A DNA stretch of 64,000 nt from a virus. Below are positions 1-64,000 of the stretch, piece after piece; the first letter of the stretch is position 1; each line of letters begins with the position of its first letter. A program made the position numbers and the translations under genes. The DNA is taken from IMG/VR virus record IMGVR_UViG_3300045051_000978, positions 1 through 64,000 of that record; one strand, given 5' to 3'. The notes under the pieces were generated by a model. It had not been told where the DNA came from, searched no databases, and saw only the letters and a program-made list of their open reading frames with translations.

Positions 1-189
1 GGCGGAGAGCGGCACGACCATTTGGTGTTCGACCATCCAGTCCCAGTATTCCCAGGTCATGGTGCCGTGCGTCGTCTCCAGGGTCTTCGAGGTGGCGTCC
101 ACCGAGTGGACCGTCAGCTCATGCTCCTCGTACATGTAGCTCGGAGCCAGGAAGCGATAGCACACCTTGAGACCGGGTCGTGGCGTCAC
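1..189 (-). CDS. Partial hypothetical protein, runs off left edge
   Basis: Open frame of 63 visible codons continuing beyond the window. It begins V-T-P-R-P-G and contains an aromatic stretch (EYWDWMVEHQ). I chose the GTG at 189-187, the first start after the adjacent tRNA-Arg gene; no clear Shine-Dalgarno is visible. No family recognised. The lack of stops and the position directly after a tRNA support it as a real gene, but length and function are unknown. Confidence 0.5.
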   Translation of the reverse strand, partial: MTPRPGLKVCYRFLAPSYMYEEHELTVHSVDATSKTLETTHGTMTWEYWDWMVEHQMVVPLSA

Positions 190-207
190 GATTCTACTTA
201 CCGAAAC

Positions 208-283
208 TGGTGTCCCCGGCAGGATTTCAACCTGCGACCATCCGCTTAGGACGCGGCTGCTCTTGGCGCTGAGCTACGAGGAC
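208..283 (-). tRNA. tRNA-Arg(CCT)
   Basis: Cloverleaf on the minus strand: acceptor GTCCTCG/CGGGGAC, D-arm TAGCTC..GAGC, anticodon loop GTCCTAA (anticodon CCT), T-arm GCAGG-TTGAAAT-CCTGC, discriminator A and encoded CCA. The pair 27-43 is a mismatch. Its 5' end overlaps the stop of the upstream gene by 10 nt. Confidence 0.93.
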
Positions 284-513
284 AAAACTTCAGGCGGCAC
301 ATCGGCACGCTTCTTCACCGGCCACGCCCTCATGCGCTCGGCATGTTCCCTGGCCAGGTGAATCGCCGTGTCGTCGCTGTTGAGGCTGATCCAGTATTCG
401 AGCACCGCCACCGCGGTGGCATCTTGCGCCCGAAGAAGGAACACTGGTTCGTCTGCCGGAATCTTGCCTTCGGGGTCCTGGATACGCTGGTAGTCTTTTC
501 GTGCGTGAAGCAT
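274..513 (-). CDS. Small conserved-looking phage protein, 79 aa
   Basis: Soluble 79-aa protein starting MLHARKDYQRIQDP with a central DEPVFLLRAQD segment, no membrane helix or Cys. The style matches short phage proteins of unknown function. It sits between two tRNA-Arg genes and its TAG stop lies inside the tRNA-Arg(CCT) 5' end. No Shine-Dalgarno is visible. No function is assigned. Confidence 0.65.
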   Translation of the reverse strand: MLHARKDYQRIQDPEGKIPADEPVFLLRAQDATAVAVLEYWISLNSDDTAIHLAREHAERMRAWPVKKRADVPPEVLSS

Positions 514-533
514 GGCACGTGCAAGAACGAAAC

Positions 534-610
534 TGGTGCTCCCGGCAGGAGTTGCACCTGCGACCTGCTGATTCGGAATCAGGCGCTCTGGCTAACTGAG
601 CTACGGGAGC
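534..610 (-). tRNA. tRNA-Arg(CCG)
   Basis: Acceptor GCTCCCG/CGGGAGC, D-arm TAGCTC..GAGC, loop TTCCGAA (anticodon CCG), T-arm GCAGG-TGCAACT-CCTGC, discriminator A, CCA encoded. Position 27-43 is mismatched, as in several tRNAs of this array. Confidence 0.94.
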
Positions 611-691
611 AGTCCGTAGGCAAGGAATGAGCGACGGTGTTTGACTGTCCATTACGGGCAAGATAACCATCACACTGCGGCCTACAGAAAG
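611..691 (-). other. tRNA spacer carrying a GGTTATC element
   Basis: Eighty-nucleotide spacer between tRNA-Glu(CTC) and tRNA-Arg(CCG). On the minus strand it contains GGTTATC (662-668), which also occurs at 1583-1589 and at the exon boundary of both permuted tRNA genes. No gene is seen. Confidence 0.4.
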
Positions 692-769
692 TGGCAGCCC
701 CGGACGGTGTCGATCCGTCTTCTTCAGCTTGAGAAGCTGACATCCTAGCCAAGCGTAGACGACGGGGCC
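692..769 (-). tRNA. tRNA-Glu(CTC)
   Basis: Acceptor GGCCCCG/CGGGGCT (G-U first pair), glutamate-type D-arm (GTCTA..AGGAT), stem TCAGC/GCTGA with loop TTCTCAA (anticodon CTC), T-arm ACGGA-TCGACAC-CGTCC, discriminator G, CCA encoded. It lies directly after the stop of the 771-1520 gene. Confidence 0.9.
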
Positions 770-770
770 A

Positions 771-1520
771 CTAAACCACAGGAGTGCCGTAGTCGATCTC
801 GTACCCGTGGATGATTCCGTTTACATTCGCAGAAGCTGTCTGCGAGAAGTAGACGGTTCCATTGGTCACGACATGCGGCAGTCCGAAATTGATCGGGAAG
901 AACTTTGAGTCGCTTGCAGAAATCTTGATGGAGCCCTTGAACAGGTTGACGTTCACACCGACGGGTCCGTCAGAAATGGTGACGGTGCTCGTCGCGTCAG
1001 CCGTAAAGTGGATGTCCGTCACTACCGGCACCTTGCCTGGCACGGCTGCCCAGATTGGCGAATTGTATACGGAACCACTGAACTCGATGTTCCTGGTAAC
1101 GACAGGAAATCCAATCGAGTGTGGCGCGTAGCCGTGCTCGATGCCTTCAAGCGTGCTGACCTGGGACGACAGTCTGCCCGTTACGCTGCCTGTGCCTGTC
1201 CCTGCGATGATCGTCACGAACCGCAGCTTCGAGAGCGTGGCAACGGAGCCGACGAAATCTTCAGCTACATGCACGTGCTGCGCGTAGCCGTCACCGCCGA
1301 TTTCGCGCAGCGTGATTGGCGTGAACACGCCATCAAAGCAACCCTGAAACTGAATGCACGCCCCGGCAGGCGGCACGATGTGAAAGCCGATGCTGTTGTA
1401 CCCCTGGCACGAAAGCTCGTAGTACGAGCCAAGAGCACCGTTCAGAACCCCCGTAAACGAAGCACCATCCGACGTTTTGCCGTCTGCGGCCTGCGGGTTG
1501 GGTACGAGGGTCCGGATCAT
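771..1520 (-). CDS. Probable virion-type beta-rich protein, 249 aa
   Basis: Serine, threonine, valine and glycine-rich sequence with alternating hydrophobic strands and no catalytic motif (for example GTGTGSVTGRLSS). This composition is typical of phage structural or decoration proteins, which is inference. The ATG at 1520 is preceded within 4 nt by TACTTAGGGC, the element found at several block starts. It is followed immediately by tRNA-Glu(CTC). Confidence 0.75.
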   Translation of the reverse strand: MIRTLVPNPQAADGKTSDGASFTGVLNGALGSYYELSCQGYNSIGFHIVPPAGACIQFQGCFDGVFTPITLREIGGDGYAQHVHVAEDFVGSVATLSKLRFVTIIAGTGTGSVTGRLSSQVSTLEGIEHGYAPHSIGFPVVTRNIEFSGSVYNSPIWAAVPGKVPVVTDIHFTADATSTVTISDGPVGVNVNLFKGSIKISASDSKFFPINFGLPHVVTNGTVYFSQTASANVNGIIHGYEIDYGTPVV

Positions 1521-1524
1521 GCCC

Positions 1525-1530
1525 TAAGTA
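1525..1530 (-). promoter_or_regulatory. TAnTTA start element (TACTTA)
   Basis: TACTTA then GGGC directly before the ATG at 1520. Same layout as the elements at 8534 and 25,474. Candidate phage promoter core; the transcription start has not been mapped. Confidence 0.45.
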
Positions 1531-1613
1531 GCAACTGAAAACTGCCGAGCAAGTTGAGCGCTGACGGTGGTAACCTTGGAAAGATAACCGTCAACAATTC
1601 GGCTCGGACAAAG

Positions 1614-1691
1614 TGGCAGTGCCGACGGGTCTTGCACCCGTTAGGACCGGCTTGAAAAACCGGGTACGCGAGCTGCTTTGTATTCGGCACC
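1614..1691 (-). tRNA. tRNA-Glu(TTC)
   Basis: Acceptor GGTGCCG/CGGCACT, short D-arm, stem CCGGT/GCCGG with loop TTTTCAA (anticodon TTC), T-arm ACGGG-TGCAAGA-CCCGT, discriminator G, CCA encoded. A hairpin-prone GGTTATC spacer (1555-1610) follows downstream. Confidence 0.88.
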
Positions 1692-1699
1692 GTTGAAAA

Positions 1700-1776
1700 T
1701 GGTGCCAACGGCTGGGATCGCACCAGCGACACCTCGATTTTCAGTCGAGTGCTCTACTGATCTGAGCTACGTTGGC
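1700..1776 (-). tRNA. tRNA-Phe(GAA)
   Basis: Acceptor GCCAACG/CGTTGGC, D-arm TAGCTC..GAGC, loop CTGAAAA (anticodon GAA), T-arm GCTGG-TGCGATC-CCAGC, discriminator A, CCA encoded. Confidence 0.95.
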
Positions 1777-1780
1777 AGAG

Positions 1781-1856
1781 TGGTGGTCACGGCAGGATTC
1801 GCACCTGCGACCTATCGGTTATCAACCGATTGCTCTGACGGCTGAGCTACGTGACC
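1781..1856 (-). tRNA. tRNA-Ile(GAT)
   Basis: Acceptor GGTCACG/CGTGACC, anticodon stem ATCGG/CCGAT, loop TTGATAA (anticodon GAT), T-arm GCAGG-TGCGAAT-CCTGC, discriminator A, CCA encoded. It is the first tRNA after the terminator at 1863-1895. Confidence 0.95.
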
Positions 1857-1862
1857 GAAAAT

Positions 1863-1895
1863 CGGTAAACAAAAAGCGCTGCCGTGGCAGCGCTT
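1863..1895 (-). terminator. Rho-independent terminator
   Basis: On the minus strand AGCGCTGC-cacg-GCAGCGCT is followed by TTTTTGTTTA. It lies just after the stop of the 38-aa gene at 1902 and would end the 2341-1902 transcript before tRNA-Ile. Confidence 0.8.
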
Positions 1896-1901
1896 CGCAA
1901 T

Positions 1902-2018
1902 TCACTTTTTCAGTTCAGGTTTGCCGGGCGTAATCTCGACGCTGACGGCTTCGTCTTTCGGCCGCGGCCGAAGCAGGCGTAGCAACCACGCCAGGAACCT
2001 GGACAACCAACCGAACAT
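1902..2018 (-). CDS. 38-aa membrane-anchored basic peptide
   Basis: Starts MFGWLSRFLAWLLRLLRPRPK: a hydrophobic, Trp and Leu-rich N-terminal helix followed by an Arg-rich patch and a charged tail ending ELKK. Its ATG overlaps the TGA of the upstream gene (TGATG), so it is probably translationally coupled, and the terminator follows at once. Such peptides may act at the membrane or in lysis, but no family is recognised and function is not claimed. Confidence 0.65.
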   Translation of the reverse strand: MFGWLSRFLAWLLRLLRPRPKDEAVSVEITPGKPELKK

Positions 2019-2341
2019 CACTTCAGTTCGGGCACCCCGGCAACCACGAGGGCGGAGACCGCCTCGGCCGGGCGCACCTCGATGTCGAGGGTGCCGGTGA
2101 TCGGACGCACGCCTTCACCCAGGTCGGCATCCGCCTCGCACACCACCTGCGCGACACCAAGCGCCCCGGAGGCAAGCGCGGTGGCGGACAGCCCATCTTC
2201 GCTCGGCACGACCGTGATGACGGTCTCGTCCGAGCTGCTCCAGGCAGGCGTGCCATCAACCCGTGCCGGATTACCGGCGGCGGTCTTGAAGGCAACGTTG
2301 AGCTGGACCTTCTGCTCATCGGTAAGGATCAGTGCTGGCAT
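2018..2341 (-). CDS. Ig-like-fold phage protein, 107 aa
   Basis: Starts MPALILTDEQKVQLNVAFKT and continues with beta-strand repeats (AWSSSDETVITVVPSEDG, then ATALASGALGVAQV), a pattern seen in small bacterial-Ig-like (Big2-type) phage proteins. I use the internal ATG at 2341 because a longer frame would run into tRNA-Ser(CGA), and because a TAGTTA element lies 7 nt upstream. Probably decorates the virion (inference). Coupled to the 38-aa peptide downstream. Confidence 0.75.
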   Translation of the reverse strand: MPALILTDEQKVQLNVAFKTAAGNPARVDGTPAWSSSDETVITVVPSEDGLSATALASGALGVAQVVCEADADLGEGVRPITGTLDIEVRPAEAVSALVVAGVPELK

Positions 2342-2348
2342 AGCGTCG

Positions 2349-2354
2349 TAACTA
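2349..2354 (-). promoter_or_regulatory. TAnTTA start element (TAGTTA)
   Basis: TAGTTA lies 7 nt before the ATG at 2341, in the gap after tRNA-Ser(CGA). Same spacing class as 14,379 and 5342. Confidence 0.45.
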
Positions 2355-2365
2355 CGCCCAAGTGA

Positions 2366-2457
2366 TGGCGGCTCCGGCAGGATTTCAACCTGCATCCGTT
2401 TTTAGGCGGCACTCCGATTTCGAGTCGGGGGCACTGGGCGATTGATGCGACGGAGCC
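2366..2457 (-). tRNA. tRNA-Ser(CGA)
   Basis: Class II tRNA with long variable arm. Acceptor GGCTCCG/CGGAGCC, loop CTCGAAA (anticodon CGA), T-arm GCAGG-TTGAAAT-CCTGC, discriminator G, CCA encoded. Confidence 0.93.
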
Positions 2458-2463
2458 AAAGTG

Positions 2464-2588
2464 TCGAGCAGGGATTTCACCGGATGATCAATCCGTTTTC
2501 GGCTTTCGCCTACTTATTCCGCGCTATGCCGGCTGGCGCGAGTATCCAGGGGAATCGAACCCCCTCGCGGCGCGTCTATCCTGCCCGA
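2464..2588 (-). ncRNA. Structured RNA domain downstream of permuted tRNA 1
   Basis: Minus-strand domain closed by a 9-bp stem between 2580-2588 and 2464-2472 (one G-U). Inside are a long hairpin CGCGAGGGG with T-loop-like UUCGAUU, a GGC-GAAA-GCC tetraloop hairpin, GGAU/AUCC, and the sequence CCGGCATAGCGC, which is nearly repeated in the equivalent domain of the second permuted tRNA. No reading frame is supported. It may be part of a split ribozyme or intron. Confidence 0.55.
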
Positions 2589-2594
2589 AAGGAA

Positions 2595-2727
2595 TGACGA
2601 TCAAGTTGAGCTGAGGATGTTTTAGGTGCTCTACCACTGAGCTACCCTGGCGTGTTGTGCCAGGGGTTGGACTCGAACCAACGACCACCCGCTATGTAGG
2701 CGATAACCCTCTGCATTCGGACCGTCA
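2595..2727 (-). tRNA. Circularly permuted tRNA gene 1 (anticodon ACA by geometry, possibly CAT)
   Basis: Minus-strand order is closing strand TGACGGTC (2727-2720), GAGGGTTAT, tRNA 3' half (2702-2658), 6-nt linker CAACAC, tRNA 5' half (2651-2625), TAAAACATCC, closing strand GATCGTCA (2602-2595). Rejoined, the halves give acceptor GCCAGGG/CCCTGGC, D-arm TAGCTC..GAGC, anticodon stem CCCGC/GCGGG, loop CTACATA and T-arm GTTGG-TTCGAGT-CCAAC, all perfectly paired. CCA is not encoded. Standard geometry gives anticodon ACA; a one-base shift would give CAT (Met or Ile2). Pairing across both stems argues for a functional permuted gene rather than fragments. Confidence 0.8.
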
Positions 2728-2846
2728 AAATGGCTGCCGGAGCTTCGTCTCAGAAGCACCACCCTTGCGGATGGATCGACGTGAGGACCAGCTGGGCAGT
2801 AACCGGTGTGCCTTCGCCATTTCCACCGTATCCGGCTGTTCGAGAA
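2728..2846 (-). other. Structured upstream flank of permuted tRNA 1
   Basis: Between tRNA-Ser(GGA) and the permuted gene. It contains hairpins GCTTC-tgagac-GAAGC and CGGTG..CACCG. The last 30 nt before the closing strand resemble the same place in permuted tRNA 2 (CTCCGGCAGCCATTTT against ATCCGCCGCCAATTTT). No protein gene is supported. Confidence 0.4.
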
Positions 2847-2936
2847 TGGCGGATGGTGCAGGCTTCGCTCCTGCGCGGGTTTTACCCCGACTTCGCGCTT
2901 CCAACGCGATACCTTACTGGACTCGGTCAACCATCC
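2847..2936 (-). tRNA. tRNA-Ser(GGA)
   Basis: Acceptor GGATGGT/ACCATCC, stem TCGCG/CGCGA with loop TTGGAAG (anticodon GGA), long variable arm, T-arm GCAGG-AGCGAAG-CCTGC, discriminator G, CCA encoded. Confidence 0.9.
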
Positions 2937-3045
2937 ATTCCACCGTGATTTCCATGCTTACGTCGTCGCAGTGACTCAGAGCCTCCTTGCGGTACAGCTC
3001 TCGCACCCTAAGGGCGCTTTTGGCACACGGTGGATTTCTGCGAAA

Positions 3046-3135
3046 TGGCGGCTGGTGCAGGATTCCCACCTGCGTTCGTGTAAACGAAACCTCCGGGTTC
3101 AAGCCGGGTGCCTTAGGGTGCTCGGCCAACCAGCC
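3046..3135 (-). tRNA. tRNA-Ser(TGA)
   Basis: Acceptor GGCTGGT/ACCAGCC, D-arm of serine type (TGGCCGAGC..AAGGC), loop CTTGAAC (anticodon TGA), variable arm GTTTCGTTTACACGAAC, T-arm GCAGG-TGGGAAT-CCTGC, discriminator G, CCA encoded. Confidence 0.93.
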
Positions 3136-3139
3136 AAGA

Positions 3140-3274
3140 TCAGGCCAGGAACAGCTCTCTTTCTGAGGACCGCAGTCCCCAGCGATGTCCGCACCGGCAG
3201 TCCCTGTGCTGCGTTATGCCGGTAACCACGAACCTCCGGTGTTCCAGTAGGCGACGAGCCGCCTTTTGGCCTGA
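3140..3274 (-). ncRNA. Structured RNA domain downstream of permuted tRNA 2
   Basis: Closed by a perfect 8-bp stem TCAGGCCA/TGGCCTGA (3274-3267 with 3147-3140) and a nested GGAACA/TGTTCC (3245-3240 with 3153-3148). Inside are AGGCG-gctcgt-CGCCT, GGAC-tgcg-GTCC and ACCGGC..GCCGGT, with the conserved CCGGCATAACGC matching the domain of permuted tRNA 1. No reading frame is supported. Candidate intron or ribozyme half. Confidence 0.55.
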
Positions 3275-3280
3275 AAAATA

Positions 3281-3416
3281 TGACGGTCAAGGGAGTAGAC
3301 AAGGATGTTTTAGCGCTCTACCACTGAGCTACGCTGGCGTATGGAGCCAACGGTGGGACTCGAACCCACGACCGCCTCATTAACATTGAGATAACCCTCA
3401 TCAGTTCGGACCGTCA
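3281..3416 (-). tRNA. Circularly permuted tRNA-Asn(GTT) gene
   Basis: Minus-strand order is closing strand TGACGGTC (3416-3409), GAGGGTTAT, tRNA 3' half (3390-3345), CCA plus TAC linker, tRNA 5' half (3338-3313), TAAAACATCC, closing strand GACCGTCA (3288-3281). Rejoined, the halves form acceptor GCCAGCG/CGTTGGC, D-arm TAGCTC..GAGC, anticodon stem CCTCA/TGAGG, loop ATGTTAA (GTT) and T-arm GTGGG-TTCGAGT-CCCAC, discriminator T. Closing strands and boundary sequences match permuted tRNA 1, and the closing helix shows a compatible C-G to U-G change. An ordinary tRNA-Asn(GTT) is also present at 4511. Confidence 0.85.
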
Positions 3417-3529
3417 AAAATTGGCGGCGGATCGAAGCAACAGGTTTGGACCCTGATGTTTTGTATACGGGGCGGGTTCGTACAGCTGCCATAGCCCCTT
3501 CACTCCGACCCGCCATGCGGTTTTCAAAA
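3417..3529 (-). other. Structured upstream flank of permuted tRNA-Asn
   Basis: Contains a 7-bp stem GGCGGGT/ACCCGCC, hairpin CAGG-gtccaaa-CCTG and a second AAAACATC (compare the 5' boundary TAAAACATCC). It ends in CGCCGCCAATTTT before the closing strand. No gene is seen. Confidence 0.4.
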
Positions 3530-3606
3530 TGGCGTCCTCGGCAGGAGTTGCACCTGCGGCCTCCACCTTCGCACGGTGGCGCTCTGGCTGACTGAGCTAC
3601 GAGGAC
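3530..3606 (-). tRNA. tRNA-Arg(GCG)
   Basis: Acceptor GTCCTCG/CGAGGAC, D-arm TAGCTC..GAGC, perfect stem CCACC/GGTGG, loop GTGCGAA (anticodon GCG), T-arm GCAGG-TGCAACT-CCTGC, discriminator G, CCA encoded. Bacteria normally read CGC with ACG (inosine), so a GCG anticodon is unusual. Confidence 0.92.
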
Positions 3607-3610
3607 AAAT

Positions 3611-3686
3611 TGGTGCTCCCGGCAGGACTTCAACCTGCAACCGACGGGTTAGAACTCCGCCGCTCTGGCAATTGAGCTACGGGAGC
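3611..3686 (-). tRNA. tRNA-Arg(TCT)
   Basis: Acceptor GCTCCCG/CGGGAGC, loop GTTCTAA (anticodon TCT), T-arm GCAGG-TTGAAGT-CCTGC, discriminator A, CCA encoded. The anticodon stem GCGGA/CCCGT has an A31-C39 mismatch. Confidence 0.92.
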
Positions 3687-3697
3687 GTAGCTAAAGT

Positions 3698-4507
3698 ATG
3701 GACAGCTGGCTCCAAGCCTTCGGTGCGACAGGTCTGCTATTTCACGCGGCAGCGCTCTACGTCTGGATAACGCTACGCAAAAACGTAGACAAAAGCGTGT
3801 GGTGGTCTGTCACCATCGGCTACATCGCCCTTTTATCGCATCGCGCAAACGAGCTTGCCGGGTGGTCAAACGTTTACGCCCAGACAAGCGCAGTGGTGAT
3901 CGCGTACATCGCGCTCTACGCTGTCCTGCGCGCAAAACGGCACATCGCCCTGACCAAAGCATTCAGTCAGCTGATTGCGAAAATGGCGGAAGTTGAGCAG
4001 CCCAAGCGTCAAATGGCGCAGGCCCTTGCAGAACGCCTTATCGAACTGAAAGCCCAGGTAGACGTGCTGCAAACAGCACCGCCGGCAGAACCCCCCTTTC
4101 GCGATAGGCTAGCCACTCGACTGGCCAACCACTTCATCGAAGCCAGGGAACGGCTGCATACCATGGGCGCTCAGATGCAGCTCTACAAGGATGTTGCGGA
4201 CGCGTCGCCCGTGCCGATGGTGATTACCGATTTCAACGGCAAGCTCACGTACGCCAACCCAGCCTACCTGCGCTTCGTCGGCGCTTGCCTCAAAGACGTA
4301 CTGGGCGAAGGCTGGAGAAGCCGAGTTGATCCGGCTGTCATCGAAGAGGTGGCATCCGCCTGGCAGGCCGCAATACAACAAGAAAGCACGCACGCTCAAG
4401 GCGCAGTATCGTTCCTGGTAGACGGCGTGCCCATCAAATGCGTTTACAGCATGACACGCATCACTGAGGGCTACTGCGGATTCATACTGCCGACCAACGG
4501 TCGGTGA
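3698..4507 (+). CDS. Membrane-anchored PAS-domain protein, 269 aa
   Basis: Three hydrophobic segments in the first about 90 residues (LLFHAAALYVWITL, SVTIGYIALL, AVVIAYIALYAVL), then a charged coiled-coil-like region (about 100-170) and a C-terminal PAS-type domain (about 170-265: SPVPMVITDFNGKLTYANPA). No kinase, cyclase or helix-turn-helix output follows, so it may sense a ligand or partner at the membrane. It is paralogous in the PAS part to the 4820-5335 gene. Plus strand inside a minus-strand tRNA array; the ATG follows TAGCTAAAGT. Confidence 0.85.
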   Translation: MDSWLQAFGATGLLFHAAALYVWITLRKNVDKSVWWSVTIGYIALLSHRANELAGWSNVYAQTSAVVIAYIALYAVLRAKRHIALTKAFSQLIAKMAEVEQPKRQMAQALAERLIELKAQVDVLQTAPPAEPPFRDRLATRLANHFIEARERLHTMGAQMQLYKDVADASPVPMVITDFNGKLTYANPAYLRFVGACLKDVLGEGWRSRVDPAVIEEVASAWQAAIQQESTHAQGAVSFLVDGVPIKCVYSMTRITEGYCGFILPTNGR

Positions 4508-4510
4508 AAA

Positions 4511-4585
4511 TGGCTGCCAAGGTAGGACTCGCACCTACAACCACCTGATTAACAGTCAGGCGCACCACTATTGTGCTACTTGGCA
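4511..4585 (-). tRNA. tRNA-Asn(GTT)
   Basis: Acceptor TGCCAAG/CTTGGCA, D-arm TAGCAC..GTGC, stem CCTGA/TCAGG, loop CTGTTAA (GTT), T-arm GTAGG-TGCGAGT-CCTAC, discriminator G, CCA encoded. Linear counterpart of the permuted tRNA-Asn. Confidence 0.95.
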
Positions 4586-4596
4586 ACGAAATCGGT

Positions 4597-4671
4597 GCAC
4601 GCTACGGGAATCGAACCCGCCGCCGCTGACAAACACGGATCAACCCGTGTCCAACGTTCGCGCCAGCTTGC
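4597..4671 (-). pseudogene. Degenerate tRNA-like element
   Basis: Seventy-five nt with acceptor GCAAGCT/AGCGTGC (one mismatch), T-arm GCGGG-TTCGATT-CCCGT and a hairpin ACACGG-GTTGAT-CCGTGT where the anticodon arm should be. The D-arm is not formed, the anticodon loop has the wrong size, and the 3' end reads ACCG rather than CCA. Probably a decayed tRNA, or a tRNA-like RNA with another job. Confidence 0.4.
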
Positions 4672-4685
4672 AGAATGCAGAAGAT

Positions 4686-4761
4686 TGGTCGAGCTGGTGG
4701 GATTCGCACCCACGGCCTCCTCGCCCCGAACGAGGCGCGCTGACTGCTGCGCTACAGCTCG
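4686..4761 (-). tRNA. tRNA-Pro(CGG)
   Basis: Acceptor CGAGCTG/CAGCTCG, D-arm TAGCGC..GCGC, stem CCTCG/CGAGG, loop TTCGGGG (CGG), T-arm GTGGG-TGCGAAT-CCCAC, discriminator A, CCA encoded. Confidence 0.95.
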
Positions 4762-4765
4762 AAAA

Positions 4766-4840
4766 TGGTCGGGACGGTGAGCTTTGCACTCACGACCTCC
4801 TGCTCCCAAGGCAGGCGCGCTACTCCTGCGCTACGTCCCG
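4766..4840 (-). tRNA. tRNA-Pro(TGG)
   Basis: Acceptor CGGGACG/CGTCCCG, D-arm TAGCGC..GCGC, stem CCTGC/GCAGG, loop CTTGGGA (TGG), T-arm GTGAG-TGCAAAG-CTCAC, discriminator A, CCA encoded. Its 5' part overlaps the last codons of the 4820-5335 gene. Confidence 0.95.
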
Positions 4841-5335
4841 TCTGAAATCTGAAGACACGTTCGTGCCGTCGCTGTTGAACGTCACCTCCGCCGGCATGCG
4901 TTTGACGACGATGTTTTTGAGCAGGTGCTCATGCACAGGGCACGAAACAGGCTCCGTGCAGATCGGAACAAACCAACCGACAAAACCGTCTACAGAAACG
5001 TAACCAACGTCCATGAAGCCCTGAAGGATTCCGCCGGTTGGCTGCACGTGTTCCACCGCCAGGTGCTTCACGCCGATCCGATGGCGCACCACGTGGTCCC
5101 ATACCGATTCAACCTTCAGGCGCGAGCTTGGCGTCAGTGTGCTCAGCCATCCGCGGCCGACGACCTGGTCAATCGGCTGCATGATCAGCTTCTGGTAGTT
5201 CAAGTTGATGTGAACCCAGTCGCCCGACTTGTCGGCCACGAACATCGGCACAGGACAGGACTCGACGATGGCCGTGCGAATCGTTTCGCGACTCGTAATC
5301 AGCGTGGTTGCAAGAGCCTCGGCGAGCGTACTCAT
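4820..5335 (-). CDS. Soluble PAS-domain protein, 171 aa
   Basis: A PAS-type domain around residues 25-125 (CPVPMFVADKSGDWVHINLN, then VVGRGWLSTLTP), clearly related to the PAS part of the 3698-4507 protein but without membrane segments. The tail (about 125-171) contains CPVHEHLLKN. No output domain. Its TAG stop lies inside tRNA-Pro(TGG), a 21-nt overlap, so tRNA processing would cut this mRNA. A TAGTTA element lies 6 nt before the ATG. Confidence 0.8.
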   Translation of the reverse strand: MSTLAEALATTLITSRETIRTAIVESCPVPMFVADKSGDWVHINLNYQKLIMQPIDQVVGRGWLSTLTPSSRLKVESVWDHVVRHRIGVKHLAVEHVQPTGGILQGFMDVGYVSVDGFVGWFVPICTEPVSCPVHEHLLKNIVVKRMPAEVTFNSDGTNVSSDFRRDVAQE

Positions 5336-5341
5336 CCCAGA

Positions 5342-5347
5342 TAACTA
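5342..5347 (-). promoter_or_regulatory. TAnTTA start element (TAGTTA)
   Basis: TAGTTA lies 6 nt upstream of the ATG at 5335, between the gene and tRNA-Pro(GGG). Confidence 0.45.
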
Positions 5348-5354
5348 GCTGAAA

Positions 5355-5431
5355 TGGTCGGGATGGCGGGCTTCGCACCCGCGACCTCCAGTCCCCCAGA
5401 CTGGCGCGCTACCTTTCTACGCTACATCCCG
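5355..5431 (-). tRNA. tRNA-Pro(GGG)
   Basis: Acceptor CGGGATG/CATCCCG, stem CCAGT/ACTGG, loop CTGGGGG (GGG), T-arm GCGGG-TGCGAAG-CCCGC, discriminator A, CCA encoded. With Pro(CGG) and Pro(TGG) this completes proline decoding. Confidence 0.95.
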
Positions 5432-5453
5432 TCAAAAAGCTGTTCTCTCCCGC

Positions 5454-5717
5454 ATGGAACGCAACTGGAGAGAGGAAATCGCTGAGCGCAACGCGGAAGC
5501 ACTGTTCATCGGCGATCCCGAAGACCGTAAGTTCGACGAAGCCATTGTCGGCATCGGCTCACGCTGTGGCCAGCCTGACCTTCTTGTCTACAGCTACGAG
5601 AAGATCATCGACGTACTCGTCAAGGACGGCATGGAGCGTGAGGAGGCCACGGAGTACGCCGACTTCAACATCGTCGGTGCCTGGGTGGGCGAGCACACGC
5701 CGATCATCCTCACCTGA
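5454..5717 (+). CDS. Conserved small phage protein (GMEREEATEYADFNI type), 87 aa
   Basis: Contains FDEAIVGIG, KIIDVLVKDGMEREEATEY and FNIVGAWVGEHTPI. This pattern is recurrent in short phage proteins of unknown function, often with FNI.GA.VGE.TP near the end. Soluble and acidic, on the plus strand between tRNA-Pro(GGG) and a large RNA hairpin. No Shine-Dalgarno is apparent before the ATG. Confidence 0.85.
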   Translation: MERNWREEIAERNAEALFIGDPEDRKFDEAIVGIGSRCGQPDLLVYSYEKIIDVLVKDGMEREEATEYADFNIVGAWVGEHTPIILT

Positions 5718-5723
5718 AAAGGA

Positions 5724-5821
5724 TTGCCGATCAGGAACGAGCACCCCGTGTGGCATTGGCCCCTTTACTTCCGTCGGGGTGACGTGGGGGCCTTCAGGCA
5801 CACCGCTCGTTCTGGCGGCAA
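5724..5821. ncRNA. 98-nt multi-stem hairpin
   Basis: Nested inverted repeats: TTGCC/GGCAA (outer), perfect 8-bp GAACGAGC/GCTCGTTC (5735-5742 with 5805-5812), GTGTG/CACAC, perfect 6-bp GGCCCC/GGGGCC and apical CGTC-ggggt-GACG. No T-tract on either side suggests this is not a simple terminator. It lies between a plus-strand gene and a minus-strand tRNA-like element, and either strand could fold. Confidence 0.45.
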
Positions 5822-5823
5822 AA

Positions 5824-5942
5824 TGGCGGGGAAGGCTGGACTTCAACCAGCTTCCTGACACCGTCCGGTGCCCGACTCGTCTGTGAAGGTGTCCGGCGGA
5901 CATGTGCTCGCCGTTTGCTCTTCACGCTTCGTCTTCATCCCC
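5824..5942 (-). pseudogene. tRNA-like element with long aberrant body (119 nt)
   Basis: The 3' part is a standard tRNA end (T-arm GCTGG-TTGAAGT-CCAGC, acceptor CTTCCCC, discriminator G, CCA). The best 5' partner, GGGGATG, lies 4 nt after tRNA-Asp and pairs with one mismatch. Between them are GACACC/GGTGTC and other helices but no recognisable D- or anticodon arm. It may be a tRNA with an insertion, or a pseudogene. Confidence 0.4.
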
Positions 5943-5946
5943 AGAG

Positions 5947-6024
5947 TGGCGGTGCGTACGGGCTTCGCTCCCGTGGCCTTCCGGTAGACAGCCGGGCGCT
6001 CTGACTGGACTGAGCTAACGCACC
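5947..6024 (-). tRNA. tRNA-Asp(GTC)
   Basis: Acceptor GGTGCGT/ACGCACC, D-arm TAGCTC..GAGC, loop CTGTCTA (GTC), T-arm ACGGG-AGCGAAG-CCCGT, discriminator G, CCA encoded. Confidence 0.93.
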
Positions 6025-6033
6025 AAAGTAACA

Positions 6034-6056
6034 GGCGACCGTGTTCAGCGGTCGCC
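6034..6056. ncRNA. Hairpin A of a potential kissing pair
   Basis: Perfect 8-bp stem GGCGACCG/CGGTCGCC with 7-nt loop TGTTCAG. The loop is exactly complementary to the loop of the hairpin at 6099-6117. It lies just 5' of tRNA-Asp on the minus strand and lacks a T-tract. Confidence 0.55.
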
Positions 6057-6098
6057 AGTGAAGTCCCCAGGATTCCATCACGTTCCTGCCTTAGATGA

Positions 6099-6117
6099 TG
6101 GCGTCTGAACAACGCCA
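6099..6117. ncRNA. Hairpin B of a potential kissing pair
   Basis: Perfect 6-bp stem TGGCGT/ACGCCA with 7-nt loop CTGAACA, the exact reverse complement of the loop at 6042-6048. An inverted duplication of hairpin A could also explain the match (shared GGCG..CGCCAGTG). Confidence 0.5.
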
Positions 6118-6166
6118 GTGGGATTCCGAGTACCCACATTCCGATCCGTTCACCTGGGCTTCAGAA

Positions 6167-6244
6167 TGGCGGACTGCGCCTGACCTCGCGTCTCCCATGC
6201 CCGGAGGCAAGGATCGCGGAGATTGCGCGAAACAGGCGCAGTCC
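6167..6244 (-). ncRNA. tRNA-sized rod-like RNA ending in GCCA
   Basis: Perfect 12-bp base helix GGACTGCGCCTG/CAGGCGCAGTCC, inner CGCG/CGCG and TCTCC/GGGAGA helices and apical TGCC-tccg-GGCA. The 3' strand is followed by G and CCA, exactly as in the neighbouring tRNAs. It has no cloverleaf or T-loop. Twelve pairs equals an acceptor plus T-stem stack, so it could mimic a tRNA minihelix; this is inference. Confidence 0.5.
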
Positions 6245-6253
6245 AGAAAGCGT

Positions 6254-6724
6254 TTACCACGTGGCGTCGGTATCGCGCACGCGTCGAAGAAACAGAAACT
6301 CAATTGGCTCACCGCGCCGAATCGCGGCAACAGAGCGATGGTAACCGTCGCCGTGGTTCATCTCGTCCGAAGCCCATTCCCTGAACGAAGCTCCACTTCC
6401 AACGATGTACGGCCACCTCTCCTGACCTGCATCCCACAGGCTCGCAATGTGCCGAATACGCTTTTCGTCAGAAGCGTGCAGCGGCTTCTCAGAGCCAAGC
6501 TTCCAGCCGATACCGTACCACGCCTTGCGCATCTTCTCGGCTGGATACGCTTGCAATCTGTAAACGTATTTTCGGACGTGCTCATCGTACTCGTCCTCCT
6601 CGACGCCACCATCCACGATCATGTACTGCCAGAGTGCGTCTTTGGCACGTTTTGGCAGGCTGTCGTACGAAATCCAGCGCCCTTCGCAAAGAAGGGCCTC
6701 AACGATGCGCTGAGCTGACAGCAT
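6254..6724 (-). CDS. Hypothetical protein, 156 aa
   Basis: Starts MLSAQRIVEALLCEG, the same kind of N-terminal amphipathic segment as several other proteins here. The rest is charged and aromatic-rich (ALWQYMIVDGGVEEDEYDEH, then WYGIGWKLGSE) with no transmembrane region. Unknown function. Flanked by tRNA-Gln upstream and the rod-like RNA downstream; no strong Shine-Dalgarno. Confidence 0.8.
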   Translation of the reverse strand: MLSAQRIVEALLCEGRWISYDSLPKRAKDALWQYMIVDGGVEEDEYDEHVRKYVYRLQAYPAEKMRKAWYGIGWKLGSEKPLHASDEKRIRHIASLWDAGQERWPYIVGSGASFREWASDEMNHGDGYHRSVAAIRRGEPIEFLFLRRVRDTDATW

Positions 6725-6739
6725 GCTTTACGTACAGAA

Positions 6740-6815
6740 TGGCTGCCGCGGTGGGCCACGATCCCACAACCTTCGGAGTCAGAGTCCGACGCTCTGCCAA
6801 TTGAGCTACGCGGCG
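6740..6815 (-). tRNA. tRNA-Gln(CTG)
   Basis: Acceptor CGCCGCG/CGCGGCA with C1-A72 unpaired, stem TCGGA/TCCGA, loop CTCTGAC (CTG), T-arm GTGGG-ATCGTGG-CCCAC, discriminator G, CCA encoded. The T-loop is atypical. Confidence 0.88.
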
Positions 6816-6816
6816 T

Positions 6817-6912
6817 CTACGAAATACTCCAGCGGGAGTTTGTCCTGCGGTCGTCTCGGATGTGCATGTACCGGTCATCCTCGTCGCCGTGGCTCAGGAC
6901 TGTTGCATCCAC
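6817..6912 (-). CDS. Possible 31-aa peptide
   Basis: GTG-initiated frame V-D-A-T-V-L-S-H-G-D-E-D-D-R-Y, hydrophilic, stopping at TAG one base before tRNA-Gln. No ribosome binding site or family. Listed because it fills the only open frame between the two RNA genes. Confidence 0.25.
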   Translation of the reverse strand: MDATVLSHGDEDDRYMHIRDDRRTNSRWSIS

Positions 6913-6942
6913 GCGTTGCAATGCGCGCAGCCCCGCTGAAAT

Positions 6943-7068
6943 TGGTGGACCTGCGGAGGAGTCGAACCTCCAGGCAGCGTGACCGGTCTGGCACTCGCGC
7001 CGCCTCCATCCCTGGGATTCACCCGCGGCCCGGATTGATTACCGGCAAAGTTCCCACACCGCAGGATC
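6943..7068 (-). pseudogene. tRNA-like element with 8-nt acceptor strand (about 126 nt)
   Basis: The 3' part has T-arm GGAGG-TTCGACT-CCTCC, an 8-nt acceptor strand GCAGGTCC, A and CCA. The 5' candidate GATCCTGC pairs with two mismatches. The body has GGCGGCG/CGCTGCC and CCGG-taatcaat-CCGG hairpins but no normal D- or anticodon arm. The 8+5 architecture and TTCGACTCCT recall tRNA-Sec, but the rest does not fit. Confidence 0.35.
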
Positions 7069-7082
7069 GGGCAAGCCCAAAA

Positions 7083-7173
7083 TGGTGGTAGCGGCTGGAG
7101 TTGCACCAGCGGTGTTTACCTCAGGGGTGACGGATTTACAGTCCGTGTCGTTCGCTGCTACGGGTACGCTACC
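7083..7173 (-). tRNA. tRNA-Tyr(GTA)
   Basis: Class II tRNA: acceptor GGTAGCG/CGCTACC, stem ACGGA/TCCGT, loop CTGTAAA (GTA), long variable arm, T-arm GCTGG-TGCAACT-CCAGC, discriminator A, CCA encoded. Its 5' end overlaps the stop region of the glycosyltransferase gene by 16 nt. Confidence 0.94.
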
Positions 7174-7751
7174 AAGAAATCGTTTGCGAGCTTACGCACG
7201 CGCTCCAGGCACTTCTCGTAGTGCGCATTGGCCCAGACGTGCATGAACGTCGGCTTTTGACCACCGAGCAGCGACCGCGGATTGGCGATCACGTGCTCTG
7301 GAAAAAGGGCTCGTCTCTTCACGACAGCCGGAAGAGCCAAAAGGCTGGCCATGAAATCTTGCTCCTGCAACCGGTGATCCAGCCAGTTCGGCATGCTGTC
7401 GTGGACCGTAGACAGAAGCCAGTTTGACCATCTGCCGGCCTTGTACAGGACTGCGCCGCTACAGATGCCGTTGTAGTCCTGCGACGCCGTGAACTCAACC
7501 GACTCGTCGTATACAATCGGATCGCACTTCACAGGTACGATGTCGATGTCCATCCACATGACGTAGTCGAACGCCTGGAGCTTCGAGCGCACCAGCGCGT
7601 AGCGGCTTTTGTATGGATGAACGCCCTGGGGTGAAGACTGTAGTTCGTACTCCCACCCATTCCGAGCGCACCAGCGCTGGACAGCAGGTGAGGCGGCTTC
7701 CGCGTACGGTCTGTACCTGGCGTCAACCGCCTGGAAAATAAGCCGACCCAT
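7158..7751 (-). CDS. Glycosyltransferase, GT-A fold, galactosyltransferase GMA12/MNN10-like, 197 aa
   Basis: Nucleotide-sugar-dependent glycosyltransferase by motif. K-S-R-Y-A-L-V-R-S-K-L at about 50 is followed by YVMWMDIDIVPV (DxD metal site), then ASQDYNGICSGAVL and LQEQDFM, the order seen in GT34-type enzymes. It may modify a virion or host surface glycan (inference). The ATG overlaps the stop of the upstream gene, and the 3' end overlaps tRNA-Tyr, so mRNA and tRNA maturation compete. Confidence 0.85.
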   Translation of the reverse strand: MGRLIFQAVDARYRPYAEAASPAVQRWCARNGWEYELQSSPQGVHPYKSRYALVRSKLQAFDYVMWMDIDIVPVKCDPIVYDESVEFTASQDYNGICSGAVLYKAGRWSNWLLSTVHDSMPNWLDHRLQEQDFMASLLALPAVVKRRALFPEHVIANPRSLLGGQKPTFMHVWANAHYEKCLERVRKLANDFLVAYP

Positions 7752-8203
7752 CAGTACCTCGAAAACCCTCGGCGGCTGAAAGCGCGGTCGTAGCTTTTGA
7801 CATCTTCGAGGGACCGACGCTGAAGCGATCCGATCCAGTAGCGAATTTCGTCCGCTCCACGCTCAAGCGCGCCTGCGTGCACGAAAATGGCCTTGCGCCG
7901 TCGCCACAGCTTCCACCCGTCGCCTTCCTGGCGTGCCAGGCGTGCCTTCACCGTCACGTAACCTTTGTCTACGGAATTGATCAGTGTCAGCCGAACGTGC
8001 GTGTAAACGCGACCGTTCGCGTTGAGTGCGGTGATGGGCTCGTGAAGTGGGATGTTCAGCACCGCGACGTTGTCGCTGAGCGCCGTCATCCCAAGCTCTG
8101 TTGCGATCTCTCTGATCGGCGAAGGCTGGTCCAGAAAATCGCGAATGGCGTCCAGGTCGGAGTCATCGTCGTCCACGCCGTTCTCGCCGTTCTCGATCAG
8201 CAT
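7751..8203 (-). CDS. Hypothetical protein, 150 aa
   Basis: Acidic N-terminus (VDDDDSDLD) then a mixed alpha/beta sequence containing VAVLNIPLHEPITALNANG and a basic C-terminus (RAFSRRGFSRY). I start at ATG 8203 because the longer frame reads through tRNA-Trp (8216-8288). Coupled to the glycosyltransferase by a 1-nt overlap. No family recognised. Confidence 0.7.
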   Translation of the reverse strand: MLIENGENGVDDDDSDLDAIRDFLDQPSPIREIATELGMTALSDNVAVLNIPLHEPITALNANGRVYTHVRLTLINSVDKGYVTVKARLARQEGDGWKLWRRRKAIFVHAGALERGADEIRYWIGSLQRRSLEDVKSYDRAFSRRGFSRY

Positions 8204-8215
8204 CCTGGCGGAAAG

Positions 8216-8288
8216 TGGCACGGAGAGAGGGTGCTGCCCCCTCCAGGACTGGTTTTGGAGACCGGTCTGCACAGCTGGTGCCCTCCGT
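8216..8288 (-). tRNA. tRNA-Trp(CCA)
   Basis: Acceptor ACGGAGG/TCTCCGT, loop CTCCAAA (anticodon CCA) in a context like bacterial tRNA-Trp (CCGGTCTCCAAAACC), T-arm GAGGG-GGCAGCA-CCCTC, discriminator G, CCA encoded. The D-arm is weak (GCAC/GTGC) and 28-42 is mismatched, which may make it hard for tRNA finders. Confidence 0.82.
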
Positions 8289-8289
8289 A

Positions 8290-8529
8290 TCAAAGCTCTG
8301 GAAACATGCCTCGTTGCTTGCCGCGGCTGTAGTAGCGCGGGTCCTCGGCGAGGTGGTCGAGTGCGATCTCCTCGGCGACCTTCGGGTCGTTCGTGTGCTC
8401 CATCTCGACCTCGATCCCCATCTTCAGCTCCTCGGGATCGACGCCGCTGGTGTCGTGCAGCTCGCCTTGACGACTTCCACCTGGGATGTGGTCTTCAAGG
8501 AGTCTGTTTACGATCAAGCGCGCATTCAC
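8290..8529 (-). CDS. DUF5661-like small phage protein, 79 aa
   Basis: Contains GIEVEMEHTNDPKVAEEIALDH and AEDPRYYS, the hallmark of the viral DUF5661 family (E.EHT....A..IA..HL.E.P.YY). The N-terminus MNARLIVNRLLEDH carries the LLED segment shared by other proteins in this genome. The start is GTG at 8529, preceded by TAGTTAGGGC. The stop lies 1 nt before tRNA-Trp. Confidence 0.85.
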   Translation of the reverse strand: MNARLIVNRLLEDHIPGGSRQGELHDTSGVDPEELKMGIEVEMEHTNDPKVAEEIALDHLAEDPRYYSRGKQRGMFPEL

Positions 8530-8533
8530 GCCC

Positions 8534-8539
8534 TAACTA
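8534..8539 (-). promoter_or_regulatory. TAnTTA start element (TAGTTA)
   Basis: TAGTTA, then GGGC, then the GTG start at 8529. It sits in the 13-nt gap after tRNA-Ala(GGC). Confidence 0.5.
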
Positions 8540-8542
8540 GAG

Positions 8543-8618
8543 TGGTGGAGCGGGGGAGAGTTGCACTCCCGACCTTCGCAATGCCATTGCGACGTTCTGC
8601 TATCTGAACTACCGCCCC
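8543..8618 (-). tRNA. tRNA-Ala(GGC)
   Basis: Acceptor GGGGCGG/CCGCTCC with the alanine identity pair G3-U70, D-arm TAGTTC..GAAC, stem TCGCA/TGCGA, loop ATGGCAT (GGC), T-arm GGGAG-TGCAACT-CTCCC, discriminator A, CCA encoded. Confidence 0.93.
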
Positions 8619-8883
8619 GAAAGTGGGGGCTGTCGGGGTTTTCACCCTTTGTCGGCAACAGCCGGGTGCCGGCGCAGTTGATTTCACGCTTTGTCGTCCC
8701 GTGCTTCAGCGCCAGGGATCGAACCTGGCCTACCGAGTAACCCCGGCGTTCACCGTAAACTACGCGAAGCACGTCTACTGCGAAAGCAAGCGGCACCCCT
8801 TTTACGCTGACGGACAGATTCGTGATTTCGAGGTCGCACGACCGACCCGCTGCCGTCCCACGGACAAGCCAAGTGCCGCTAAA
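8619..8883 (-). other. Gene-poor tRNA spacer
   Basis: 265 nt with no convincing gene. It contains GGCTGT..ACAGCC (8645-8680 area), two similar TTTCAC(C/G)CTTTGTCG boxes, and the degenerate tRNA at 8701-8772. Confidence 0.35.
8701..8772 (-). pseudogene. Degenerate tRNA-like element
   Basis: A D-arm-like TAGTTTACGGTGAAC, a shortened anticodon arm (CCG..CGG) and T-arm CCAGG-TTCGATC-CCTGG are recognisable. The ends pair as GTGCTTCGCG/CGC-T-GAAGCAC, a 10-bp helix with one bulge rather than a normal acceptor, and CCA is absent. Probably a tRNA remnant. Confidence 0.4.
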
Positions 8884-8959
8884 TGGTGGAAGTGACAGGA
8901 CTCGCACCTGCAACCTGATGCTTGCAAAGCACCTGCTCTACTAATTGAGCTACACCCCC
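8884..8959 (-). tRNA. tRNA-Ala(TGC)
   Basis: Acceptor GGGGGTG/CACTTCC with G3-U70, D-arm TAGCTC..GAGC, loop TTTGCAA (TGC), T-arm GCAGG-TGCGAGT-CCTGT, discriminator A, CCA encoded. Confidence 0.94.
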
Positions 8960-8970
8960 GTGAAAACTGT

Positions 8971-9204
8971 TTACCAAACGACCGGATTGGAAGTTCGGTT
9001 ACCGATCTGCTCGCCGTTCGCAAGGTACGACTGCTCGCCAGAACTGTAAACGAATTTCAACTCATGACCGGTATCGTTCCGGAGGCTGGCTCCTGGAGCC
9101 ACCGTGAGAGGTTCGCCGATGGTCAATGTCTGGCCCTCCAGCTTGAGGCTCGGGTACCGGCCCAGGCGCGAAACGCGCACACTTCCTTTCAACGTCATGC
9201 TCAT
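8971..9204 (-). CDS. Small beta-rich protein, 77 aa
   Basis: MSMTLKGSVRVSRLGRYPSL, then LTIGEPLTVAPGASLRND: short alternating strands without Cys or membrane segment, typical of small phage accessory virion proteins. The longer frame upstream reads through tRNA-Gly, so I start at ATG 9204 (a second ATG lies at 9198). Unknown function. Confidence 0.65.
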   Translation of the reverse strand: MSMTLKGSVRVSRLGRYPSLKLEGQTLTIGEPLTVAPGASLRNDTGHELKFVYSSGEQSYLANGEQIGNRTSNPVVW

Positions 9205-9218
9205 GCTTGGTTCAGAAC

Positions 9219-9294
9219 TGGAGCACCCGACCGGCTTTGCTCCGGCGACATCCACGTTGGCAACGTGGTGCTCTACTGGCTGAGCTACGGGTGC
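9219..9294 (-). tRNA. tRNA-Gly(GCC)
   Basis: Acceptor GCACCCG/CGGGTGC, stem CCACG/CGTGG, loop TTGCCAA (GCC), T-arm GCCGG-AGCAAAG-CCGGT, discriminator T, CCA encoded. Rightmost tRNA of the array. Confidence 0.95.
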
Positions 9295-9331
9295 AGAAAT
9301 GGGTTGCAGACGCAACGTTGAGAGGTAAGCT

Positions 9332-9391
9332 CCGGGGCGCTCGCTTCGGTGGAGAGTTGGCACTCGATCAACACCTGGGCAAGCGCCCCGG
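9332..9391. ncRNA. 60-nt rod-like hairpin
   Basis: Perfect 10-bp stem CCGGGGCGCT/AGCGCCCCGG (9332-9341 with 9382-9391), inner GGTG/CACC and apical GAGT-gcca-ACTC on the minus strand. No U-tract. Resembles the rod at 6167-6244 in size but lacks a CCA end. Confidence 0.4.
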
Positions 9392-9886
9392 AACCATTCC
9401 TACAAAGAACAGAACACCCAGTTGCATGGCCTTTTGCCGTGCACCCGCTGGTTTACTGATCTCCAGGGCTCCGTAACCCCTTCGACCTTCTCGGCGGTCT
9501 TCGCGACCTTATCGCAGTCGCTCGCGGCCTTACGGCTTAAAATGAAAAACCCGCTATCCGTTTCCGGGTAGCGGGCTAAAAAGTCCTGATGACCCTCCAG
9601 CTTATCCGCTACCCTCCACTGGTTCCTCCGAACGAATTCCAAACGAGTCACACGGCAGGGAGGAACCACTAAGGGCGTAATGCCCTTTCGCGTTCAACCA
9701 CATCGTGGCGTTTGTCTGTTGGAGTCTCATTTTCGGGTCAGTCGGCGCACCACCCGGCGCGCCGTCAGTGCGGATGAATCTATCGATCTGAGTTGTTTAC
9801 AGCAACAACTATTTTCGGCTCCGTTTACAGATTTTCGTAAGACCTCTGGTAGGCAACAGGTTACAGACGAAAAATTCCTGGTGGAT
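9392..9886. other. Gene-poor stretch between tRNA array and replication genes
   Basis: Nearly 500 nt without a supported gene; the only long minus frame contains the terminator. It holds the terminator (9541-9585), GGGC-gtaat-GCCC (9674-9686) and the hairpin AGTTGTT-tacagc-AACAACT (9791-9810). Confidence 0.5.
9541..9585. terminator. Bidirectional terminator
   Basis: Ten-bp stem CCCGCTATCC/GGGTAGCGGG (one G-U) with loop GTTTCC, preceded by AAAAA and followed by CTAAAAA on the plus strand, so a T-tract follows on the minus strand (TTTTTCATTTT). It would stop the minus-strand replication transcript before the tRNA array. Confidence 0.8.
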
Positions 9887-10228
9887 TCACGGAACCGCTA
9901 CGCCCTCAACCGGCGGCGTGATGAACAGCGGAGGCAGTGTCGTCTTCACGTGGTTGCGCACGCCGGGCAGGATCAACCTCTTGACCTGCTGATGGATAGG
10001 GCTGGAGCCTGTGCGCCACGCACCGCGGTAGCCGATGGCGATGCCCTCGCCGCGTTGCGCCTTGGACACGCGATACTGCACCTGCGCCTCGGTGAGGCCC
10101 GTGTGCTCCGCGATGGCCTTGGTGGTCATCCCGAGCATCGCCAGGGACACCACCGCAACGTCCTGCGCGACACGACCGTCGAAGGTGATCTTGTGCCGCG
10201 TCTTGAATTTCTTGGTGTTCGTGTTCAT
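9887..10228 (-). CDS. Helix-turn-helix protein, 113 aa
   Basis: MNTNTKKFKTRHKITFDG, then a helix-turn-helix of the resolvase/sigma-like sort at about 30-55 (AMLGMTTKAIAEHTGLTEAQ then VQYRVSKAQ). The basic N-terminus and the domain suggest sequence-specific DNA binding, perhaps a phage regulator. The start at 10,228 overlaps the stop of the zinc-finger gene upstream (ATGA). Confidence 0.75.
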   Translation of the reverse strand: MNTNTKKFKTRHKITFDGRVAQDVAVVSLAMLGMTTKAIAEHTGLTEAQVQYRVSKAQRGEGIAIGYRGAWRTGSSPIHQQVKRLILPGVRNHVKTTLPPLFITPPVEGVAVP

Positions 10229-10569
10229 CGCGGGCTCATGTGCGAAGCCACCTTGAGAGCCGTGGTCAGGACGGCGAGGTTCAGACCACACCGCGGGCAG
10301 AAACACGGCGCGTCGCCGCCCTGGGCCTCGACAATCGTCGGTCGCTGCGAGTCGCGGTACGCCTTGGTGCGCCGATCCACGCGAGGCGTGTCCAGCACCG
10401 TGAGCGCGGTCGATCCATTCTGCCGCAGCGCTGCGCCGCGTGGGCCGAGAGCCGTCGGAATCAGACCGGAGTGTTTACGACCTACGTGCATGCGCAAAGC
10501 CGCCTGAGCTTGCATCGCGCTGGGCTTGGTGAACTTCCGGCCGCAGTCCTTACATTCGAGTGTTGTCAT
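10225..10569 (-). CDS. Zinc-finger protein, 114 aa
   Basis: The N-terminus has CKDCGRKFTKPSAMQAQAAL followed by H and KH, a C2H2-type arrangement (C-x2-C, then H-x4-H), and the C-terminal half has CFCPRCG. Both ends likely bind zinc. The ATG overlaps the ligase stop, placing it in the ligase operon. A nucleic-acid-binding role is inferred. Confidence 0.75.
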   Translation of the reverse strand: MTTLECKDCGRKFTKPSAMQAQAALRMHVGRKHSGLIPTALGPRGAALRQNGSTALTVLDTPRVDRRTKAYRDSQRPTIVEAQGGDAPCFCPRCGLNLAVLTTALKVASHMSPR

Positions 10570-12584
10570 GCTTCTTCCTCTTCGCTTTGGTCGAGCCCTG
10601 CGGCAACAGGAACGCTCGTTCCCATCAGACCGTAGAGCTTCTCTTCGTCGATCACCTCAACGCCGTGCTTCTTGGCTGCGTTGGCTTTGGTAGCTCCGGC
10701 ATCAGCACCCATGATCAAATAGTGCACCTTTGCGCTGACGCTGGACTTGACGGTCCCGCCAGCCGCTTCGATGCGACGAATGACCTGATCACGTGTGCCG
10801 GATTGCAATGAACCGGTGATGACGAAAACTTTGCCCGTAAGCGGACCGGCGGACGCGGTCTCCGCTTCGAGCTTGTACCCCAAAGCGACCAAGCGCTCCA
10901 CCTCTTCGGCGTTGGCTTCCAGGTACGAAACGAAGCTCGCAGTCTTGACGCGCCCAAGCACGCGCTGCATGGCCGACTGACCGAATTCGTTCGGCCGAAG
11001 CGCTTCGATCATCGCGTCCAGGTTGGGCCACTGCGTCGCCACGTCCTGGCACGTGCTCTTGCCCCAGCCCTCGATGCACAGCGCGTTGAGCTTGCGCCAG
11101 AGGGGCGCGCTTTTGGCCGCGGCAATGCCCTCGCTGACCTTCTTGCGCTGTGCCGGCTTGAGAAACGAAAAATCCGACGCTGCGAACAAGTCGGACAGCC
11201 GTCGGATTCCGTTTTCAACGAAGAGCTTGGCAACGACATCGCCACACCCGTCGATGTCGAGAGCGCCTTTGCCTGTGGCGTAGATCAATCGCGCTTCCAC
11301 CTGCTCGGCGCAGTCGGGATTGGCGCAGTACAGGTCCACGAAACCGGCCGGCTGCTCCAGGGGACCCTTGCAGCACGGGCACACCAGCGGGATTCTGTAG
11401 ACGCCTTCCAACGCCTTCTTGGCGAGGCCCATCACTTTCGGAATGATCTCGGCCGATTTCTCCACCAGGACCGAGTCCCCAATGTTGATCCCAAGGCGAA
11501 CGATTTCGTCCTGGTTGCAGAGCGATGCGCGCCGAACGGTCGTTCCGCCCAGGAGCACAGGTTCCAGCTCCGCCACGGGCGTGATACGCCCTGTGCGACC
11601 CACCTGGAGCGTCACGTCCAGAAGCTTGGTGGCCTTGCGCTCCGGCGGGTACTTGTAGGCGACTGCCCACTTGGGAGCCCGCGTTCCCTCGCCAAGCTCG
11701 CGCTGGCGGGCGAGGCTGTTGATCTTGAAGACGAGGCCGTCGGTCGCAACGCATAGGCTTTTTCGTCGAAAATCGGCGTCTGCGATTTCGCGCTCAAGCT
11801 GCGCTGGATTGCGAACCGTGACCACACGCGCAACCGCGTCGCTTTCGCGCACGACAGGAATCGTGTAAACGGTTTGGAACCCGAGTTCCTGAAAGAGCGC
11901 GATCAGCGCGTCGTGCGTGTCGATGCCCTCGATCTGGTTGGGCGTGCCGTGGGCCACGAACGAAAGCCGGCGCTTGGCGACCTCGGCCGGGTCCTTCAGT
12001 TTGAGCGTGCCGGCCGCGGCGTTGCGGGCGTTGGCAAAGGGCTCGTCACCGGCCTCCACAGCTTCCGCGTTCAGCTCCTCGAACACGGTGCTTTGCATGT
12101 ACACCTCGCCCGTCACCTCGATGTTCCGCGGGTCTCCCATCAGGCGCAGCGGGATGGTCTCGATGGTCCTCGCGTTGACCGTCACGTCATCGCCATGCTC
12201 GCCGTCGCCTCGCGTGACGGCCTTGACGAGCTTGCTGTCCACGTAGATCAGCTTCAGGGACAGCCCGTCGATCTTGGGCTCCAGGACGAGTTCGCGTTCG
12301 TCCTGCACGCCGCGCAGCACTTCGTCAGCTGTAAACGCGTTGTCCAACGAGAGCATCCGGCGTGCATGCTTGACCTTGCTGAACGAGACAACCGGAGCAC
12401 CGATGCGCTGGGTAGGGCTGCTGGGGTCGTGATGCTCGGGATGCTTCTGTTCCAGGTCTCGAAGCTCCCGGAAGAGCCTGTCGTATTCCTCGTCGGTCAC
12501 CGTCGGCGCAGCGAGGACGTGGTACTCGTGGTTGTATTGCGTGAGCAGCTCGCGCAGCTGCTCGATACGGTCAACAGGACTCAT
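10566..12584 (-). CDS. ligA: NAD-dependent DNA ligase
   Basis: 672 aa, the usual length of bacterial LigA. It seals nicks using NAD. Visible parts: N-terminal Ia/adenylation region, active site K-I-D-G (LEPKIDGLSLKL, about residue 105), oligonucleotide-binding region, Cys4 zinc finger (CPCCKGPL and CANPDC, about 400), helix-hairpin-helix region, and a C-terminal BRCT domain (GKVFVITGSLQSGTRD). Full-length with all key residues. Divergent from the gene at 12,600, with 15 nt between the two ATGs. Confidence 0.97.
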   Translation of the reverse strand: MSPVDRIEQLRELLTQYNHEYHVLAAPTVTDEEYDRLFRELRDLEQKHPEHHDPSSPTQRIGAPVVSFSKVKHARRMLSLDNAFTADEVLRGVQDERELVLEPKIDGLSLKLIYVDSKLVKAVTRGDGEHGDDVTVNARTIETIPLRLMGDPRNIEVTGEVYMQSTVFEELNAEAVEAGDEPFANARNAAAGTLKLKDPAEVAKRRLSFVAHGTPNQIEGIDTHDALIALFQELGFQTVYTIPVVRESDAVARVVTVRNPAQLEREIADADFRRKSLCVATDGLVFKINSLARQRELGEGTRAPKWAVAYKYPPERKATKLLDVTLQVGRTGRITPVAELEPVLLGGTTVRRASLCNQDEIVRLGINIGDSVLVEKSAEIIPKVMGLAKKALEGVYRIPLVCPCCKGPLEQPAGFVDLYCANPDCAEQVEARLIYATGKGALDIDGCGDVVAKLFVENGIRRLSDLFAASDFSFLKPAQRKKVSEGIAAAKSAPLWRKLNALCIEGWGKSTCQDVATQWPNLDAMIEALRPNEFGQSAMQRVLGRVKTASFVSYLEANAEEVERLVALGYKLEAETASAGPLTGKVFVITGSLQSGTRDQVIRRIEAAGGTVKSSVSAKVHYLIMGADAGATKANAAKKHGVEVIDEEKLYGLMGTSVPVAAGLDQSEEEEA

Positions 12585-12599
12585 GTTCTATTAGGGAAG
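12585..12599. promoter_or_regulatory. 15-nt divergent start region (CTATTA/TAATAG)
   Basis: The only sequence between two divergent ATGs is TTCTATTAGGGAAG-like. It provides an AT-rich TAnTA element in both directions and, on the plus strand, an AGGGA Shine-Dalgarno-like run. Both transcripts must start in or very near it, or inside the opposite gene. Confidence 0.4.
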
Positions 12600-13025
12600 A
12601 TGAATGAAATCGCCAATTTCGTCAGCAGCCTTGCACTGCTGGCTGCCGTCGCAATCGTGATCGTCGCCTGCGCGACGCTTTGCGATCCCTTCGTAAACGT
12701 CTTGAAGGCTCTTGAACGATTCCTGACGGCCAGCACGGACAAATTGTTTACAATTTCTGCGCCACAAGTCCAGCCTGAAAAAACGGCTGAACCTGAGAGG
12801 CCGAAAACCGTGCTGCCAGAAGAGGCGAAAGCCAAGCCAGAAGAGCCTCGGCCGAACGCCTATTGCATCGAGTGCGGAACGCCTATTCGGCGCGACCCGA
12901 TAAGCTCCATCGTTCTGCCAGGCACCTCGTACCTGACCTTTGAATGCGCCGAGTGTGGGGAGATGAGCCTGAAGCCGCAGCGCTCAACCGAGGAGGTTGG
13001 CAACGACGCGCAGAGCCCCACGTGA
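12600..13025 (+). CDS. Membrane-anchored zinc-ribbon protein, 141 aa
   Basis: One N-terminal transmembrane helix (LALLAAVAIVIVACATL), a Pro/Glu/Lys-rich linker (about 55-90), and a C-terminal four-Cys ribbon (CIECG at about 95 and CAECG at about 120). The ATG at 12,600 has AGGGA just upstream. The last 42 nt overlap the 3' end of the convergent gene at 12,984. Function unknown. Confidence 0.8.
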   Translation: MNEIANFVSSLALLAAVAIVIVACATLCDPFVNVLKALERFLTASTDKLFTISAPQVQPEKTAEPERPKTVLPEEAKAKPEEPRPNAYCIECGTPIRRDPISSIVLPGTSYLTFECAECGEMSLKPQRSTEEVGNDAQSPT

Positions 13026-14135
13026 GGACTCTTCCGTCTGCTGATCAGCCTTGATGTCGGCGACGAGCTGCTTGATCTGTCGCACCACTGCTGGGTCGCC
13101 GTCCGCGATGCCCTGCATGATGCTCTGCACCTGGCTGGCCGGCATTCTGACGATCTGATCGTAGACGTAGGGCATCAGGTTCTGGTCGTCGCCAAGAAGC
13201 TGAAGGAAACGCCGGTACAGCGGGGCTCCGATGTTGATGTCCCAGGTTTCTCCACCCAGCGTATCCGCCTGACCCTGCGCGTACTTGCGCGTCTCCGGAT
13301 CGTCCTCGTCCGAATAGCTGAGGAACTCCATCAGGCCCTTGGTCAGCTCCTGAATCAGGACCGGGAACGCCACTGCCTCTGCGTGGATTTCGGTGACGCC
13401 GTCGTCGCCAGCACGCAGCTGAACACGCCCGCCAGCCCCGCCACCCATCTGCTGCATCTGTGCCTGCATCTCCTCGGGGACCGCCCAGTACATGAACTCC
13501 CCGAACGACATCATCATGCCGAACGACTGCAACAGACGCGGATCGATCTGGTTGATCCTGTCGGCCACCTGGTGGTAGGCGTAGTTCTTGTTGATCGCCG
13601 CACCCTGGATCATCGCGTTGATGAACCGGCGCTTCTGCTTCTCGGCGTCGAGTTCGGCCGCGATTTGAGGCACGTTCAGCTGCTGAGCTGCTGCGGGTGG
13701 CGGCGCGGCCGGCGCGTGGCGCATGCCGGCGGTGCGCACCTGCATCACCAGCTTGGCGATGATGCGCAGATCGCCTGCTTCCACCGCCTGACGAGCCGTG
13801 GAGAACTCCGGCAACGACAGCACGACCTCAACTGCGGCCTGCTCCAGCTCGTCCTTGTGCTGCGCCTGAACCTGCATCGAGTGCTGCATCGCCCGCATGA
13901 AGAGCTGCTGCACCGAACCAGGATTCTGCTGAATCTGCTGCGGCGTCAGACCAGAATAGCGCGCCAGCTTGGCGATGACGGCGCGGTACTGCTCAGCACC
14001 CAATCGCTCGACGCTCTGGTTCGAGAGTCGATACGGATGGCCACCCTGCTCGATTTTTCGGCGGCGTCCACGGTCGATGAAATCCGGGTCCCCACCCAGG
14101 TCCATCGCCATCTCGAACAGGGAGCGGGCGTTCAT
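12984..14135 (-). CDS. Large hypothetical, possibly virion-associated, 383 aa
   Basis: Starts MNARSLFEMAMDLGGDPDF, helical throughout, Gln- and Met-rich (QQIQQNPGSVQQLFMRAMQH), with a Pro/Ala linker at about 160 and a Gly-rich turn (MGGGAGG). No enzyme motif. The start at 14,135 overlaps the stop of the upstream gene; the longer frame upstream overlaps that gene. A structural role is inferred from composition only. Confidence 0.75.
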   Translation of the reverse strand: MNARSLFEMAMDLGGDPDFIDRGRRRKIEQGGHPYRLSNQSVERLGAEQYRAVIAKLARYSGLTPQQIQQNPGSVQQLFMRAMQHSMQVQAQHKDELEQAAVEVVLSLPEFSTARQAVEAGDLRIIAKLVMQVRTAGMRHAPAAPPPAAAQQLNVPQIAAELDAEKQKRRFINAMIQGAAINKNYAYHQVADRINQIDPRLLQSFGMMMSFGEFMYWAVPEEMQAQMQQMGGGAGGRVQLRAGDDGVTEIHAEAVAFPVLIQELTKGLMEFLSYSDEDDPETRKYAQGQADTLGGETWDINIGAPLYRRFLQLLGDDQNLMPYVYDQIVRMPASQVQSIMQGIADGDPAVVRQIKQLVADIKADQQTEESSRGALRVVANLLG

Positions 14136-14371
14136 GCGAAGAGATCGCGAGCGCGTGGCGAGCGACGTGCCGATTCGACGGCGCATGCCTTGGGAGCCGG
14201 CTCCTCGCCAGGCGTTACGCCGCGACGACGCCAGGGATTCTCGTACTTGCGCGGCTTCGGCTCGGCCGGAGCCTCCTTGGGCTTGGTGACGGGCTTCGTA
14301 GCGGGCTTGGTTGGGGCCGGAGCCGCCGGAGCAGCCTCAATCAAGGTTTCGATGATCTGACGCGCCTTCAT
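14132..14371 (-). CDS. Pro/Ala/Lys-rich small protein, 79 aa
   Basis: MKARQIIETLIEAAP followed by repeats of PTKPATKPVTKPKEAP and a basic C-terminus. The N-terminal amphipathic stretch resembles the LLE segment of other proteins here, and the rest looks disordered. Preceded by TAGTTA 7 nt before the ATG. A good candidate for a packaged or DNA-binding accessory protein (inference). Confidence 0.7.
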   Translation of the reverse strand: MKARQIIETLIEAAPAAPAPTKPATKPVTKPKEAPAEPKPRKYENPWRRRGVTPGEEPAPKACAVESARRSPRARDLFA

Positions 14372-14378
14372 GCTGCGG

Positions 14379-14384
14379 TAACTA
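14379..14384 (-). promoter_or_regulatory. TAnTTA start element (TAGTTA)
   Basis: TAGTTA begins with the TAG stop of the polymerase gene and lies 7 nt before the ATG at 14,371. Confidence 0.45.
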
Positions 14385-17300
14385 CGCCGCCAGGAGAGCG
14401 TCCCAATCGATCTTGTCGTGCGGTATCACGGGAATCTTGACCGAGTCGTAGTAGGTCAAACCGACTTCGCAGTCACCCACGATGGGCACCGTCAACCAGG
14501 ACAGATCGTACGCGTCGCCAAACAGGCCCTTCATGACCTCAGGGAAGTTGTTCAGCACGTCGTGAACGATGGCGTGCACCCTGGGCAGTTCCGAGCGCAC
14601 CGCGTCAATCAGCAGCGAGTCGTGCACCGTCGATACCAGCACGGACTCCAGCCCCTCAGCCCGCATCAACAGCTCGATGGCGCGCAGTGCCGTCAGCATC
14701 ATGTCCGAAGCCGTACTCTGGATGACGTGGTTGCAGCCAGCGCGCAGCGCTTTGGCCGCAGCTTCCCGGTCGTCGCCGAAAACTTCCTCAAGGATGCGCA
14801 CGCGGCCGAAGACCGAAACGGCCACACCCGTCTCCGTGATGAAGCGCTTGTAGTAGCTCAGGAATTTGCGCAGAGACGGGTAAGCATCGAAGAAGGCTTC
14901 GATGATTTTCTCGCACTCCTCCTGGCTCATGTACACTTCGTTGTTCGCCAGGATCGTTTGCAGACCGAGCGCTCCGCCGCCGTAGCCTGTCAAAAAGTTT
15001 ACAGTTTTGCCAATGCGCCGTTTCAGCTCCAGTTCCTTGCGCTCGGCCGTGCGCCCCTCCTTGTCCAGCTTCTCGAAGTATTCCTTGGAAAAGTTCTCGT
15101 ACGGCAGTTTGTAGATTCGACTGGTGGTGAGCGTGTGCAGGTCGGTTTTGTCGTAGTACGCCTTGATCATCGTCGGATCACCGCAGGCGCACGCCATCAG
15201 CCGAAGCTCGATCTGAGAAAGGTCGGCCTGGTACATGCACCCGCGTTCGCCAAACCGCGAGACGAACAGCTGCTTGACCAGGCCCTTGTTGGGCAGCTGC
15301 TGAAGATTCGGATCGCGTGAGCTGAGCCGACCCGTTCGCGTACCCGTCAACAAAAACTGCGCATGCACGCAGCTGTCCCAGCAAAGGTGCGCATCCTTTT
15401 CGCGCTCCTTTTTGTCGATGTCACCCTCGAAGATGTTCCGTAGAGGCCGAATGTAGGTCGAGTAGAGCTTGAAAACCTGACGGTACTTCTGAAGCGGCCG
15501 GACCTCCGGATGATCGACAGCCAGCTTGTTGAGCGTGAACTTGTCCAGCGCCGCGTACTTCAGCTTGTCCTCTTCCGTCATCTCGCCGGCAGCGATACGC
15601 TTTTCCCATTCCTCTGGCAGTTCACCGAACAGCTTACGTCCGGACTTGGTCAGGCGCTGCACTGGCAGGTTGAGCAAGCCGAACAGGATGTAGCGAAGAT
15701 GGGCTTTGTTTTCGAGGTCAAGATGCCAGTCTGGGTCTTGGGCAAGTTCAGCCTCGCACCAGTTCTTGATCGCCTCGTTGACCTCGCTGACTTTCTTGCG
15801 TGCGTCACGAACCTCACGTGGAAAGGTTTGCTCAAACTCAGTCAGCACGCCCCGGTCCACGTACATGCCGCGAGCCATGACGCACATCAGCGTCCGCGCT
15901 GCCGGCGACATGACGTTTTCGTAAACCCACTTGCGCGATGGCGTCTCAAACATCCTGAAGTGGCCGGGACGATCCGGGTCAGCCAGTGGAATTTTGTAAA
16001 CCTTGACGCTCCCCAGACGCTCATCCAAAACTTCACGTGCCTGGTAGCACGTCTCAACATCGCCCATGATGTACGGGACAACGTGCGTTGGATAAAACTC
16101 CTCCTCGATGTTCAGGTAATGCGGGTTCGGCTCTTCCGGATGCTCGACCTTGCTCGACTTCCGCGCCTTCTTCTTTTTCTTGCCGTCAGGCTCTTCTGTT
16201 TCCTCCGCGGCTGGCGGTGTTTCCTCCGCTTTTACCGGCGTCTCTTCCGATGGAGCACGTTCGACCAAGTCCTCGTCTAGTTTGACTGCCTTACGCGACC
16301 CTGGATGCAGCTGCCACTCGCGCCGGGCAATCAACATGGTCATGTCTTCCTCGTACCCAGCCATGTCCTTGGCGTACAGGTAAGCGAGCATCTCCAGTCC
16401 GAGCGTGCCTCTGGTCTGGCGCAGCGTGTAAGCCATGTGCCAGGTATCCCAGAGAAAAGCGTTCGCCAGGGCAACCAGGTGTGCATCCCAAGCCCTATTG
16501 AATTCTGTAGACGTTTTGCGAAGCGTGTCCAGGTCAGCGTTAGTCTTGTAGCCGTAGACCGCGAACTCGGGACGCTTGACGTTGAAAAGCGTATACAAAA
16601 AGTCAAACGTCGCATTATGCGCAACCAGCTTCGAGCACGACAGCGCATCCAGCACCAAGGGCGAAAGCCAGTCGATGTGATCGACGATCTTGTTGTCGTA
16701 GTGGCTTGACCTGAAGTTCCATGGAAATCCAAGCGACCTGGGCTCGCCTGACGATGGATTGGTCCAGCGAAACATCATCGCCACGATGGCCGCATCGACA
16801 GCCAGAGGCTTCAGGCCGGTCGTTTCCGTGTCGAAGCAGACCACCATGCCGGGGTTGTTGATGATCTCACGCAAGCCGGCAGCAACCTCGTCCGGATTGT
16901 TCGTGTACCGATACCACGGGCGCAGGTACGTGTTGGGCTCAATACCTTCCCGTGCCGCAATCAGTGCCTCCTTGATGGCCTTGCGCCAGCGCGTCGTGAC
17001 GTTCGGATTCTGCTTCTGGCGGATGAGCCGGGGCGTCTGAATCGGAATGATCGGTATGCGAAACTGCGTCGGCGCTGGCCCAAACAACGGGTGCCCGACG
17101 ATCATCTCTTGATCGTCGGCCGGATTCGGCCGCGGCGACATGAACTGCTCGTCCATCAGCCAGTCGTCAGGCCACCCGCGGTACGTCAGTACCTTACCCT
17201 GCCAATCTTCGGCGTTGCTTTTGTGGCAGAGGGCTCCGAGCGCCACGGTGCCCACCGCCAGGATCAGCTGAGGCGGGTTGAACATCAGCTCCTCGACAAT

Positions 17301-17828
17301 GTGAAATCGGCACCAGTTCGCTTTGACCTTGAGGTTGGCCTTGCGCGTGCGATCAGCGCACCGAACAACAGGAACCCACCTGATCTGGTCCATGGAGACG
17401 CCCGTTTCGCTCTCCAGGTCCTCGATCATCCTGCGCATGTAGCCGTTGTTGCCGGCGCTGGCCAGAGTCGGCTGGTCGTCTTCGATGCTCGTGACGCCTT
17501 CGTAAACAATTGTGACGAGCGGATTTTTCGGACCTTCGTACGGTCGGAACGCGGCTTTGCACCCGTTGAGGTACATCGCGCATTGTTTACAAATCGGCGA
17601 ATCCGGCCCAGGCTTCAGCTCGTTGGGCGGAATCGGAGAATGCGGGTCGAAAACCAGCTCGCGCCGATCACCGTTCTGAGTAATACCGTGCCAGTATTCG
17701 AGGACATCCCGGTAGCGCTTGGAGATCAGCGTCTTCGTCATTTCACGCCCGGCCGGATCGAGGTAGACGACCTGGTCTTTCTTCGCCGTTCTCAGACGAC
17801 GCACGGGCTTGTCGGTTATGTCTCCCAC
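14382..17828 (-). CDS. DNA polymerase I family with N-terminal uracil-DNA-glycosylase-like domain, about 1,148 aa
   Basis: Replicative family-A polymerase. The N-terminal about 260 residues match the family-4/5 UDG fold: CKQC, a third Cys, then RCAD..NWC, the spacing of the 4Fe-4S ligands, and FNPPQLILAVG. The usual GEAPG motif is replaced, so glycosylase activity is doubtful. Next come a 3'-5' exonuclease (VVCFDTETTGLKPL), a Lys/Glu-rich insertion (about 545-585), and polymerase motifs A (DLSQIELRLMA), B (RRIGKTVNFLTGYGGG) and C (STVHDSLL). Start uncertain: I chose GTG 17,828, preceded by CTACAGGGC like other starts here; the frame is open to 17,864. Confidence 0.93.
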   Translation of the reverse strand: MGDITDKPVRRLRTAKKDQVVYLDPAGREMTKTLISKRYRDVLEYWHGITQNGDRRELVFDPHSPIPPNELKPGPDSPICKQCAMYLNGCKAAFRPYEGPKNPLVTIVYEGVTSIEDDQPTLASAGNNGYMRRMIEDLESETGVSMDQIRWVPVVRCADRTRKANLKVKANWCRFHIVEELMFNPPQLILAVGTVALGALCHKSNAEDWQGKVLTYRGWPDDWLMDEQFMSPRPNPADDQEMIVGHPLFGPAPTQFRIPIIPIQTPRLIRQKQNPNVTTRWRKAIKEALIAAREGIEPNTYLRPWYRYTNNPDEVAAGLREIINNPGMVVCFDTETTGLKPLAVDAAIVAMMFRWTNPSSGEPRSLGFPWNFRSSHYDNKIVDHIDWLSPLVLDALSCSKLVAHNATFDFLYTLFNVKRPEFAVYGYKTNADLDTLRKTSTEFNRAWDAHLVALANAFLWDTWHMAYTLRQTRGTLGLEMLAYLYAKDMAGYEEDMTMLIARREWQLHPGSRKAVKLDEDLVERAPSEETPVKAEETPPAAEETEEPDGKKKKKARKSSKVEHPEEPNPHYLNIEEEFYPTHVVPYIMGDVETCYQAREVLDERLGSVKVYKIPLADPDRPGHFRMFETPSRKWVYENVMSPAARTLMCVMARGMYVDRGVLTEFEQTFPREVRDARKKVSEVNEAIKNWCEAELAQDPDWHLDLENKAHLRYILFGLLNLPVQRLTKSGRKLFGELPEEWEKRIAAGEMTEEDKLKYAALDKFTLNKLAVDHPEVRPLQKYRQVFKLYSTYIRPLRNIFEGDIDKKEREKDAHLCWDSCVHAQFLLTGTRTGRLSSRDPNLQQLPNKGLVKQLFVSRFGERGCMYQADLSQIELRLMACACGDPTMIKAYYDKTDLHTLTTSRIYKLPYENFSKEYFEKLDKEGRTAERKELELKRRIGKTVNFLTGYGGGALGLQTILANNEVYMSQEECEKIIEAFFDAYPSLRKFLSYYKRFITETGVAVSVFGRVRILEEVFGDDREAAAKALRAGCNHVIQSTASDMMLTALRAIELLMRAEGLESVLVSTVHDSLLIDAVRSELPRVHAIVHDVLNNFPEVMKGLFGDAYDLSWLTVPIVGDCEVGLTYYDSVKIPVIPHDKIDWDALLAA

Positions 17829-17844
17829 GCCCTGTAGAACAGCA

Positions 17845-18924
17845 ATGGAACGCACACCTTTCAAAGCACCCCTGCCGTGCTACGGATTCGAGCTGAACCT
17901 GAGTGACCCGCGCTGTCGTGCATGCGAGCACCAGACTGGGTGCTCAAAGAGCATGGGTCGCCGTAGCCGTCAAATTCCACTGCGCAAGGCCGTCTTCAAC
18001 TTGATGCCTGAAAAGCTCGACGACACGAGCGCTGTATACGAAACGGAAGACCCTGAATACTCGTCCATGCACCGCGTTTACACGTTGTGCTACATGACGA
18101 TCTTCAACAAGTCGCCGAAAAACGCGCATCGCGTCCTGGAGTATCGGGACGAGATCGCCAGCGAAGCGCGCCAGGCCAAATGCTCGATCCGAATGTACAT
18201 GCTGGCAGCGATGCTTGGCTACGAGCGTGAAAGGGAACGAGCAGCGGAAGGTGCAGCCGCGACGGGTCACGTGGACCGCGAGTACAGCGTTGAAATGCAC
18301 CCTAAATTTCTTGTAAACAAAAGAGCAGCGCAGTACGTCGAAATCTACGGCGATCTTTGTCGGCAGCAGTTTGGCACCTTCAACGCCTCAGAGCTGAACA
18401 TGCTGATGCGTGGTCAGCGTGGCGTTATTACCGAACTGCACACCAAGATTCTGTACAGTGAGGTCATCGCCGGCAAATTCATCGTGGCAATGAAAGCCAA
18501 TCGAGCCGGTCAAGTAGAGGAGGAACTCTACCGACGGTTTGAGACCGCACTCGACCCGCACTGGCTCGCCGTTGAACCGTCGTACGTGGAGCAGATCATA
18601 AGTCCGTTCATCCGCGAGCGCTTTGGAACGAAGACTGAGCAGAACCACAGACACAACGTCATCTCCGTGCTGAAGCTGCTGAAGGAAAAACCGACTGCGG
18701 GTAGCGCCGTCCATTTCGCACGCAGCGCCGTCATGCCGCAGGCCGTGGAACGCGTTCTAGCTACCCACAGGTACAACCCGGACGATTTCGAGATCGAGGC
18801 ATCAACCGTCACAAACGCCTTTGCGTTCTGGAAAGACCTTGGGCGCGCCATACAGCAGATGTACTGCTTGTCCGTATACAGATCGCAAATCGAAGAAAAT
18901 CCTGAGGAACCGTATTTCGCGTAG
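17845..18924 (+). CDS. Replication-module protein of unknown function, 359 aa
   Basis: Starts MERTPFKAPLPCYG. The N-terminus has C-x2-C-like spacing (CRACEHQTGC), possibly a metal site. The rest is helical and charged without Walker or nuclease motifs. Divergent from the polymerase (16 nt between starts) and 8 nt upstream of the helicase, so a helicase loader, primase-associated or recombination role is plausible but unproven. The upstream ATG at 17,809 is inside the polymerase gene, so I prefer 17,845. Confidence 0.8.
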   Translation: MERTPFKAPLPCYGFELNLSDPRCRACEHQTGCSKSMGRRSRQIPLRKAVFNLMPEKLDDTSAVYETEDPEYSSMHRVYTLCYMTIFNKSPKNAHRVLEYRDEIASEARQAKCSIRMYMLAAMLGYERERERAAEGAAATGHVDREYSVEMHPKFLVNKRAAQYVEIYGDLCRQQFGTFNASELNMLMRGQRGVITELHTKILYSEVIAGKFIVAMKANRAGQVEEELYRRFETALDPHWLAVEPSYVEQIISPFIRERFGTKTEQNHRHNVISVLKLLKEKPTAGSAVHFARSAVMPQAVERVLATHRYNPDDFEIEASTVTNAFAFWKDLGRAIQQMYCLSVYRSQIEENPEEPYFA

Positions 18925-18932
18925 GGACCTGC

Positions 18933-20324
18933 ATGCCAACCACGACGTACAACTTCTCGGATGACTTCCAGGATCAGATCATCGCGTGCATCATTCGGCA
19001 CCCCGACCAGTTCGACATCTTCAGTGATCTCATCAAGCCGGAGTATTTCAACGGCACGCTTGCCTATGAAACAGTCGCTCGCATCCGCGAGTTTTTCCTG
19101 AAGTACAACAAGTTTCCCGGATTTTCGACGCTCGCCAACTACGCCCACCAGAAGCTCGAAAAAGCTGACCCCGACAAAGCGACCCAGATTTTTGAATACA
19201 TCGACGGACTGACTGCCCTAGACGTTTCCGAGAAGGAAGCGATCTACGACATGGTCGTTCCTTTCGCTCGGGAACGCGCTCTGCTTCACCTCGCGCTGAA
19301 CATCCAGAAGGCGCAGCGCGAAGGCAAGGACGTGAAGGGTGGCCTGATGGCGATGTTCGAGCAGGCGATGAGCGTCGGTGTAAACATCAGAGACACTGGC
19401 GTCATATTGCAGCGCGACTACGCCGAGATCATCGACAGGCACAATTCAGAAAGTCGTGGCATCGAAACAGGCTTCCAGCCTCTCAATGATCTCTGGAGAA
19501 CAGGTTGGGCACCTGGATGGCTGATCGTACCGCTCGCGCCGCCGAAGCGGTACAAGACCACGTTCGCCATCAACCTGGCGATGAACATGGTCCACGACAA
19601 CATCGGCGCGGACGTGATCTACTACGCCTGCGAAATCGATCAGGACCTCGCTGCGCTGCGCGCTATGTGCTGCATCACAGGGCACACGTTCAACGACCTG
19701 ATTGAAGCCAAGGCGCATTTCAAGCAGACGACCGGCGAAGTGATCCAGGGGTATGGCGGGCGTCTGCTGATCAAAAGCTATCCCTCGCGAGCAGTCACGA
19801 TAACTGACCTGCGCATGCACGCACGCAATGCGTCGCGTCAACTGGGGCTAAAGCCCAAGGCCATTTTCATCGACTACGCAGACACTGTCAGGTCCGACCT
19901 AAATCCGAGAGACCATGCCGAATACAAGCTACAGGCTGACGTTTACACGCAGGCGCGCAAGCTCGGACACGACCTGAACTGCGCGGTGATCATGCCCGAC
20001 CGGTGCAAGGTTGAATTCGTAGACAAGCCGGTTCCGAGCATGAAGGCGTTTCAGGGGTCATTTGAAAAGGCGGGCATCGTCGATATTGGGATAGGCATCT
20101 GCCAGACGGACAAGGAACGACAGGATGGCACGGTGCGCTACTTCGTGTTTCTCAACCGGCACGGACCCGAAGGCATGCTGTACAGAGGCAAAGTTGACGC
20201 CGAAAAGTACCGCATGACCATCGACGAAAATATCCCGTACGATCCCGAGGAAGCAGACCGCCTGGAGGCGGAGCGTTTGGCTGCGCGTAGGCCAAGACGG
20301 CGTGGAGACAATTTCAACGAGTGA
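18933..20324 (+). CDS. DnaB-like replicative helicase, 463 aa
   Basis: The N-terminal domain (about 1-150) resembles DnaB-N (FQDQIIACIIRHPDQFDIF). The RecA-like domain contains G-F-Q-P-L-N-D-L at about 175, a nucleotide loop APPKRYKTTFAINLAMNM at about 200, and Walker B KAIFIDYAD at about 315. The loop has Tyr where the canonical GKT glycine sits, an unusual variant. Unwinds DNA at the phage fork together with the divergent polymerase. AGGGA precedes the ATG. Confidence 0.9.
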   Translation: MPTTTYNFSDDFQDQIIACIIRHPDQFDIFSDLIKPEYFNGTLAYETVARIREFFLKYNKFPGFSTLANYAHQKLEKADPDKATQIFEYIDGLTALDVSEKEAIYDMVVPFARERALLHLALNIQKAQREGKDVKGGLMAMFEQAMSVGVNIRDTGVILQRDYAEIIDRHNSESRGIETGFQPLNDLWRTGWAPGWLIVPLAPPKRYKTTFAINLAMNMVHDNIGADVIYYACEIDQDLAALRAMCCITGHTFNDLIEAKAHFKQTTGEVIQGYGGRLLIKSYPSRAVTITDLRMHARNASRQLGLKPKAIFIDYADTVRSDLNPRDHAEYKLQADVYTQARKLGHDLNCAVIMPDRCKVEFVDKPVPSMKAFQGSFEKAGIVDIGIGICQTDKERQDGTVRYFVFLNRHGPEGMLYRGKVDAEKYRMTIDENIPYDPEEADRLEAERLAARRPRRRGDNFNE

Positions 20325-20983
20325 CGGTTCTTACGGGTATGAACGAAGTCAGAATGCTTCGCCTGCTGCCGGAATTGCTGCACACCTTCGGAAACCCAAT
20401 CCGAGTCGTCGAACTTGGCGCGAACGACGGAGCGCACACGGTTCAGATCATCAACTTGCTCAACGCCTCAGGTCGGCCGTGGGAGTACCTGGCGGTGGAG
20501 CCGGACCCGCGGCTACCCATCCCGCAACTGCCGGCTCAAGCGAAGTTCTTGACGTGTGCCGTTGGCGCAACGAACGGCAAAGCGCAGCTGTACCTGTCGG
20601 CCGGAAAAGACGACCACGGCATGGCGTACAGCGGTTCGTCGTCACTTCGACCTCCAACAGACCTTCTTCGCAAGTCGTGGCCGAAGATGCGTTTTGATGA
20701 CTTCATCGAGGTCAACGTATACACGCTCGACACACTCTGCCACACGATGGGTTTTCCCTACATCGACTTCATCTGGTGCGACATCCAGGGCTGCGAAGGA
20801 GACCTCGTGGCGGGTGGACGAAACATGCTGCCGTATACAAAATGGTTTTTCACGGAGTACAGCGCAGGCGAGCTGTACGCCGGACAGGCCCTCCTTGGTG
20901 ACCTGGTACAGGCCATGCCCTACATGACAATCCACACTGATTTTGGCGGTGACGTGCTGTTCAAAAACAGGGCTGTAGCATGA
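20321..20983 (+). CDS. FkbM-family methyltransferase, about 220 aa
   Basis: SAM-dependent methyltransferase: VVELGANDGAHTVQIINLL (motif I), YLAVEPDP (motif II), VGATNGKAQLYLS and DFIWCDIQGCEGDLV, the FkbM signature order. Probably O-methylates a sugar. GTG 20,321 overlaps the helicase stop; ATG 20,339 is the alternative start. First of four overlapping genes with a glycosyltransferase and two more methyltransferases. Confidence 0.85.
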   Translation: MTVLTGMNEVRMLRLLPELLHTFGNPIRVVELGANDGAHTVQIINLLNASGRPWEYLAVEPDPRLPIPQLPAQAKFLTCAVGATNGKAQLYLSAGKDDHGMAYSGSSSLRPPTDLLRKSWPKMRFDDFIEVNVYTLDTLCHTMGFPYIDFIWCDIQGCEGDLVAGGRNMLPYTKWFFTEYSAGELYAGQALLGDLVQAMPYMTIHTDFGGDVLFKNRAVA

Positions 20984-21654
20984 AGCGCTGCGTTCTCAAC
21001 GTCGCGGTTGGAGGCTGGTACCCAAAAGGCCAGGAGCGCCTGGTCAGCAGTCTGAAGCAGCACGGTTTCAACGGGGAGATTCTCATCTGGCCGCACTGCT
21101 ACCCGCCTGGGTCGCCGGATCATAACACCCTGCCGTACGGGTTCAAATCGTACGCCATGCAGTACGCCATTGAGCAAGGCTACGAGACGCTCCTGTGGCT
21201 CGACGCCTCGTGCTGGGCAGTCAAATCACTCGAACCGTTGTTCCAGCACATCGAAGAAGTGGGGCACGTGTTTTCGTACGAGGGTTGGATGGCTGGGCAG
21301 TGGCTGAAAGACGAAGCCCTGGCAACGCTAGGCGTCACTCGCGACGAAGCCATGCAGATCGAACTGCTTGGTGGCATGTTCATGGGCGTCTGCCTGAAGC
21401 ACGAACGCTCTCGCAAATGGCTGGAGTCCTTCATCCGCATCTGCCAGGACGGGCACACCCTCAAGGGCGAACTCCGCAACGTCGGAGGGTGCGTCTCAAG
21501 CGATCCGCGGTGCCTTGGCCACGTCGCTGACCAAGCCGTCGCTGCGGTCCTGGCACACCAGCTCGGCATGCCTCTGACCTACCCTCCAGTTTGGCGCGAC
21601 TGGTACAAATCAAACCCCGACGAGCGCACCGTCATTGTGGCACAAGGAATGTAA
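20980..21654 (+). CDS. Nucleotide-diphospho-sugar transferase-like protein, 224 aa
   Basis: GT-A type: N-terminal RCVLNVAVGGWYPKGQERL, YGFKSYAMQYAIEQGYETLL, then LWLDASCWAVKSLEPL where the metal-binding DxD is reduced to D-A-S, and a C-terminal ADQAVAAVLAHQLGM. The fold is clear, but the catalytic metal site is unusual. Coupled at both ends to the methyltransferases, suggesting assembly of a modified glycan. Confidence 0.75.
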   Translation: MKRCVLNVAVGGWYPKGQERLVSSLKQHGFNGEILIWPHCYPPGSPDHNTLPYGFKSYAMQYAIEQGYETLLWLDASCWAVKSLEPLFQHIEEVGHVFSYEGWMAGQWLKDEALATLGVTRDEAMQIELLGGMFMGVCLKHERSRKWLESFIRICQDGHTLKGELRNVGGCVSSDPRCLGHVADQAVAAVLAHQLGMPLTYPPVWRDWYKSNPDERTVIVAQGM

Positions 21655-21656
21655 AC

Positions 21657-22259
21657 ATGGGAATCCTGAACGAAAACCTGATAGCTCTGCGCCGGCACGC
21701 TCCTCCGCCGCGCAGCATGCTCGAACTTGGCAACCAGTACCTGTGCGCGGGCTCCAAGCCCTACCCGGACTTTCCTGACCACCTCATTGGGATGGACCCA
21801 AGCCGGCCGATTGTCGCCAAGCCCTACTTCGAGAGCCTTGGCTACGAGCACGTGTCCGTCGATCTCAACGGCAAGGACGGAGCCCTGGTGCGCGATTTGT
21901 CGAAGCCGTTCAGCCTGGACCGCGAATTTGACGTGGTGACGGACTTTGGCACTTCTGAACACGTTGAGTGCCTCTGGGCCTGCCTGGAAAACGTGCACCG
22001 GCACACCAGGGTCGGCGGACTGATCTTCTGTGCCAACCCTGCGCCGGGCAATTGGCCTGGGCATGGGCATTGGTATCGCAGCGCTGATTTCTGTCGTGCT
22101 TTTGCCTCGGCGGTCGGTTACGAAATTCTCGAACTAGCTCCCGTCGCCTGTGCCGGTAACACGCACGACGGGTGGCTCACGTCGGTCGTCTTCCGAAAGA
22201 CCCGGCCGGAGTTCATGGACACATTCGCCTTTTACCGCCTACCCCTGGACAAGCAATGA
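21657..22259 (+). CDS. Class I SAM-dependent methyltransferase, 200 aa
   Basis: SMLELGNQYLCAG (motif I region), HVSVDLNGKDGALVRDLS and VVTDFGTSEHVE, then VGGLIFCANPAPG and HWYRSADFC, the pattern of Methyltransf_11-like enzymes in sugar-modification clusters. I use ATG 21,657, which follows GTAAAC directly after the upstream stop, rather than a longer overlapping frame. Confidence 0.82.
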   Translation: MGILNENLIALRRHAPPPRSMLELGNQYLCAGSKPYPDFPDHLIGMDPSRPIVAKPYFESLGYEHVSVDLNGKDGALVRDLSKPFSLDREFDVVTDFGTSEHVECLWACLENVHRHTRVGGLIFCANPAPGNWPGHGHWYRSADFCRAFASAVGYEILELAPVACAGNTHDGWLTSVVFRKTRPEFMDTFAFYRLPLDKQ

Positions 22260-22807
22260 ACTTCGTTGACGGAACATTCACCGGGCTCCACTGGGACGAA
22301 ATTCAACTTCTCCAGGCTCACCTGACCGGGCTCACGGGCCAAGCCGTCGAGATCGGCTGCTGCGATGGTTGCAGCACCGCGCACATCCTGGAGATGTCCA
22401 ACCTGGTGCTCACGTCCGTTGACCCGTTCGTTCCCGATTCCATGGTGCCGACGCTGATCGGAAGCCCGGAACGTTTCGCGGCCAACACCGCGCAGTTTGG
22501 TCCGCGCTCTGTGCTGCTCAGGACCACGTCGGCCGAAGCGTTGAAGACCTGGTCAACACCGCTCGACTTCCTGTTCATCGACGGCGACCACAACTACGAC
22601 GCCGTTCTGTTCGATCTCCAATCCTGGAAGCGGTGGCTGAAACCTGGAGCGCTGATGGCGATGCACGACTCGCGCATGTCGCGTCCTGGAGGTGCCACGT
22701 TCCACCCAGGACCGAGTGCGGTCGCCGACGCTTTTGTTTACGCAAACACCACCGAATGGGAAATCGTCGGTGAAGCGTTTTCGATGACCCTGGCGCGGAA
22801 GCGCTAG
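22256..22807 (+). CDS. Class I SAM-dependent methyltransferase (Methyltransf_24-like), 183 aa
   Basis: VEIGCCDGCSTAHILE (SAM loop), LTSVDPFVPD, then LDFLFIDGDHNYDAVLFDLQ and GALMAMHDSRM, the signature of the IDGDHxYxxV methyltransferase group found in glycan loci. The start overlaps the preceding stop (ATGA) and the end overlaps the convergent baseplate gene by 4 nt. TAG stop. Confidence 0.88.
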   Translation: MNFVDGTFTGLHWDEIQLLQAHLTGLTGQAVEIGCCDGCSTAHILEMSNLVLTSVDPFVPDSMVPTLIGSPERFAANTAQFGPRSVLLRTTSAEALKTWSTPLDFLFIDGDHNYDAVLFDLQSWKRWLKPGALMAMHDSRMSRPGGATFHPGPSAVADAFVYANTTEWEIVGEAFSMTLARKR

Positions 22808-25164
22808 TCGGCCTGGTTGTTGATGATGATGTTGGCGAAGCGAAGCAACTCGTAGTCGCCAGCGGTCACGCGATTCGCTGTGCTTGCCGGAGAGTCGAGC
22901 GCTACCCGTGTGATCGTGTCCACCCCAGGAACGGACTGAACAACGTCCTCGACGCTACTGCTCGACGCTACGATGCCGGAAACGCGGCGGGCGTAGATGG
23001 CCTGCCCGACTGCCAGCTGCTCACTCCAGGCGCGCAGGTACGAGCGAATCTCCCGGCGCTTGGTCAGCGAATTGTCCCCGAGGTATCCGACGTAGACGTT
23101 GATGGCGCGGTCCTGCGAATAGCCGGTGACGCTGTTGAGCTTCATCGTCAGATCGCCGGCAACACCGCTGACGTAGAGCGTGAGCTGTCCCGTTAGCAGG
23201 TTCAGCACCGAGTGGTAATCAGGCAAACCGTCTCCGTCCGAATCCGTCTCGTCTGTGCTCAGGTTGCTGCCGATCACCCGGGCAAGGCCGGAACGGTAGT
23301 ATGGCAGGATCGTCAGCTCTGTTGCTCCGAGGAAGAGGCGCAGCGACCACACGGACAGCGGGTACACCGGCAGCTGCGCAGTATAGACGCCAAGCGTTCC
23401 GCTTGCCGCCGTACCAGCGCTCAGCTTGTCGATTTCGTAAACAAAAGAATCATCTGGTAGCGTGAACAGCTCGGTGTCGTTTGACGCCGTCAGGTCCGCG
23501 ATGGGCGTCGCCATGTTCACGGTATCGACGCCATAGACTTCATCCAGGGTGCGAACCAGGTTCGAGTACAGCACAGGGTCACCTGGCCGAAGCGCGCTGA
23601 CGAATGACGAAACCGCGTCCGTAACCAGGCTCGCCGTATCGGTGACATCGAAACCGCTGAACGCTTTGAAACGCAAGCTGAGCGGAATGGGCCGATTGGT
23701 TCCGTCGTAGACCTCGACGAAGTCGGTGGCCATGGCCCTTTCCTGCATGTAATCCTTGAGCGCCTGCTTCTGCGTCGCGGACAGGTTGACCAGTCCACCG
23801 CCAGGTCCCGTCGTCCAGGCGTAGACGTTGACGATGTTGCCCTCCAGGAGCGCGTTGTCGCGACGCACCGAGGCCCGAGCGTACGCCACCGATCCGTACT
23901 GCGCGCTGTTGAACGCCTGGGCGAACGTCTGGTAGTCTCCCTCGGTCACGCAGCGATCACCCGTGCGCGTGTAGTAGGGGATCAGCGTGCGCGCCTGCTC
24001 CAGGGTCTCAGCATCCTGTCCGCCCGACCCGGTTGCCGTCGAATTCGTCACGGCCACGCTGACTGGGCTGCTTGTGTCCGCTGTGATGCCGATGATGGAA
24101 GTCGCGATCTGATTGAGCGTGATGTTTCCAGCAGAACCGCCTCCGACCCGGTAACTGATGTCGATGGACGCATCCGCCGGAACAGCAGCGCCGAATTGAT
24201 CGTCGCCAAAGCGCACAGTCGTCCGACCGTTGGTGAATGTTTGAACAACAAACACCTTGTCAGTTGGCGATTTGTATACGGAATACGCAGCCTCTTGCCA
24301 GCGTTCTCCGTTCACAGTGACATCGACGGAGTTGTCGATGACCGGGGTACGCGACAGCTGCACGATGTAGCCGGCGACGTTGCTCTCCGCGGACGGCACC
24401 GTGAATTTCTCGGTGATCGTCTGCCCTTGAACGAGCAGGATGCGCCGGTCAAACACCTCGGCAGCGGCATCTTCTGTCGTGCTTTCGTACGCTCGGTCCA
24501 GGATCAGACGTGTGTTCGCACCAACGGAACCTGGAGCTGTCTCGATGGCAATGATCTGGTAGGTCGTGGTGCTGCCCTCTCGGTTGAGGCTCTGTCCGAT
24601 CTGAACCAGCGACCCGAGATCAACCGTCGTGTCGAGCACGTCCACGTAGTCCGCACTGGCGGTGAAGCGCAGCAGCGAGTTCACGACCTGACGACCGGTG
24701 GCTGTCACCGAAAACGTAGCCACGGAGGTCTTGGGCGTCAGCTCGCCGGCCTCGATGACGTAGTCGCGCACGACCTCGAAAGTCTGATTCTGGCTGTCCG
24801 AACTGCGAATCTGCGTGCCCTTGCTGATCGTCACGTCCGTCGTGAGCGTCGAAGAGAGGGTCGCTTCGCACGAAACCACCGCAGGAATCGGGTTGTGCAG
24901 CCTGTAGCCAACCAGCTGACCAACGCGAACAGCTGATTCGCGCAGCGTCATGGTCCCGATAAAATTCTCACCGCCGATACGGTTCACCAGGAACGCCATG
25001 GTGCTCGTAGCCCATGCGACGATGTCTACCAGGACGATGCCGAAGCTGTTGGCCAGAAAATCGTTCCAGGCCCGCGGCCACCGTGCGCGCACGCGCTGGA
25101 GCAATGCGTCCTTGTGGGACTGAAAATCCGTCTTGATGTACCGCAGGGTTGTTTCAGAGGCCAT
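22804..25164 (-). CDS. Baseplate J-like protein, 786 aa
   Basis: Long beta-rich protein whose central part (about 300-520) fits baseplate assembly protein J (GGGSAGNITLNQI, RCVTEGDYQTFAQAF then VRRDNALLEGNIVNVYAWTT). The C-terminal half includes a calcium-loop-like DSDGDGLPD and a second J-like repeat (NRVTAGDYELL). Structural component of the contractile-tail baseplate wedge, which is the main evidence for myovirus morphology. No obvious Shine-Dalgarno before the ATG. Confidence 0.88.
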   Translation of the reverse strand: MASETTLRYIKTDFQSHKDALLQRVRARWPRAWNDFLANSFGIVLVDIVAWATSTMAFLVNRIGGENFIGTMTLRESAVRVGQLVGYRLHNPIPAVVSCEATLSSTLTTDVTISKGTQIRSSDSQNQTFEVVRDYVIEAGELTPKTSVATFSVTATGRQVVNSLLRFTASADYVDVLDTTVDLGSLVQIGQSLNREGSTTTYQIIAIETAPGSVGANTRLILDRAYESTTEDAAAEVFDRRILLVQGQTITEKFTVPSAESNVAGYIVQLSRTPVIDNSVDVTVNGERWQEAAYSVYKSPTDKVFVVQTFTNGRTTVRFGDDQFGAAVPADASIDISYRVGGGSAGNITLNQIATSIIGITADTSSPVSVAVTNSTATGSGGQDAETLEQARTLIPYYTRTGDRCVTEGDYQTFAQAFNSAQYGSVAYARASVRRDNALLEGNIVNVYAWTTGPGGGLVNLSATQKQALKDYMQERAMATDFVEVYDGTNRPIPLSLRFKAFSGFDVTDTASLVTDAVSSFVSALRPGDPVLYSNLVRTLDEVYGVDTVNMATPIADLTASNDTELFTLPDDSFVYEIDKLSAGTAASGTLGVYTAQLPVYPLSVWSLRLFLGATELTILPYYRSGLARVIGSNLSTDETDSDGDGLPDYHSVLNLLTGQLTLYVSGVAGDLTMKLNSVTGYSQDRAINVYVGYLGDNSLTKRREIRSYLRAWSEQLAVGQAIYARRVSGIVASSSSVEDVVQSVPGVDTITRVALDSPASTANRVTAGDYELLRFANIIINNQAD

Positions 25165-25167
25165 AGG

Positions 25168-25470
25168 TCAAAAAACGTAACGAGCGTGCCGGCGCAGAAT
25201 CTTGTACGCCTTGTCCCCCGCGACTGTGGGCTGCTGCTCAAGCGTGCGCCGAATCACCGCCTGCGCAATGCCGTCCGGCGAGATGCCGGTCAACAACTGC
25301 AATGCCCCGTTGTCCAAAAGCCGACGGTACAGCCTGCGCGACTGGTCAACGACGTACGCAGCTCCCTCGTCGAACGGCCTGCTCGGATCAGTCTCGTCAG
25401 CCCAGTCTTCGATGGGCATGTCGTCGCCGTCTTCAAGAAGAGCGCGAACGATTTCATGCGATGAATGCAC
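25168..25470 (-). CDS. Small protein with LLED-type N-terminus, 100 aa
   Basis: Begins HSSHEIVRALLEDGDDMPIE, then helices with QSRRLYRRLLDNGALQLL. GTG start at 25,470, preceded by TAATTAGGGC. It ends 3 nt before the baseplate gene and so is likely co-transcribed with it. No family recognised. The N-terminal segment resembles those at 8290, 28,383 and 29,954. Confidence 0.72.
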   Translation of the reverse strand: MHSSHEIVRALLEDGDDMPIEDWADETDPSRPFDEGAAYVVDQSRRLYRRLLDNGALQLLTGISPDGIAQAVIRRTLEQQPTVAGDKAYKILRRHARYVF

Positions 25471-25473
25471 GCC

Positions 25474-25479
25474 CTAATT
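25474..25479 (-). promoter_or_regulatory. TAnTTA start element (TAATTA)
   Basis: TAATTA then GGGC before the GTG at 25,470, in a 27-nt divergent gap with the helicase gene at 25,498. TAATTA is palindromic, so the element could serve both directions. Confidence 0.45.
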
Positions 25480-25497
25480 ACCCGTTCTGTACTCCAC

Positions 25498-27117
25498 ATG
25501 GAAAGCGTTCAAACACCGCCTATCGAGGAATTTTTTCCGCTTGAACGCATTCGCGACAAGCAGCAGAAGGCTCTGCACTTCATCGACGAGCGTGTTGCCG
25601 GAGGTTACCGCGACATCGTCATCGAAGCTCCCACCGGCCTCGGAAAAAGCGCCCTGGGCGTTGCGTGCTGCATCTGGGCGGGTTCCACAGACCTGGAAGG
25701 CCAGATGGGCGGATACTACCTGGTGACGCAGAAACTGCTCCAGGATCAGCTGGAACACGACTTCAGGCGTTTTGTAGACGTATACAAAACGCTCGGCGCA
25801 TCGCTCAAGTCAGCTTCCGAGTATGTGTGTCCAGCACACGGAAACTGCCAGGTCGCTGGCCAGAAGTCCAAGAAGCAGCCCTGCGCGCAGCGCAAACTGA
25901 ACACCTGCCCGTACAAAATAGCGTACGGGCGTTTTGTCGGTCAGCCCGTTTCGGTCACCAACTACCCTTACTTTTTCACCGAGCGCAGCTACCTCAAACG
26001 TCTCGAAAAGCGCCAGGTCCTGGTGATGGACGAATGCCACAGCATCGAGCGGCAGGTCCTTGGTTTCATTGACATCGTCGTCAGCAACAAAATCCTCGCG
26101 GAGTGGGCTCCGATGCTCCAGCCGCTGCCGGTGATGCCTGATGCAGACCAGTTCATGCGCTGGGCCAAAAACAGCTACGCGCCGAGGCTGAAGGAGCGCC
26201 TGGACTTTCTGCGTGACCAGGCCGCGGAGTCAGACGAGCAGAAAGTGCACAAGGAACTGCGTGAGCTGGAAATGTACGCCGGCCGTCTGTTGATGGCGTT
26301 GCAGAGCATGGAAGAGGACCCAGGCAACTGGGTGTACTGGACGGAGCAGACGGAGGACGGGGCTATGTGCACGGCCAAGCCCATCGATGCGTCTCCGTAC
26401 ACGCCGCCGATCCTGATGGATAACGCCTCGCTGCGCATCTACATGTCAGCGTACGTAGGCCCGAAAAACATCTTCTGCCGGACCATCGGACTTGATCCTG
26501 AGAAGACGGCCTTTGCTTCTCTCCGCAGCAGCTTTCCCATTGAAAACCGGCCCATTCACATACTGCCTGTCGGTTCAATGGGCAGGCGGTCGCAGGACGA
26601 AACCATGCCGGTTCTGCTCAGGAAAATTGAGAAAATCATGGACGTGCATTCGTCCGAGCGCGGGCTAATCCACGTGCACAGCTACAAGATCGGAAAGGCT
26701 GTTTACGATTTTCTAAGAGGCACCAAGCACGCGTCGCGCATCCTGTTCGCTGAAAACTCAGGACAGCGAGCCACGCTGATGATGCGCCACGCGAAAGGCA
26801 CGCTTCCGACGGTGCTCATCAGTCCGTCCATGACGGAAGGCTTCAGCTTCGACGACGATCTGGCACGCTGGCAGATCATCGCCAAAATGCCGTACGCGTC
26901 ACTCGGCGATCCTCAGGTCGTGGCCAAGAAAAACCGCGACGCTGAGTGGTACGTGCTGCAAACCGTCTCGACGTTCCTTCAGGCAGCCGGACGCATCGTC
27001 CGCAGCGAAACCGACTTCGGAGCAACCTACGTTCTGGATAGCGACTTTGGAATGCTGTACGAGCGCTATCCTCACTTTTTCCCGAAGTGGTTGTCCGACG
27101 CATTTCAATGGCACTGA
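25498..27117 (+). CDS. DinG/XPD-like superfamily 2 helicase, 539 aa
   Basis: Walker A APTGLGKS (about residue 43), an iron-sulfur-type Cys cluster (CPAHGNC, PCAQRKLNTC, about 105-140), DEAH-type box VMDECHS (about 178) and motif VI QAAGRIVRSETD near the end, in the order of DinG/Rad3 helicases. Probably acts in recombination or fork repair. I start at ATG 25,498; the longer frame overlaps the divergent gene. Confidence 0.9.
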   Translation: MESVQTPPIEEFFPLERIRDKQQKALHFIDERVAGGYRDIVIEAPTGLGKSALGVACCIWAGSTDLEGQMGGYYLVTQKLLQDQLEHDFRRFVDVYKTLGASLKSASEYVCPAHGNCQVAGQKSKKQPCAQRKLNTCPYKIAYGRFVGQPVSVTNYPYFFTERSYLKRLEKRQVLVMDECHSIERQVLGFIDIVVSNKILAEWAPMLQPLPVMPDADQFMRWAKNSYAPRLKERLDFLRDQAAESDEQKVHKELRELEMYAGRLLMALQSMEEDPGNWVYWTEQTEDGAMCTAKPIDASPYTPPILMDNASLRIYMSAYVGPKNIFCRTIGLDPEKTAFASLRSSFPIENRPIHILPVGSMGRRSQDETMPVLLRKIEKIMDVHSSERGLIHVHSYKIGKAVYDFLRGTKHASRILFAENSGQRATLMMRHAKGTLPTVLISPSMTEGFSFDDDLARWQIIAKMPYASLGDPQVVAKKNRDAEWYVLQTVSTFLQAAGRIVRSETDFGATYVLDSDFGMLYERYPHFFPKWLSDAFQWH

Positions 27118-27132
27118 AACCGTAAACAAATT

Positions 27133-27615
27133 ATGTACTCTGACCAATTCCACGTCATCGAATTCATGCGTGCAGCCCAGCAGCCTGTCCCTGACGAGCC
27201 TGGGATGCCTGACCTGAACACACGCAATCTGCGCATCCGGCTGATCGCGCAAGAGCTGCGCGAACTCGCGCACGCCTACGGAATGCGCCTGGTCATGGAC
27301 ACTGCGCTGCCGGAGGATGCAATGGCAATCGAGGCGGACCCAAACCTCACTCCCAGCCTCAGAGACGCCTACGACGCCACCCTGGACATTCAGTACGTCA
27401 CGGTCGGAAACGGCGTCGCGATGGGCCTGGACCTCCAACCCGGCTGGGAAGAGGTGCAGAAGAGCAACATGAGCAAGTTCATCGACGGCTACAAAGCGCC
27501 CTCCGGCAAGTGGATCAAGGGGCCGTCCTACCACCCTGCGAGGCTTCAGCCCATCATCGACGCCCAGATCGAAGCGGCGCGGGCGCGCAAACGGCAAGCT
27601 CAACTCGGGCTGTAG
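27133..27615 (+). CDS. MazG-like / phosphoribosyl-ATP pyrophosphohydrolase-fold protein, 160 aa
   Basis: All-alpha NTP pyrophosphatase-type sequence: NLRIRLIAQELRELA (EE-type metal helix), ATLDIQYVTVGNGVAMGLD and GKWIKGPSYHPARLQPII, as in phage PRA-PH/MazG proteins. May adjust nucleotide pools. It ends at TAG 27,613, and the next gene starts in the same frame 15 nt later, so suppression of this amber codon would fuse the two. Confidence 0.85.
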   Translation: MYSDQFHVIEFMRAAQQPVPDEPGMPDLNTRNLRIRLIAQELRELAHAYGMRLVMDTALPEDAMAIEADPNLTPSLRDAYDATLDIQYVTVGNGVAMGLDLQPGWEEVQKSNMSKFIDGYKAPSGKWIKGPSYHPARLQPIIDAQIEAARARKRQAQLGL

Positions 27616-27630
27616 TTAGGCGCAGAGTCT

Positions 27631-28386
27631 ATGCGCCGCGACTTCCTACAGCAGCTGTTCGGTGATCCGTCCGTCGAGGAAAGGCTGATGCAGCCTGCCC
27701 ACATCGATGAGCTGATCAGCCGCATTTTCGAGGAAGCAGATCAGCAGGAAGCCGGTCTGCTCAAAGCCAACAAGAAACCGCTTGCGGATGCGCTGAAGAG
27801 CGTCGGCGTAAACGCTGCGGTCGAGGCATTTCCTCAGTGGTGCGAAATCCGGTTCGACAACGAGGCGGATTACCGCGCCGCCTGTGCGTCGATTTTCACG
27901 CCAGACGCCATGCACGACCTGGCGCAAGCCGGCTGGGTCGCGGCCAAGAGCGGTGACGAGGGCATGGCCAACGAAGCCCCCGACTTCAAGATCGGTTTCT
28001 TCGAGGTCAGCGTAGCCGGCGAAGATGCTTCCGACACCGAAAAGGCTCCTGACCTGGAAAAGGTGATCAAGGACGGCCGGTCAGCCGCGACCAAGGAACA
28101 GGATCGGGATGACGACGAGCTGAATCCGGTCGAGAATCCGGATGACGAGATGGGCGGCAAAGCCGAAGGCGTCGGCAAACCGAAAGATGGCGCTGATCCC
28201 AAGGGCAAGCCGAAGGGCAGCTACGAGAGCGCCGCAGCCATCGCAAGCGACCTCCTGGAAACGACGATGGCCTCAGCCATCCCTGCCCCTGTCGAAGCTC
28301 CTCTCGGGACAGCGCGCAGAGACACCCGCAATCGCAAGCGCATGGACGCGCTTCGCCGCCGGCATTCAGGCAAGTCCAAGCCATGA
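27631..28386 (+). CDS. Acidic hypothetical protein, 251 aa
   Basis: Helical N-terminal part (LMQPAHIDELISRIFEEADQ) followed by a charged, probably disordered region (DRDDDELNPVENPDDEMGGK), a helix SYESAAAIASDLLETTM, and a basic end RKRMDALRRRHSG. ATG preceded by TAGTTAGGCG. First of a run of short overlapping genes to 32,103. Function unknown; the layout suits a head or scaffold-associated protein (inference). Confidence 0.7.
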   Translation: MRRDFLQQLFGDPSVEERLMQPAHIDELISRIFEEADQQEAGLLKANKKPLADALKSVGVNAAVEAFPQWCEIRFDNEADYRAACASIFTPDAMHDLAQAGWVAAKSGDEGMANEAPDFKIGFFEVSVAGEDASDTEKAPDLEKVIKDGRSAATKEQDRDDDELNPVENPDDEMGGKAEGVGKPKDGADPKGKPKGSYESAAAIASDLLETTMASAIPAPVEAPLGTARRDTRNRKRMDALRRRHSGKSKP

Positions 28387-28739
28387 ATCCGCACACCGTG
28401 GTAAAACGGCTTCTGGAAGCCGACGAGCTGGATGCCGACGAAGTATTCGGCTCGGCTCTCGACGCTCTCGATGCCGAGAAGGCGAATCTGAAGCGTCTGG
28501 GCGTCATCAACGCCCAGACTGCTGACGATTTTGACCGATTTTACCACCGCAAGCTGCGCTACAAGACGGACCCGTCGCGTCCGCTCGAATGCCGGCGCAA
28601 CGGGCGCACGAAACGGTGGAAGACGCGTCCCGATCAGTTCAGCATTCCGGTGAAGTACGGCATGTACGACGCCTTCCGCATCGACAACAGCAACGCGCAC
28701 GAATGGTCCACGGTACCCAACCCGGAGCCTGCGGCATGA
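28383..28739 (+). CDS. Hypothetical protein with LLEADE N-terminus, 118 aa
   Basis: MNPHTVVKRLLEADELDADE, then NAQTADDFDRFYHRKLRYKT and an Arg/Lys-rich middle. It shares the N-terminal segment with several proteins here. Overlaps both neighbours by 4 nt (ATGA). Confidence 0.72.
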   Translation: MNPHTVVKRLLEADELDADEVFGSALDALDAEKANLKRLGVINAQTADDFDRFYHRKLRYKTDPSRPLECRRNGRTKRWKTRPDQFSIPVKYGMYDAFRIDNSNAHEWSTVPNPEPAA

Positions 28740-29404
28740 GATACCACGATTACGAAAGTCTGGGCACCGTTTCGTTTACACATCGCGAACCTCCGCTCCT
28801 TGAAGCGTTCCGAGGTTCGGACATCGTTGACTGGTACGGGCGCATCGAGCAGTCGATCATCAACCTGCTGCGGGACGCCGAGAAGTCCAACAACAGCACG
28901 TACGAGGCGCGGCTGAAGGCGTTCCTCGAAACCTGGCAGGAGCACCCCATCGACGGCAGCCTCAACCGCGAGACCATCGAAATCCTGCTGGCTGCGGCCA
29001 AGCAATGGGCTCGGGAATCCTGGGACCTGCAATCCTACTTCCTGTCGCTCCAGACTCGTCTGCGTCAGCTGATCGCGTCCGAGGAAGAGCTGCCACGCGA
29101 CATCGACATGGGGCAGAACGACGCCGCGCTCGGAGGCGGCGGTGGAGGCGGCGGAGGTGGAATGCCGCCGATGAGCCCATCGTTTGGTCCTCAGGACGGC
29201 GGACCCGAAGAACCCGGTGCCGAAGGCGGCGGCGGTGGCCCTGGCGATCTCGGCGCAGGTGGACCGGGCGGACCGGGCGACCTCGGTGGACCCGAGGGCG
29301 ACCTGCCTGACGAGCTTGGCGCTGAATCTCCTGAAGGCTTGGGCGGCGAAGCCCCAGGACCCGAGGGCGAGGAACCTGAGGAAACCGAAGAACCCATCCC
29401 ATGA
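28736..29404 (+). CDS. Protein with poly-Gly tract and Gly/Pro/Glu-rich tail, 222 aa
   Basis: An ordered helical half (about 1-125: SDIVDWYGRIEQSIINLLRD, QSYFLSLQTRLRQLI) then an unbroken glycine run, MPPMSP and a long low-complexity acidic Gly/Pro/Glu tail. I start at ATG 28,736 overlapping the upstream stop. Likely structural or interaction scaffold; no family. Confidence 0.75.
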   Translation: MRYHDYESLGTVSFTHREPPLLEAFRGSDIVDWYGRIEQSIINLLRDAEKSNNSTYEARLKAFLETWQEHPIDGSLNRETIEILLAAAKQWARESWDLQSYFLSLQTRLRQLIASEEELPRDIDMGQNDAALGGGGGGGGGGMPPMSPSFGPQDGGPEEPGAEGGGGGPGDLGAGGPGGPGDLGGPEGDLPDELGAESPEGLGGEAPGPEGEEPEETEEPIP

Positions 29405-29973
29405 GTACCCAGAAGATCGCACAATTTGTCCTGGAGCGGAGTCGCCGTGCCGTGCCGCTCATTCAAACCGGCGAAGCACTCCAAGCCATCGGCTCAGACG
29501 GCCTCAAGGAGGCGCTCGACAAGCGCTGGCTGGTCACCGATCACGACAGCTACTGGCTGCGCACCACGCTCGACCATACCCGGCTCCAGGAGGTCCACGC
29601 TGCCGCGGCGACGCCGGACGCTGAGGCGCAGGTCCACGAATCGCAGACAGCTCGGATCGTGCTCGAACATGCGAACCGTCCAGTCTTCGAGATCAGTGCT
29701 CCCGGCACCGGCAAGCCTGGACCGGCTCTGACCAGCGCACCGGCCGCACCGCCCACGCCAACGAGTCCGCCGGCATCTCAGCAGCCAATGGGTTCCGGCG
29801 CGCCTGCCAAGACCCTGGGCATCGGTTCGGATGTGACCGTGGCTGAGAACGGCCGATCCTACACCGGCAAGGTCAGCGGACGAACCCCTGAGGGTCGTTA
29901 CCGCCTGAATTTCGGAGGTGAACGCCCAGCATCCGTGCGCGACTATGCACCCGATGAAATGCAGGTTCAGTGA
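29401..29973 (+). CDS. Hypothetical protein, 190 aa
   Basis: N-terminal helical domain (QKIAQFVLERSRRAVPLIQT), a Pro/Thr/Ala linker (about 110-140), and a C-terminal small beta domain (IGSDVTVAENGRSYTGKVSG) like an SH3-type barrel. Overlaps the upstream gene by 4 nt and the next by 20 nt. Confidence 0.7.
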   Translation: MSTQKIAQFVLERSRRAVPLIQTGEALQAIGSDGLKEALDKRWLVTDHDSYWLRTTLDHTRLQEVHAAAATPDAEAQVHESQTARIVLEHANRPVFEISAPGTGKPGPALTSAPAAPPTPTSPPASQQPMGSGAPAKTLGIGSDVTVAENGRSYTGKVSGRTPEGRYRLNFGGERPASVRDYAPDEMQVQ

Positions 29974-30538
29974 GGCGGTTGACCTGGCGCGCAAGCTTCT
30001 CGAAGACGATCCGCCGCCGGGCGAACCTCTCCCAGCAGACGACTTCGATCCCGAGGAAATGGTCACCTCGGCCGAGCAGGGCTTGAACCTTGGAGCAGGC
30101 TCCACGCCGAACTTCGCCAAGTGGCTTGAGAAGGCCCAGAGTGGCCGCGGCGGAAGGCGCAAGCTCGAAAACAACACCTACGCCATCCTCCACAACCGGC
30201 CCACTGACGCCGGAACGTACGAGCCCGCCTTCGTGGCTGTCCGCCTGCACGCCACCGACATTCTCCGCTTCTACCCGGACAACAGTGTGGTCGTAAACAG
30301 CGGTGGCTGGCAGACCAGGACGACGCTCGACCGGCTGAACAAGTTCCTTCCAGGAAACTGGCGCATCTACACCCAGAAGGGCACCTGGTACTGGTCGCTC
30401 GGGTACGGCTACGGCAGGGACAGTGACGTTATTCAGCCGTACACAGATGGCGACAAGATCAACAGCGAAGGCGAACTGGAAGCGCAGCAGCACGGTATTC
30501 ATGTCCGCAGGCGCAAGCGCGCCAATCCGGCCGCATGA
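29954..30538 (+). CDS. Hypothetical protein with LLEDD N-terminus, 194 aa
   Basis: MKCRFSEAVDLARKLLEDDPPPG, acidic linker, then an alpha/beta region with TYAILHNRP, FVAVRLHATDILRFYP and WRIYTQKGTWYWSLG. The start at 29,954 lies inside the previous gene. No family recognised. Confidence 0.72.
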   Translation: MKCRFSEAVDLARKLLEDDPPPGEPLPADDFDPEEMVTSAEQGLNLGAGSTPNFAKWLEKAQSGRGGRRKLENNTYAILHNRPTDAGTYEPAFVAVRLHATDILRFYPDNSVVVNSGGWQTRTTLDRLNKFLPGNWRIYTQKGTWYWSLGYGYGRDSDVIQPYTDGDKINSEGELEAQQHGIHVRRRKRANPAA

Positions 30539-31371
30539 ACACGATTGGTGCAGAACTGCTCTACGAAAAGCACGCGTCCGTTGATGGCGTGTACGCCGAT
30601 CTTTCCGCAGGCGTGCCCGAGTATTACGCGAAGTGCCCCGAGTGCGGCAACGTACACGGCATGTTCAGCTCGGTTCAGGACGCCGTAAACAACAAGGTCT
30701 GTGGAGGGTGCCGATTCGACCGCGTCCAACGCACAAAAGCCGACCTGGAAAAGCTCGGGCGTCCCACCCGAAAACCGGTGCGTGAGGATGAGGAACTGCC
30801 CTCCGAGGAACTGCCCATCGGTGACGAGATGGACAACGAGGAGCTGGCTGACCATCTCCGCGTTACCTGGGTAGAGGAAGCCGCATCTGAGCTGGCCACT
30901 GACCAGGGCGCGACGCCCGACGATGTCGTCATCACCGACAGCGACTACGACGAAGACTCTGCCGATGACATGACCACCTGCGAGGTCGAAGTTGGTGGAC
31001 GCGAGTGGAAGCTCTACAAGGACGAAGACGAAATCGAGGCCGAAATTCTCAAATCGGTCGCTGAACAGATCGTTGACGATCCAACGATGTTCGCTGATTG
31101 GCTGATCCGAAATCACATCGATACGGACAGGCTTCGCCGCGTGATCAACAGCGGCATGGACGAAAACGAAACTATCGAAGACCCGTGGGACTGGCTCGAA
31201 GATGTTTACGGAAAAAAGGATGCCCTCAAGTACGCCTGCGAACTCGTGAGTATTGACAGCCAAGGTGCGGCTGAAGAGTGTCTTCGGTACGATGGCTGGC
31301 GGCACTTTCATCCCCGTGGAGAGGACATTGTCGAGCTGTCCAAGAACGTCATCGCCGTACCTCAGTTCTGA
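30535..31371 (+). CDS. Zinc-ribbon, acidic protein, 278 aa
   Basis: The N-terminal zinc ribbon (CPECG at about 34 and CGGC at about 58) is followed by very acidic helices (EDEELPSEELPIGDEMDNEE) and a C-terminal helical domain. The starting ATG overlaps the previous stop. Possibly interacts with nucleic acid or the transcription machinery through the ribbon (inference). Confidence 0.72.
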   Translation: MNTIGAELLYEKHASVDGVYADLSAGVPEYYAKCPECGNVHGMFSSVQDAVNNKVCGGCRFDRVQRTKADLEKLGRPTRKPVREDEELPSEELPIGDEMDNEELADHLRVTWVEEAASELATDQGATPDDVVITDSDYDEDSADDMTTCEVEVGGREWKLYKDEDEIEAEILKSVAEQIVDDPTMFADWLIRNHIDTDRLRRVINSGMDENETIEDPWDWLEDVYGKKDALKYACELVSIDSQGAAEECLRYDGWRHFHPRGEDIVELSKNVIAVPQF

Positions 31372-31374
31372 AGC

Positions 31375-32103
31375 GTGAAAAGCTACCGTCAACTCGTGCG
31401 TGAAGCCGGCCGGGTACTGAAAGACCACGAGCTTGGCGGCAAACCCAAGGTCTTGGCGCTCTGGAACAGCGTCGAGTGGCAGGAGATGCCTCAGCCCAAC
31501 GGTCCTCGGGATGCGGAGCTGAGCGTGGACGCCAGCTCGCCGGTCATCCGGCTGTACCCTGGACTGCTTCAGACGGACAAAGCCGTTGAGTCCATCCTGC
31601 GCGAGTTCGGCCTACTCATCCTGGCCAGCGGCGGCAAGCGCAGCAGCGAGGTCTGGGACAAGAAGTACGATCTGCCAACCCCTGAACAGATCAAAACCGC
31701 AGCTGGCAAGCTCACCGATCACGAGCTGCGTAAGACCTGCAAGACGTACTCGCAGCTGAAGGACAGCTACCCGGAACGCGGCTCTGCCGTTGACCGCCTG
31801 GTCTTCATTCACATCGCGAACGCGCTTCTGGCCAACAACATTCCGCTGGCAGATTCGGTCGGCGTGGACATCACCAAGTGGGGGCCTACCGTCGAGTACG
31901 CCGCGCAGAAGCGCTACCACAGTCTGACACCTTTGGTGAGCGCCTACTGCCCGCCTGAAGTCGTGCGCTGCTTCGGCTGTGCCTTCGCCGAGCTGATTGT
32001 AAACAATCTGCGCTGCTGCCGTGAAAGCACAGTTGCTGCGGGTCTTCGTCGTATCGTTGCCAACGTCGTCAGTCGCCTTGAGGCATACCCTGCTCTTGGG
32101 TGA
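31375..32103 (+). CDS. Hypothetical protein, 242 aa
   Basis: GTG start; MKSYRQLVREAGRVLKDHEL, then VEWQEMPQPNGPRDAELS, YPGLLQTDKAVESILREFGL and a C-terminal Cys-containing helix region (YCPPEVVRCFGCAFAELI). No catalytic motif identified. Its 3' 35 nt overlap the convergent gene at 32,069. Confidence 0.7.
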   Translation: MKSYRQLVREAGRVLKDHELGGKPKVLALWNSVEWQEMPQPNGPRDAELSVDASSPVIRLYPGLLQTDKAVESILREFGLLILASGGKRSSEVWDKKYDLPTPEQIKTAAGKLTDHELRKTCKTYSQLKDSYPERGSAVDRLVFIHIANALLANNIPLADSVGVDITKWGPTVEYAAQKRYHSLTPLVSAYCPPEVVRCFGCAFAELIVNNLRCCRESTVAAGLRRIVANVVSRLEAYPALG

Positions 32104-33583
32104 TGTCGATGGCCGACACGTCCCGCACGATCTGGTCCTTCCCGACCTTCTTGGAGAACTCGTGGAACTCTTCCACGGCACTCTGAATTGAAGCGAGCGT
32201 CGCTTCGATCTGCGCTGCTGGACGCTTGCGTTTGGACGGCACCAGCGGATGCGCAATCCCACGCTGCTGGACACCTCCCTGAGGTTGCGCCTGGGCTGCA
32301 TCCGGCGCAGCAGGTTCTGGGGCTGCTGGTTGTTCAGCAGGCGGCTGTTCAGCAAAGGACTTCAGTGCTTCGATGAACTCCTCGTAGGATATTTCCTGGC
32401 CCGATTCGAGGTGAACGCGCAGCGTGTCGTACTTCACGACCAACGCCACGAAATTGTACCGCGCACGGCGAAGCCCTGTGCCTCGACCGTGCATGAAACT
32501 GCCAAGAGGCGTGTGGATGGTCATGTAGCCGACCATGCCGCCGTCGGTTGCTCTCTGCCACGCAGTCGAACGCGCCTGCTTCACGTCGCTCATGAACGTG
32601 TCCTTGTTGGCCCATGGCCACGCGTCCACTCCATACCGCACCGCGGCAGCGTAGGTCAGCGGCACGATCAGCGTGACGTTGTCGTCGTCGTAGACCGTCG
32701 TCTTCTCTTTCCAGCGCCCCACACGCACGTCGGAACGAGCAGAGCGGGCCTGCCAGAAGTGCTTCACGCGACGCACAACGTCCTGCATCACGCCAACGTC
32801 GCGGATGTCGTCAGGCGTCAGCGGTACCGGCTCGACAGCGTCCTCACCTGGATCAAGGTGGCGATACTTGTCGGAAATGACTTCGTTCATTTCGACGGCT
32901 TTCCTGTATACAGAGAAGAAAGCCGTGGTGGTCTTTTCAACCATGTCGTACCGACCGACGGCTGCGACATGCCCTGGAAAGTCGTAGGAGTAACCGAACG
33001 GGGACCCTTTGGCGTGCGTCGTAAGGCGCGCAATCATGTCCTCTTCGGCATTCGAGGCCAGCCTCAGCGCGTCTGCACGCCGCGGTTCAAGTTTCGCCTC
33101 AACCTCACGGTTGATTTCTTCAGCAGCGCCAGGAGGCCAACGTCGCGAATCTGAGGGCAGACCGCGGTCTTTGACGGCCTTCTTGAGATAGCCGTCCATG
33201 AGACCGCGCTCAAGGGCAGCAGCAATCGCTGGCGCACGCTTGCGAGCCTCCTCACCGCCGCCAGCCTCAAAGAAAATCCAGTCGGTCCAGATGTGATTCG
33301 GCGTGGGGTCGAGTGCCATCAAGCGCTGCGCAGCGCGAAGGCTGATCTTGGAATCAGCGTAGCGCTCCTCGTCACGGGCGTTCGTAAACGAAAAATCAGA
33401 GCGGGACGGCGTGGGCGTCTTGTACGCGACGATCACCGGTTTACCGTCACGGACAAGGCCGTATTTTTCGAGCACGTCACGCTGCACCTGATCCAAGGTA
33501 GCAAGCCAACGGTGCCATGCAGGAGTAAGCGCTTCCTGCTGCCGCTTCATCTGCTCGGCCTTGGAATTTGCGGGAACTGGCAT
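32069..33583 (-). CDS. Hypothetical protein, 504 aa
   Basis: MPVPANSKAEQMKRQQEALT, mixed alpha/beta sequence (ARLTTHAKGSPFGYSYDFPG, then DNVTLIVPLTYAAAVRYGVD), a Pro/Ala/Gln-rich linker (about 400-440), and a Lys-rich C-terminus. I use ATG 33,583 with TACTTAGG upstream; the longer frame overlaps the RusA gene on the other strand. No family recognised. Confidence 0.72.
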   Translation of the reverse strand: MPVPANSKAEQMKRQQEALTPAWHRWLATLDQVQRDVLEKYGLVRDGKPVIVAYKTPTPSRSDFSFTNARDEERYADSKISLRAAQRLMALDPTPNHIWTDWIFFEAGGGEEARKRAPAIAAALERGLMDGYLKKAVKDRGLPSDSRRWPPGAAEEINREVEAKLEPRRADALRLASNAEEDMIARLTTHAKGSPFGYSYDFPGHVAAVGRYDMVEKTTTAFFSVYRKAVEMNEVISDKYRHLDPGEDAVEPVPLTPDDIRDVGVMQDVVRRVKHFWQARSARSDVRVGRWKEKTTVYDDDNVTLIVPLTYAAAVRYGVDAWPWANKDTFMSDVKQARSTAWQRATDGGMVGYMTIHTPLGSFMHGRGTGLRRARYNFVALVVKYDTLRVHLESGQEISYEEFIEALKSFAEQPPAEQPAAPEPAAPDAAQAQPQGGVQQRGIAHPLVPSKRKRPAAQIEATLASIQSAVEEFHEFSKKVGKDQIVRDVSAIDITQEQGMPQGD

Positions 33584-33591
33584 AACCAGCC

Positions 33592-33597
33592 TAAGTA
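33592..33597 (-). promoter_or_regulatory. TAnTTA start element (TACTTA)
   Basis: TACTTAGG about 8 nt before the ATG at 33,583, in the short divergent gap with the RusA gene. Confidence 0.4.
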
Positions 33598-33620
33598 CCG
33601 ATTGTTTTCTGTTCTCTCGG

Positions 33621-34163
33621 ATGAGCATGCCGCGCTGGACATCCGAACAGTGGAACCAACACCCCAAGCGAGATTCGCTTATCGCCGGGACAGCCTCGAC
33701 GCCGCCCTCGACGCCGAACGCAGCGCCTGAACCAAAAACTGCGCCCGAAAATCCTCCAGCAGAGAACGCCGAACGCAAAGTGAAAATTCACTCGTTCGTC
33801 GTCCCCACGGAGCCCATGGGCAAACCGCGGATGACACGCAGCGACTCCTGGCGAAAGCGACCGGTCGTCCTGCGCTATCGAGCCTTCTGCGACACGGTAC
33901 GCGAACACGCTGGGCAGGTACCCGACAACGTTTTCAGCGTCGCCGTCATCAGCTACATCCCAATGCCCGCATCCTGGAGCAACCGAAAGCGAGACGCGCT
34001 GCGGGGGACGATGATGCGCCAAAAGCCAGACTGCGACAACGTCCTCAAGGGTGTCATGGACGCTCTGTTTGAAGACGACTCAAGCGTCGCCATCGGCACA
34101 TCGGTCAAAGTCTGGTGCGACGAAGCCGACACCCAACTCAGCATTCACCTGATCCACCTATGA
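33621..34163 (+). CDS. rusA: RusA-like Holliday junction resolvase, about 180 aa
   Basis: The C-terminal about 120 residues match RusA: TEPMGKPRMTRSDSW, LRYRAFCDTVREH and the catalytic acidic motif QKPDCDNVLKGVMDALFED. Cleaves branched DNA during recombination and packaging. The first about 55 residues are Pro/Ser-rich and may not all be translated; ATGs at 33,621 and 33,627 are both possible. Confidence 0.88.
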   Translation: MSMPRWTSEQWNQHPKRDSLIAGTASTPPSTPNAAPEPKTAPENPPAENAERKVKIHSFVVPTEPMGKPRMTRSDSWRKRPVVLRYRAFCDTVREHAGQVPDNVFSVAVISYIPMPASWSNRKRDALRGTMMRQKPDCDNVLKGVMDALFEDDSSVAIGTSVKVWCDEADTQLSIHLIHL

Positions 34164-34507
34164 GTATGTTTACACAGTCCTACGTCGAAGAAGCTCACCG
34201 CATCGCGCTGGAAGCGTCGCTGCGCGGTCGGGCAGGGTTGACGCCTCCCCTGCTTCTCAAGCTCTACAAGCACGCGCACGACGCCGCGCTCACCGGACCG
34301 TCGAAGGAAAACGGATTCTTCCACTCCAGAATCCAGACCGAAGCCTACGTCATCGGAACGTGTACGGACGCGAAGACCGGCTTCTACGTGCAGCTGGTGA
34401 AGCGCAGCAATGAGCCGCACATGCTTCTGACCATCGGGCAGAAGTTCGCCATGGAAAACGTCGATGCTGTACGCGGCAACATCAACACCCAGTTCTGGCA
34501 GGCATGA
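34160..34507 (+). CDS. Hypothetical protein, 115 aa
   Basis: MSMFTQSYVEEAHRIALEAS, then LTPPLLLKLYKHAHDAALTG and a beta-rich end (TGFYVQLVKRSNEPHMLLTI). The ATG overlaps the RusA stop and the stop overlaps the next ATG, so it is part of a coupled rusA-glycosyltransferase unit. Confidence 0.7.
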   Translation: MSMFTQSYVEEAHRIALEASLRGRAGLTPPLLLKLYKHAHDAALTGPSKENGFFHSRIQTEAYVIGTCTDAKTGFYVQLVKRSNEPHMLLTIGQKFAMENVDAVRGNINTQFWQA

Positions 34508-35304
34508 GCACGCATACGCGAACCTACGACGGGCGAGTTGAGGCGGTCATCGTCTGCCTGAACTACGCGGACTTCCTTGCCGAAACTCTGCCGCGCAACC
34601 TGTCTCACATCGACAGGTTGGTCGTTGTCACCGGCTTCGAGGATCACGCCACACGTGAAGTGTGCCGGCGATGGTCTGTTGAGTGCGTCGTCAGCGATGT
34701 GTTTACGGAAAAAGGGGAGACGTTCAACAAAGGCGCAGGGATCAACTTCGGCCTGGGCGCGATCCGACAGAAGGGCTGGATCATTCAGATGGACGCCGAT
34801 GTGGTTCTGCCGAACAACTTCCGGAACATGCTCGACAAGTCCGCTCTGGACCGAGGCTGCCTGTACGGGTGCGAGCGTGTGAACGTCGTCGGTTACGACC
34901 GCTGGGCCAAGCTGAAGGAGGAATGGTTTACCGATCCGCAGTTCGCCTACCGGTACCTTGTCAGCAGTTCGCCCGATCTCCCCATCGGCGCGAACGTCGT
35001 ACACAAACAGTACGGCTACGTGCCCATTGGATTCTTCCAGCTCTGGCACTCCGCCTACATGCACGAATACGAGCTGCGCTACCCTGAAACGGAGGGCACG
35101 GCCGAGAACATGGACGTGCAGTGGGCGCTCCGCTGGCCCCGCGCCAAACGGCGCATGCTTCCAACCTTCCGCGTCTTCCACCTGGAGAGCGAAGGCGCAC
35201 ACATGGGCGCAAACTGGAATGGGCGCAAGACCAAACCGTTTACACCAAACGGCCAGCCTATGCCAGTGCCGCAGCGACCGGCTGGCTACGGGTACTGCTC
35301 TTAG
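34504..35304 (+). CDS. Glycosyltransferase family 2-like protein, 266 aa
   Basis: VEAVIVCLNYADFLAETLPR, DRLVVVTGFEDHAT, FNKGAGINFGLG and GWIIQMDADVVLP (DxD metal site), then HEYELRYPETEGTAENMDVQ, the order of GT2/GT-A enzymes. Transfers a sugar from a nucleotide donor; acceptor unknown. Third glycosyltransferase of the window. Its end overlaps the convergent ATPase gene by 47 nt. Confidence 0.85.
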   Translation: MSTHTRTYDGRVEAVIVCLNYADFLAETLPRNLSHIDRLVVVTGFEDHATREVCRRWSVECVVSDVFTEKGETFNKGAGINFGLGAIRQKGWIIQMDADVVLPNNFRNMLDKSALDRGCLYGCERVNVVGYDRWAKLKEEWFTDPQFAYRYLVSSSPDLPIGANVVHKQYGYVPIGFFQLWHSAYMHEYELRYPETEGTAENMDVQWALRWPRAKRRMLPTFRVFHLESEGAHMGANWNGRKTKPFTPNGQPMPVPQRPAGYGYCS

Positions 35305-36949
35305 CGCAGTCGCTGTCCTTCGGAAGGAACTGGTTGACGTAGTTGACCAGCTCAACAGTCACCGGTTGGTTTTTCTGGCGCGCTGCAAGGCGCGCCAATT
35401 TGATCAGCGCCTTCACGCGCCGGCCACTGATCCCCTCGAACATGCTCGTCAGCGTGTCGATCTGGTCCTCGTCGAATTCCAGCAGGTAGTGATCCGAAAG
35501 AACGCGCCAGATGCGGCGCAGCGCTTCCTTCGTCGGGTAGGTGTACTCGATGTAGGCGGTAGCCCTGGAAAGAATGGCGTCGTCGATGATGGTGGCACGA
35601 TTCGAGGTCATGAAGAGCACGCCTCGATACGCTTCCAGGACGCGCAGGAAAACGCCCACAATGGCGTTTTGGTGAATGTCGTTCCCGCGTTCGTGGATGT
35701 ATACGTCCGCCTCGTCGATCAAGAGAATGGCGTTCCAACGCGTTGCGCGCTGCAACACCTTGCGCAGCTCCTTTTCAAGAGCCTCCTCGTCGGTGCCAAG
35801 CTGTGAACACTGCACCTCGTAGAGCGGGCGCTTGATCTGTTCGCTGAAGACTTGCGCCGTGAGCGTCTTACCCGTTCCAGGCGGACCAACGCAGATGACG
35901 ACAACGCCGCCCGTCTTGCCCTTGACGATGTCCTCCATCAACTGGCTGGACCCCGCAACCAGCATGCCGACCAGCGTCTTTCGGTCCTCGGGCAGCACCA
36001 GCTTGTCGATCACAGTCTCGTCGTAAACGTATTCGACGAGGTAGCTCACGTGCACCTGAAAATGCTGGTGAGCCTGGAGATCGAACACCGTGACATACGG
36101 GTGCAACGGCACCTCGGCAACTTCCTCGTCATCTGAATCCGGATCAGGAGTTTGACTCTCCGTCTTCCAAAACGAAGTCGAAGCGATGCTCGGACGCGAC
36201 CTGGACGACTTTTCCTCTCCGTTTTCTCCGCCTTCGTCCACGACAACCCGCGCCGGCTGACCCTCGCGCTCAAGGCTGACCCACTCGCGCCCGTAGCCCC
36301 ACGACGAAGCGGCCATGCCGTACCCATGAAACTGGTGGCCGATTTTTGCAGCCACCTCACGGTAACGGTCGATGGTGCCCTCGTACTCCTCAACCATGGA
36401 AGGCGTTTCCAAGTAGTAGCCTCTGGAGTTGAGCAGCTCGATGATGGTCTTGCGCTGGAAAATGTCGTCGCTGTAGAAGGTCAACATTTTGTCCGTGTTG
36501 CCGCCTCGCGTGGCGTACACCATTTTGATCGTGGCGTGCGCAGGCCCGCGGTCACGACTGCCCGGCGTGTAGTTGGCATCCACCACGTAAAGCGGCAGGG
36601 CTGCGCCGTCCTCCTCGTTCGCGTAAAACAGCCACTTGTGCGGCAGTGCCCCGACGCAGTGCTTCACAGCCACAGGCACCTGTTCAAGCTTGGTGATCGG
36701 CGCGCCGCCTGGCTTCGCTTTGAGCTTCAACCAGGAGTTGATCTTGTTGATCACTCCACGCGTTTTTTCATTTTGCAGGGTGCCCAGGTAGGCCAGGACG
36801 GCGCGAATCTCGATGTCCGTGAACTTGCCCAGCTCAATGTCGGCCATGGCGTCGTCGCCACGATACCGAAACGTCTCGATGAACTCGTCACGCAACGCCT
36901 TCTGCGTCACGAGTGCTCTGATCCAGGAACCCTTGAGATTTACGCGCAT
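35258..36949 (-). CDS. AAA+ ATPase, 563 aa
   Basis: The C-terminal AAA module has Walker A CVGPPGTGKTLTAQ (about 358), Walker B NAILLIDEADVY (about 410), sensor 1 LFMTSN, and arginine-finger region DDAILSRATAYIEYT. The N-terminal 340 residues are phage-specific, with an acidic Ser-rich linker (about 240-290). May remodel nucleoprotein or act as a chaperone. The ATG at 36,949 lies next to the suppressor tRNA. Confidence 0.88.
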   Translation of the reverse strand: MRVNLKGSWIRALVTQKALRDEFIETFRYRGDDAMADIELGKFTDIEIRAVLAYLGTLQNEKTRGVINKINSWLKLKAKPGGAPITKLEQVPVAVKHCVGALPHKWLFYANEEDGAALPLYVVDANYTPGSRDRGPAHATIKMVYATRGGNTDKMLTFYSDDIFQRKTIIELLNSRGYYLETPSMVEEYEGTIDRYREVAAKIGHQFHGYGMAASSWGYGREWVSLEREGQPARVVVDEGGENGEEKSSRSRPSIASTSFWKTESQTPDPDSDDEEVAEVPLHPYVTVFDLQAHQHFQVHVSYLVEYVYDETVIDKLVLPEDRKTLVGMLVAGSSQLMEDIVKGKTGGVVVICVGPPGTGKTLTAQVFSEQIKRPLYEVQCSQLGTDEEALEKELRKVLQRATRWNAILLIDEADVYIHERGNDIHQNAIVGVFLRVLEAYRGVLFMTSNRATIIDDAILSRATAYIEYTYPTKEALRRIWRVLSDHYLLEFDEDQIDTLTSMFEGISGRRVKALIKLARLAARQKNQPVTVELVNYVNQFLPKDSDCAKSSTRSQPVAAALA

Positions 36950-36957
36950 AGAAGAGG

Positions 36958-37031
36958 TGGTGCCTGCGGCAGGAATCGAACCCGCTTGTCCCGGTTTAGA
37001 GTCGGTAGGCCAGCCAATGGCCCACGCAGGC
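36958..37031 (-). tRNA. Suppressor tRNA, anticodon CTA (reads UAG)
   Basis: Acceptor GCCTGCG/CGCAGGC, D-stem GGCC/GGCC, anticodon arm ACCGA-CTCTAAA-CCGGG with T33 and anticodon CTA, T-arm GCGGG-TTCGATT-CCTGC, discriminator A, CCA encoded. The arm has an A31-C39 mismatch, also present in tRNA-Arg(TCT). It is separate from the main array. TAG is still a normal terminator for many genes here, so it may give partial readthrough. Confidence 0.85.
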
Positions 37032-37055
37032 TTTCAAAATGTTTACACTTTTTCG

Positions 37056-37076
37056 CGAAACGGGTCAAGCGTTTCG
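37056..37076. promoter_or_regulatory. Inverted repeat CGAAACG/CGTTTCG
   Basis: Perfect 7-bp arms around a 7-nt loop, 14 nt before the small gene at 37,090. No T-tract, so an operator or regulatory hairpin is more likely than a terminator. Confidence 0.4.
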
Positions 37077-37089
37077 GTTCTAAGAACTG

Positions 37090-37239
37090 ATGAACGTGCC
37101 AGAAGTGCATACCCTTCAGTTCAGCGCCAGCACGCTTTCCCAGAGGCTCAGCATGTCCTGGGTTTTCGCCAAAGCGGCGCTGATGGTTTTGTTTACGGGC
37201 ACGTCGCGCTTGCCGTTCCGCAAGAAAATAGAACCTTGA
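37090..37239 (+). CDS. Small protein, 49 aa
   Basis: MNVPEVHTLQFSASTLSQRL then SWVFAKAALMVLF. It contains a plausible short helix-turn-helix-like stretch and a hydrophobic end. The TGA overlaps the -35 box of the next promoter. No family. Confidence 0.4.
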   Translation: MNVPEVHTLQFSASTLSQRLSMSWVFAKAALMVLFTGTSRLPFRKKIEP

Positions 37240-37264
37240 CTGCGGTAGTGAAATCGTTTACAGG
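37236..37264 (+). promoter_or_regulatory. Leaderless sigma-70-like promoter
   Basis: TTGACT, 17-bp spacer, TACAGG, then exactly 6 nt to the ATG at 37,271. The predicted transcription start coincides with the start codon. Same geometry as at 38,551 and 39,681. Confidence 0.6.
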
Positions 37265-37270
37265 TCCGCC

Positions 37271-37444
37271 ATGGCAAAAAAGTATACACGCCACTCGGGA
37301 GCTGATGCTCGGAGCGTCATCCTGACTTTCCGCATCAGTAAATCAGACCTTCGTGCCCTTCGCAGCGTCAGGGTTCCACGTCGCGAAACGGACAACACTG
37401 CTGCCCGTCGCATCGTCCTGGCCCACCTTGGACTGGCCGCATGA
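37271..37444 (+). CDS. Small ribbon-helix-helix-like protein, 57 aa
   Basis: MAKKYTRHSGADARSVILTF followed by RISKSDLRALRSV and TAARRIVLAHLG: one strand followed by two helices, the plan of MetJ/Arc-type dimeric DNA-binding proteins. Expressed from the leaderless promoter, coupled to the next gene by ATGA overlap. Likely early regulator (inference). Confidence 0.65.
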   Translation: MAKKYTRHSGADARSVILTFRISKSDLRALRSVRVPRRETDNTAARRIVLAHLGLAA

Positions 37445-37710
37445 AAGCGCCTCCTCAATTCAACCAGCGGGAGATCAACGATCTGAAGGACGTGATCATT
37501 CTGCACCTCGTGGAAATGGCCGAGGCCAACTACGAGGGAGACCTGCACGCGAAGCTGGTAACGGGTAAACCGCTCGACCAGGGCGAATGCGGGCACTACG
37601 TCGATCTCATGCGAAGGCAGAACTTGCCTGACCGCTTTCGCCCCCTACTCGATAAGCTGGAACGCCTTGCTCGCGAAAGTACGCCGCATCCTGCTTCGTC
37701 CGCGCCTTGA
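37441..37710 (+). CDS. Hypothetical protein, 89 aa
   Basis: MKAPPQFNQREINDLKDVII, helical, with ECGHYVDLMRRQNLPDRFRP. Overlaps the upstream stop. Its last 100 nt overlap the convergent receiver gene. No family. Confidence 0.6.
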   Translation: MKAPPQFNQREINDLKDVIILHLVEMAEANYEGDLHAKLVTGKPLDQGECGHYVDLMRRQNLPDRFRPLLDKLERLARESTPHPASSAP

Positions 37711-38107
37711 CCTTGTAGGTTCGGAACACCTGATCGAGTGCTTTGCCGTCAATCGGCTTGGCCAGAATACCCACGACGCCGATCTCGGCAGCCTGCTGAG
37801 CGGCGTTGCTTTGCGTATACCCGGTGACGATGACCACAGGGACGTTGGGCCACTTGGCCTTGATAGCGCGCAGCACGTCCACGCCACTGATCCCGGGCAG
37901 GCACAGGTTGAGGAAAATCAGGTCGAACGGTCCAAGCTGGTCGATGCACGCCAAGGCATCTTCGCCCGTCTTCGCCCACTTCAGCTCGCACTCGTATTGG
38001 TGCTCAAGCCAGTATACAATTCCTGCGCCTACCGCTTCGTCGTCCTCCACTAGTAGCAGCTTTGGCGGACGAATCAGCGTTTCGAGCAGCGCAGTGACGG
38101 AACTCAC
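37607..38107 (-). CDS. Stand-alone receiver domain with Asn at the phosphoacceptor site, 166 aa
   Basis: Response-regulator receiver fold: acidic pair LLLVEDDEAV, F-D-L-I-F-L-N-L-C-L-P-G where the phosphorylated Asp is replaced by Asn (AAC codon), VVIVTGY (conserved Thr), and ILAKPIDG (conserved Lys). No output domain; a basic C-terminal tail follows. Such pseudo-receivers usually act through protein contacts. Start GTG 38,107 overlaps the TGA of the upstream gene. Confidence 0.85.
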   Translation of the reverse strand: MSSVTALLETLIRPPKLLLVEDDEAVGAGIVYWLEHQYECELKWAKTGEDALACIDQLGPFDLIFLNLCLPGISGVDVLRAIKAKWPNVPVVIVTGYTQSNAAQQAAEIGVVGILAKPIDGKALDQVFRTYKVKARTKQDAAYFREQGVPAYRVGGESGQASSAFA

Positions 38108-38502
38108 GGCTTCATCCAGTCGATCACGGTTTTGAGCACGACGGGTATCACAATCGTCGCCAGCCAAAACAAAATACCGGTCTTCCCGACGACAGCCGAC
38201 TTCCAGTCGCGCAAAGCCTGAACCTGTCCGCTGATCTCGCTGACCGCCTTGTCGTGGTTATCGATTTTCGGATCGATCTTGCCCTTCCACTCTTCGGCAT
38301 TCGACTGCCGGCGTGCCAAATCCACGACCATGCGATTCTGGTGCGCCAAGGACTGGAACATCCACTCGTACTGGTTCTCCAGGCGGCTGAGCGTCTCGAT
38401 CATGTGCCGCTCACCGTCGCTCAGCTTCCCAAGCAGATGCACCGGGATCGTCGATTTGAACTCCCGGCTGACCAATGGCTCGTATAGTCCAGGATCGGTC
38501 AT
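38104..38502 (-). CDS. Coiled-coil protein with C-terminal membrane anchor, 132 aa
   Basis: MTDPGLYEPLVSREFKSTIP, helical/coiled-coil middle (MIETLSRLENQYEWMFQSLA) and one C-terminal transmembrane helix (ILFWLATIVIPVVLKTVI). The topology resembles XhlA-type or other phage membrane accessory proteins. ATG 38,502 is preceded 5 nt upstream by TATTTA. Co-transcribed with the pseudo-receiver, suggesting a membrane partner. Confidence 0.75.
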   Translation of the reverse strand: MTDPGLYEPLVSREFKSTIPVHLLGKLSDGERHMIETLSRLENQYEWMFQSLAHQNRMVVDLARRQSNAEEWKGKIDPKIDNHDKAVSEISGQVQALRDWKSAVVGKTGILFWLATIVIPVVLKTVIDWMKP

Positions 38503-38507
38503 TGTCC

Positions 38508-38513
38508 TAAATA
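38508..38513 (-). promoter_or_regulatory. TAnTTA start element (TATTTA)
   Basis: TATTTA 5 nt before the ATG at 38,502, on the left side of a divergent region whose right side has a sigma-70-like promoter. Confidence 0.45.
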
Positions 38514-38550
38514 GCGTGGTCACACCGTTGTAGGCACGAGAAATATAAGC

Positions 38551-38579
38551 GTGACGCCACGCCTAAAATTGTATACAGT
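38551..38579 (+). promoter_or_regulatory. Leaderless sigma-70-like promoter
   Basis: GTGACG, 17-bp spacer, TACAGT, then 6 nt to the GTG start at 38,586. Confidence 0.6.
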
Positions 38580-38585
38580 TCTCGT

Positions 38586-39674
38586 GTGAAGCCAAACGAG
38601 ATCGTTGAGATCATCGCCCGAGACTTCCCGGACACCTGGAAGCTCTGCCACCCAAGGCGAATTCTGCCACCCACTGGCTTCGTCAATCCAAAGCTGTACA
38701 GCGCCGCGATTTGGAGCCACGTGCGCCTCTGGTCAGACAACCAACTCGTGGCACAGCCGCACTTCACAACAGCAACCAGCTCCATGGCTTTGATCGCATC
38801 GGGCGTTCCGACGTACTTCGTCGATCCTGAGTTTTCGAGAGCAGTTGCACGCACACGTATCCCTGAAGGGCTAAGGCTGTCCGACCTGCGTTGGCCGCTC
38901 GCGTCGATGCTGCTGTGTCTGCACCCGTCCTTCGCGAAGGAATTTTTCGGCTACGACGTGCCCTTCATCAGTTTGAGTCGGTTGCCCGCTGGTAACTACC
39001 CCGACTGCTTGACCAAGATTCCGTGGGGTAGATTTTTCGGGCACGGCCAAGGGTTGACGTACACCAGCGACCGCATGAACATCGTCGGGTACTTCATCAT
39101 TTCAGACCCGTCCTTTCCGACAGAGTATTCTGGCACGTATCCGCTACACGCCGACCTGAATAGCGTCAAGGACGCGCCGTTCAGCGATGCCACACCGTCA
39201 GAGTGTGCTCAACTTGGCATCGCCGTCCCAACGGGAGGCACGACAGAGGAAGAAGATCGCACGCACAGCGAGCGCCTTCTATCGTTCGCAGTCAAGATGC
39301 TGCTGGTGCTGAGCGCAGCGCCCAGAACAGTGCGCTCTGGCGGGCTCGCAAGACCCATCAAGCTGAAGAAAGGACGCGTGGTGCAGGAGGAGCTGTGGCA
39401 CCCGAACGTCATCGGTTTCGGCTACAGGATCAGCAACAAGAGCGCGCCCAACCACGGCACGCACGCAGCACCTGGATTTCATATTCGATGGGGTCACTTC
39501 ACGCACCAAGTCAAGGGATCACGAGGTCCTGACTTTGTGTCTACAAGTCAGCTGCCGAAGAAAGCCGACGGTCAGATTGATTGGTCCCGGGTTGACGAGG
39601 ACACGCGGCTGCGCTTCTGGCAGAATCATGAAATCCGCTGGATTGAGCCTGTTGCCGTGAACACGCCGGCATAA
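38586..39674 (+). CDS. Hypothetical protein with Pro-Gly-x-His-x-Arg-x-Gly-His motif, 362 aa
   Basis: The N-terminal two-thirds is globular (PDTWKLCHPRRILPPTGF, ARDFP). The C-terminus has APGFHIRWGHFTHQVKGSRG and EIRWIEPVAVN, a pattern similar to the PHxRRAHWH..G module of many plasmid and phage proteins of unknown function. Leaderless GTG start. Probably an early accessory or host-interaction gene. Confidence 0.72.
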   Translation: MKPNEIVEIIARDFPDTWKLCHPRRILPPTGFVNPKLYSAAIWSHVRLWSDNQLVAQPHFTTATSSMALIASGVPTYFVDPEFSRAVARTRIPEGLRLSDLRWPLASMLLCLHPSFAKEFFGYDVPFISLSRLPAGNYPDCLTKIPWGRFFGHGQGLTYTSDRMNIVGYFIISDPSFPTEYSGTYPLHADLNSVKDAPFSDATPSECAQLGIAVPTGGTTEEEDRTHSERLLSFAVKMLLVLSAAPRTVRSGGLARPIKLKKGRVVQEELWHPNVIGFGYRISNKSAPNHGTHAAPGFHIRWGHFTHQVKGSRGPDFVSTSQLPKKADGQIDWSRVDEDTRLRFWQNHEIRWIEPVAVNTPA

Positions 39675-39680
39675 TTGAGG

Positions 39681-39709
39681 TTGACGCAAGCGACGAATTC
39701 GTATACACT
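39681..39709 (+). promoter_or_regulatory. Leaderless sigma-70-like promoter
   Basis: TTGACG, 17-bp spacer, TACACT, 6 nt to the ATG at 39,716. The best match to the sigma-70 consensus in the window. Confidence 0.65.
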
Positions 39710-39715
39710 TTGTCC

Positions 39716-40114
39716 ATGCTTGAAATCGGCAAGACAAGGCAGGTGCGCGTCAGGCGTCGTGTAAACAAGAAGCTCGTTTACACCGACGAGACCAAGATCG
39801 TGGCCCGAGAAATCTGGGCTCAGACGAAGGATGAACTGGGCGGACACTTCGGACCCGACCGTCACCGCCGGCTCGTCGTTGGCCTCGTTGCCGGCGATGT
39901 GCTGGTCCTGTACCCGAAGGGAACGCGTCAGCAGGTCACCGTGCAGCTCAAAGACGTGTACGGCTGGGCCGTGCGCTCGAAGGCGCTGCGCACGCAGTTG
40001 GAGAAGGCCCGTGAGCGTAAGGCCAAACTGGCAGAGCAGCGCGAGGCGCGCAGGCGCGATGCTGCCGAACGAAGACTGCGCGATCAGGCCAGAAAGGACC
40101 GCAATGCGCAATAG
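39716..40114 (+). CDS. Basic protein with helical Arg/Lys/Glu-rich tail, 132 aa
   Basis: An N-terminal beta domain (VRVRRRVNKKLVYTDETK, then DVLVLYPKGTRQQVTVQLKD) and a long charged helix (EKARERKAKLAEQREARRRD). Nucleic-acid binding is plausible. Leaderless ATG; the 3' end overlaps the lipoprotein gene. Confidence 0.72.
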   Translation: MLEIGKTRQVRVRRRVNKKLVYTDETKIVAREIWAQTKDELGGHFGPDRHRRLVVGLVAGDVLVLYPKGTRQQVTVQLKDVYGWAVRSKALRTQLEKARERKAKLAEQREARRRDAAERRLRDQARKDRNAQ

Positions 40115-40448
40115 CCTCTTGATCGCACTGGCAGCCGTGGCTTGCTCGTGCACGACCGTCTACGAAGCCCAGGGACCGTGTCAGCCCTCGCGCTCGAACA
40201 TGGCCGACCACACCGTCCTCAACAACACGCGCCTCAAGCTCGACGTGATCCAGGACGGCAAGACGGTTTACGCAGGTCTGAATCCGGGACAGTCCATCGG
40301 CGTGCGCCCGCGGCTCTGGAACGGTGTCTCCTGCGTGTCGGTCACCGGCTACACCGCCGAAGGCGATTACGTCGGCGCAGCCAACTGGGCGTTCATGTGG
40401 AACGTGCCTGAAACCTGGATCGTCTCCAGTCTCCAGCCTGCGCGCTAG
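40104..40448 (+). CDS. Lipoprotein, 114 aa
   Basis: Signal peptide MRNSLLIALAAVACSC with lipobox ALAAVA-C, then a soluble beta-rich domain (LKLDVIQDGKTVYAGLNPGQ). Exported and lipidated, likely at the inner face of the outer membrane; superinfection exclusion or spanin-like roles are possible. The ATG overlaps the previous gene by 11 nt. TAG stop. Confidence 0.8.
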   Translation: MRNSLLIALAAVACSCTTVYEAQGPCQPSRSNMADHTVLNNTRLKLDVIQDGKTVYAGLNPGQSIGVRPRLWNGVSCVSVTGYTAEGDYVGAANWAFMWNVPETWIVSSLQPAR

Positions 40449-40885
40449 CCGAGCATCCGCCGAACGATCTCACCTGCCGCCGTCTCAACCTGCGTCGCCT
40501 GCTGGCGCACCATGTTGAGACGTTTTTCTTTTTCAGGACCGTCTGCCATCGCCTGCGCCTGCTCCCAGGCGGCGAGAACGCCGTCAGGCGTCAGCACCTG
40601 CTCATCCGCGAAGTCGCGCCCCCACGGGTTTGCGATCTCAGTGCTCCGCGCTTCCTCGGCCGTCTCGGCGATCAAACGTCGGTCGTCATCACGCATCCGC
40701 TCGAAGTATGCGGTGGCGCGCCGAGCCGCAAAGGGCTCGCTGACCAGGGCCACACCGCGCCACTCTCGGCCAGCGAAGCTCTCGCGCAGCACACCGCGCT
40801 CCAGCACGCTGAAGTGGGTGCCGCCCTCGTTGCGGATTTCAACGCCGGGGTACCTCGGGTCGGTGTAGATTCGTGGCTCGCTCAT
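40445..40885 (-). CDS. Hypothetical protein, 146 aa
   Basis: MSEPRIYTDPRYPGVEIRNE, then HFSVLERGVLRESFAGREWR and a helical C-terminus ending IVRRMLG. No motif. Convergent with the lipoprotein gene (4-nt overlap). The region upstream contains TAATTA and TACTTA. Confidence 0.7.
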   Translation of the reverse strand: MSEPRIYTDPRYPGVEIRNEGGTHFSVLERGVLRESFAGREWRGVALVSEPFAARRATAYFERMRDDDRRLIAETAEEARSTEIANPWGRDFADEQVLTPDGVLAAWEQAQAMADGPEKEKRLNMVRQQATQVETAAGEIVRRMLG

Positions 40886-40911
40886 GCCTTCTGGGTTTAA
40901 GTACCTCGCGG

Positions 40912-40917
40912 TAATTA
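40912..40917 (+). promoter_or_regulatory. TAnTTA start element of the tail-fibre block (TAATTA)
   Basis: TAATTAGGGT directly before the ATG of a 13-codon leader at 40,922. Head of the long plus-strand appendage block. Confidence 0.5.
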
Positions 40918-40921
40918 GGGT

Positions 40922-40963
40922 ATGCGGGCTCCGCCGGCAATCCAGCCAAATCCAGCACCGTGA
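40922..40963 (+). CDS. 13-aa leader peptide
   Basis: M-R-A-P-P-A-I-Q-P-N-P-A-P with its TGA overlapping the GTG start of the first tail-fibre gene (GTGA). It follows TAATTAGGGT and may drive translation of the next gene by coupling. Short, so not certain. Confidence 0.4.
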   Translation: MRAPPAIQPNPAP

Positions 40964-42129
40964 GCAACGTCTGTGTCTACGCCTATTCCGATGCAGCCGG
41001 CGTCCGAAAATACGTCGATAACACGGATTTCAACTTCACGGGCACTTGGTCCGCGTACGGCAGCTACGTCAGCGACCGCGACGTGGTTGTCTACAGCGAC
41101 ACCAAGTACATGTCCATCCGGACGAATGTCGGAGCCAATCCGATAGCACCGGTCACCAGGACACAGCCCGCAAAGTGGTCCCCGCTGGTGCTCCTCTACG
41201 AGTACCAGTGCAGCGGCGGTTCTGGCACAACGTCCCCTGGAGAGGATGCTGTCGCCCGGCAGATTGCCAGCGACGCCTACGCGCTCGCGCAAATCGGCAC
41301 CAACACTGGAACTGCCGCCTACGACCTGGCTGCAAGCGCTTACGCTCTCGCCCAAATCGGGACCAACACGGGCACCGCGGCCTACGACCTGGCAGCGGCG
41401 GCGTATGCCCTCGCGCTCTCCGGCACCGGTTCGTACATCCACGACGCTCCAGACACGGTCAAGGACTACCACATCGACTGGGGCAGCGGAACCAACCAGG
41501 TCGATGCGAGCGACGTGCCATACGCCAGCAGTGTCTACAGCACGGTGGCGGCTGCACTCGATTACCTGCTCTACGTGCCGGTGAGCATCAGCTCGTTCAC
41601 GAACAACGTTGGCACGGTGGAGATCGGCAGTTCCGTCGGCTCAGTGCAGATCGACTGGGCACTCAACAAGACGATTCAGACCCAGGTCGTGTCTCCCATC
41701 GGATCGCTGGCTGCTGCGCTTCGGACGTACACAGAAACCGGGCCGTTCACGTCTACTCGGACGTACGGTCTCACCGTCAGCGACGGCACTACGAACGCCA
41801 ACGCATCCACCTCCGTGAATTTCCGTCAGAAGCGCTACTGGGGCGTTTCGGCCAACACTTCGTTGACGGACCCGCAGATTCTGGCGCTGAGCAGCGAATT
41901 CGCGACGAGCCGAGCCCAGACACGCTCATTTACGCCGTCGGCGCAGTACATCTACTTCGCGTATCCGACCTCGTTTGGATCAGCGACGTTCACGGTCAAC
42001 GGACTGCTCAACACCGCCTGGACTCTGGTTCAGCGCACGTTTGTAAACGCTTCAGGATACAGCGAGCAGTACAACATCTACAGGTCGGACAACCTGCTGA
42101 CCGGGAGCTTCAGCGTGACCATCAGCTGA
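40960..42129 (+). CDS. Tail-fibre-type protein with QIGTNTGTAAY repeats, 389 aa
   Basis: An N-terminal domain (VCVYAYSDAAGVRKYVDNTD, CSGGSGTTSPGED) like that of the 51,280 protein, two copies of A-Y-A-L-A-Q-I-G-T-N-T-G-T-A-A-Y-D-L (about 108-140), and a beta-rich C-terminus. Repeats probably form a trimeric shaft. GTG start, coupled to the leader peptide. Confidence 0.82.
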   Translation: MSNVCVYAYSDAAGVRKYVDNTDFNFTGTWSAYGSYVSDRDVVVYSDTKYMSIRTNVGANPIAPVTRTQPAKWSPLVLLYEYQCSGGSGTTSPGEDAVARQIASDAYALAQIGTNTGTAAYDLAASAYALAQIGTNTGTAAYDLAAAAYALALSGTGSYIHDAPDTVKDYHIDWGSGTNQVDASDVPYASSVYSTVAAALDYLLYVPVSISSFTNNVGTVEIGSSVGSVQIDWALNKTIQTQVVSPIGSLAAALRTYTETGPFTSTRTYGLTVSDGTTNANASTSVNFRQKRYWGVSANTSLTDPQILALSSEFATSRAQTRSFTPSAQYIYFAYPTSFGSATFTVNGLLNTAWTLVQRTFVNASGYSEQYNIYRSDNLLTGSFSVTIS

Positions 42130-42132
42130 TCT

Positions 42133-42762
42133 ATGGCCACAATCCCAGGCACAATCGTTTCTGCCAAGGTCACCACAGGTGACACAGCCAACACGTATCC
42201 GGTAGCCGACCAGAGCGAAATCAGGGGCGGCAACCACTCCGTTGAAACGCTCACGGATCGGGACAACATCCCGGCCGAGCGGCGCATGGAGGGCATGACC
42301 TGCTGGGTCGGCTCCGAAGGCAAGGAGTACCGACTCGTCAACGGCACGAACAATGGCGATTGGCTGGAAGTCGTCGATGGTGGGGGTGCCAGCGGCACCT
42401 ACGTACTCAAAACCGGCGACACCATGAGCGGCCGGCTCGAAGCGCCGGCCTTTCGTGTCCAGGAAGAGGTCGTTGTTTTCGGCACTTCCGTCGTGGCCAA
42501 CTTCGACGGCAAGGCGTTTCAAACGGGAACGCTTACCAGCAACGGCACGTTCTCGACGACCAACCGGGGGCTCGGCAAGCAGGTAGCTCTACGTATTTTT
42601 TCAGACGGCACCGACCATGAGCTGGTCACGACGAGCGGCATTCGCTCGCTCAAAAACCCGCCGCCATTCTTCCTCCAGGCCGGCAAGATCGCCATCGCCT
42701 CCTTCGCCAGCTTTGGTGCGTCCGAAAACGACACGGTCATGGTCTTTGTCGAGGAGGGCTGA
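42133..42762 (+). CDS. Tail appendage protein, 209 aa
   Basis: TIVSAKVTTGDTANTYPVAD, RRMEGMTCWVGSEGKEYRL and GTYVLKTGDTMSGRLEAPAF. The GDTMSG segment is typical of tail-fibre shafts. Beta-rich, no transmembrane region. Likely an assembly partner of the neighbouring fibres. Confidence 0.75.
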   Translation: MATIPGTIVSAKVTTGDTANTYPVADQSEIRGGNHSVETLTDRDNIPAERRMEGMTCWVGSEGKEYRLVNGTNNGDWLEVVDGGGASGTYVLKTGDTMSGRLEAPAFRVQEEVVVFGTSVVANFDGKAFQTGTLTSNGTFSTTNRGLGKQVALRIFSDGTDHELVTTSGIRSLKNPPPFFLQAGKIAIASFASFGASENDTVMVFVEEG

Positions 42763-42821
42763 ACCAACAAGAATCAACCACGCCGTAGTTAAACGAAACG
42801 GCACAACGAGCCCAAGATCAC

Positions 42822-44384
42822 ATGCCAACCACGATCACTTTTCCACGCAAGTTTCACGCCACAGTCAAGGGCTACTACCGCGCCAGCGTCGTCGATGCCA
42901 AGGGTGGTATCGTTTCGTCTACGGATTGGCATCCAAACCTGATCCTGGACAGCGGTCTGGACAAAATCGCGAGCATGCCGTGGGCTCAGGTCTTCCAGTT
43001 CTGCCTCGCCGGCAACAAAACTGGACCGACGGCTCCAGCCATCTCTGACACCAAGCTGGAGCAGCCGTACGCCCTCAACAGCTTCTGGCTGACCGGCTCC
43101 GAAAACTGCGGTCACTCCATCGCTGGCAACGTGCTCAAGCTGTACCGCACGTTCGACTTCTACCGGTTTCCGACCACGGTCATCATCACGGAACTCGGCT
43201 TCAAGGAGTCGCCTGCCGCAACGTCCCTCTTCAGCCGCGTGGTGCTTCCCAAGGCACAGCAGGTTGGCCCCGGACAGTTCCTACGCGTCAACTACGAGCT
43301 GAACATCACGCTGAATCCTGGCGCGGCGCAGTCGCCCAGCCCGGTGCCAACCATCGGCGGCTGGACAACAGGTGCCAGCGACAGCGAGTCGCTTCAGTTG
43401 TACGGCCTCTGCGGCATCTCAACCTCGACTTCGTTGGCCACGGCTATCGACGTGGGTGGGTTCTGCAACGAGCCGTTCGCGCCCGGCACGCGCAGCTTCG
43501 GTCCTGGCTACGGATTCGTGAACCGATGGCAGAACGGCGCAGACGTGGACTATATCGGTGCTTCCGGAAGCATGTCCACCAGGGTCGGACCGCTCTTCGA
43601 CTACGTTGGCGTCTACCAGAATCCGCACCAATTCCTCCAGTCGCGCATTCAGCTCAGCAACTCGGAAAGCGGTGGATCAAACAAAGGCAGCCTCACCAGC
43701 GCGGCCGGCGTCTTCAAAAATTACTACGACAAGGCGTTCCTGAACGCCATGGCGGCTGCCCACGGGTACTCGCTATCGTTTGGTAGCTCGGGCAACAACG
43801 GAGAAGTCACAAGCGTCAGCAACTCCAGCTACACCGACAAGACGGCTCCGTCTTCCGTAGACAATCGAGCGCACATCTGGGACCCGGTGGCGAAATACTA
43901 TCAGAGCCAGGACCTCCACGCGTGCAACGACTTCTTTTTCGATCCAGCGCTCAACGACGCCAGCAAGAGCTACGTCGCATTTCCTGGCAGCGTTGAACAG
44001 CCGGCGATCAACGCACCATTCTGGCAGGACTGGGTCGTCGCCGGGGCCAGCTGCTTCTTGTCCACAAACGCCACGGCACCAACGACCCTCGGTAGCACCG
44101 TTGACCGGGCGACCGCGGCCACGCAGTACGAACTGCCGCTCAGGTTGGATGTCTACACCCCTGGCAGCTTCACGCGCACCAAGTACGCGGTGTTCGACAC
44201 GTTCATTGCCAACGCAGGCTGGCGGTCCATCGGAATCGGCCCCACAAGCGCTGAGATCACTCCGAGCCTGATGAACGACGCAGCCACCAGCAACGGCTAC
44301 GTGTACGTCTTCAACGGCACGAACACCAAGGCCAACACCCACCAGCTGCGCATCGCGTTCGTTTACACGTGGGCACGCGCTTGA
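42822..44384 (+). CDS. Large tail-fibre or adhesin protein, 520 aa
   Basis: N-terminal phage-fibre module (KGYYRASVVDAKGGIVSSTD then NLILDSGLDKIASMPW) followed by a long Ser/Thr/Asn-rich beta region with aromatic clusters. Probably host-recognition. A TAGTTA lies 30 nt upstream of the ATG. Confidence 0.8.
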   Translation: MPTTITFPRKFHATVKGYYRASVVDAKGGIVSSTDWHPNLILDSGLDKIASMPWAQVFQFCLAGNKTGPTAPAISDTKLEQPYALNSFWLTGSENCGHSIAGNVLKLYRTFDFYRFPTTVIITELGFKESPAATSLFSRVVLPKAQQVGPGQFLRVNYELNITLNPGAAQSPSPVPTIGGWTTGASDSESLQLYGLCGISTSTSLATAIDVGGFCNEPFAPGTRSFGPGYGFVNRWQNGADVDYIGASGSMSTRVGPLFDYVGVYQNPHQFLQSRIQLSNSESGGSNKGSLTSAAGVFKNYYDKAFLNAMAAAHGYSLSFGSSGNNGEVTSVSNSSYTDKTAPSSVDNRAHIWDPVAKYYQSQDLHACNDFFFDPALNDASKSYVAFPGSVEQPAINAPFWQDWVVAGASCFLSTNATAPTTLGSTVDRATAATQYELPLRLDVYTPGSFTRTKYAVFDTFIANAGWRSIGIGPTSAEITPSLMNDAATSNGYVYVFNGTNTKANTHQLRIAFVYTWARA

Positions 44385-44387
44385 TCC

Positions 44388-45281
44388 ATGGCCCAGCAGA
44401 TCATCAACACCGGTACAGTCGCCAACGACGGCACAGGCGACTACGTTCGCACAGCCTGGACCAAGGCCAACGCGAACTTCACCGAGCTGTACGCCTCGGT
44501 AGCCAGCCAAGGCGTTGAGATCGACGTTCTCCAGGCCGTCTTCGTCGGCACAAATCGCACCTACTACGTGTCCACCAGTGGGTCGGACGCGTTCGACGGC
44601 CTGACCATCGGCACGCCGCTGCGCACAGTCCAGGCGGCGGTCAACAAGGTCAAAGGAATCATCACAGCCCCGTCAGTCGCGACTACCATTCAGCTGGCTG
44701 ACGGAACCTACGCGGAGTCCGTGCTCGTCAGCGGACCGTTTATCGGAAGTGCCAGCGTTACGATTCAAGGCAACGCAGCCAATCCTCCGGCCACGGTGAT
44801 CAGTGGAAGTTCTTGGGGAGTTCAGGCAGCCAATCAGGGGGTGATCAATCTCCAGTCCCTTCGCCTTGCCGCTTCCGGAGGCCCGTGCGCCTTTTCCAAC
44901 GCGAGCTATGTCCTGGCTACGAACGTGGACTTTGTGGCGGGCGCTTCATGCGTGCGTGCGCAAAATGGTGGTAGCGTGCGGATTCAGACCACGGGCACGT
45001 TTTCAGGCGGCGGCTCCGCGGCCCTGTACGCCGTAAACGGCGGCGTAATCGACATGTCCTCCTGCGCTGTCACCGTCCGAAACGCGCCAACCTACTCGAC
45101 AGGATTCGCCTATGCCGAGGCAGGAGTCGTTGCAGCCTCAGGCTGTACGTTTTCCGGATCGTCAACAGGCACACGGTACTCTTCGATCCTGAACGGCGTA
45201 ATCAATACGGGTGGCGGCGGGGCCAACTTCTTCCCCGGAACTTTCGGAGGATCAACAGCAACTGGCGGTCAATACGCGTAA
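44388..45281 (+). CDS. Beta-helix tail-fibre paralog 1, 297 aa
   Basis: N-terminal attachment module Q-I-I-N-T-G..NDGTGDYVRTAWTKANANF, then YVSTSGSDAFDGLTIGTPL and IQLADGTYAES, with a beta-helix-like core and a C-terminal SGSSTGTRYS..GG.NFFPGT signature. Member of a six-gene family in this block. Confidence 0.85.
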   Translation: MAQQIINTGTVANDGTGDYVRTAWTKANANFTELYASVASQGVEIDVLQAVFVGTNRTYYVSTSGSDAFDGLTIGTPLRTVQAAVNKVKGIITAPSVATTIQLADGTYAESVLVSGPFIGSASVTIQGNAANPPATVISGSSWGVQAANQGVINLQSLRLAASGGPCAFSNASYVLATNVDFVAGASCVRAQNGGSVRIQTTGTFSGGGSAALYAVNGGVIDMSSCAVTVRNAPTYSTGFAYAEAGVVAASGCTFSGSSTGTRYSSILNGVINTGGGGANFFPGTFGGSTATGGQYA

Positions 45282-45296
45282 CCACGAGCGTCGAGT

Positions 45297-46802
45297 GTGC
45301 GTTTTACTCTACACGATCTGCCGTTTCTCGCGTCGCTCGGAGCAACCGGAACTGTCGTCATCATCGACGCCGGCACCGAGTTCGGCAGCCACTATGTAGG
45401 CGTATTTGACGGCACGTACTTCGACGTTCCGGACGACCAGGCGTCGTACTTCCTGGCCCTGACTACGGGGACCCTGTTCGACTACACCGTAGACAATTCG
45501 TCGCTCCAGGTCTACGTCAGCGGCGGTACCCAAACGTCGATCACCGCCGAGGCCGCGTTCGGGTTCATCCAGGTCGCCTCAGGAACGTACAGCCTGGCAA
45601 CACCGGATAGCGCTGTCACCGAAACCTCCGTCACCAACGGCTCCTATTACACGCCCACTCTGGACCTGGCGACAACAGGTCTGCACGTGCAGAACGGCAC
45701 GTACACGTCCGCTTCGGTTGACAGCGCGACAGGCTCTTCATCGGTAAGCACTGGAACACTGGCAACACCAAGCACCGACAGCGCTTCTTCATCAGCTCTC
45801 CTCGGATCAGGCACGATTTCAACGCCGACGCAGGACACAGCGGACCACACGGCAAGCATTTCAGACGGAAGCTACGCACCTGGCGCGCCTGACCTCAGCC
45901 AGACAGCCTTGGCCGTATCCGCGGGCACGCACGTGCCCTACAACGTTGATTTCGCATCCGGCATCGAAGGAATTTCAAACGGCGACTACCAGACAGCCAT
46001 CGTCGATGAATCCACGAACCAGCCTGGCGTTGCTTCAGGCACCCTGACCCTTCCTGAAATCGACAGCACCGACAGCACTGTAGCGGTTTCAAACGGGACA
46101 CTGATCGTTTACAGTCCTGATGCTTCAACTTCCAGCACGGCAGTCTTCGACGGCACCAACCAAGCCGCCAACACGGACAACATCGCCTGGTTCCTCGCTG
46201 TGTCCGATGGTTCGTATGCAAGCTACGCTGGCGACGCCAGCAGCGCTCTCGTCGCGCTCGGCACAGGCACGTACAGCGCGTATACGCTAGACACGTCAGC
46301 TGGCACGACCGCCCTTCTACCGACGACAGGAACCATCGATCACTGGCTCCGGCAGAACGAGTGGGAAGCACTCGACATTACTGTCGTCGATTTCGGCAGC
46401 TACACGTACCCCTACGCGCTGGAAGTCCAGCTGCTCTACCCGATCTCTGGAGCGCTCCGCAGTGACGCACGTCTGTATACGGCAGATCGTACGATTTTCA
46501 CATGGCCCTTGTTCATGGGCAACTCGCCGTTCTGGTACAACCCACGCAAGTGGACCTGCGACGACGAGGGAACGATCACGTGCGACCTTGATCGCTCGGC
46601 CAGCGACACAGCAGACCTGACCACGATCACGGCAGACGCGTCGCTGATGGCGATGGACTCCACCGAAGAGACCTTTGACTCAACCAGCCTGACACTGGAT
46701 ATTTCCAACACTACCGACCTCGGATCGGCGCGGTTCGACGATGGCACAAGCTCGCCGACCGTTGACGAAACCGTCTGGTCCTGGGCGCACGTTCCGGTAT
46801 GA
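45297..46802 (+). CDS. Repeat-rich tail protein, 501 aa
   Basis: More than ten degenerate repeats of the type (A)VSNGTYxxxxxDxSxxx (residues about 75-340), then a globular end (LEVQLLYPISGALRSD, WYNPRKWTCDDEG). The GTG start is inferred. It interrupts the beta-helix paralogs. Likely forms a thin fibre. Confidence 0.75.
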   Translation: MRFTLHDLPFLASLGATGTVVIIDAGTEFGSHYVGVFDGTYFDVPDDQASYFLALTTGTLFDYTVDNSSLQVYVSGGTQTSITAEAAFGFIQVASGTYSLATPDSAVTETSVTNGSYYTPTLDLATTGLHVQNGTYTSASVDSATGSSSVSTGTLATPSTDSASSSALLGSGTISTPTQDTADHTASISDGSYAPGAPDLSQTALAVSAGTHVPYNVDFASGIEGISNGDYQTAIVDESTNQPGVASGTLTLPEIDSTDSTVAVSNGTLIVYSPDASTSSTAVFDGTNQAANTDNIAWFLAVSDGSYASYAGDASSALVALGTGTYSAYTLDTSAGTTALLPTTGTIDHWLRQNEWEALDITVVDFGSYTYPYALEVQLLYPISGALRSDARLYTADRTIFTWPLFMGNSPFWYNPRKWTCDDEGTITCDLDRSASDTADLTTITADASLMAMDSTEETFDSTSLTLDISNTTDLGSARFDDGTSSPTVDETVWSWAHVPV

Positions 46803-47704
46803 GCCAGCAGATTATCGACATCGGCAACGCCTCTGACGACAGGCGCGGCGATTCGCCACGTCTAGCCGGTCAAAAGATCAACGCCAACTTCAGCGAACTG
46901 TACCCCTACTTCAACCGGAACAGGGTCGTGACGGACGTGGTGCTGTACGTCAGCACGACCGGCAACGATTCAAACAACGGACTCACTCCGGGCACTCCGT
47001 TTCTGACCGTCCAGAAGGGCGTCGATGTCGCATTGGCGGACTACATCATCCCCGACGGCAAGCGCGTCACAGTTCAGTTGGCAGACGGAACGTACACGCT
47101 ATCCACGGCTGTCCGATTCCGCGGACCACGCTTTGGTAATGCCATCGTTTCGTCGCGCTCCCTGATCATCCAGGGAAACGTTGGCACGCCAGCCAACGTG
47201 ATCGTCCAGTGTTCGACGAACAACGTCTTCCTGATCTATAACGGCTTCATCGAACTCCAAGGCATGGAGCTTCGCTGCACTTCGGCTGGAGCTGCCTGCG
47301 TCTGGGCTGAAGGCTTTTCGCGTGTAAGCTTGGCCTCCATGCGTTTCGGAGCCTCAGCTGCGGCGGCTGCCCACATCAACCTCTTCTACAACTCGTACTG
47401 CTTCGCCACTTCGTATACAGTGTCAGGCAGCTGCGCACGCCACATCAATCTGAACCACGGCAGCATGTTCCGGATGAGTTCAGCCACCATCACGTTCTCC
47501 GGAGCACCAGCGTTTTCCACTACGCTCTTGCAAGGACTGCTTGGGTCGGTTTTTGACCTGAACGCTGTAACCTACTCGGGAGCCATCACCGGCACACAGT
47601 ACGCGCTTACGAATCTGAGCATCCTGTCTTCCACCAACACAGTACCTGGGACAGCTGGAAGCGTCTCTACGGGCTCAAGGGTCATCAGCACAAGCTACAG
47701 GTAG
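46799..47704 (+). CDS. Beta-helix tail-fibre paralog 2, 301 aa
   Basis: QIIDIGNASDDRRGDSPRLA, GQKINANFSELY, YVSTTGNDSNNGLTPGTPF, VQLADGTYTLS and a C-terminal beta-helix. Overlaps the preceding stop; TAG stop one base before the next gene. Confidence 0.85.
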   Translation: MSQQIIDIGNASDDRRGDSPRLAGQKINANFSELYPYFNRNRVVTDVVLYVSTTGNDSNNGLTPGTPFLTVQKGVDVALADYIIPDGKRVTVQLADGTYTLSTAVRFRGPRFGNAIVSSRSLIIQGNVGTPANVIVQCSTNNVFLIYNGFIELQGMELRCTSAGAACVWAEGFSRVSLASMRFGASAAAAAHINLFYNSYCFATSYTVSGSCARHINLNHGSMFRMSSATITFSGAPAFSTTLLQGLLGSVFDLNAVTYSGAITGTQYALTNLSILSSTNTVPGTAGSVSTGSRVISTSYR

Positions 47705-47705
47705 T

Positions 47706-48611
47706 ATGGCGCAGCAAACCATAGATGTCGGCAGCGCAGCGAACACTGGAGGAGAGTCCTTCTACTCCGGCGCGACGAAGATCAATGCCAACCTCACGGA
47801 GCTGGAAAGTAAAATTCTTGCTCCAGCTGAAGACGATCTGATCATCTATGTTTCCCCTTCGGGCAGCGACTCAAACAGCGGGCTTACTCCGTTTGACCCG
47901 GTCCTCACACTCGTCCGTGCGACCAGGATAGTTCACGACACCTATTTCACCACGAACGGCCAGGTCATCACGATCAAGCTGGCGGATGGAACGTATACAG
48001 CATCAACGGAGTGCCTTCCTGTACACGGCAACGGCGTCGTTCGCATCCTCGGAAATTCTGTAAACCCTGCAAACGTCCTGCTCACGACAGGGTCGAGTTC
48101 GACGCTGCTGTTCGCAACGCCGTGCCGCTACCTCCTGGCGGGCTGTGAGGTGCGTTGCTCAACTGGTTCCGGCACGGCCTGCGTCGTCGCCCGCCAGATG
48201 GCCTACGTCCAGATCGGGACAGGGATGATTTTTGGCCCAACGTCGGCGTCTTCAGATCACATCAACGCGACCGACCAGGGAATCGTGTCTGCTGTCGGAA
48301 ACTACTCGATCAACGGAGGGTGTCGGTATCACTACCACGCCAACTACGACGGACTCATCAAGGCAAACGGCATCACCTGCACAGTGACCTCATCTGTCAG
48401 CATGACGCGGTTTGCAAGGGCCATTGTGGCTGGAACTATCGAGTCGTTCAGTAGCACGTACGTCAACAGGAACAACGTTTCCACCTCCGCCTTCAACGCG
48501 GACATCTACGAAAACAGCGTCATCAACTGCCAAGGCGGTACCACTGCCAACTATTTTCCTGGTAACGGAGGCCCGGACGCCAACGGAACCAGCAACGGCT
48601 ACTGCTACTGA
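47706..48611 (+). CDS. Beta-helix tail-fibre paralog 3, 301 aa
   Basis: QTIDVGSAANTGGESFYSGA, TKINANLTELE, YVSPSGSDSNSGLTPFDPV and IKLADGTYTAS, then a beta-helix with Cys-rich turns and a C-terminal TTANYFPGNGG. One-base overlap with the next gene (TGATG). Confidence 0.85.
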   Translation: MAQQTIDVGSAANTGGESFYSGATKINANLTELESKILAPAEDDLIIYVSPSGSDSNSGLTPFDPVLTLVRATRIVHDTYFTTNGQVITIKLADGTYTASTECLPVHGNGVVRILGNSVNPANVLLTTGSSSTLLFATPCRYLLAGCEVRCSTGSGTACVVARQMAYVQIGTGMIFGPTSASSDHINATDQGIVSAVGNYSINGGCRYHYHANYDGLIKANGITCTVTSSVSMTRFARAIVAGTIESFSSTYVNRNNVSTSAFNADIYENSVINCQGGTTANYFPGNGGPDANGTSNGYCY

Positions 48612-49483
48612 TGATCACCACACCGCTCAGCATCGGCAATCCGAACAGCTGCACAGGCGACACGCTGCGCTCGGCTGGTCAAAAGCTGAACGATTCGTTT
48701 ACAGCCCTGTATGCGCTGCCAGCCGTCGGCTATGCGACCGACTACACCCTCTACGTCTCACCAACCGGCGACGACGCGAACGACGGAAAGACGGCACTGA
48801 CGCCTTTTCTGACGATTCAGAAAGCAGCCGACATTTTTCATCAGCACCAAAACCTGCAACAGAGCACACCTACGATTCAGCTGGCTGACGGAACGTATAC
48901 GCTCAGCGATGCAGTCTATCTCGGCAGGGTGTACGCCAACGGATTCCCAACCATTGTCGGAAACACGAGTGCACCGGCCAACGTCATCATCACCGCGGCG
49001 AATTCAAACTGCTTCAACGTGACGACCGGCACGTTTTGGATCATGAGCGGCCTTGAGCTGCGCTGCACGCTGTCCGGTGGTGCGTGCATCAGCATTGCAG
49101 AGCACTCCCGCGTTCAATTCGGCGCAGCCATGCGTTTTGGAACGTCTACAGGTGCGAACCACGTGGAAATCAATGATCACGGGATGTTCACGAACACGGT
49201 CGCTACAGCCATCACTGGCGGTGCTGCGCGGCACATCTACGCCATGAACTGCGCCTCGGCTCGTGTGGCTGCGGCGTACACGTTGACAGGAACTCCGGCT
49301 TTCAGCACCGCTTTCGTTCAGGCGAAAAACAGGTCGAACCTGAACCTCACCGGCTCCAGCTTCACCGGATCAGGCACGGGGAAGCGCTACGACGTAACAG
49401 GAATTGCCGTCGTAGCTACTGCCGGGCTGACCTTGCCCGGCAACGTCGGGGGCACAACCTCAAACGGCGGCATTTACTCATAG
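48611..49483 (+). CDS. Beta-helix tail-fibre paralog 4, 290 aa
   Basis: PLSIGNPNSCTGDTLRSAGQ, LYVSPTGDDANDGKTALTPF, IQLADGTYTLS and GSGTGKRYDV..LPGNVGGT at the end. It stops at TAG 49,481 and the next paralog begins in the same frame after one codon (CTT). Confidence 0.85.
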   Translation: MITTPLSIGNPNSCTGDTLRSAGQKLNDSFTALYALPAVGYATDYTLYVSPTGDDANDGKTALTPFLTIQKAADIFHQHQNLQQSTPTIQLADGTYTLSDAVYLGRVYANGFPTIVGNTSAPANVIITAANSNCFNVTTGTFWIMSGLELRCTLSGGACISIAEHSRVQFGAAMRFGTSTGANHVEINDHGMFTNTVATAITGGAARHIYAMNCASARVAAAYTLTGTPAFSTAFVQAKNRSNLNLTGSSFTGSGTGKRYDVTGIAVVATAGLTLPGNVGGTTSNGGIYS

Positions 49484-49486
49484 CTT

Positions 49487-50362
49487 ATGGCACTCCGCAC
49501 AATCAGCCTCGGCACGCAGGCCAACGACGGCACTGGCGATCCACTGCGTTCTGCGTTCAACAAAATCAACCAAAACTTCGCAGAGAGCTACCGCGAAGTT
49601 ATCGGCAGCGACCGCACCTACTACGTCGCAACTACCGGCAGCGATTCCAACGACGGTCTGACAATTTCAACGCCGTTGCTGAACATCCAGACCGCCGTCG
49701 ATCTCATTGCCAACACGCTCTTCATTCCGTCGAGCAGAACCGTCACCGTTCAACTCGCAGACGGAACGTATACAGTGAATACGTCCGTCGTTTTGCGCCC
49801 AACGGCCGGCGGAGGCACGTTCATCATCAGCGGCAACGCAGGCAACGCTGCATCTGTCATCTGCACCATTTCTGTAAACGGCGGAGTATACCTAGCGTCC
49901 GACATCGCAGGTCTCTGGAACATCCGTAATCTGACCTTGCAGAGTTCAGCCAGTGGCAGTGGTCTTGTCGCAGAGCGCGGAGCGTCCATCGCATTCCAAA
50001 ACCTGATCTTCGGATCAGGCATGTCCAGCCACCTGGTTCCGGCTACCAATTCGGCCATCCGGGCAACTGGCAACTACACGATCACGGGCAGTGCGACGCA
50101 GCACGTCAACTCTGTCGTCGGCGGCACGCTCGACGTGACAAATCGCACCATCACCCTCACGGGCACACCCGTCTTCACCTACTTCTGCAACTGCGGCTAC
50201 GCAGCGACCGCCAATTTTGCCGGCTGTACCTTCAGCGGATCGGCTACCGGCTCACGCTACCAGGTTTTTGCCAACGGCGTCATCATCACAGGCGGTGCCA
50301 GCGCAACGTTCCTGCCTGGAAACGCGGTGGGCACTACCCTGACCGGCGGCGTGTACGCCTAA
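49487..50362 (+). CDS. Beta-helix tail-fibre paralog 5, 291 aa
   Basis: TISLGTQANDGTGDPLRSAF, NKINQNFAESY, YVATTGSDSNDGLTISTPL, VQLADGTYTVN and GSATGSRYQV..FLPGNAVGT. In frame with paralog 4 across a TAG codon. Confidence 0.85.
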   Translation: MALRTISLGTQANDGTGDPLRSAFNKINQNFAESYREVIGSDRTYYVATTGSDSNDGLTISTPLLNIQTAVDLIANTLFIPSSRTVTVQLADGTYTVNTSVVLRPTAGGGTFIISGNAGNAASVICTISVNGGVYLASDIAGLWNIRNLTLQSSASGSGLVAERGASIAFQNLIFGSGMSSHLVPATNSAIRATGNYTITGSATQHVNSVVGGTLDVTNRTITLTGTPVFTYFCNCGYAATANFAGCTFSGSATGSRYQVFANGVIITGGASATFLPGNAVGTTLTGGVYA

Positions 50363-50386
50363 TGCCCAAAGGGGTAGTTAGCTGCG

Positions 50387-51283
50387 ATGGCGCAGCAAAC
50401 CCTGAATCTCGGCACCGGAGCCAACACCGGAGATGGCGACTCGCTTCGCGCTGCTGGCCAGAAGATCAACAGCAACTTCACCGAGCTGTACGCTCGGGCA
50501 AACATCCTGGCTCCTACAGGAAGCCTGACGCTTTATGTCGCCACGACAGGCAGCGACAGCAACGACGGTCTGACGGTCGGCACGCCATTCCTGACGGTCA
50601 ACAAGGGCCTCACAGAAGCCGCCAAGTACATCTCCTTCGGCATCGCGGTGACAGTTCAGGTTGCTGACGGAACGTACAGCACACCTCTGATCCGCATTCC
50701 CAGGCTTCTCACGACCGGGCAAGCGAGCGGTGCCTTGATCCTGCAAGGCAACCCGACGACGCCAGCCAACTGCGTCCTGAGCGCACAAGCCGCCATCGGC
50801 TCCCTGCTATTCGCTGACGGTCCGCTCAACGCGGCCATCACAGGCTTCCGCCTCGTCGGAAATGCCACGACGTATGCAATCGATGCCCGCAGCTACGCAC
50901 GCGTCGCTTTCTCGGCGATTGAGTTCAGCACCGGATTTACCATCCACATCCTTGCCGGCGAACCATCAACTGTCACGGCAGCAGGCAACTATTCCATATC
51001 CGGCGGAGCGGCTTCACACGTCTACGCGGCAAACAACGGCTACGTAAACCTGGCTGGGCGCACGGTCACAGTCAGCGGTTCGCCGGCATGGTCCAGCTCG
51101 TTTGTAGACATTAACCGAGGCGCGGTGCTGCAAGCGCAGAGCATGACGTTCTCCGGAACCGCGTCCACCGGCCAGCGCTACTTCATTTGGGCCAACGGAG
51201 TCGTTTACATTAACAGCGTCTCCACCACCTACTTTCCCGGCAGCCTTGCGGGCGTGATTCAAACCGGAGGTCAGTACCTGTGA
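50387..51283 (+). CDS. Beta-helix tail-fibre paralog 6, 298 aa
   Basis: TLNLGTGANTGDGDSLRAAG, QKINSNFTELYA, YVATTGSDSNDGLTVGTPF, VQVADGTYSTP and GTASTGQRYF..YFPGSLAG. TAGTTAGCTGCG precedes the ATG, so the block may be re-initiated here. Overlaps the next gene by 4 nt. Confidence 0.85.
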   Translation: MAQQTLNLGTGANTGDGDSLRAAGQKINSNFTELYARANILAPTGSLTLYVATTGSDSNDGLTVGTPFLTVNKGLTEAAKYISFGIAVTVQVADGTYSTPLIRIPRLLTTGQASGALILQGNPTTPANCVLSAQAAIGSLLFADGPLNAAITGFRLVGNATTYAIDARSYARVAFSAIEFSTGFTIHILAGEPSTVTAAGNYSISGGAASHVYAANNGYVNLAGRTVTVSGSPAWSSSFVDINRGAVLQAQSMTFSGTASTGQRYFIWANGVVYINSVSTTYFPGSLAGVIQTGGQYL

Positions 51284-53127
51284 CCATCGACGTTTCAAAA
51301 ACCTACGCCTACACCGACGCGAACCTCGTTCGCGTTTACGTCGAAGGCACGGAACTTCAGAATCGAGGCAGCTGGATGCCCATCGGCACGTACGCCATCG
51401 GCGACGTGGTCGATTACGGAGACGCGCTCTATTTTTGCATCGCCGGCAACACCGGCATCGCACCGACAGGCGCGCTCGACGACTACTGGAGCCCCCTGGT
51501 CGAAATCAACGAGAACACTCCGATCACGAGCGCCGGGAGCGACGCGTACGCCCGTGAGGTGGCTCTCGCCGCGTACGGCACAGCGCAAATGGCCCTCCAG
51601 GTCGGGTCATCTGCCTACGATCTCGCGCTGCAAGCGCTGGAAGCGGCTTCGTCTGGAACGACCAGCGTCACCTACCTGGTCGCTGAAAACGCCTACTACC
51701 TGGCCGGCGACGCGTACGCGCTCGCTGAAAGCGGCACAACTCAAGCACAGGCGGCACAGGGAACGGCCAACAGCGCCTTCTCGGTAGCCAACGCGGCCTG
51801 GGTGCTCGCGCAGATCGGAACGAACACGGGGACCGCGGCGTACAACCTTGCCGGAAACGCTCTGAGCGCAGCAGGGGCAGCGCAGAGCACAGCCAACAGC
51901 GCAGCGTCGGCCGCAGCGTCGGCGCAGAGCACAGCCAACAGTGCCTACAGCCTGGCAGCAACAGGAACGACCGCGGCGGCAGGGGCACAAAGCGCTGCGA
52001 ACTCCGCGCAGTCTACAGCTCAAGCGGCTTACGCGCTCGCTGTAGACGGAACTGAATCTAGTGCCGCGGCGCAGAATAGAGCGGATGCAGCGTACTCGCT
52101 CGCTCAGATCGGAACGAACACTGGCACTGCGGCGTACAACCTCGCTGCGGCTGCTCTCGCGCTGGCTCAACAGGGAACGTCAGCAGGAGCAGCGTACTCG
52201 CTGGCTGAAGCAGCCTATGCGCTCGCTCAGATCGGCACCGATTCCAGCGCGTCAGCGTTCAGTGTCGCGCAAGCGGCGTATTCGCTCGCTCAGATCGGTA
52301 CAAACACGGGTACTGCGGCGTACGATCTCGCCGCAGCCGCGTATTCGCTCGCAGCTTCCGGTACAGGGGCCACAGAAGCGCTCAGTTTGGCGCAAGCAGC
52401 CTACGCGCTCGCGCAGATCGGAACGAACACGGGGACGGCAGCGTACCAGCTGGCCGATGCTGGCAGCAGCCTCGCATGGACAGCGTATCAGCTGGCGCTC
52501 CTCGGCACGACGCAAGGAGGCGGAGGCGGAGGTGATGGCGCTCTGTCGCAGGCGGCGTGGAATCTGGCACAGATCGGAACAAACACCGGGACGGCAGCGT
52601 ACAACCTGGCCGGACAAGCGTGGGCGCTGGCTCAGGCCGGCACCAACACAGGCACGTTCGCCTACAACCTGGCTGCCTACGGCACCGTGCTCGCAGGCCA
52701 GGCGTACACGCTCGCGGAAGAGGCTGTGCAGAACTTTGAGACCATCATGACGAACGGTCGCGTCGCGCTGGTGGTCCTTTGCTCAGCGTTTACACCTTCT
52801 TCGATTGGGCCTGATGCAGCGCAGGTCGTTGTACCGTACGAGTTCGACGGCAGCCAGGCCATCGACTGGACTGTCCGACGACTTCAGATGCGCGTGGCCG
52901 ATTTTGGCGGCTCGCCGTCTGTCCGACTGGAGCACTCAACGAGCGCAGGGGCGTTTGCGGCAAACGCGCTGACCACGCTGACGCTAGGATCGAACACGTA
53001 CGAAAACGGCACCTACGGCATCTTCGGAACCGTCACCAGCGGTGACAAGCTGCGCATGAATGTGCTGGACCTCGGAACTGCCCAAAACTGGTTCGTGTCG
53101 GTGCAGTTGTACCATCCATACACCTGA
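51280..53127 (+). CDS. Long repeat tail fibre with QIGTNTGTAAY repeats, 615 aa
   Basis: N-terminal domain like the 40,960 protein (KTYAYTDANLVRVYVEG), then a long Ala/Ser-rich repeat region (about 90-485) with many A-Y-S-L-A-Q-I-G-T-N-T-G-T-A-A-Y units alternating with AQSTANSA coiled-coil-like heptads, a Gly stretch, and a globular C-terminus. A rod-like shaft is likely. The DNA repeats make copy-number change easy. Confidence 0.85.
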   Translation: MTIDVSKTYAYTDANLVRVYVEGTELQNRGSWMPIGTYAIGDVVDYGDALYFCIAGNTGIAPTGALDDYWSPLVEINENTPITSAGSDAYAREVALAAYGTAQMALQVGSSAYDLALQALEAASSGTTSVTYLVAENAYYLAGDAYALAESGTTQAQAAQGTANSAFSVANAAWVLAQIGTNTGTAAYNLAGNALSAAGAAQSTANSAASAAASAQSTANSAYSLAATGTTAAAGAQSAANSAQSTAQAAYALAVDGTESSAAAQNRADAAYSLAQIGTNTGTAAYNLAAAALALAQQGTSAGAAYSLAEAAYALAQIGTDSSASAFSVAQAAYSLAQIGTNTGTAAYDLAAAAYSLAASGTGATEALSLAQAAYALAQIGTNTGTAAYQLADAGSSLAWTAYQLALLGTTQGGGGGGDGALSQAAWNLAQIGTNTGTAAYNLAGQAWALAQAGTNTGTFAYNLAAYGTVLAGQAYTLAEEAVQNFETIMTNGRVALVVLCSAFTPSSIGPDAAQVVVPYEFDGSQAIDWTVRRLQMRVADFGGSPSVRLEHSTSAGAFAANALTTLTLGSNTYENGTYGIFGTVTSGDKLRMNVLDLGTAQNWFVSVQLYHPYT

Positions 53128-53129
53128 TC

Positions 53130-54113
53130 ATGCCCTGGAAATACTACTCATCGTCTGACGCGAGCGCTCCGACTCTCAGTGGAACCGCCGGAGATGCCAT
53201 CACCGTTCTCGACGCCTGTCTGATCAACGGCTACGGAGCCAAAACAGGTCTCGGATGGACGAAAGATTTCAGCGGCACGAATTTGGCCGTATACAGAATG
53301 GCCGCTGGAAACACGAGGTACTACCTTCGCGTTGACGACAACGCTCCAGTCTCAGCGACAGAGGCACGCCTTCAGGGCTACGAGACGATGTCCGACGCGA
53401 ACACCGGCACAAACGTGTTCCCGACCTCTGGATACTGCCATCTGCGCAAGTCCTCCGCTGCCAGCGTCACGACACGCTCCTGGGTTCTGGCGGGCGATGA
53501 GCGAACGTTCATCATGGCTGTCGCGTACACAGGCAGCTACTTCCTCAACGGCATCTATTTTGGAGAAATCTACAGCTACGTGCCCAACGACGCGTACGGC
53601 GTAGCTCTGATTGGCAGAACTACGGCCAACAGCGCCAACACGTACGCCGTTGACGCCTTGCACAGACTGGCTACCAGCGCCAGTATTGTAAACGACGTGA
53701 ACGGCCACTTTCTGGCTCGCGATACCACGGGCCTCGTTGTTGGGCAAGGTTTTGAGAAGAGACCAGCAAACAGTGCTACCGGAACCGCAGGTCTGGTCGC
53801 GCTGACAGGTGACTACCTGTTTCCAAATCCAGCTGATGGATCGGTTGCCATGGTCCCGATTTACGTCAGCTCCCTAGAATCAGCACAAGGTGTGCTGCGT
53901 GGCAGGCTGCGTGGCATGTGGTGCCAGTTGCACAGTAATTTTGCCGATTACTTTGCTGCTGGCGACACCTGGTCCGGGACAGGTGATTTGACCGGTAAGA
54001 CGTTTGTTTACGCCGGAAAAACCGCTACCAACTCAAGCGACGGGTCTACCCCGCCTTCCTACTCCACAGGACATCTTATTTTCGAGTACAGCGGAACGGT
54101 AGCACACCACTGA
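53130..54113 (+). CDS. Tail appendage protein, paralog pair A, 327 aa
   Basis: WKYYSSSDASAPTLSGTAGD, VLDACLINGYGAKTGLGWTK and YYLRVDDNAP. This module is repeated in the next gene and occurs in phage tail proteins. Beta-rich; role in receptor binding inferred from context. Confidence 0.8.
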   Translation: MPWKYYSSSDASAPTLSGTAGDAITVLDACLINGYGAKTGLGWTKDFSGTNLAVYRMAAGNTRYYLRVDDNAPVSATEARLQGYETMSDANTGTNVFPTSGYCHLRKSSAASVTTRSWVLAGDERTFIMAVAYTGSYFLNGIYFGEIYSYVPNDAYGVALIGRTTANSANTYAVDALHRLATSASIVNDVNGHFLARDTTGLVVGQGFEKRPANSATGTAGLVALTGDYLFPNPADGSVAMVPIYVSSLESAQGVLRGRLRGMWCQLHSNFADYFAAGDTWSGTGDLTGKTFVYAGKTATNSSDGSTPPSYSTGHLIFEYSGTVAHH

Positions 54114-54115
54114 CC

Positions 54116-55051
54116 ATGGCCTGGACCTACTATTCATCGGCGGATGCAGGAGCGCCAACGCTCAACGGAACAGTTGGCGCACTCATCACAGTTTTAGACG
54201 CGATCCTGATCAACGGATACGGGGCCAAGCCCGCAGCCGGATGGACGAAGCCGTTTTCAGGAACCAACGCCGCGGCCTACAGGATCAACGGCTCGTTTAC
54301 GAATTATTATTTCAGGGTCGATGACAACGCACCTGGTGCAGCTGGAGCCCGCGAGGCCCGCGTGACCATGTACGAAACGATGTCGGACGTAAACACCGGC
54401 ACCAACGCTTCCACGAACCGCTACGTCAGAAAATCAGGCACGCTGGACGCAACTGCCCGCACATGGAAAGCCGTGGCGGACGAAGTAACCCTGATCTTCT
54501 TCTGCTCTTTCGACAATTCCGCCGACTACAACGGAACGTACATCGGGCAGTTTTACAGCTACATGCCCAATGACCAGCACGGGGTAACCATCATTGCGCG
54601 CACATCGGAAAATCAGTCCGCATACACGCCAAATATCGAACAAGTCCTGCGTCTTGCGACAACAGCAGAAGCCGGCACGACTGTCGCTAAGTCTGTAAAC
54701 GGCATTACGCCAAACGTAAACGGTTTCAAAACGTGCGGACTCTACAGAAACGACGATTCACAGAGGTCACGCGGTCCGTACACCCTCCCGAATGCAGCAG
54801 ACGGGTCACTGGTATTGACTCCACTGTACATCAGTAACGTCGAGGGCGCGGACAAAACGCTACGCGGCAGAGTGCGCGGCCTATGGATACCACTGCACAG
54901 CAATCTCGACAGCGTTTTTGCCATCAACGACACCTGGTCTGGCACGGGTGACCTCGCCGGAAAAAGCTTTGTTTACGCCGGCAGCGCTGCAAGCGTAGGT
55001 GCAGGCGGCTTCATTGTCCTCGAAACCTCAAACACAGTCCCCAAAAACTGA
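54116..55051 (+). CDS. Tail appendage protein, paralog pair B, 311 aa
   Basis: WTYYSSADAGAPTLNGTVGA, LINGYGAKPAAGWTKPFSGT and YYFRVDDNAPG, clearly paralogous to the 53,130 protein including the GTWSGTGDL.GK.FVYAG-type C-terminal segment. Tandem duplication. Confidence 0.8.
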   Translation: MAWTYYSSADAGAPTLNGTVGALITVLDAILINGYGAKPAAGWTKPFSGTNAAAYRINGSFTNYYFRVDDNAPGAAGAREARVTMYETMSDVNTGTNASTNRYVRKSGTLDATARTWKAVADEVTLIFFCSFDNSADYNGTYIGQFYSYMPNDQHGVTIIARTSENQSAYTPNIEQVLRLATTAEAGTTVAKSVNGITPNVNGFKTCGLYRNDDSQRSRGPYTLPNAADGSLVLTPLYISNVEGADKTLRGRVRGLWIPLHSNLDSVFAINDTWSGTGDLAGKSFVYAGSAASVGAGGFIVLETSNTVPKN

Positions 55052-55554
55052 TGCCAGACCAAGGTTCCATAGGACAGTCCGCCGGTTCTGTTTACGATCC
55101 GCGAATCGACCTTGGAGTTCCAAACTATCCAAAGGTCTACACAGGCTTGCGCATTCTTGGGTGCTTTGAACCAAACAACGAGCGCCTGTATTACGGCGGA
55201 CGCTTGGACACGGACGGCAACCCGCTACCGCCGTGTCTAAACATCCTCAATGGAGGGCGTATGCGCTTCGTGTTTCCCGTGTCCATCGGAACTCGAAGCG
55301 TCACGGTGAAGGTGCGCGAGACTTCCGACTTTATCAGCGCAGGCCGACGCCCGAAGTTGCGCGTTCTAGCCGACGCGGCCATGGGCATACCGACGACGCT
55401 TGAGGCGCAGGCACCGGTCGGTAGCGGTTGGTTCACGCTCGGACCGCTGACGTTTACAGCTCCAGCCACAGGCGCAATCGTCGTCGAGCTTGAATCCTTC
55501 AACGACAACAACGAGCAAAGCAACTGTCGCTGGGATTCTGTTCAGATAACGTGA
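55051..55554 (+). CDS. Tail-block protein, 167 aa
   Basis: SAGSVYDPRIDLGVPNYPKV, then GGRMRFVFPVSIGTRSVTVK and a beta-sandwich-like C-terminus (GAIVVELESFNDNNEQSN). A jelly-roll or carbohydrate-binding fold is likely. One-base overlap with both neighbours' start or stop regions. Confidence 0.72.
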   Translation: MPDQGSIGQSAGSVYDPRIDLGVPNYPKVYTGLRILGCFEPNNERLYYGGRLDTDGNPLPPCLNILNGGRMRFVFPVSIGTRSVTVKVRETSDFISAGRRPKLRVLADAAMGIPTTLEAQAPVGSGWFTLGPLTFTAPATGAIVVELESFNDNNEQSNCRWDSVQIT

Positions 55555-56081
55555 ACAGCGGTGATTTTACAGTCTGGCATTTCGGAGCGCCGCTGATTCA
55601 AGCCGGAACCAGCAGCGGCGAATTTATCGTCTGGAGCGACGACGCTCCTCTTGTTCAGCGCGCCGAGCCACCCGATCCAAGCACTGGTTACGTATACAGC
55701 GGCGACTTTTCAATCTGGGACGGGGAAGTTCCGATTCTACAGGTCGGAGCGTACAGTGGGGATTTTGCCTCCTGGCTCGATTCGGTACCGGTCGTTGCGT
55801 TTGGCAGCCTGCCCCCTGGACCGCCGTTCAATCGCCGAAGAGTCTGGATCGCCACGTACAACTCAGTCACACGCGCAACAAGCTACGTGTTTGCCAGGTT
55901 CACGTTCGAGCCGGCAAGCCTGGCTGGATGGGCTGTCGGACCCATCGTCGAGATCGTAGACCAGTTCACCTTTGAAGACGGCAGTCTTGCAAGCTGGACA
56001 GCTGAAGAGTGGTACGCTCCATTTGCGCTTCAACAGTTCGACTTCGAGGATTCCGACCTTTCAACCTGGGTAACCGCTTAA
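55551..56081 (+). CDS. Tail-block protein with SGDFxxW repeats, 176 aa
   Basis: Four repeats of S-G-(D/E)-F-x-x-W..P...G (residues about 2-85), then a Trp/Phe-rich C-terminus with FTFE.(A/G)SLA.W repeats. GTG start overlapping the upstream TGA. Unknown role. Confidence 0.68.
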   Translation: MNSGDFTVWHFGAPLIQAGTSSGEFIVWSDDAPLVQRAEPPDPSTGYVYSGDFSIWDGEVPILQVGAYSGDFASWLDSVPVVAFGSLPPGPPFNRRRVWIATYNSVTRATSYVFARFTFEPASLAGWAVGPIVEIVDQFTFEDGSLASWTAEEWYAPFALQQFDFEDSDLSTWVTA

Positions 56082-56085
56082 ACCT

Positions 56086-56820
56086 ATGGGAGTCTCCATC
56101 CAAACCGTAACGCTACCCCACGGCGCAGACAAAACTGCCCGCATCTCTGAGGGGTTTATGGCGCACACACTCAGCGTAGGCAGTACGTGGAACAAGTTGC
56201 GCGTCTGCTTTCGGCTTGGCCTCGTTGCTCCCGACGACAGCTCGATCACAGGAACACCACGATTGCTCCTCGGCTTGTGCAGTGGAACGACAAACATCCC
56301 TGGATCACTCAGCGTAACCAATTCACTCCTGTTCAGGTCCACCACTGCAACGTGGGCTGTAGGCGGCGGAACTCTTGGCGTACTAGGCCACTGCTCGTTC
56401 AGCAGCGCCGACTGGGCCTCGTACCACAGCGGCACTACTCAGACGAGCATCACTACTGCCAACGGAGGGTGGTTTACGCGCATCGCCCGAACAACTCACC
56501 CGTCTCTGCCGGGCAGTTCCGTGATCATTCTGGAGATCGAGAAAGGCGGAACCTGGACCGGGCGTGTTGTTGCGCCATTTCCGTCATCGATTGGCCCGAA
56601 CATCACACCTACGATGGCGATGAACGCGATGCAGGCGTACGACTTTTCGTTGGTGCCCGCGCTGCTTGACCCGGCGAACTACTTGCTCGTCAGCACGAGC
56701 CTTGGAGCCAACCCTGTGCAGGAATCAACGCGAGGATACCTGGACAGCGTGTGCATGGCCTGGAATCGCTTGACGCAGAACATGGAATTCTGCGAGGTGA
56801 TCATCGGCCGCTACTTCTGA
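56086..56820 (+). CDS. Last gene of the tail-fibre block, 244 aa
   Basis: GVSIQTVTLPHGADKTARIS, NKLRVCFRLGLVAPDDSSIT and SLGANPVQESTRGYLDSVCM. Beta-rich, without catalytic motif. Convergent 10-nt overlap with the 56,811 gene. Confidence 0.7.
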   Translation: MGVSIQTVTLPHGADKTARISEGFMAHTLSVGSTWNKLRVCFRLGLVAPDDSSITGTPRLLLGLCSGTTNIPGSLSVTNSLLFRSTTATWAVGGGTLGVLGHCSFSSADWASYHSGTTQTSITTANGGWFTRIARTTHPSLPGSSVIILEIEKGGTWTGRVVAPFPSSIGPNITPTMAMNAMQAYDFSLVPALLDPANYLLVSTSLGANPVQESTRGYLDSVCMAWNRLTQNMEFCEVIIGRYF

Positions 56821-57245
56821 TCGAGAAGACTGTCTACGATTTGCCTGGCTTCGAGACGATACGAAGCGCGCATCCCGGCGAGCCGACCACGTTCAGCATC
56901 CATCTCGCGCTCCCGGCGCTCCACGTGCTTGCCTGCGAGGCGCTGGACTGCACGCTGAAGCGTCTGCAAAGCCACAGGAGGCAGGCGATTCTTGTCGAGA
57001 CCGCCGCCGATGCGCTCGATCAAAGCGTCCAGAGCGCCGTCAGGACCCAGGTCGAGGATCGGCTCAAGGTTGGTCGTGCCTTTGCCGCGCTGCGCCAGCC
57101 AGTCGCTGAGCGCTTGCAGGACATTGTCCGCGGCGTCGCCACGGTCCAGGGCCTGTTTGAGGGCCAGGAACTGCGGCGACAGGATGCCCGTCGGGTTTGT
57201 TGGCCCGCTGAGGTCGCTGAACTGCGCTGTAAACGCTTTAGGCAT
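56811..57245 (-). CDS. Helical hypothetical protein, 144 aa
   Basis: MPKAFTAQFSDLSGPTNPTG, then helical segments (VLQALSDWLAQRGKG, VALQTLQRAVQRLAGKHVER). No membrane segment. ATG 57,245 overlaps the holin stop, so it follows the holin in one transcript. Confidence 0.7.
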   Translation of the reverse strand: MPKAFTAQFSDLSGPTNPTGILSPQFLALKQALDRGDAADNVLQALSDWLAQRGKGTTNLEPILDLGPDGALDALIERIGGGLDKNRLPPVALQTLQRAVQRLAGKHVERREREMDAERGRLAGMRASYRLEARQIVDSLLDQK

Positions 57246-57549
57246 GGGTCGAATCCTTCCTGGGAGGCGCTTCGCGATCAAGCATTTCACGCCAGCCAAT
57301 CCGCCCCTGTTTGATCGACTGGTGCAGACCGACAGCGCATCCGCCAATGATCACGCCGATCAGGTGGTTGCGAAAGTTCCATCCTTCGAGGATGCAGAAG
57401 CCGACAGAACCGAGACCGATGCAGATGTACGGCACGGTCCAGTTCGGAATCTTGGGCGTGGCGCGCAACGGCACGCACACCAACATCAGCGCCACAGAGA
57501 GAAGTAGCGCTCCTGGAGCAGACGTGAGAAACGACGTGTCGTCCATCAT
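57238..57549 (-). CDS. Holin-like membrane protein, 103 aa
   Basis: Two to three hydrophobic segments (ALLLSVALMLVCVPL, VPYICIGLGSVGFCIL, LIGVIIGGCAVGLHQ) separated by E-G-W-N-F-R-N, a basic hydrophilic C-terminus, and a size typical of holins. Forms lesions in the inner membrane for lysis. TATTTATCTC directly precedes the double ATG (57,549 and 57,546). Confidence 0.8.
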   Translation of the reverse strand: MMDDTSFLTSAPGALLLSVALMLVCVPLRATPKIPNWTVPYICIGLGSVGFCILEGWNFRNHLIGVIIGGCAVGLHQSIKQGRIGWREMLDREAPPRKDSTHA

Positions 57550-58013
57550 GAGATAAATACGCCCCACTTCTTCTTTGGACACGACTCATGCGCGACCTTG
57601 GCCTTGGCCAAACAGACGCATTTGCACAGCCGACATTGAAAGTGAACGTACTCTTCGCAGACCCGGCACTCACCGAGGCGTTTACCGTACTCGGCAGCGT
57701 TTACAGTTTTGAAACCCTCCTTGGCGAACTTGGCCATGGACGTAGCGAACGCCGCGAGCGCCTGGTTCCAGGTCAACGGCACGACATCATCCGTCTGCTG
57801 CGCGCCGCAGCACCCTTCACGTGGACCCGTCTCGGAAACCGGAGCAGCGTACGGCCTGTCCTCGTGGTAGCCTGCACCGCCCACCGGCTCGAATTTGCGA
57901 ATTGGGCAGCCCACCGGGCTCTGCAACGGGTGCCCCTTCAGGCATACGCCACGCCAATGCTCGCAGGCTTGGCAAACAGGCAGCCTCTGGTAGAAAACGT
58001 CCCGCGAAACCAT
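57546..58013 (-). CDS. Cys-rich zinc-binding protein, 155 aa
   Basis: N-terminal cluster C-x2-C-EHWRGVC-x8..GC and a C-terminal cluster CRVCEEYVHFQCRLCKCVC, then CPKKKW. At least two zinc sites. This type accompanies phage structural genes, and its role is unknown. I start at ATG 58,013; the stop overlaps the holin start (ATGA). Confidence 0.75.
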   Translation of the reverse strand: MVSRDVFYQRLPVCQACEHWRGVCLKGHPLQSPVGCPIRKFEPVGGAGYHEDRPYAAPVSETGPREGCCGAQQTDDVVPLTWNQALAAFATSMAKFAKEGFKTVNAAEYGKRLGECRVCEEYVHFQCRLCKCVCLAKAKVAHESCPKKKWGVFIS

Positions 58014-58017
58014 GCCG

Positions 58018-58023
58018 TAGTTA
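58018..58023 (+). promoter_or_regulatory. TAnTTA start element (TAGTTA)
   Basis: TAGTTACCGGTTAGA before the ATG at 58,033; only 19 nt separate this ATG from the divergent one at 58,013. Confidence 0.45.
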
Positions 58024-58032
58024 CCGGTTAGA

Positions 58033-59763
58033 ATGAGCGCGCAGGCCCTTACTGATCTGCTTTTGGAGGCGAATATCCTCAATCCGAAGGACTATGAGCG
58101 CCGTGTAGACATTTTGGCAGCGGACATCAACGACGAACGCATGGCGGCGTGGTTCACGCGCACCGTGAAGTTCATGATCCAGAACATGGATCAGCTGACC
58201 ACCCGCAGCTACAGGCCGGAGCCCAAGCCGCGCTACAACATCACGGGAGTTCACGGCACTTCCAACCCGTTCGTCGAAGTCGATCCGGAAGACCTGCCCG
58301 TCGAGCGCGGAAGCAAAGACCTGCTGACGATGCTGACGCAGCGCTCCGGAAACATTACCAAGCCGACCTGGTTTTCCAAGGAGCCTCCCACCAGCAAAAC
58401 GGTCGAGGTGGGCTACCAAAATCCTCCCACTGAAGACGAGCAGCGCAGTTTGCAGACGCGCATGCAGGCATCGGGAAGGAATCAGCCGATCAGCCAGGCG
58501 GACTGGGATCGATGGCAGGCGCAGCGCGGCAGCTTCGAGCGCGAGCAGGCTGAGCGCTTTCGCAACGCTCCAAAGTACACGCCACCACCTCCGCCTGCCG
58601 AGAAGGCCAAGCGCGCCAAGAAAGCCAAGCGCGCCGTCGCTGAAGCACTGCTTGAGAACGATCCGTCGGCGCTCGTCGGCGGCAGCTTCAAAGCGCTGAA
58701 AACAGCCGTAGACAAAAAAGAAGAGCCTGACGTTGTCGAGCGGGCGCTCTACGCCTTCATGTCCGAAAACGGCATCGACGCTGAGGACGTGAACGTAGCG
58801 CTGAACAGCCACCACCCAGACGAAGCACTCGTTGAGCTGGTGCGCGGGCTGACAGATCGCCCACCGCAGATGGTTGTGCAAGCACTGCGTAGTGCGGGTG
58901 AACAGCTCACAGCCTACGCAACAAAGCTGCACCATGAGCCCTGGCGTAAGACGATGGCGCAGGAGTTCAAACCGTTTACAAAAGGTTCTGGCAGAGACCT
59001 ACCATTTTCTGAACCCGCAGAGACACCGGAGTGGATGGCCAAACAGCAGGCGAGCGGAAAATCGCCCGAGGCGCTGTTCTTTGACCCGCTTCGCATCAAC
59101 TCCCGCCCTTTCTGGAGCAACCTGGAAGCCCTCGTCAGCTACCTGAACTACATGGCGCTGGCCGCGGTAGAGCTGGTAGACTCCGACTCCGAGGAAGAGC
59201 GCGCAGACGCAGAGAAAGGCCAGCAGCTGCTCGCTACGCTCGACAAAGGCAAAGCGGCCGACATCGACCTGTTCCTCAACCTGCTGAGCGCAGCGAAGGA
59301 GTTCGAGGACAACATTCCCAACATCCTGCTTCGACACAGCGCGAAGGTCATCGCGCAGTACGATAACCTGAAGCTGTACCAGCTCACTTCAGCCGAAGCC
59401 GTTCACGATTTTTCCAATCGGCAAACGACCTTCAGGCATCCTCCAAACAAGCGCAATTCAGCCGGACAGCCCGTCGCCGACTGGTGCACGAAAGACCTCG
59501 GCAATGCGAAAAGTTACCTAGGCTACGCAGACGGCGTCATGTACCAGGTATGGAAGGACGATCAGCCATACGTTCAGATCGCTGCGGGCGCAGGCACGAA
59601 CCAGGTGAAGAACGCTCACAATGAGACGATCAACGACCAAATCTTCACTGAAATTCTGCCAGTCCTGACCGCGTTGCCTGACCACGTCCTGAAGAGAATG
59701 GAAACGCCGAACACGCTTGAACGCGTTCGGCGTTATCGAGCAGAGCAAGGCCAGCGACGCTAG
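58033..59763 (+). CDS. Large hypothetical phage protein, 576 aa
   Basis: MSAQALTDLLLEANILNPKD (LLE-type N-terminus), a Pro/Lys-rich linker (about 175-205), a helical middle, and a C-terminal segment WCTKDLGNAKSYLGYADGVM with NQVKNAHNETINDQ, similar in style to phage PcfJ-like domains. Possibly virion-associated. Convergent with a lipoprotein gene (4-nt overlap). Confidence 0.72.
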   Translation: MSAQALTDLLLEANILNPKDYERRVDILAADINDERMAAWFTRTVKFMIQNMDQLTTRSYRPEPKPRYNITGVHGTSNPFVEVDPEDLPVERGSKDLLTMLTQRSGNITKPTWFSKEPPTSKTVEVGYQNPPTEDEQRSLQTRMQASGRNQPISQADWDRWQAQRGSFEREQAERFRNAPKYTPPPPPAEKAKRAKKAKRAVAEALLENDPSALVGGSFKALKTAVDKKEEPDVVERALYAFMSENGIDAEDVNVALNSHHPDEALVELVRGLTDRPPQMVVQALRSAGEQLTAYATKLHHEPWRKTMAQEFKPFTKGSGRDLPFSEPAETPEWMAKQQASGKSPEALFFDPLRINSRPFWSNLEALVSYLNYMALAAVELVDSDSEEERADAEKGQQLLATLDKGKAADIDLFLNLLSAAKEFEDNIPNILLRHSAKVIAQYDNLKLYQLTSAEAVHDFSNRQTTFRHPPNKRNSAGQPVADWCTKDLGNAKSYLGYADGVMYQVWKDDQPYVQIAAGAGTNQVKNAHNETINDQIFTEILPVLTALPDHVLKRMETPNTLERVRRYRAEQGQRR

Positions 59764-60263
59764 CGTGTAGCGCGGGCTTCCTTGATGAGACGGTCGAGCG
59801 TCGTATCGGGGCCGCGGGTGCTGGCAGCAGGCGCTGAACCACCGAGTCCCAGCTTGAAGCCTTCGGCCGCTCCAGTGACGAAGGCTTCGGCGTACTCGAC
59901 CTGACGAAGATCGACCTGCTGGTTGAGGAACAAGTCGAGGAACGCGGGGGCCGCGGTCAGCACGATCTGCGCTTCATCCGAGGTCAGCTCATTCAACCCG
60001 TTGGCATTGGCGATTGTCACCACGGAAGCAATGTCCCACTGCTGTTCGGTGACCAGATCGTTCAGCCCGCTGCTGATCTTCGTGAGCGTCGTACGGCTGG
60101 TGGCGTCCTTGCGCAGCTGCAACTTGACCGCCGTGTACGCTGCAAGGCGAGTTACCTTTTGTACACGATCCGGCGTGACGACCGTGGTTTGACCGCCGTT
60201 CGGCGAGGTGCATGCCGCGAAAACGACGGTGACGAGTCCGATGAGGAATAGGCGTAGTCTCAT
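59760..60263 (-). CDS. Lipoprotein, 167 aa
   Basis: Signal peptide MRLRLFLIGLVTVVFAACTS with lipobox VFAA-C, then a helical soluble domain (KVTRLAAYTAVKLQLRKDAT). Exported and lipidated. CTATTGGGCGT precedes the ATG. Function unknown. Confidence 0.8.
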   Translation of the reverse strand: MRLRLFLIGLVTVVFAACTSPNGGQTTVVTPDRVQKVTRLAAYTAVKLQLRKDATSRTTLTKISSGLNDLVTEQQWDIASVVTIANANGLNELTSDEAQIVLTAAPAFLDLFLNQQVDLRQVEYAEAFVTGAAEGFKLGLGGSAPAASTRGPDTTLDRLIKEARATR

Positions 60264-60282
60264 ACGCCCAATAGAACCAGGT

Positions 60283-60531
60283 CTACTGCCAGCGTCCAGG
60301 ACGATCCCTAGCCATCGTGTCGATCCACTCCGAGATGTCTTCGGCGTGCACCGACGAATTCTGGCTGGTCAGCCAGGCGCGGATGCGTGGCAGTGCAGTG
60401 CCGTTTTTCTTCGCAGTCTCCCAATTGTTGCGCCAGTCGAAACGCCCAAGCTCCTGCTCCACAAAATCGGACGCGACATCCTCGATGTCGTCGTGCCGGT
60501 AGCGCTGCATCAGTTCTGGTGTCAGGTCCAT
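60283..60531 (-). CDS. Small hypothetical protein, 82 aa
   Basis: MDLTPELMQRYRHDDIEDVA, then helical Trp-rich segments (RFDWRNNWETAKKNG, EWIDTMARDRPGRW). I start at ATG 60,531 because the longer frame crosses the promoter-like region of the divergent gene. Confidence 0.65.
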   Translation of the reverse strand: MDLTPELMQRYRHDDIEDVASDFVEQELGRFDWRNNWETAKKNGTALPRIRAWLTSQNSSVHAEDISEWIDTMARDRPGRWQ

Positions 60532-60545
60532 TGGGTTCTCCGTTC

Positions 60546-60551
60546 TATTTA
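60546..60551 (+). promoter_or_regulatory. TAnTTA start element (TATTTA)
   Basis: TTCTATTTACTGTCG before the ATG at 60,558: TATTTA then 6 nt, which would place a transcription start at the ATG. Confidence 0.45.
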
Positions 60552-60557
60552 CTGTCG

Positions 60558-61271
60558 ATGGCAAGCGTTTGCGACATAACGGATGCCCTGGCTGAAGCCC
60601 AATTTTACGTGCTCCAGCGCATCAACCGGAAGTTCGAGGCACTGCGCCGCTTGGGGCAGCTTCTCGAACAACTGGGCGATTTGAGCAGTCTCATCCCGCA
60701 GATAGCGAACCTGATACCGGTAATCGACATCGATCTCAGCCTGTATACAAATCTTCGCTCCAACTGCCCATTCCTGAACCTGCCTGCTGCCAGCGAAGCG
60801 AGTCTGGAGAATTTGCGGCAGCAAGTGATCACGGCGTATTCGACGCTGACGGGGAATCTACTGAATCACCCCTGGATGCGCATGGGGCAGCTCCAGGATC
60901 AGCTGAGCAAGTACCAGCAGCAGGTGAACGCTGCCTTCGCCGAGGGTGGGCAGTACATCCAGTGTTTACAGGCCGCGTGCCAGACGGCGCGTGCCACAGG
61001 CCAGTTTCTGACCCGCGTCAGCCAGACTCAGATCGACGCCGAGTTTGCCCGCTTCGGTCGAAATTTCGTTGACAACGCCGGCCAAGTGCTGAATGACGCA
61101 GCCGCAGCAAAGTACGGTCAGGTTGTTGCTACTGTGAACCAGATGCGCGAGCTGGGCGCTGATGTCGGCACCGACTACAGGACGGCCAAAGCCGCGGTAA
61201 CTGCACAAACAGCTTCAACCGCAGTTCAAACGACGGATTCACCCAACACAAGTATCGCCACAGTTCCATGA
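60558..61271 (+). CDS. Helical hypothetical protein, 237 aa
   Basis: MASVCDITDALAEAQFYVLQ, long amphipathic helices (EALRRLGQLLEQLGDLSSLI, QLQDQLSKYQQQVNAAFAEG), Ser/Thr-rich end. A virion or terminase-associated coiled-coil protein is possible. Preceded by TATTTA 6 nt before the ATG. Confidence 0.72.
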   Translation: MASVCDITDALAEAQFYVLQRINRKFEALRRLGQLLEQLGDLSSLIPQIANLIPVIDIDLSLYTNLRSNCPFLNLPAASEASLENLRQQVITAYSTLTGNLLNHPWMRMGQLQDQLSKYQQQVNAAFAEGGQYIQCLQAACQTARATGQFLTRVSQTQIDAEFARFGRNFVDNAGQVLNDAAAAKYGQVVATVNQMRELGADVGTDYRTAKAAVTAQTASTAVQTTDSPNTSIATVP

Positions 61272-61465
61272 GCACCCCCACCAATCCCAACAATCCTGCC
61301 GACGGCAAGCACGTCGTGATCCAAAACGGCCAGCGGGTCACCGGACCTGTGTCGGCTGACGAAGCCCAGAAGGAAGCGGCGCGTCGCAACAAGCTCACCG
61401 AGCAGACCGGACAACAGGTGCCTGAGGGGCAGCGCGCTCGCGTCGCCCAGAACATCTTCGGCTGA
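61268..61465 (+). CDS. Small conserved phage protein, 65 aa
   Basis: VIQNGQRVTGPVSADEAQKE, then ARRNKLTEQTG and a hydrophobic end VAQNIFG. Resembles short phage proteins encoded near virion genes. Overlaps the upstream stop; its TGA overlaps the next ATG. Confidence 0.72.
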   Translation: MSTPTNPNNPADGKHVVIQNGQRVTGPVSADEAQKEAARRNKLTEQTGQQVPEGQRARVAQNIFG

Positions 61466-62199
61466 TGCAGAAGCCCGGCCAGCGCCCCATCAAGGGAGCC
61501 CAGAAGTTTCCCGCCAAAACTGCGCCGGCTGCCAAAAAGCCCGAGCCGCAGGAAACTGAAGTTGTCCCTTCGCCGGCTGTCCCTCCTCCGCCAAAATCGC
61601 GACGCCTGGTACCGACGCTATCGCCGCTGCCGACTTCACCCATTGAAGTCGTCAACAATGTCATCTGTCGCGACATCGTCGAAGAACCAGCGAACGACGA
61701 CCTGGACAAGGAGATTCCGCCTGATCCAACCATCGGTCTCCTGGAGTCTGTCGTCACTGGCGTCATCGACGGCAGCAGTCTCGAAGCGGTCAAGGACGAG
61801 GTAACGCGGCTGCTGGGTTGTCCGAGGGAGAAGTCCGACGTGATCGGCGCGCTCTTGCGCACGCACGACTACTACCGTGTCGCGCAGTGGGTGCGGGTGC
61901 GACACGACAACGAACGGCGCATCTTCAAAGCCAGCCAGCGCGGCGATCTGACCACCGCGGAGTCGCTCGCCTTCCTGCGTCTGGCGTGCGCTGAGATTTC
62001 CACCATCACGGCCAGCACGAAGGCCGAAACACATCCCGACTCAGGATCGATGGTGGACAAACTGGACAACGCGCAAGCGGAGCGCGACAAGCTGGCAGCG
62101 GAGAAGTACAAAGGCACGACGCCTCACGGGCGCGAGATCGTGCGCAAGAAGTTGGAAGCGGAGAAGAAGAAGCTCCTGGCCGAACGTTCGACCAGGTAA
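61465..62199 (+). CDS. Possible small terminase subunit, 244 aa
   Basis: Pro/Lys/Ala-rich first about 60 residues, then an acidic region and helices (DEVTRLLGCPREKSDVIGAL, HDYYRVAQWVRVRHDNERRI, AQAERDKLAAEKYKG). Position upstream of the large terminase, the helical DNA-binding look and the charged C-terminus suit a small terminase subunit, but this is inference. Confidence 0.6.
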   Translation: MQKPGQRPIKGAQKFPAKTAPAAKKPEPQETEVVPSPAVPPPPKSRRLVPTLSPLPTSPIEVVNNVICRDIVEEPANDDLDKEIPPDPTIGLLESVVTGVIDGSSLEAVKDEVTRLLGCPREKSDVIGALLRTHDYYRVAQWVRVRHDNERRIFKASQRGDLTTAESLAFLRLACAEISTITASTKAETHPDSGSMVDKLDNAQAERDKLAAEKYKGTTPHGREIVRKKLEAEKKKLLAERSTR

Positions 62200-62205
62200 T
62201 CTGTT

Positions 62206-62227
62206 CTTTGCAGTGTGCACTGCAAAG
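62206..62227. repeat. 22-bp palindrome CTTTGCAGTG-tg-CACTGCAAAG
   Basis: Perfect 10-bp arms around TG. A third half-site, CTTTGCAGT, lies at 62,293-62,301 just before the HNH start. Between them CCCGGC/GCCGGG can also pair. Candidate operator for the winged-helix protein, or a packaging-related site. Confidence 0.6.
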
Positions 62228-62305
62228 ACCCGGCGGTAGGCCATCCCGTTCTATCCGGCTGCGTAGGCTGCCGGGCGTAACCATCGGCGGCTCTTTGCAG
62301 TCACG

Positions 62306-62686
62306 ATGGGAAAACGCCAGAGAAAATGGGCGCGCCGTGCGTATGAAAAGCTTATTCTCCAGCTCGGTGGAAGATGCGTTGTCTGTGGCTCTCTCCATAG
62401 CCTGTCCATCGATCACAAAGACGGCAAAGACTGGAGGGCCTGCAAAGTCGAGTGGAGTCACCGCATCAGCATTTATCGACGCGAAGCTCGCGCAGGACTT
62501 CTCCAGGTCATGTGCGTCAAGTGCAACAGCAAGAAGGGCGCACCCGAACTCCCAGTTTTCAACGACGCAGACGACGGACAGTACAGTTTGTTTACACCCG
62601 ACAACGATGCTGTCGGCGATGCGGACGAAAGCCTGCTTCCGCAACAACCGTACGACTGGGCACCGACTGATGACGCGCCGTTTTGA
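62306..62686 (+). CDS. HNH endonuclease, 126 aa
   Basis: CVVCGSLHSLSIDHKDGKDW (CxxC plus DH), then LLQVMCVKCNSKKG: a zinc-bound beta-beta-alpha-metal nuclease. Phage HNH proteins beside terminases help cut concatemers during packaging; a homing role is the alternative. Its start is 5 nt after a CTTTGCAGT half-site. Confidence 0.88.
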   Translation: MGKRQRKWARRAYEKLILQLGGRCVVCGSLHSLSIDHKDGKDWRACKVEWSHRISIYRREARAGLLQVMCVKCNSKKGAPELPVFNDADDGQYSLFTPDNDAVGDADESLLPQQPYDWAPTDDAPF

Positions 62687-62933
62687 GGTGATGCCTGGCG
62701 CGTGCATTTCGGCAAACGAACTGAAGGTGCTTCACGCGGTTCGCGAGCTTCCGAACAAGTCCGCAGACTACATCAGTGCCGCGCTCGGCCTGAGTTCGCG
62801 CAGGCTCAGCGCCACCCTGCGCAGGCTCAAAAACGACGGATTTGTAAGGATCAGGTACGCACCTATGTGCGTATACACTTTAACCGCGAAGGGCTTTTCT
62901 GTCTGTGAGCACGCGCAAGCAAACCAAGACTGA
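62670..62933 (+). CDS. Winged-helix (MarR-like) protein, 87 aa
   Basis: ANELKVLHAVRELPNKSADY, then LSSRRLSATLRRLKNDGFVR and VYTLTAKGFSV: helix-turn-helix plus wing of the MarR type. ATG 62,670 overlaps the HNH gene; ATG 62,691 is an alternative. It may control this block through the nearby palindrome. Confidence 0.8.
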   Translation: MTRRFEVMPGACISANELKVLHAVRELPNKSADYISAALGLSSRRLSATLRRLKNDGFVRIRYAPMCVYTLTAKGFSVCEHAQANQD

Positions 62934-64000
62934 GCGCGTCGATAGCGCAGCCGAAGACGTACTCCAGGGTGGGTCCAAGGACAGCGAGCTGAACGAGTAC
63001 GAGCGCAAGCTGTACGACGAACTCATCGAACGTTTACGGAATGGTGAATCCGACGTGATTGGGGATTTGTGGCGCTTGGACTACGTCAAACCGCCACCGG
63101 ACATTCGGAAATTCATCCTCGACGACTACTACGTAGGCGCAAGCCTCCGACCTATTCCGGGTGAAAACGAAGGCATCTGGCCTGCCTGGCTGGAAATCTT
63201 CACGAGGGACTTCGACCTAGACAGCTACATCCACAACCTGGTCATCACAGGATCACTCGGTATCGGCAAGACCTGGATGATGGTCACGGTGCTGCTGTAC
63301 CGCATTTGCATCGCGACGCACCTGAAGAACCCGCAGAACTTCTTCGGCATCAGCCGCGGGTCACGCATCATCTACAACTTCCTGTCCGTGACCAAGGAAG
63401 CGGTCCGCGACACGGCTTTCGGCGACGCCATGAACTTCATGGGCAGTTCGCCATACTTCCGCGAGGTGTGCGGCTTCGATCCAGACATGGACTACGCCGG
63501 GTTCCGCATCCCGATGCTGAACAGCCTACCTGGAGGCGGCACGTCGAACATCTACCTCACCGCCGGTTCCAAGGGTCAGCACATCCTTGGTCGTAACGTT
63601 GTCGGCGTGGGACTGGACGAAGGTAACTTCCGCCTGGAAAAAGACCCTGATCTGAAAGCGTACGTGCTCTATGACGCCGTGCGCACGCGTATCAGCAACC
63701 GCTTCCAGAAGCTGTCAACGTTTCTACCTGCCCTCTCTGTAATCGCGTCCTCGGCAGCAGACGAATCCAGTTTCACTGAAAAGGTCGTAGACGAAATAGA
63801 GAAGCAGAACGCGGCCCGCGATGCCGACAACGCAAAGCTGCCGCCTAGTCAGCACATACCCAAGACTCAGGTCGTTTACAGAAATGCCGTATACAAAATA
63901 AAACGGCACGCGCTTCAGGACATTGGCCCAAACCACCTCTGGTTCAAGGTCGCGTACGGGCTCAAGAACATGGAGCCCTACATCCTCACCGGCTGGTACC
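62905..64000 (+). CDS. Terminase large subunit, 3' end outside window
   Basis: ATPase motor that packages DNA. At least 365 residues are visible: acidic N-terminus, Walker A GSLGIGKTWMMV (about 120), NFLSVTKEAVRDTAF, Walker B VGVGLDEGNF (about 235), and a coupling-type SSAADESSF. The nuclease domain lies beyond the edge. GTG start chosen; it overlaps the winged-helix gene by 29 nt. Confidence 0.92.
   Translation, partial: MSTRKQTKTERVDSAAEDVLQGGSKDSELNEYERKLYDELIERLRNGESDVIGDLWRLDYVKPPPDIRKFILDDYYVGASLRPIPGENEGIWPAWLEIFTRDFDLDSYIHNLVITGSLGIGKTWMMVTVLLYRICIATHLKNPQNFFGISRGSRIIYNFLSVTKEAVRDTAFGDAMNFMGSSPYFREVCGFDPDMDYAGFRIPMLNSLPGGGTSNIYLTAGSKGQHILGRNVVGVGLDEGNFRLEKDPDLKAYVLYDAVRTRISNRFQKLSTFLPALSVIASSAADESSFTEKVVDEIEKQNAARDADNAKLPPSQHIPKTQVVYRNAVYKIKRHALQDIGPNHLWFKVAYGLKNMEPYILTGWY

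Follow-up and report, generated by a model that had tools for sequence, protein, structure and literature searches.

Amber suppressor tRNAs in phages that have not recoded TAG are already known. The Stenotrophomonas phage Summit carries such a tRNA without recoding, and a search for its target was negative, as it was here (PMC9022506), while clade 8 of the zeta crAss-like phages possesses a CTA suppressor tRNA without recoding, for which the authors suggest a host-directed role (PMC12386605). A CUA tRNA is also found in many phages that employ genetic code 15, in which TAG is read as glutamine (PMC11210395, PMC13037316). The phage analysed here adds a further case of the non-recoding kind: a CUA tRNA is present, and TAG is still a stop.

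The window, a stretch of 64,000 nucleotides, comprises positions 1-64,000 of IMG/VR record IMGVR_UViG_3300045051_000978, a 126,921-bp linear virus record of 60% GC without end repeats, whose edge falls inside a tRNA array; it belongs to a large uncultured phage. Genes were called with a simple codon-usage script, which yielded 201 genes with starts that are therefore approximate. Two relatives, G001 and G002, were reached via a search with the NAD ligase (56% identical) and, as they share 99.996% identity across 91 kb, were treated as a single lineage; G003 was reached via a terminase search. G002 and G003 are diverged relatives of the window phage (TerL 65% identical), and gene-based comparison revealed that G003 and the window are collinear. 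A terminase search of genome assemblies returned no match, a protein search of IMG/VR with the AAA ATPase encoded beside the tRNA returned no relative, and blastn of the tRNA locus against GenBank phages returned no match.

The first-pass annotation had described a suppressor-type tRNA with anticodon CTA, T33 and an encoded CCA, set apart from the main tRNA array, and both points were borne out. On the minus strand, ARAGORN calls a 74-nt tRNA whose anticodon is CTA and whose coordinates are exactly 36958-37031, and Rfam RF00005 matches positions 36961-37031 at 45.0 bits (E 2.4e-6; gathering score 29). The anticodon CUA (36997-36999, minus strand; tRNA nucleotides 33-35) lies in the loop CUCUAAA, and the gene, which combines a tRNA fold with CUA and U33 as a phage amber suppressor should, also has A37, A73, an encoded CCA, GG in the D-loop and the T-loop TTCGATT. 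The record contains one copy of it, separated by 27.6 kb from the closest tRNA of the array. ARAGORN labels it 'Pyl' because of the anticodon alone. The features of tRNA-Pyl are a single base between acceptor and D stem, a 3-nt variable loop and a T-loop without TTC; the window tRNA has two bases (T8 G9), a 4-nt variable loop and TTCGATT, and so does not have the body of a tRNA-Pyl.

Orthologues of this tRNA occur at the same syntenic position in G002 and G003, in each case outside any tRNA array. The G002 copy (G002:111560-111633) is the single CUA tRNA of a genome with ~40 tRNAs, lies 37 kb outside the array and, as in the window, is near a receiver-domain gene. The G003 copy (G003:26701) is the sole tRNA found on that contig, which ends short of the array region; there a small gene stands between the tRNA and the AAA ATPase, which in the window comes directly after the tRNA. 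The three copies are ~57% identical, with both-sided changes in 9 of 21 stem pairs, yet 96.8% of the stem-pair cells across the copies remain paired, a value equalled by none of 500 shuffles, and the anticodon loop is invariant at all 7 positions in 3/3 orthologues. Conserved position, compensatory stem changes and an invariant loop together indicate purifying selection on a tRNA with a CUA anticodon, fold and anticodon being maintained in three syntenic orthologues. The gene is genuine and not a chance match.

A pattern built on the three copies recovered no additional contig from IMG/VR; the anticodon arm, searched for as an exact pattern, matched 11 times, in each case by chance in non-tRNA DNA, and this search was discarded. 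Among 50,697 phage records, the best match of the G003 copy is a CUA tRNA, 81% identical, in a 595-kb phage. A fourth relative, G006, spans the same interval with no recognisable CUA tRNA; the suppressor is therefore not essential to the lineage. That interval of G006 holds a 114-nt tRNA-like gene (G006:65893-66006) on the opposite strand, considered as a counterpart and rejected, as its identity could not be established. G006 also encodes a tmRNA (L083:1767-2184) whose predicted tag, at 32 residues, is unusually long; it adjoins an initiator-like tRNA-Met. No tRNA was found in G007, which does not span the interval. Origin from the phage's own array was likewise considered; the closest array tRNAs are at most 74% alike in gapped alignment and differ in their elbow, and such an origin is hence not supported.

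We consider it probable that this tRNA is a functional amber suppressor, selectively kept, which would cause partial readthrough of UAG while UAG stays a normal stop of the phage. The best surviving alternative, though an unlikely one, is that the suppressor is still active in the relatives but survives in the window as a remnant that is decaying or functions weakly. The 'good cloverleaf' of the first-pass annotation is upheld by the ARAGORN and Rfam matches and by the acceptor, D and T stems, which are fully paired; it needs qualifying for the anticodon stem, which has two mismatches absent from the relatives (A27-G43 and A31-C39), and for the Rfam score, which reaches 45 bits against 61.5 and 69.7 for the G002 and G003 orthologues. 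The window copy also has U21, and its discriminator is A73 where both others have G73. From the mismatches and the changed discriminator it follows that the window copy could be weak or decaying. Against decay, the acceptor, D and T stems have remained paired despite the divergence of the copies (~57% identity), and anticodon loop, CCA and elbow are intact.

The functional-suppressor reading leads to the question of what is read through. An improbable answer is that readthrough is programmed in a single phage gene or a small number of them, for example from 27133-27615 into 27631-28386 or from 48611-49483 into 49487-50362, pairs that each share one frame with only TAG between them and have coding-like in-frame extensions. 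However, coding-like in-frame neighbours follow 5 of 38 TAG stops, 15 of 132 TGA stops and 7 of 31 TAA stops, so that TAG is not the commoner; the G002 orthologue of the first gene (27133-27615) is a separate gene ending in TGA; and the gene-based comparisons revealed no conserved fusion across TAG among orthologues. None of the orthologue alignments crosses a TAG within one gene, the only crossings leading into separate in-frame neighbours, and extensions past TAG are no shorter, and no more coding-like, than those past other stops. A six-frame readthrough comparison was swamped by non-coding frames and was set aside for the gene-based comparisons. No dedicated phage readthrough target was found on the contig, and a diffuse effect, including one on host mRNAs, is accordingly favoured over programmed readthrough. 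As to the second gene pair, 48611 and 49487 lie in one frame separated by TAG-CTT alone, and the window region 46799-51283, in the tail region, contains five consecutive genes of ~300 aa.

The tRNA has an AAA ATPase, a receiver-domain protein and a glycosyltransferase as neighbours. The AAA ATPase gene (35258-36949, minus strand; Pfam AAA, PHROG 29662) has a G003 orthologue that is 48% identical with a matching N-terminus, and the response-regulator receiver-domain protein (37607-38107, minus strand; Pfam Response_reg) is encoded upstream of the tRNA in a position conserved in G002 and G006. Since the conserved AAA start codon stands 8 nt past the CCA (36950-36957), tRNA and AAA ATPase are probably co-transcribed. 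A sigma70-like promoter candidate (37042-37068, minus strand), TTGACC-15-TGTAAA or TTGACC-17-TAAACA, ends 8-10 nt before G1 of the tRNA and matches at 9/12 positions (P 0.017, small GC-matched null). The corresponding candidate is strong in G002 (11/12), modest to weak in the window and not significant in G003, all against small nulls; a consensus promoter scan upstream of the window tRNA found nothing.

This arrangement could also mean that what is mainly maintained is an RNA element: the tRNA would form a folded 5' end, or a site for processing, at the start of the AAA ATPase transcript. The start codon does follow the CCA closely (8 nt in the window, 5 nt in G003 and 19 nt in G002), and in G002 a promoter-like site lies just before the tRNA, but the best-conserved part is the anticodon loop, which a mere leader would not need, and the gene after the tRNA differs between genomes, being either the AAA ATPase or a small ORF; we regard this explanation as very improbable. 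The absence of a Shine-Dalgarno motif after the tRNA is uninformative, as a motif of this type precedes only 8-18% of the called genes (in G000, G002 and G003). This low share suggests that the host does not rely on that motif.

TAG usage is that of an ordinary stop. TAG ends 38 of the 201 called genes (19%), and in the full record its share among well-scored genes is 19.8%, compared with 20.6% of all stop triplets genome-wide; in G002, G003 and G006, too, it equals the genome's own background. An apparent rarity of TAG stops in the suppressor carriers relative to G006 (P 0.02-0.04) vanished against each genome's background. Ten genes stop at a TAG where their orthologues stop at TGA or TAA, the DNA polymerase, a baseplate wedge and the AAA gene included, and the TAG ends noted in the first-pass annotation for the polymerase (14382-17828) and glycosyltransferase (34504-35304) were both found. 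Back-up stops after TAG are not in excess (Fisher P 0.68 at 10 codons), which counts against an efficient suppressor, because such a suppressor should select for them. The background TAG share, the drop in coding density on opening TAG (0.913 to 0.867), the orthologue stop coincidences and the lack of fusions exclude full reassignment of TAG for this contig, a recoding that had already been judged unlikely before these several independent tests. Genetic code 15, for the whole phage or its late genes, is thus refuted for this contig: its CUA tRNA is matched by no in-frame TAG in conserved genes, no density gain, no avoidance of TAG as terminator and, in this incomplete record, no class-I GlnRS-type synthetase or release-factor domain. 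The additional proposal that readthrough might be late gained no support: the promoter candidate is weak in the window, and TAG-ended genes occur, at background frequency, in nine tenths of the contig.

With UAG still serving as a stop, this predicted suppressor tRNA can only work as a partial one, and partial suppression appears likely. The tRNA would be expressed from a promoter of its own and would lead the AAA ATPase transcript, a single transcript giving rise to both tRNA and mRNA, and would be charged by a host synthetase. G73 together with U35 favours glutaminyl-tRNA synthetase, as in E. coli amber suppressors, and A73 with U35 is compatible with lysine or glutamine. By these identity rules, glutamine would be the most likely amino acid for the G002 and G003 copies (G73), and lysine or glutamine for the window copy (A73). 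The charged tRNA would then compete with release factor 1 at UAG, so that part of the ribosomes read through, and the phage may benefit because many UAG codons across the infected cell, also those of host mRNAs, are partly read through.

The suppressor differs from the main tRNA array in its elbow, for which the motif T54-U55-C56 is near-universal in tRNAs. The array (208-9294, minus strand) comprises 18 ARAGORN tRNAs, all with remodelled elbows: none has TTC at positions 54-56, where TGC occurs in 10, TTG in 3, AGC in 3, TGG in 1 and ATC in 1. A fitting D-loop partner (A18 or C18 with G55, C19 with G56) is present in 18/18, while shuffled D-loops fit 12.6 on average and at most 17, never 18, in 5000 shuffles; positions 18-19 were assigned by rule, and the decision to accept A or C opposite G55 as partners was made with the data in view, so that the shuffle test gives support but does not count as independent. 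The array of G002 (G002:50370-74307) presents a different set, mostly ATC, with TTG paired to C19, TTA to U19 and ATT to A19, and 36 of its 37 tRNAs have a fitting partner. In the control phage LRRHood, TTC is found in 24 of 26 tRNAs. The suppressor keeps the canonical GG/TTC in the window, G002 and G003, and is the sole ARAGORN-called tRNA of the window record to do so. Within the array, Rfam adds a tRNA missed by ARAGORN (695-769, minus strand; 40.7 bits), and PAS-domain proteins are encoded between array tRNAs at 3698-4507 and 4820-5335.

The canonical elbow of the suppressor may reflect another origin, the need to be fully efficient against release factor 1, or sensitivity to an elbow-directed agent. 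Evasion by tRNAs through anticodon-loop changes has been described (PMC10264068); elbow-based evasion was not found in the open-access literature. The contrast between suppressor and array may point to a tRNA-targeting activity that recognises the T-loop, and the novelty of the array elbow changes may exceed that of the suppressor. It is conceivable, if doubtful, that an 'elbow code' separates phage from host translation, in which swapped 18-55 and 19-56 pairs escape an agent, of the host or of the phage, that hits GG/TTC tRNAs, while the suppressor shares the fate of the host tRNAs. UAG suppression would then occur only early in infection, the opposite of recoded phages, for which late suppression has been proposed.

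Among known systems, Summit and its relative DLP5 resemble this phage in their standard code, similar GC content, predicted amber suppressor tRNA, amber-ended genes and lack of an identifiable target. Unlike this phage, Summit has 5 tRNAs only, and syntenic conservation and the elbow were not reported there. Clade 8 of the zeta crAss-like phages likewise keeps a CTA suppressor tRNA across large divergence without reassignment, but there TAG is described as rare or soon followed by TAA, whereas here it stands at background share without back-up stops. The cultured Mycobacterium phage LRRHood (Bixzunavirus) has a gene annotated 'tRNA Suppressor - cta', and keeps TAG as a gene terminator (7 of the 58 stops called in the part that was read); its suppressor, in contrast, lies within a large canonical array and is neither syntenic nor related. 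LRRHood and G002 each encode an RF-1-domain protein: that of G002 (L076:1330-1869; G002:168984-169298) has 179 aa and resembles domains 2-3 of release factor 1 without domain 1, and LRRHood gp203 is comparable to it. The uncultured 595-kb phage LR756511.1, home of the nearest match of the G003 copy, shares CUA, G73 and the loop CUCUAAA, with TAG an ordinary stop in one sampled stretch; it differs in that CCA is not encoded and no synteny was seen in the one stretch examined. Code-15 phages, some of them crAss-like, share the CUA tRNA but have in-frame TAG in conserved genes, which this phage does not. What the present locus adds to these systems is that conservation of position, fold and anticodon is demonstrable for a non-recoding suppressor tRNA; such tRNAs are hence not merely early steps to a new code or annotation noise.
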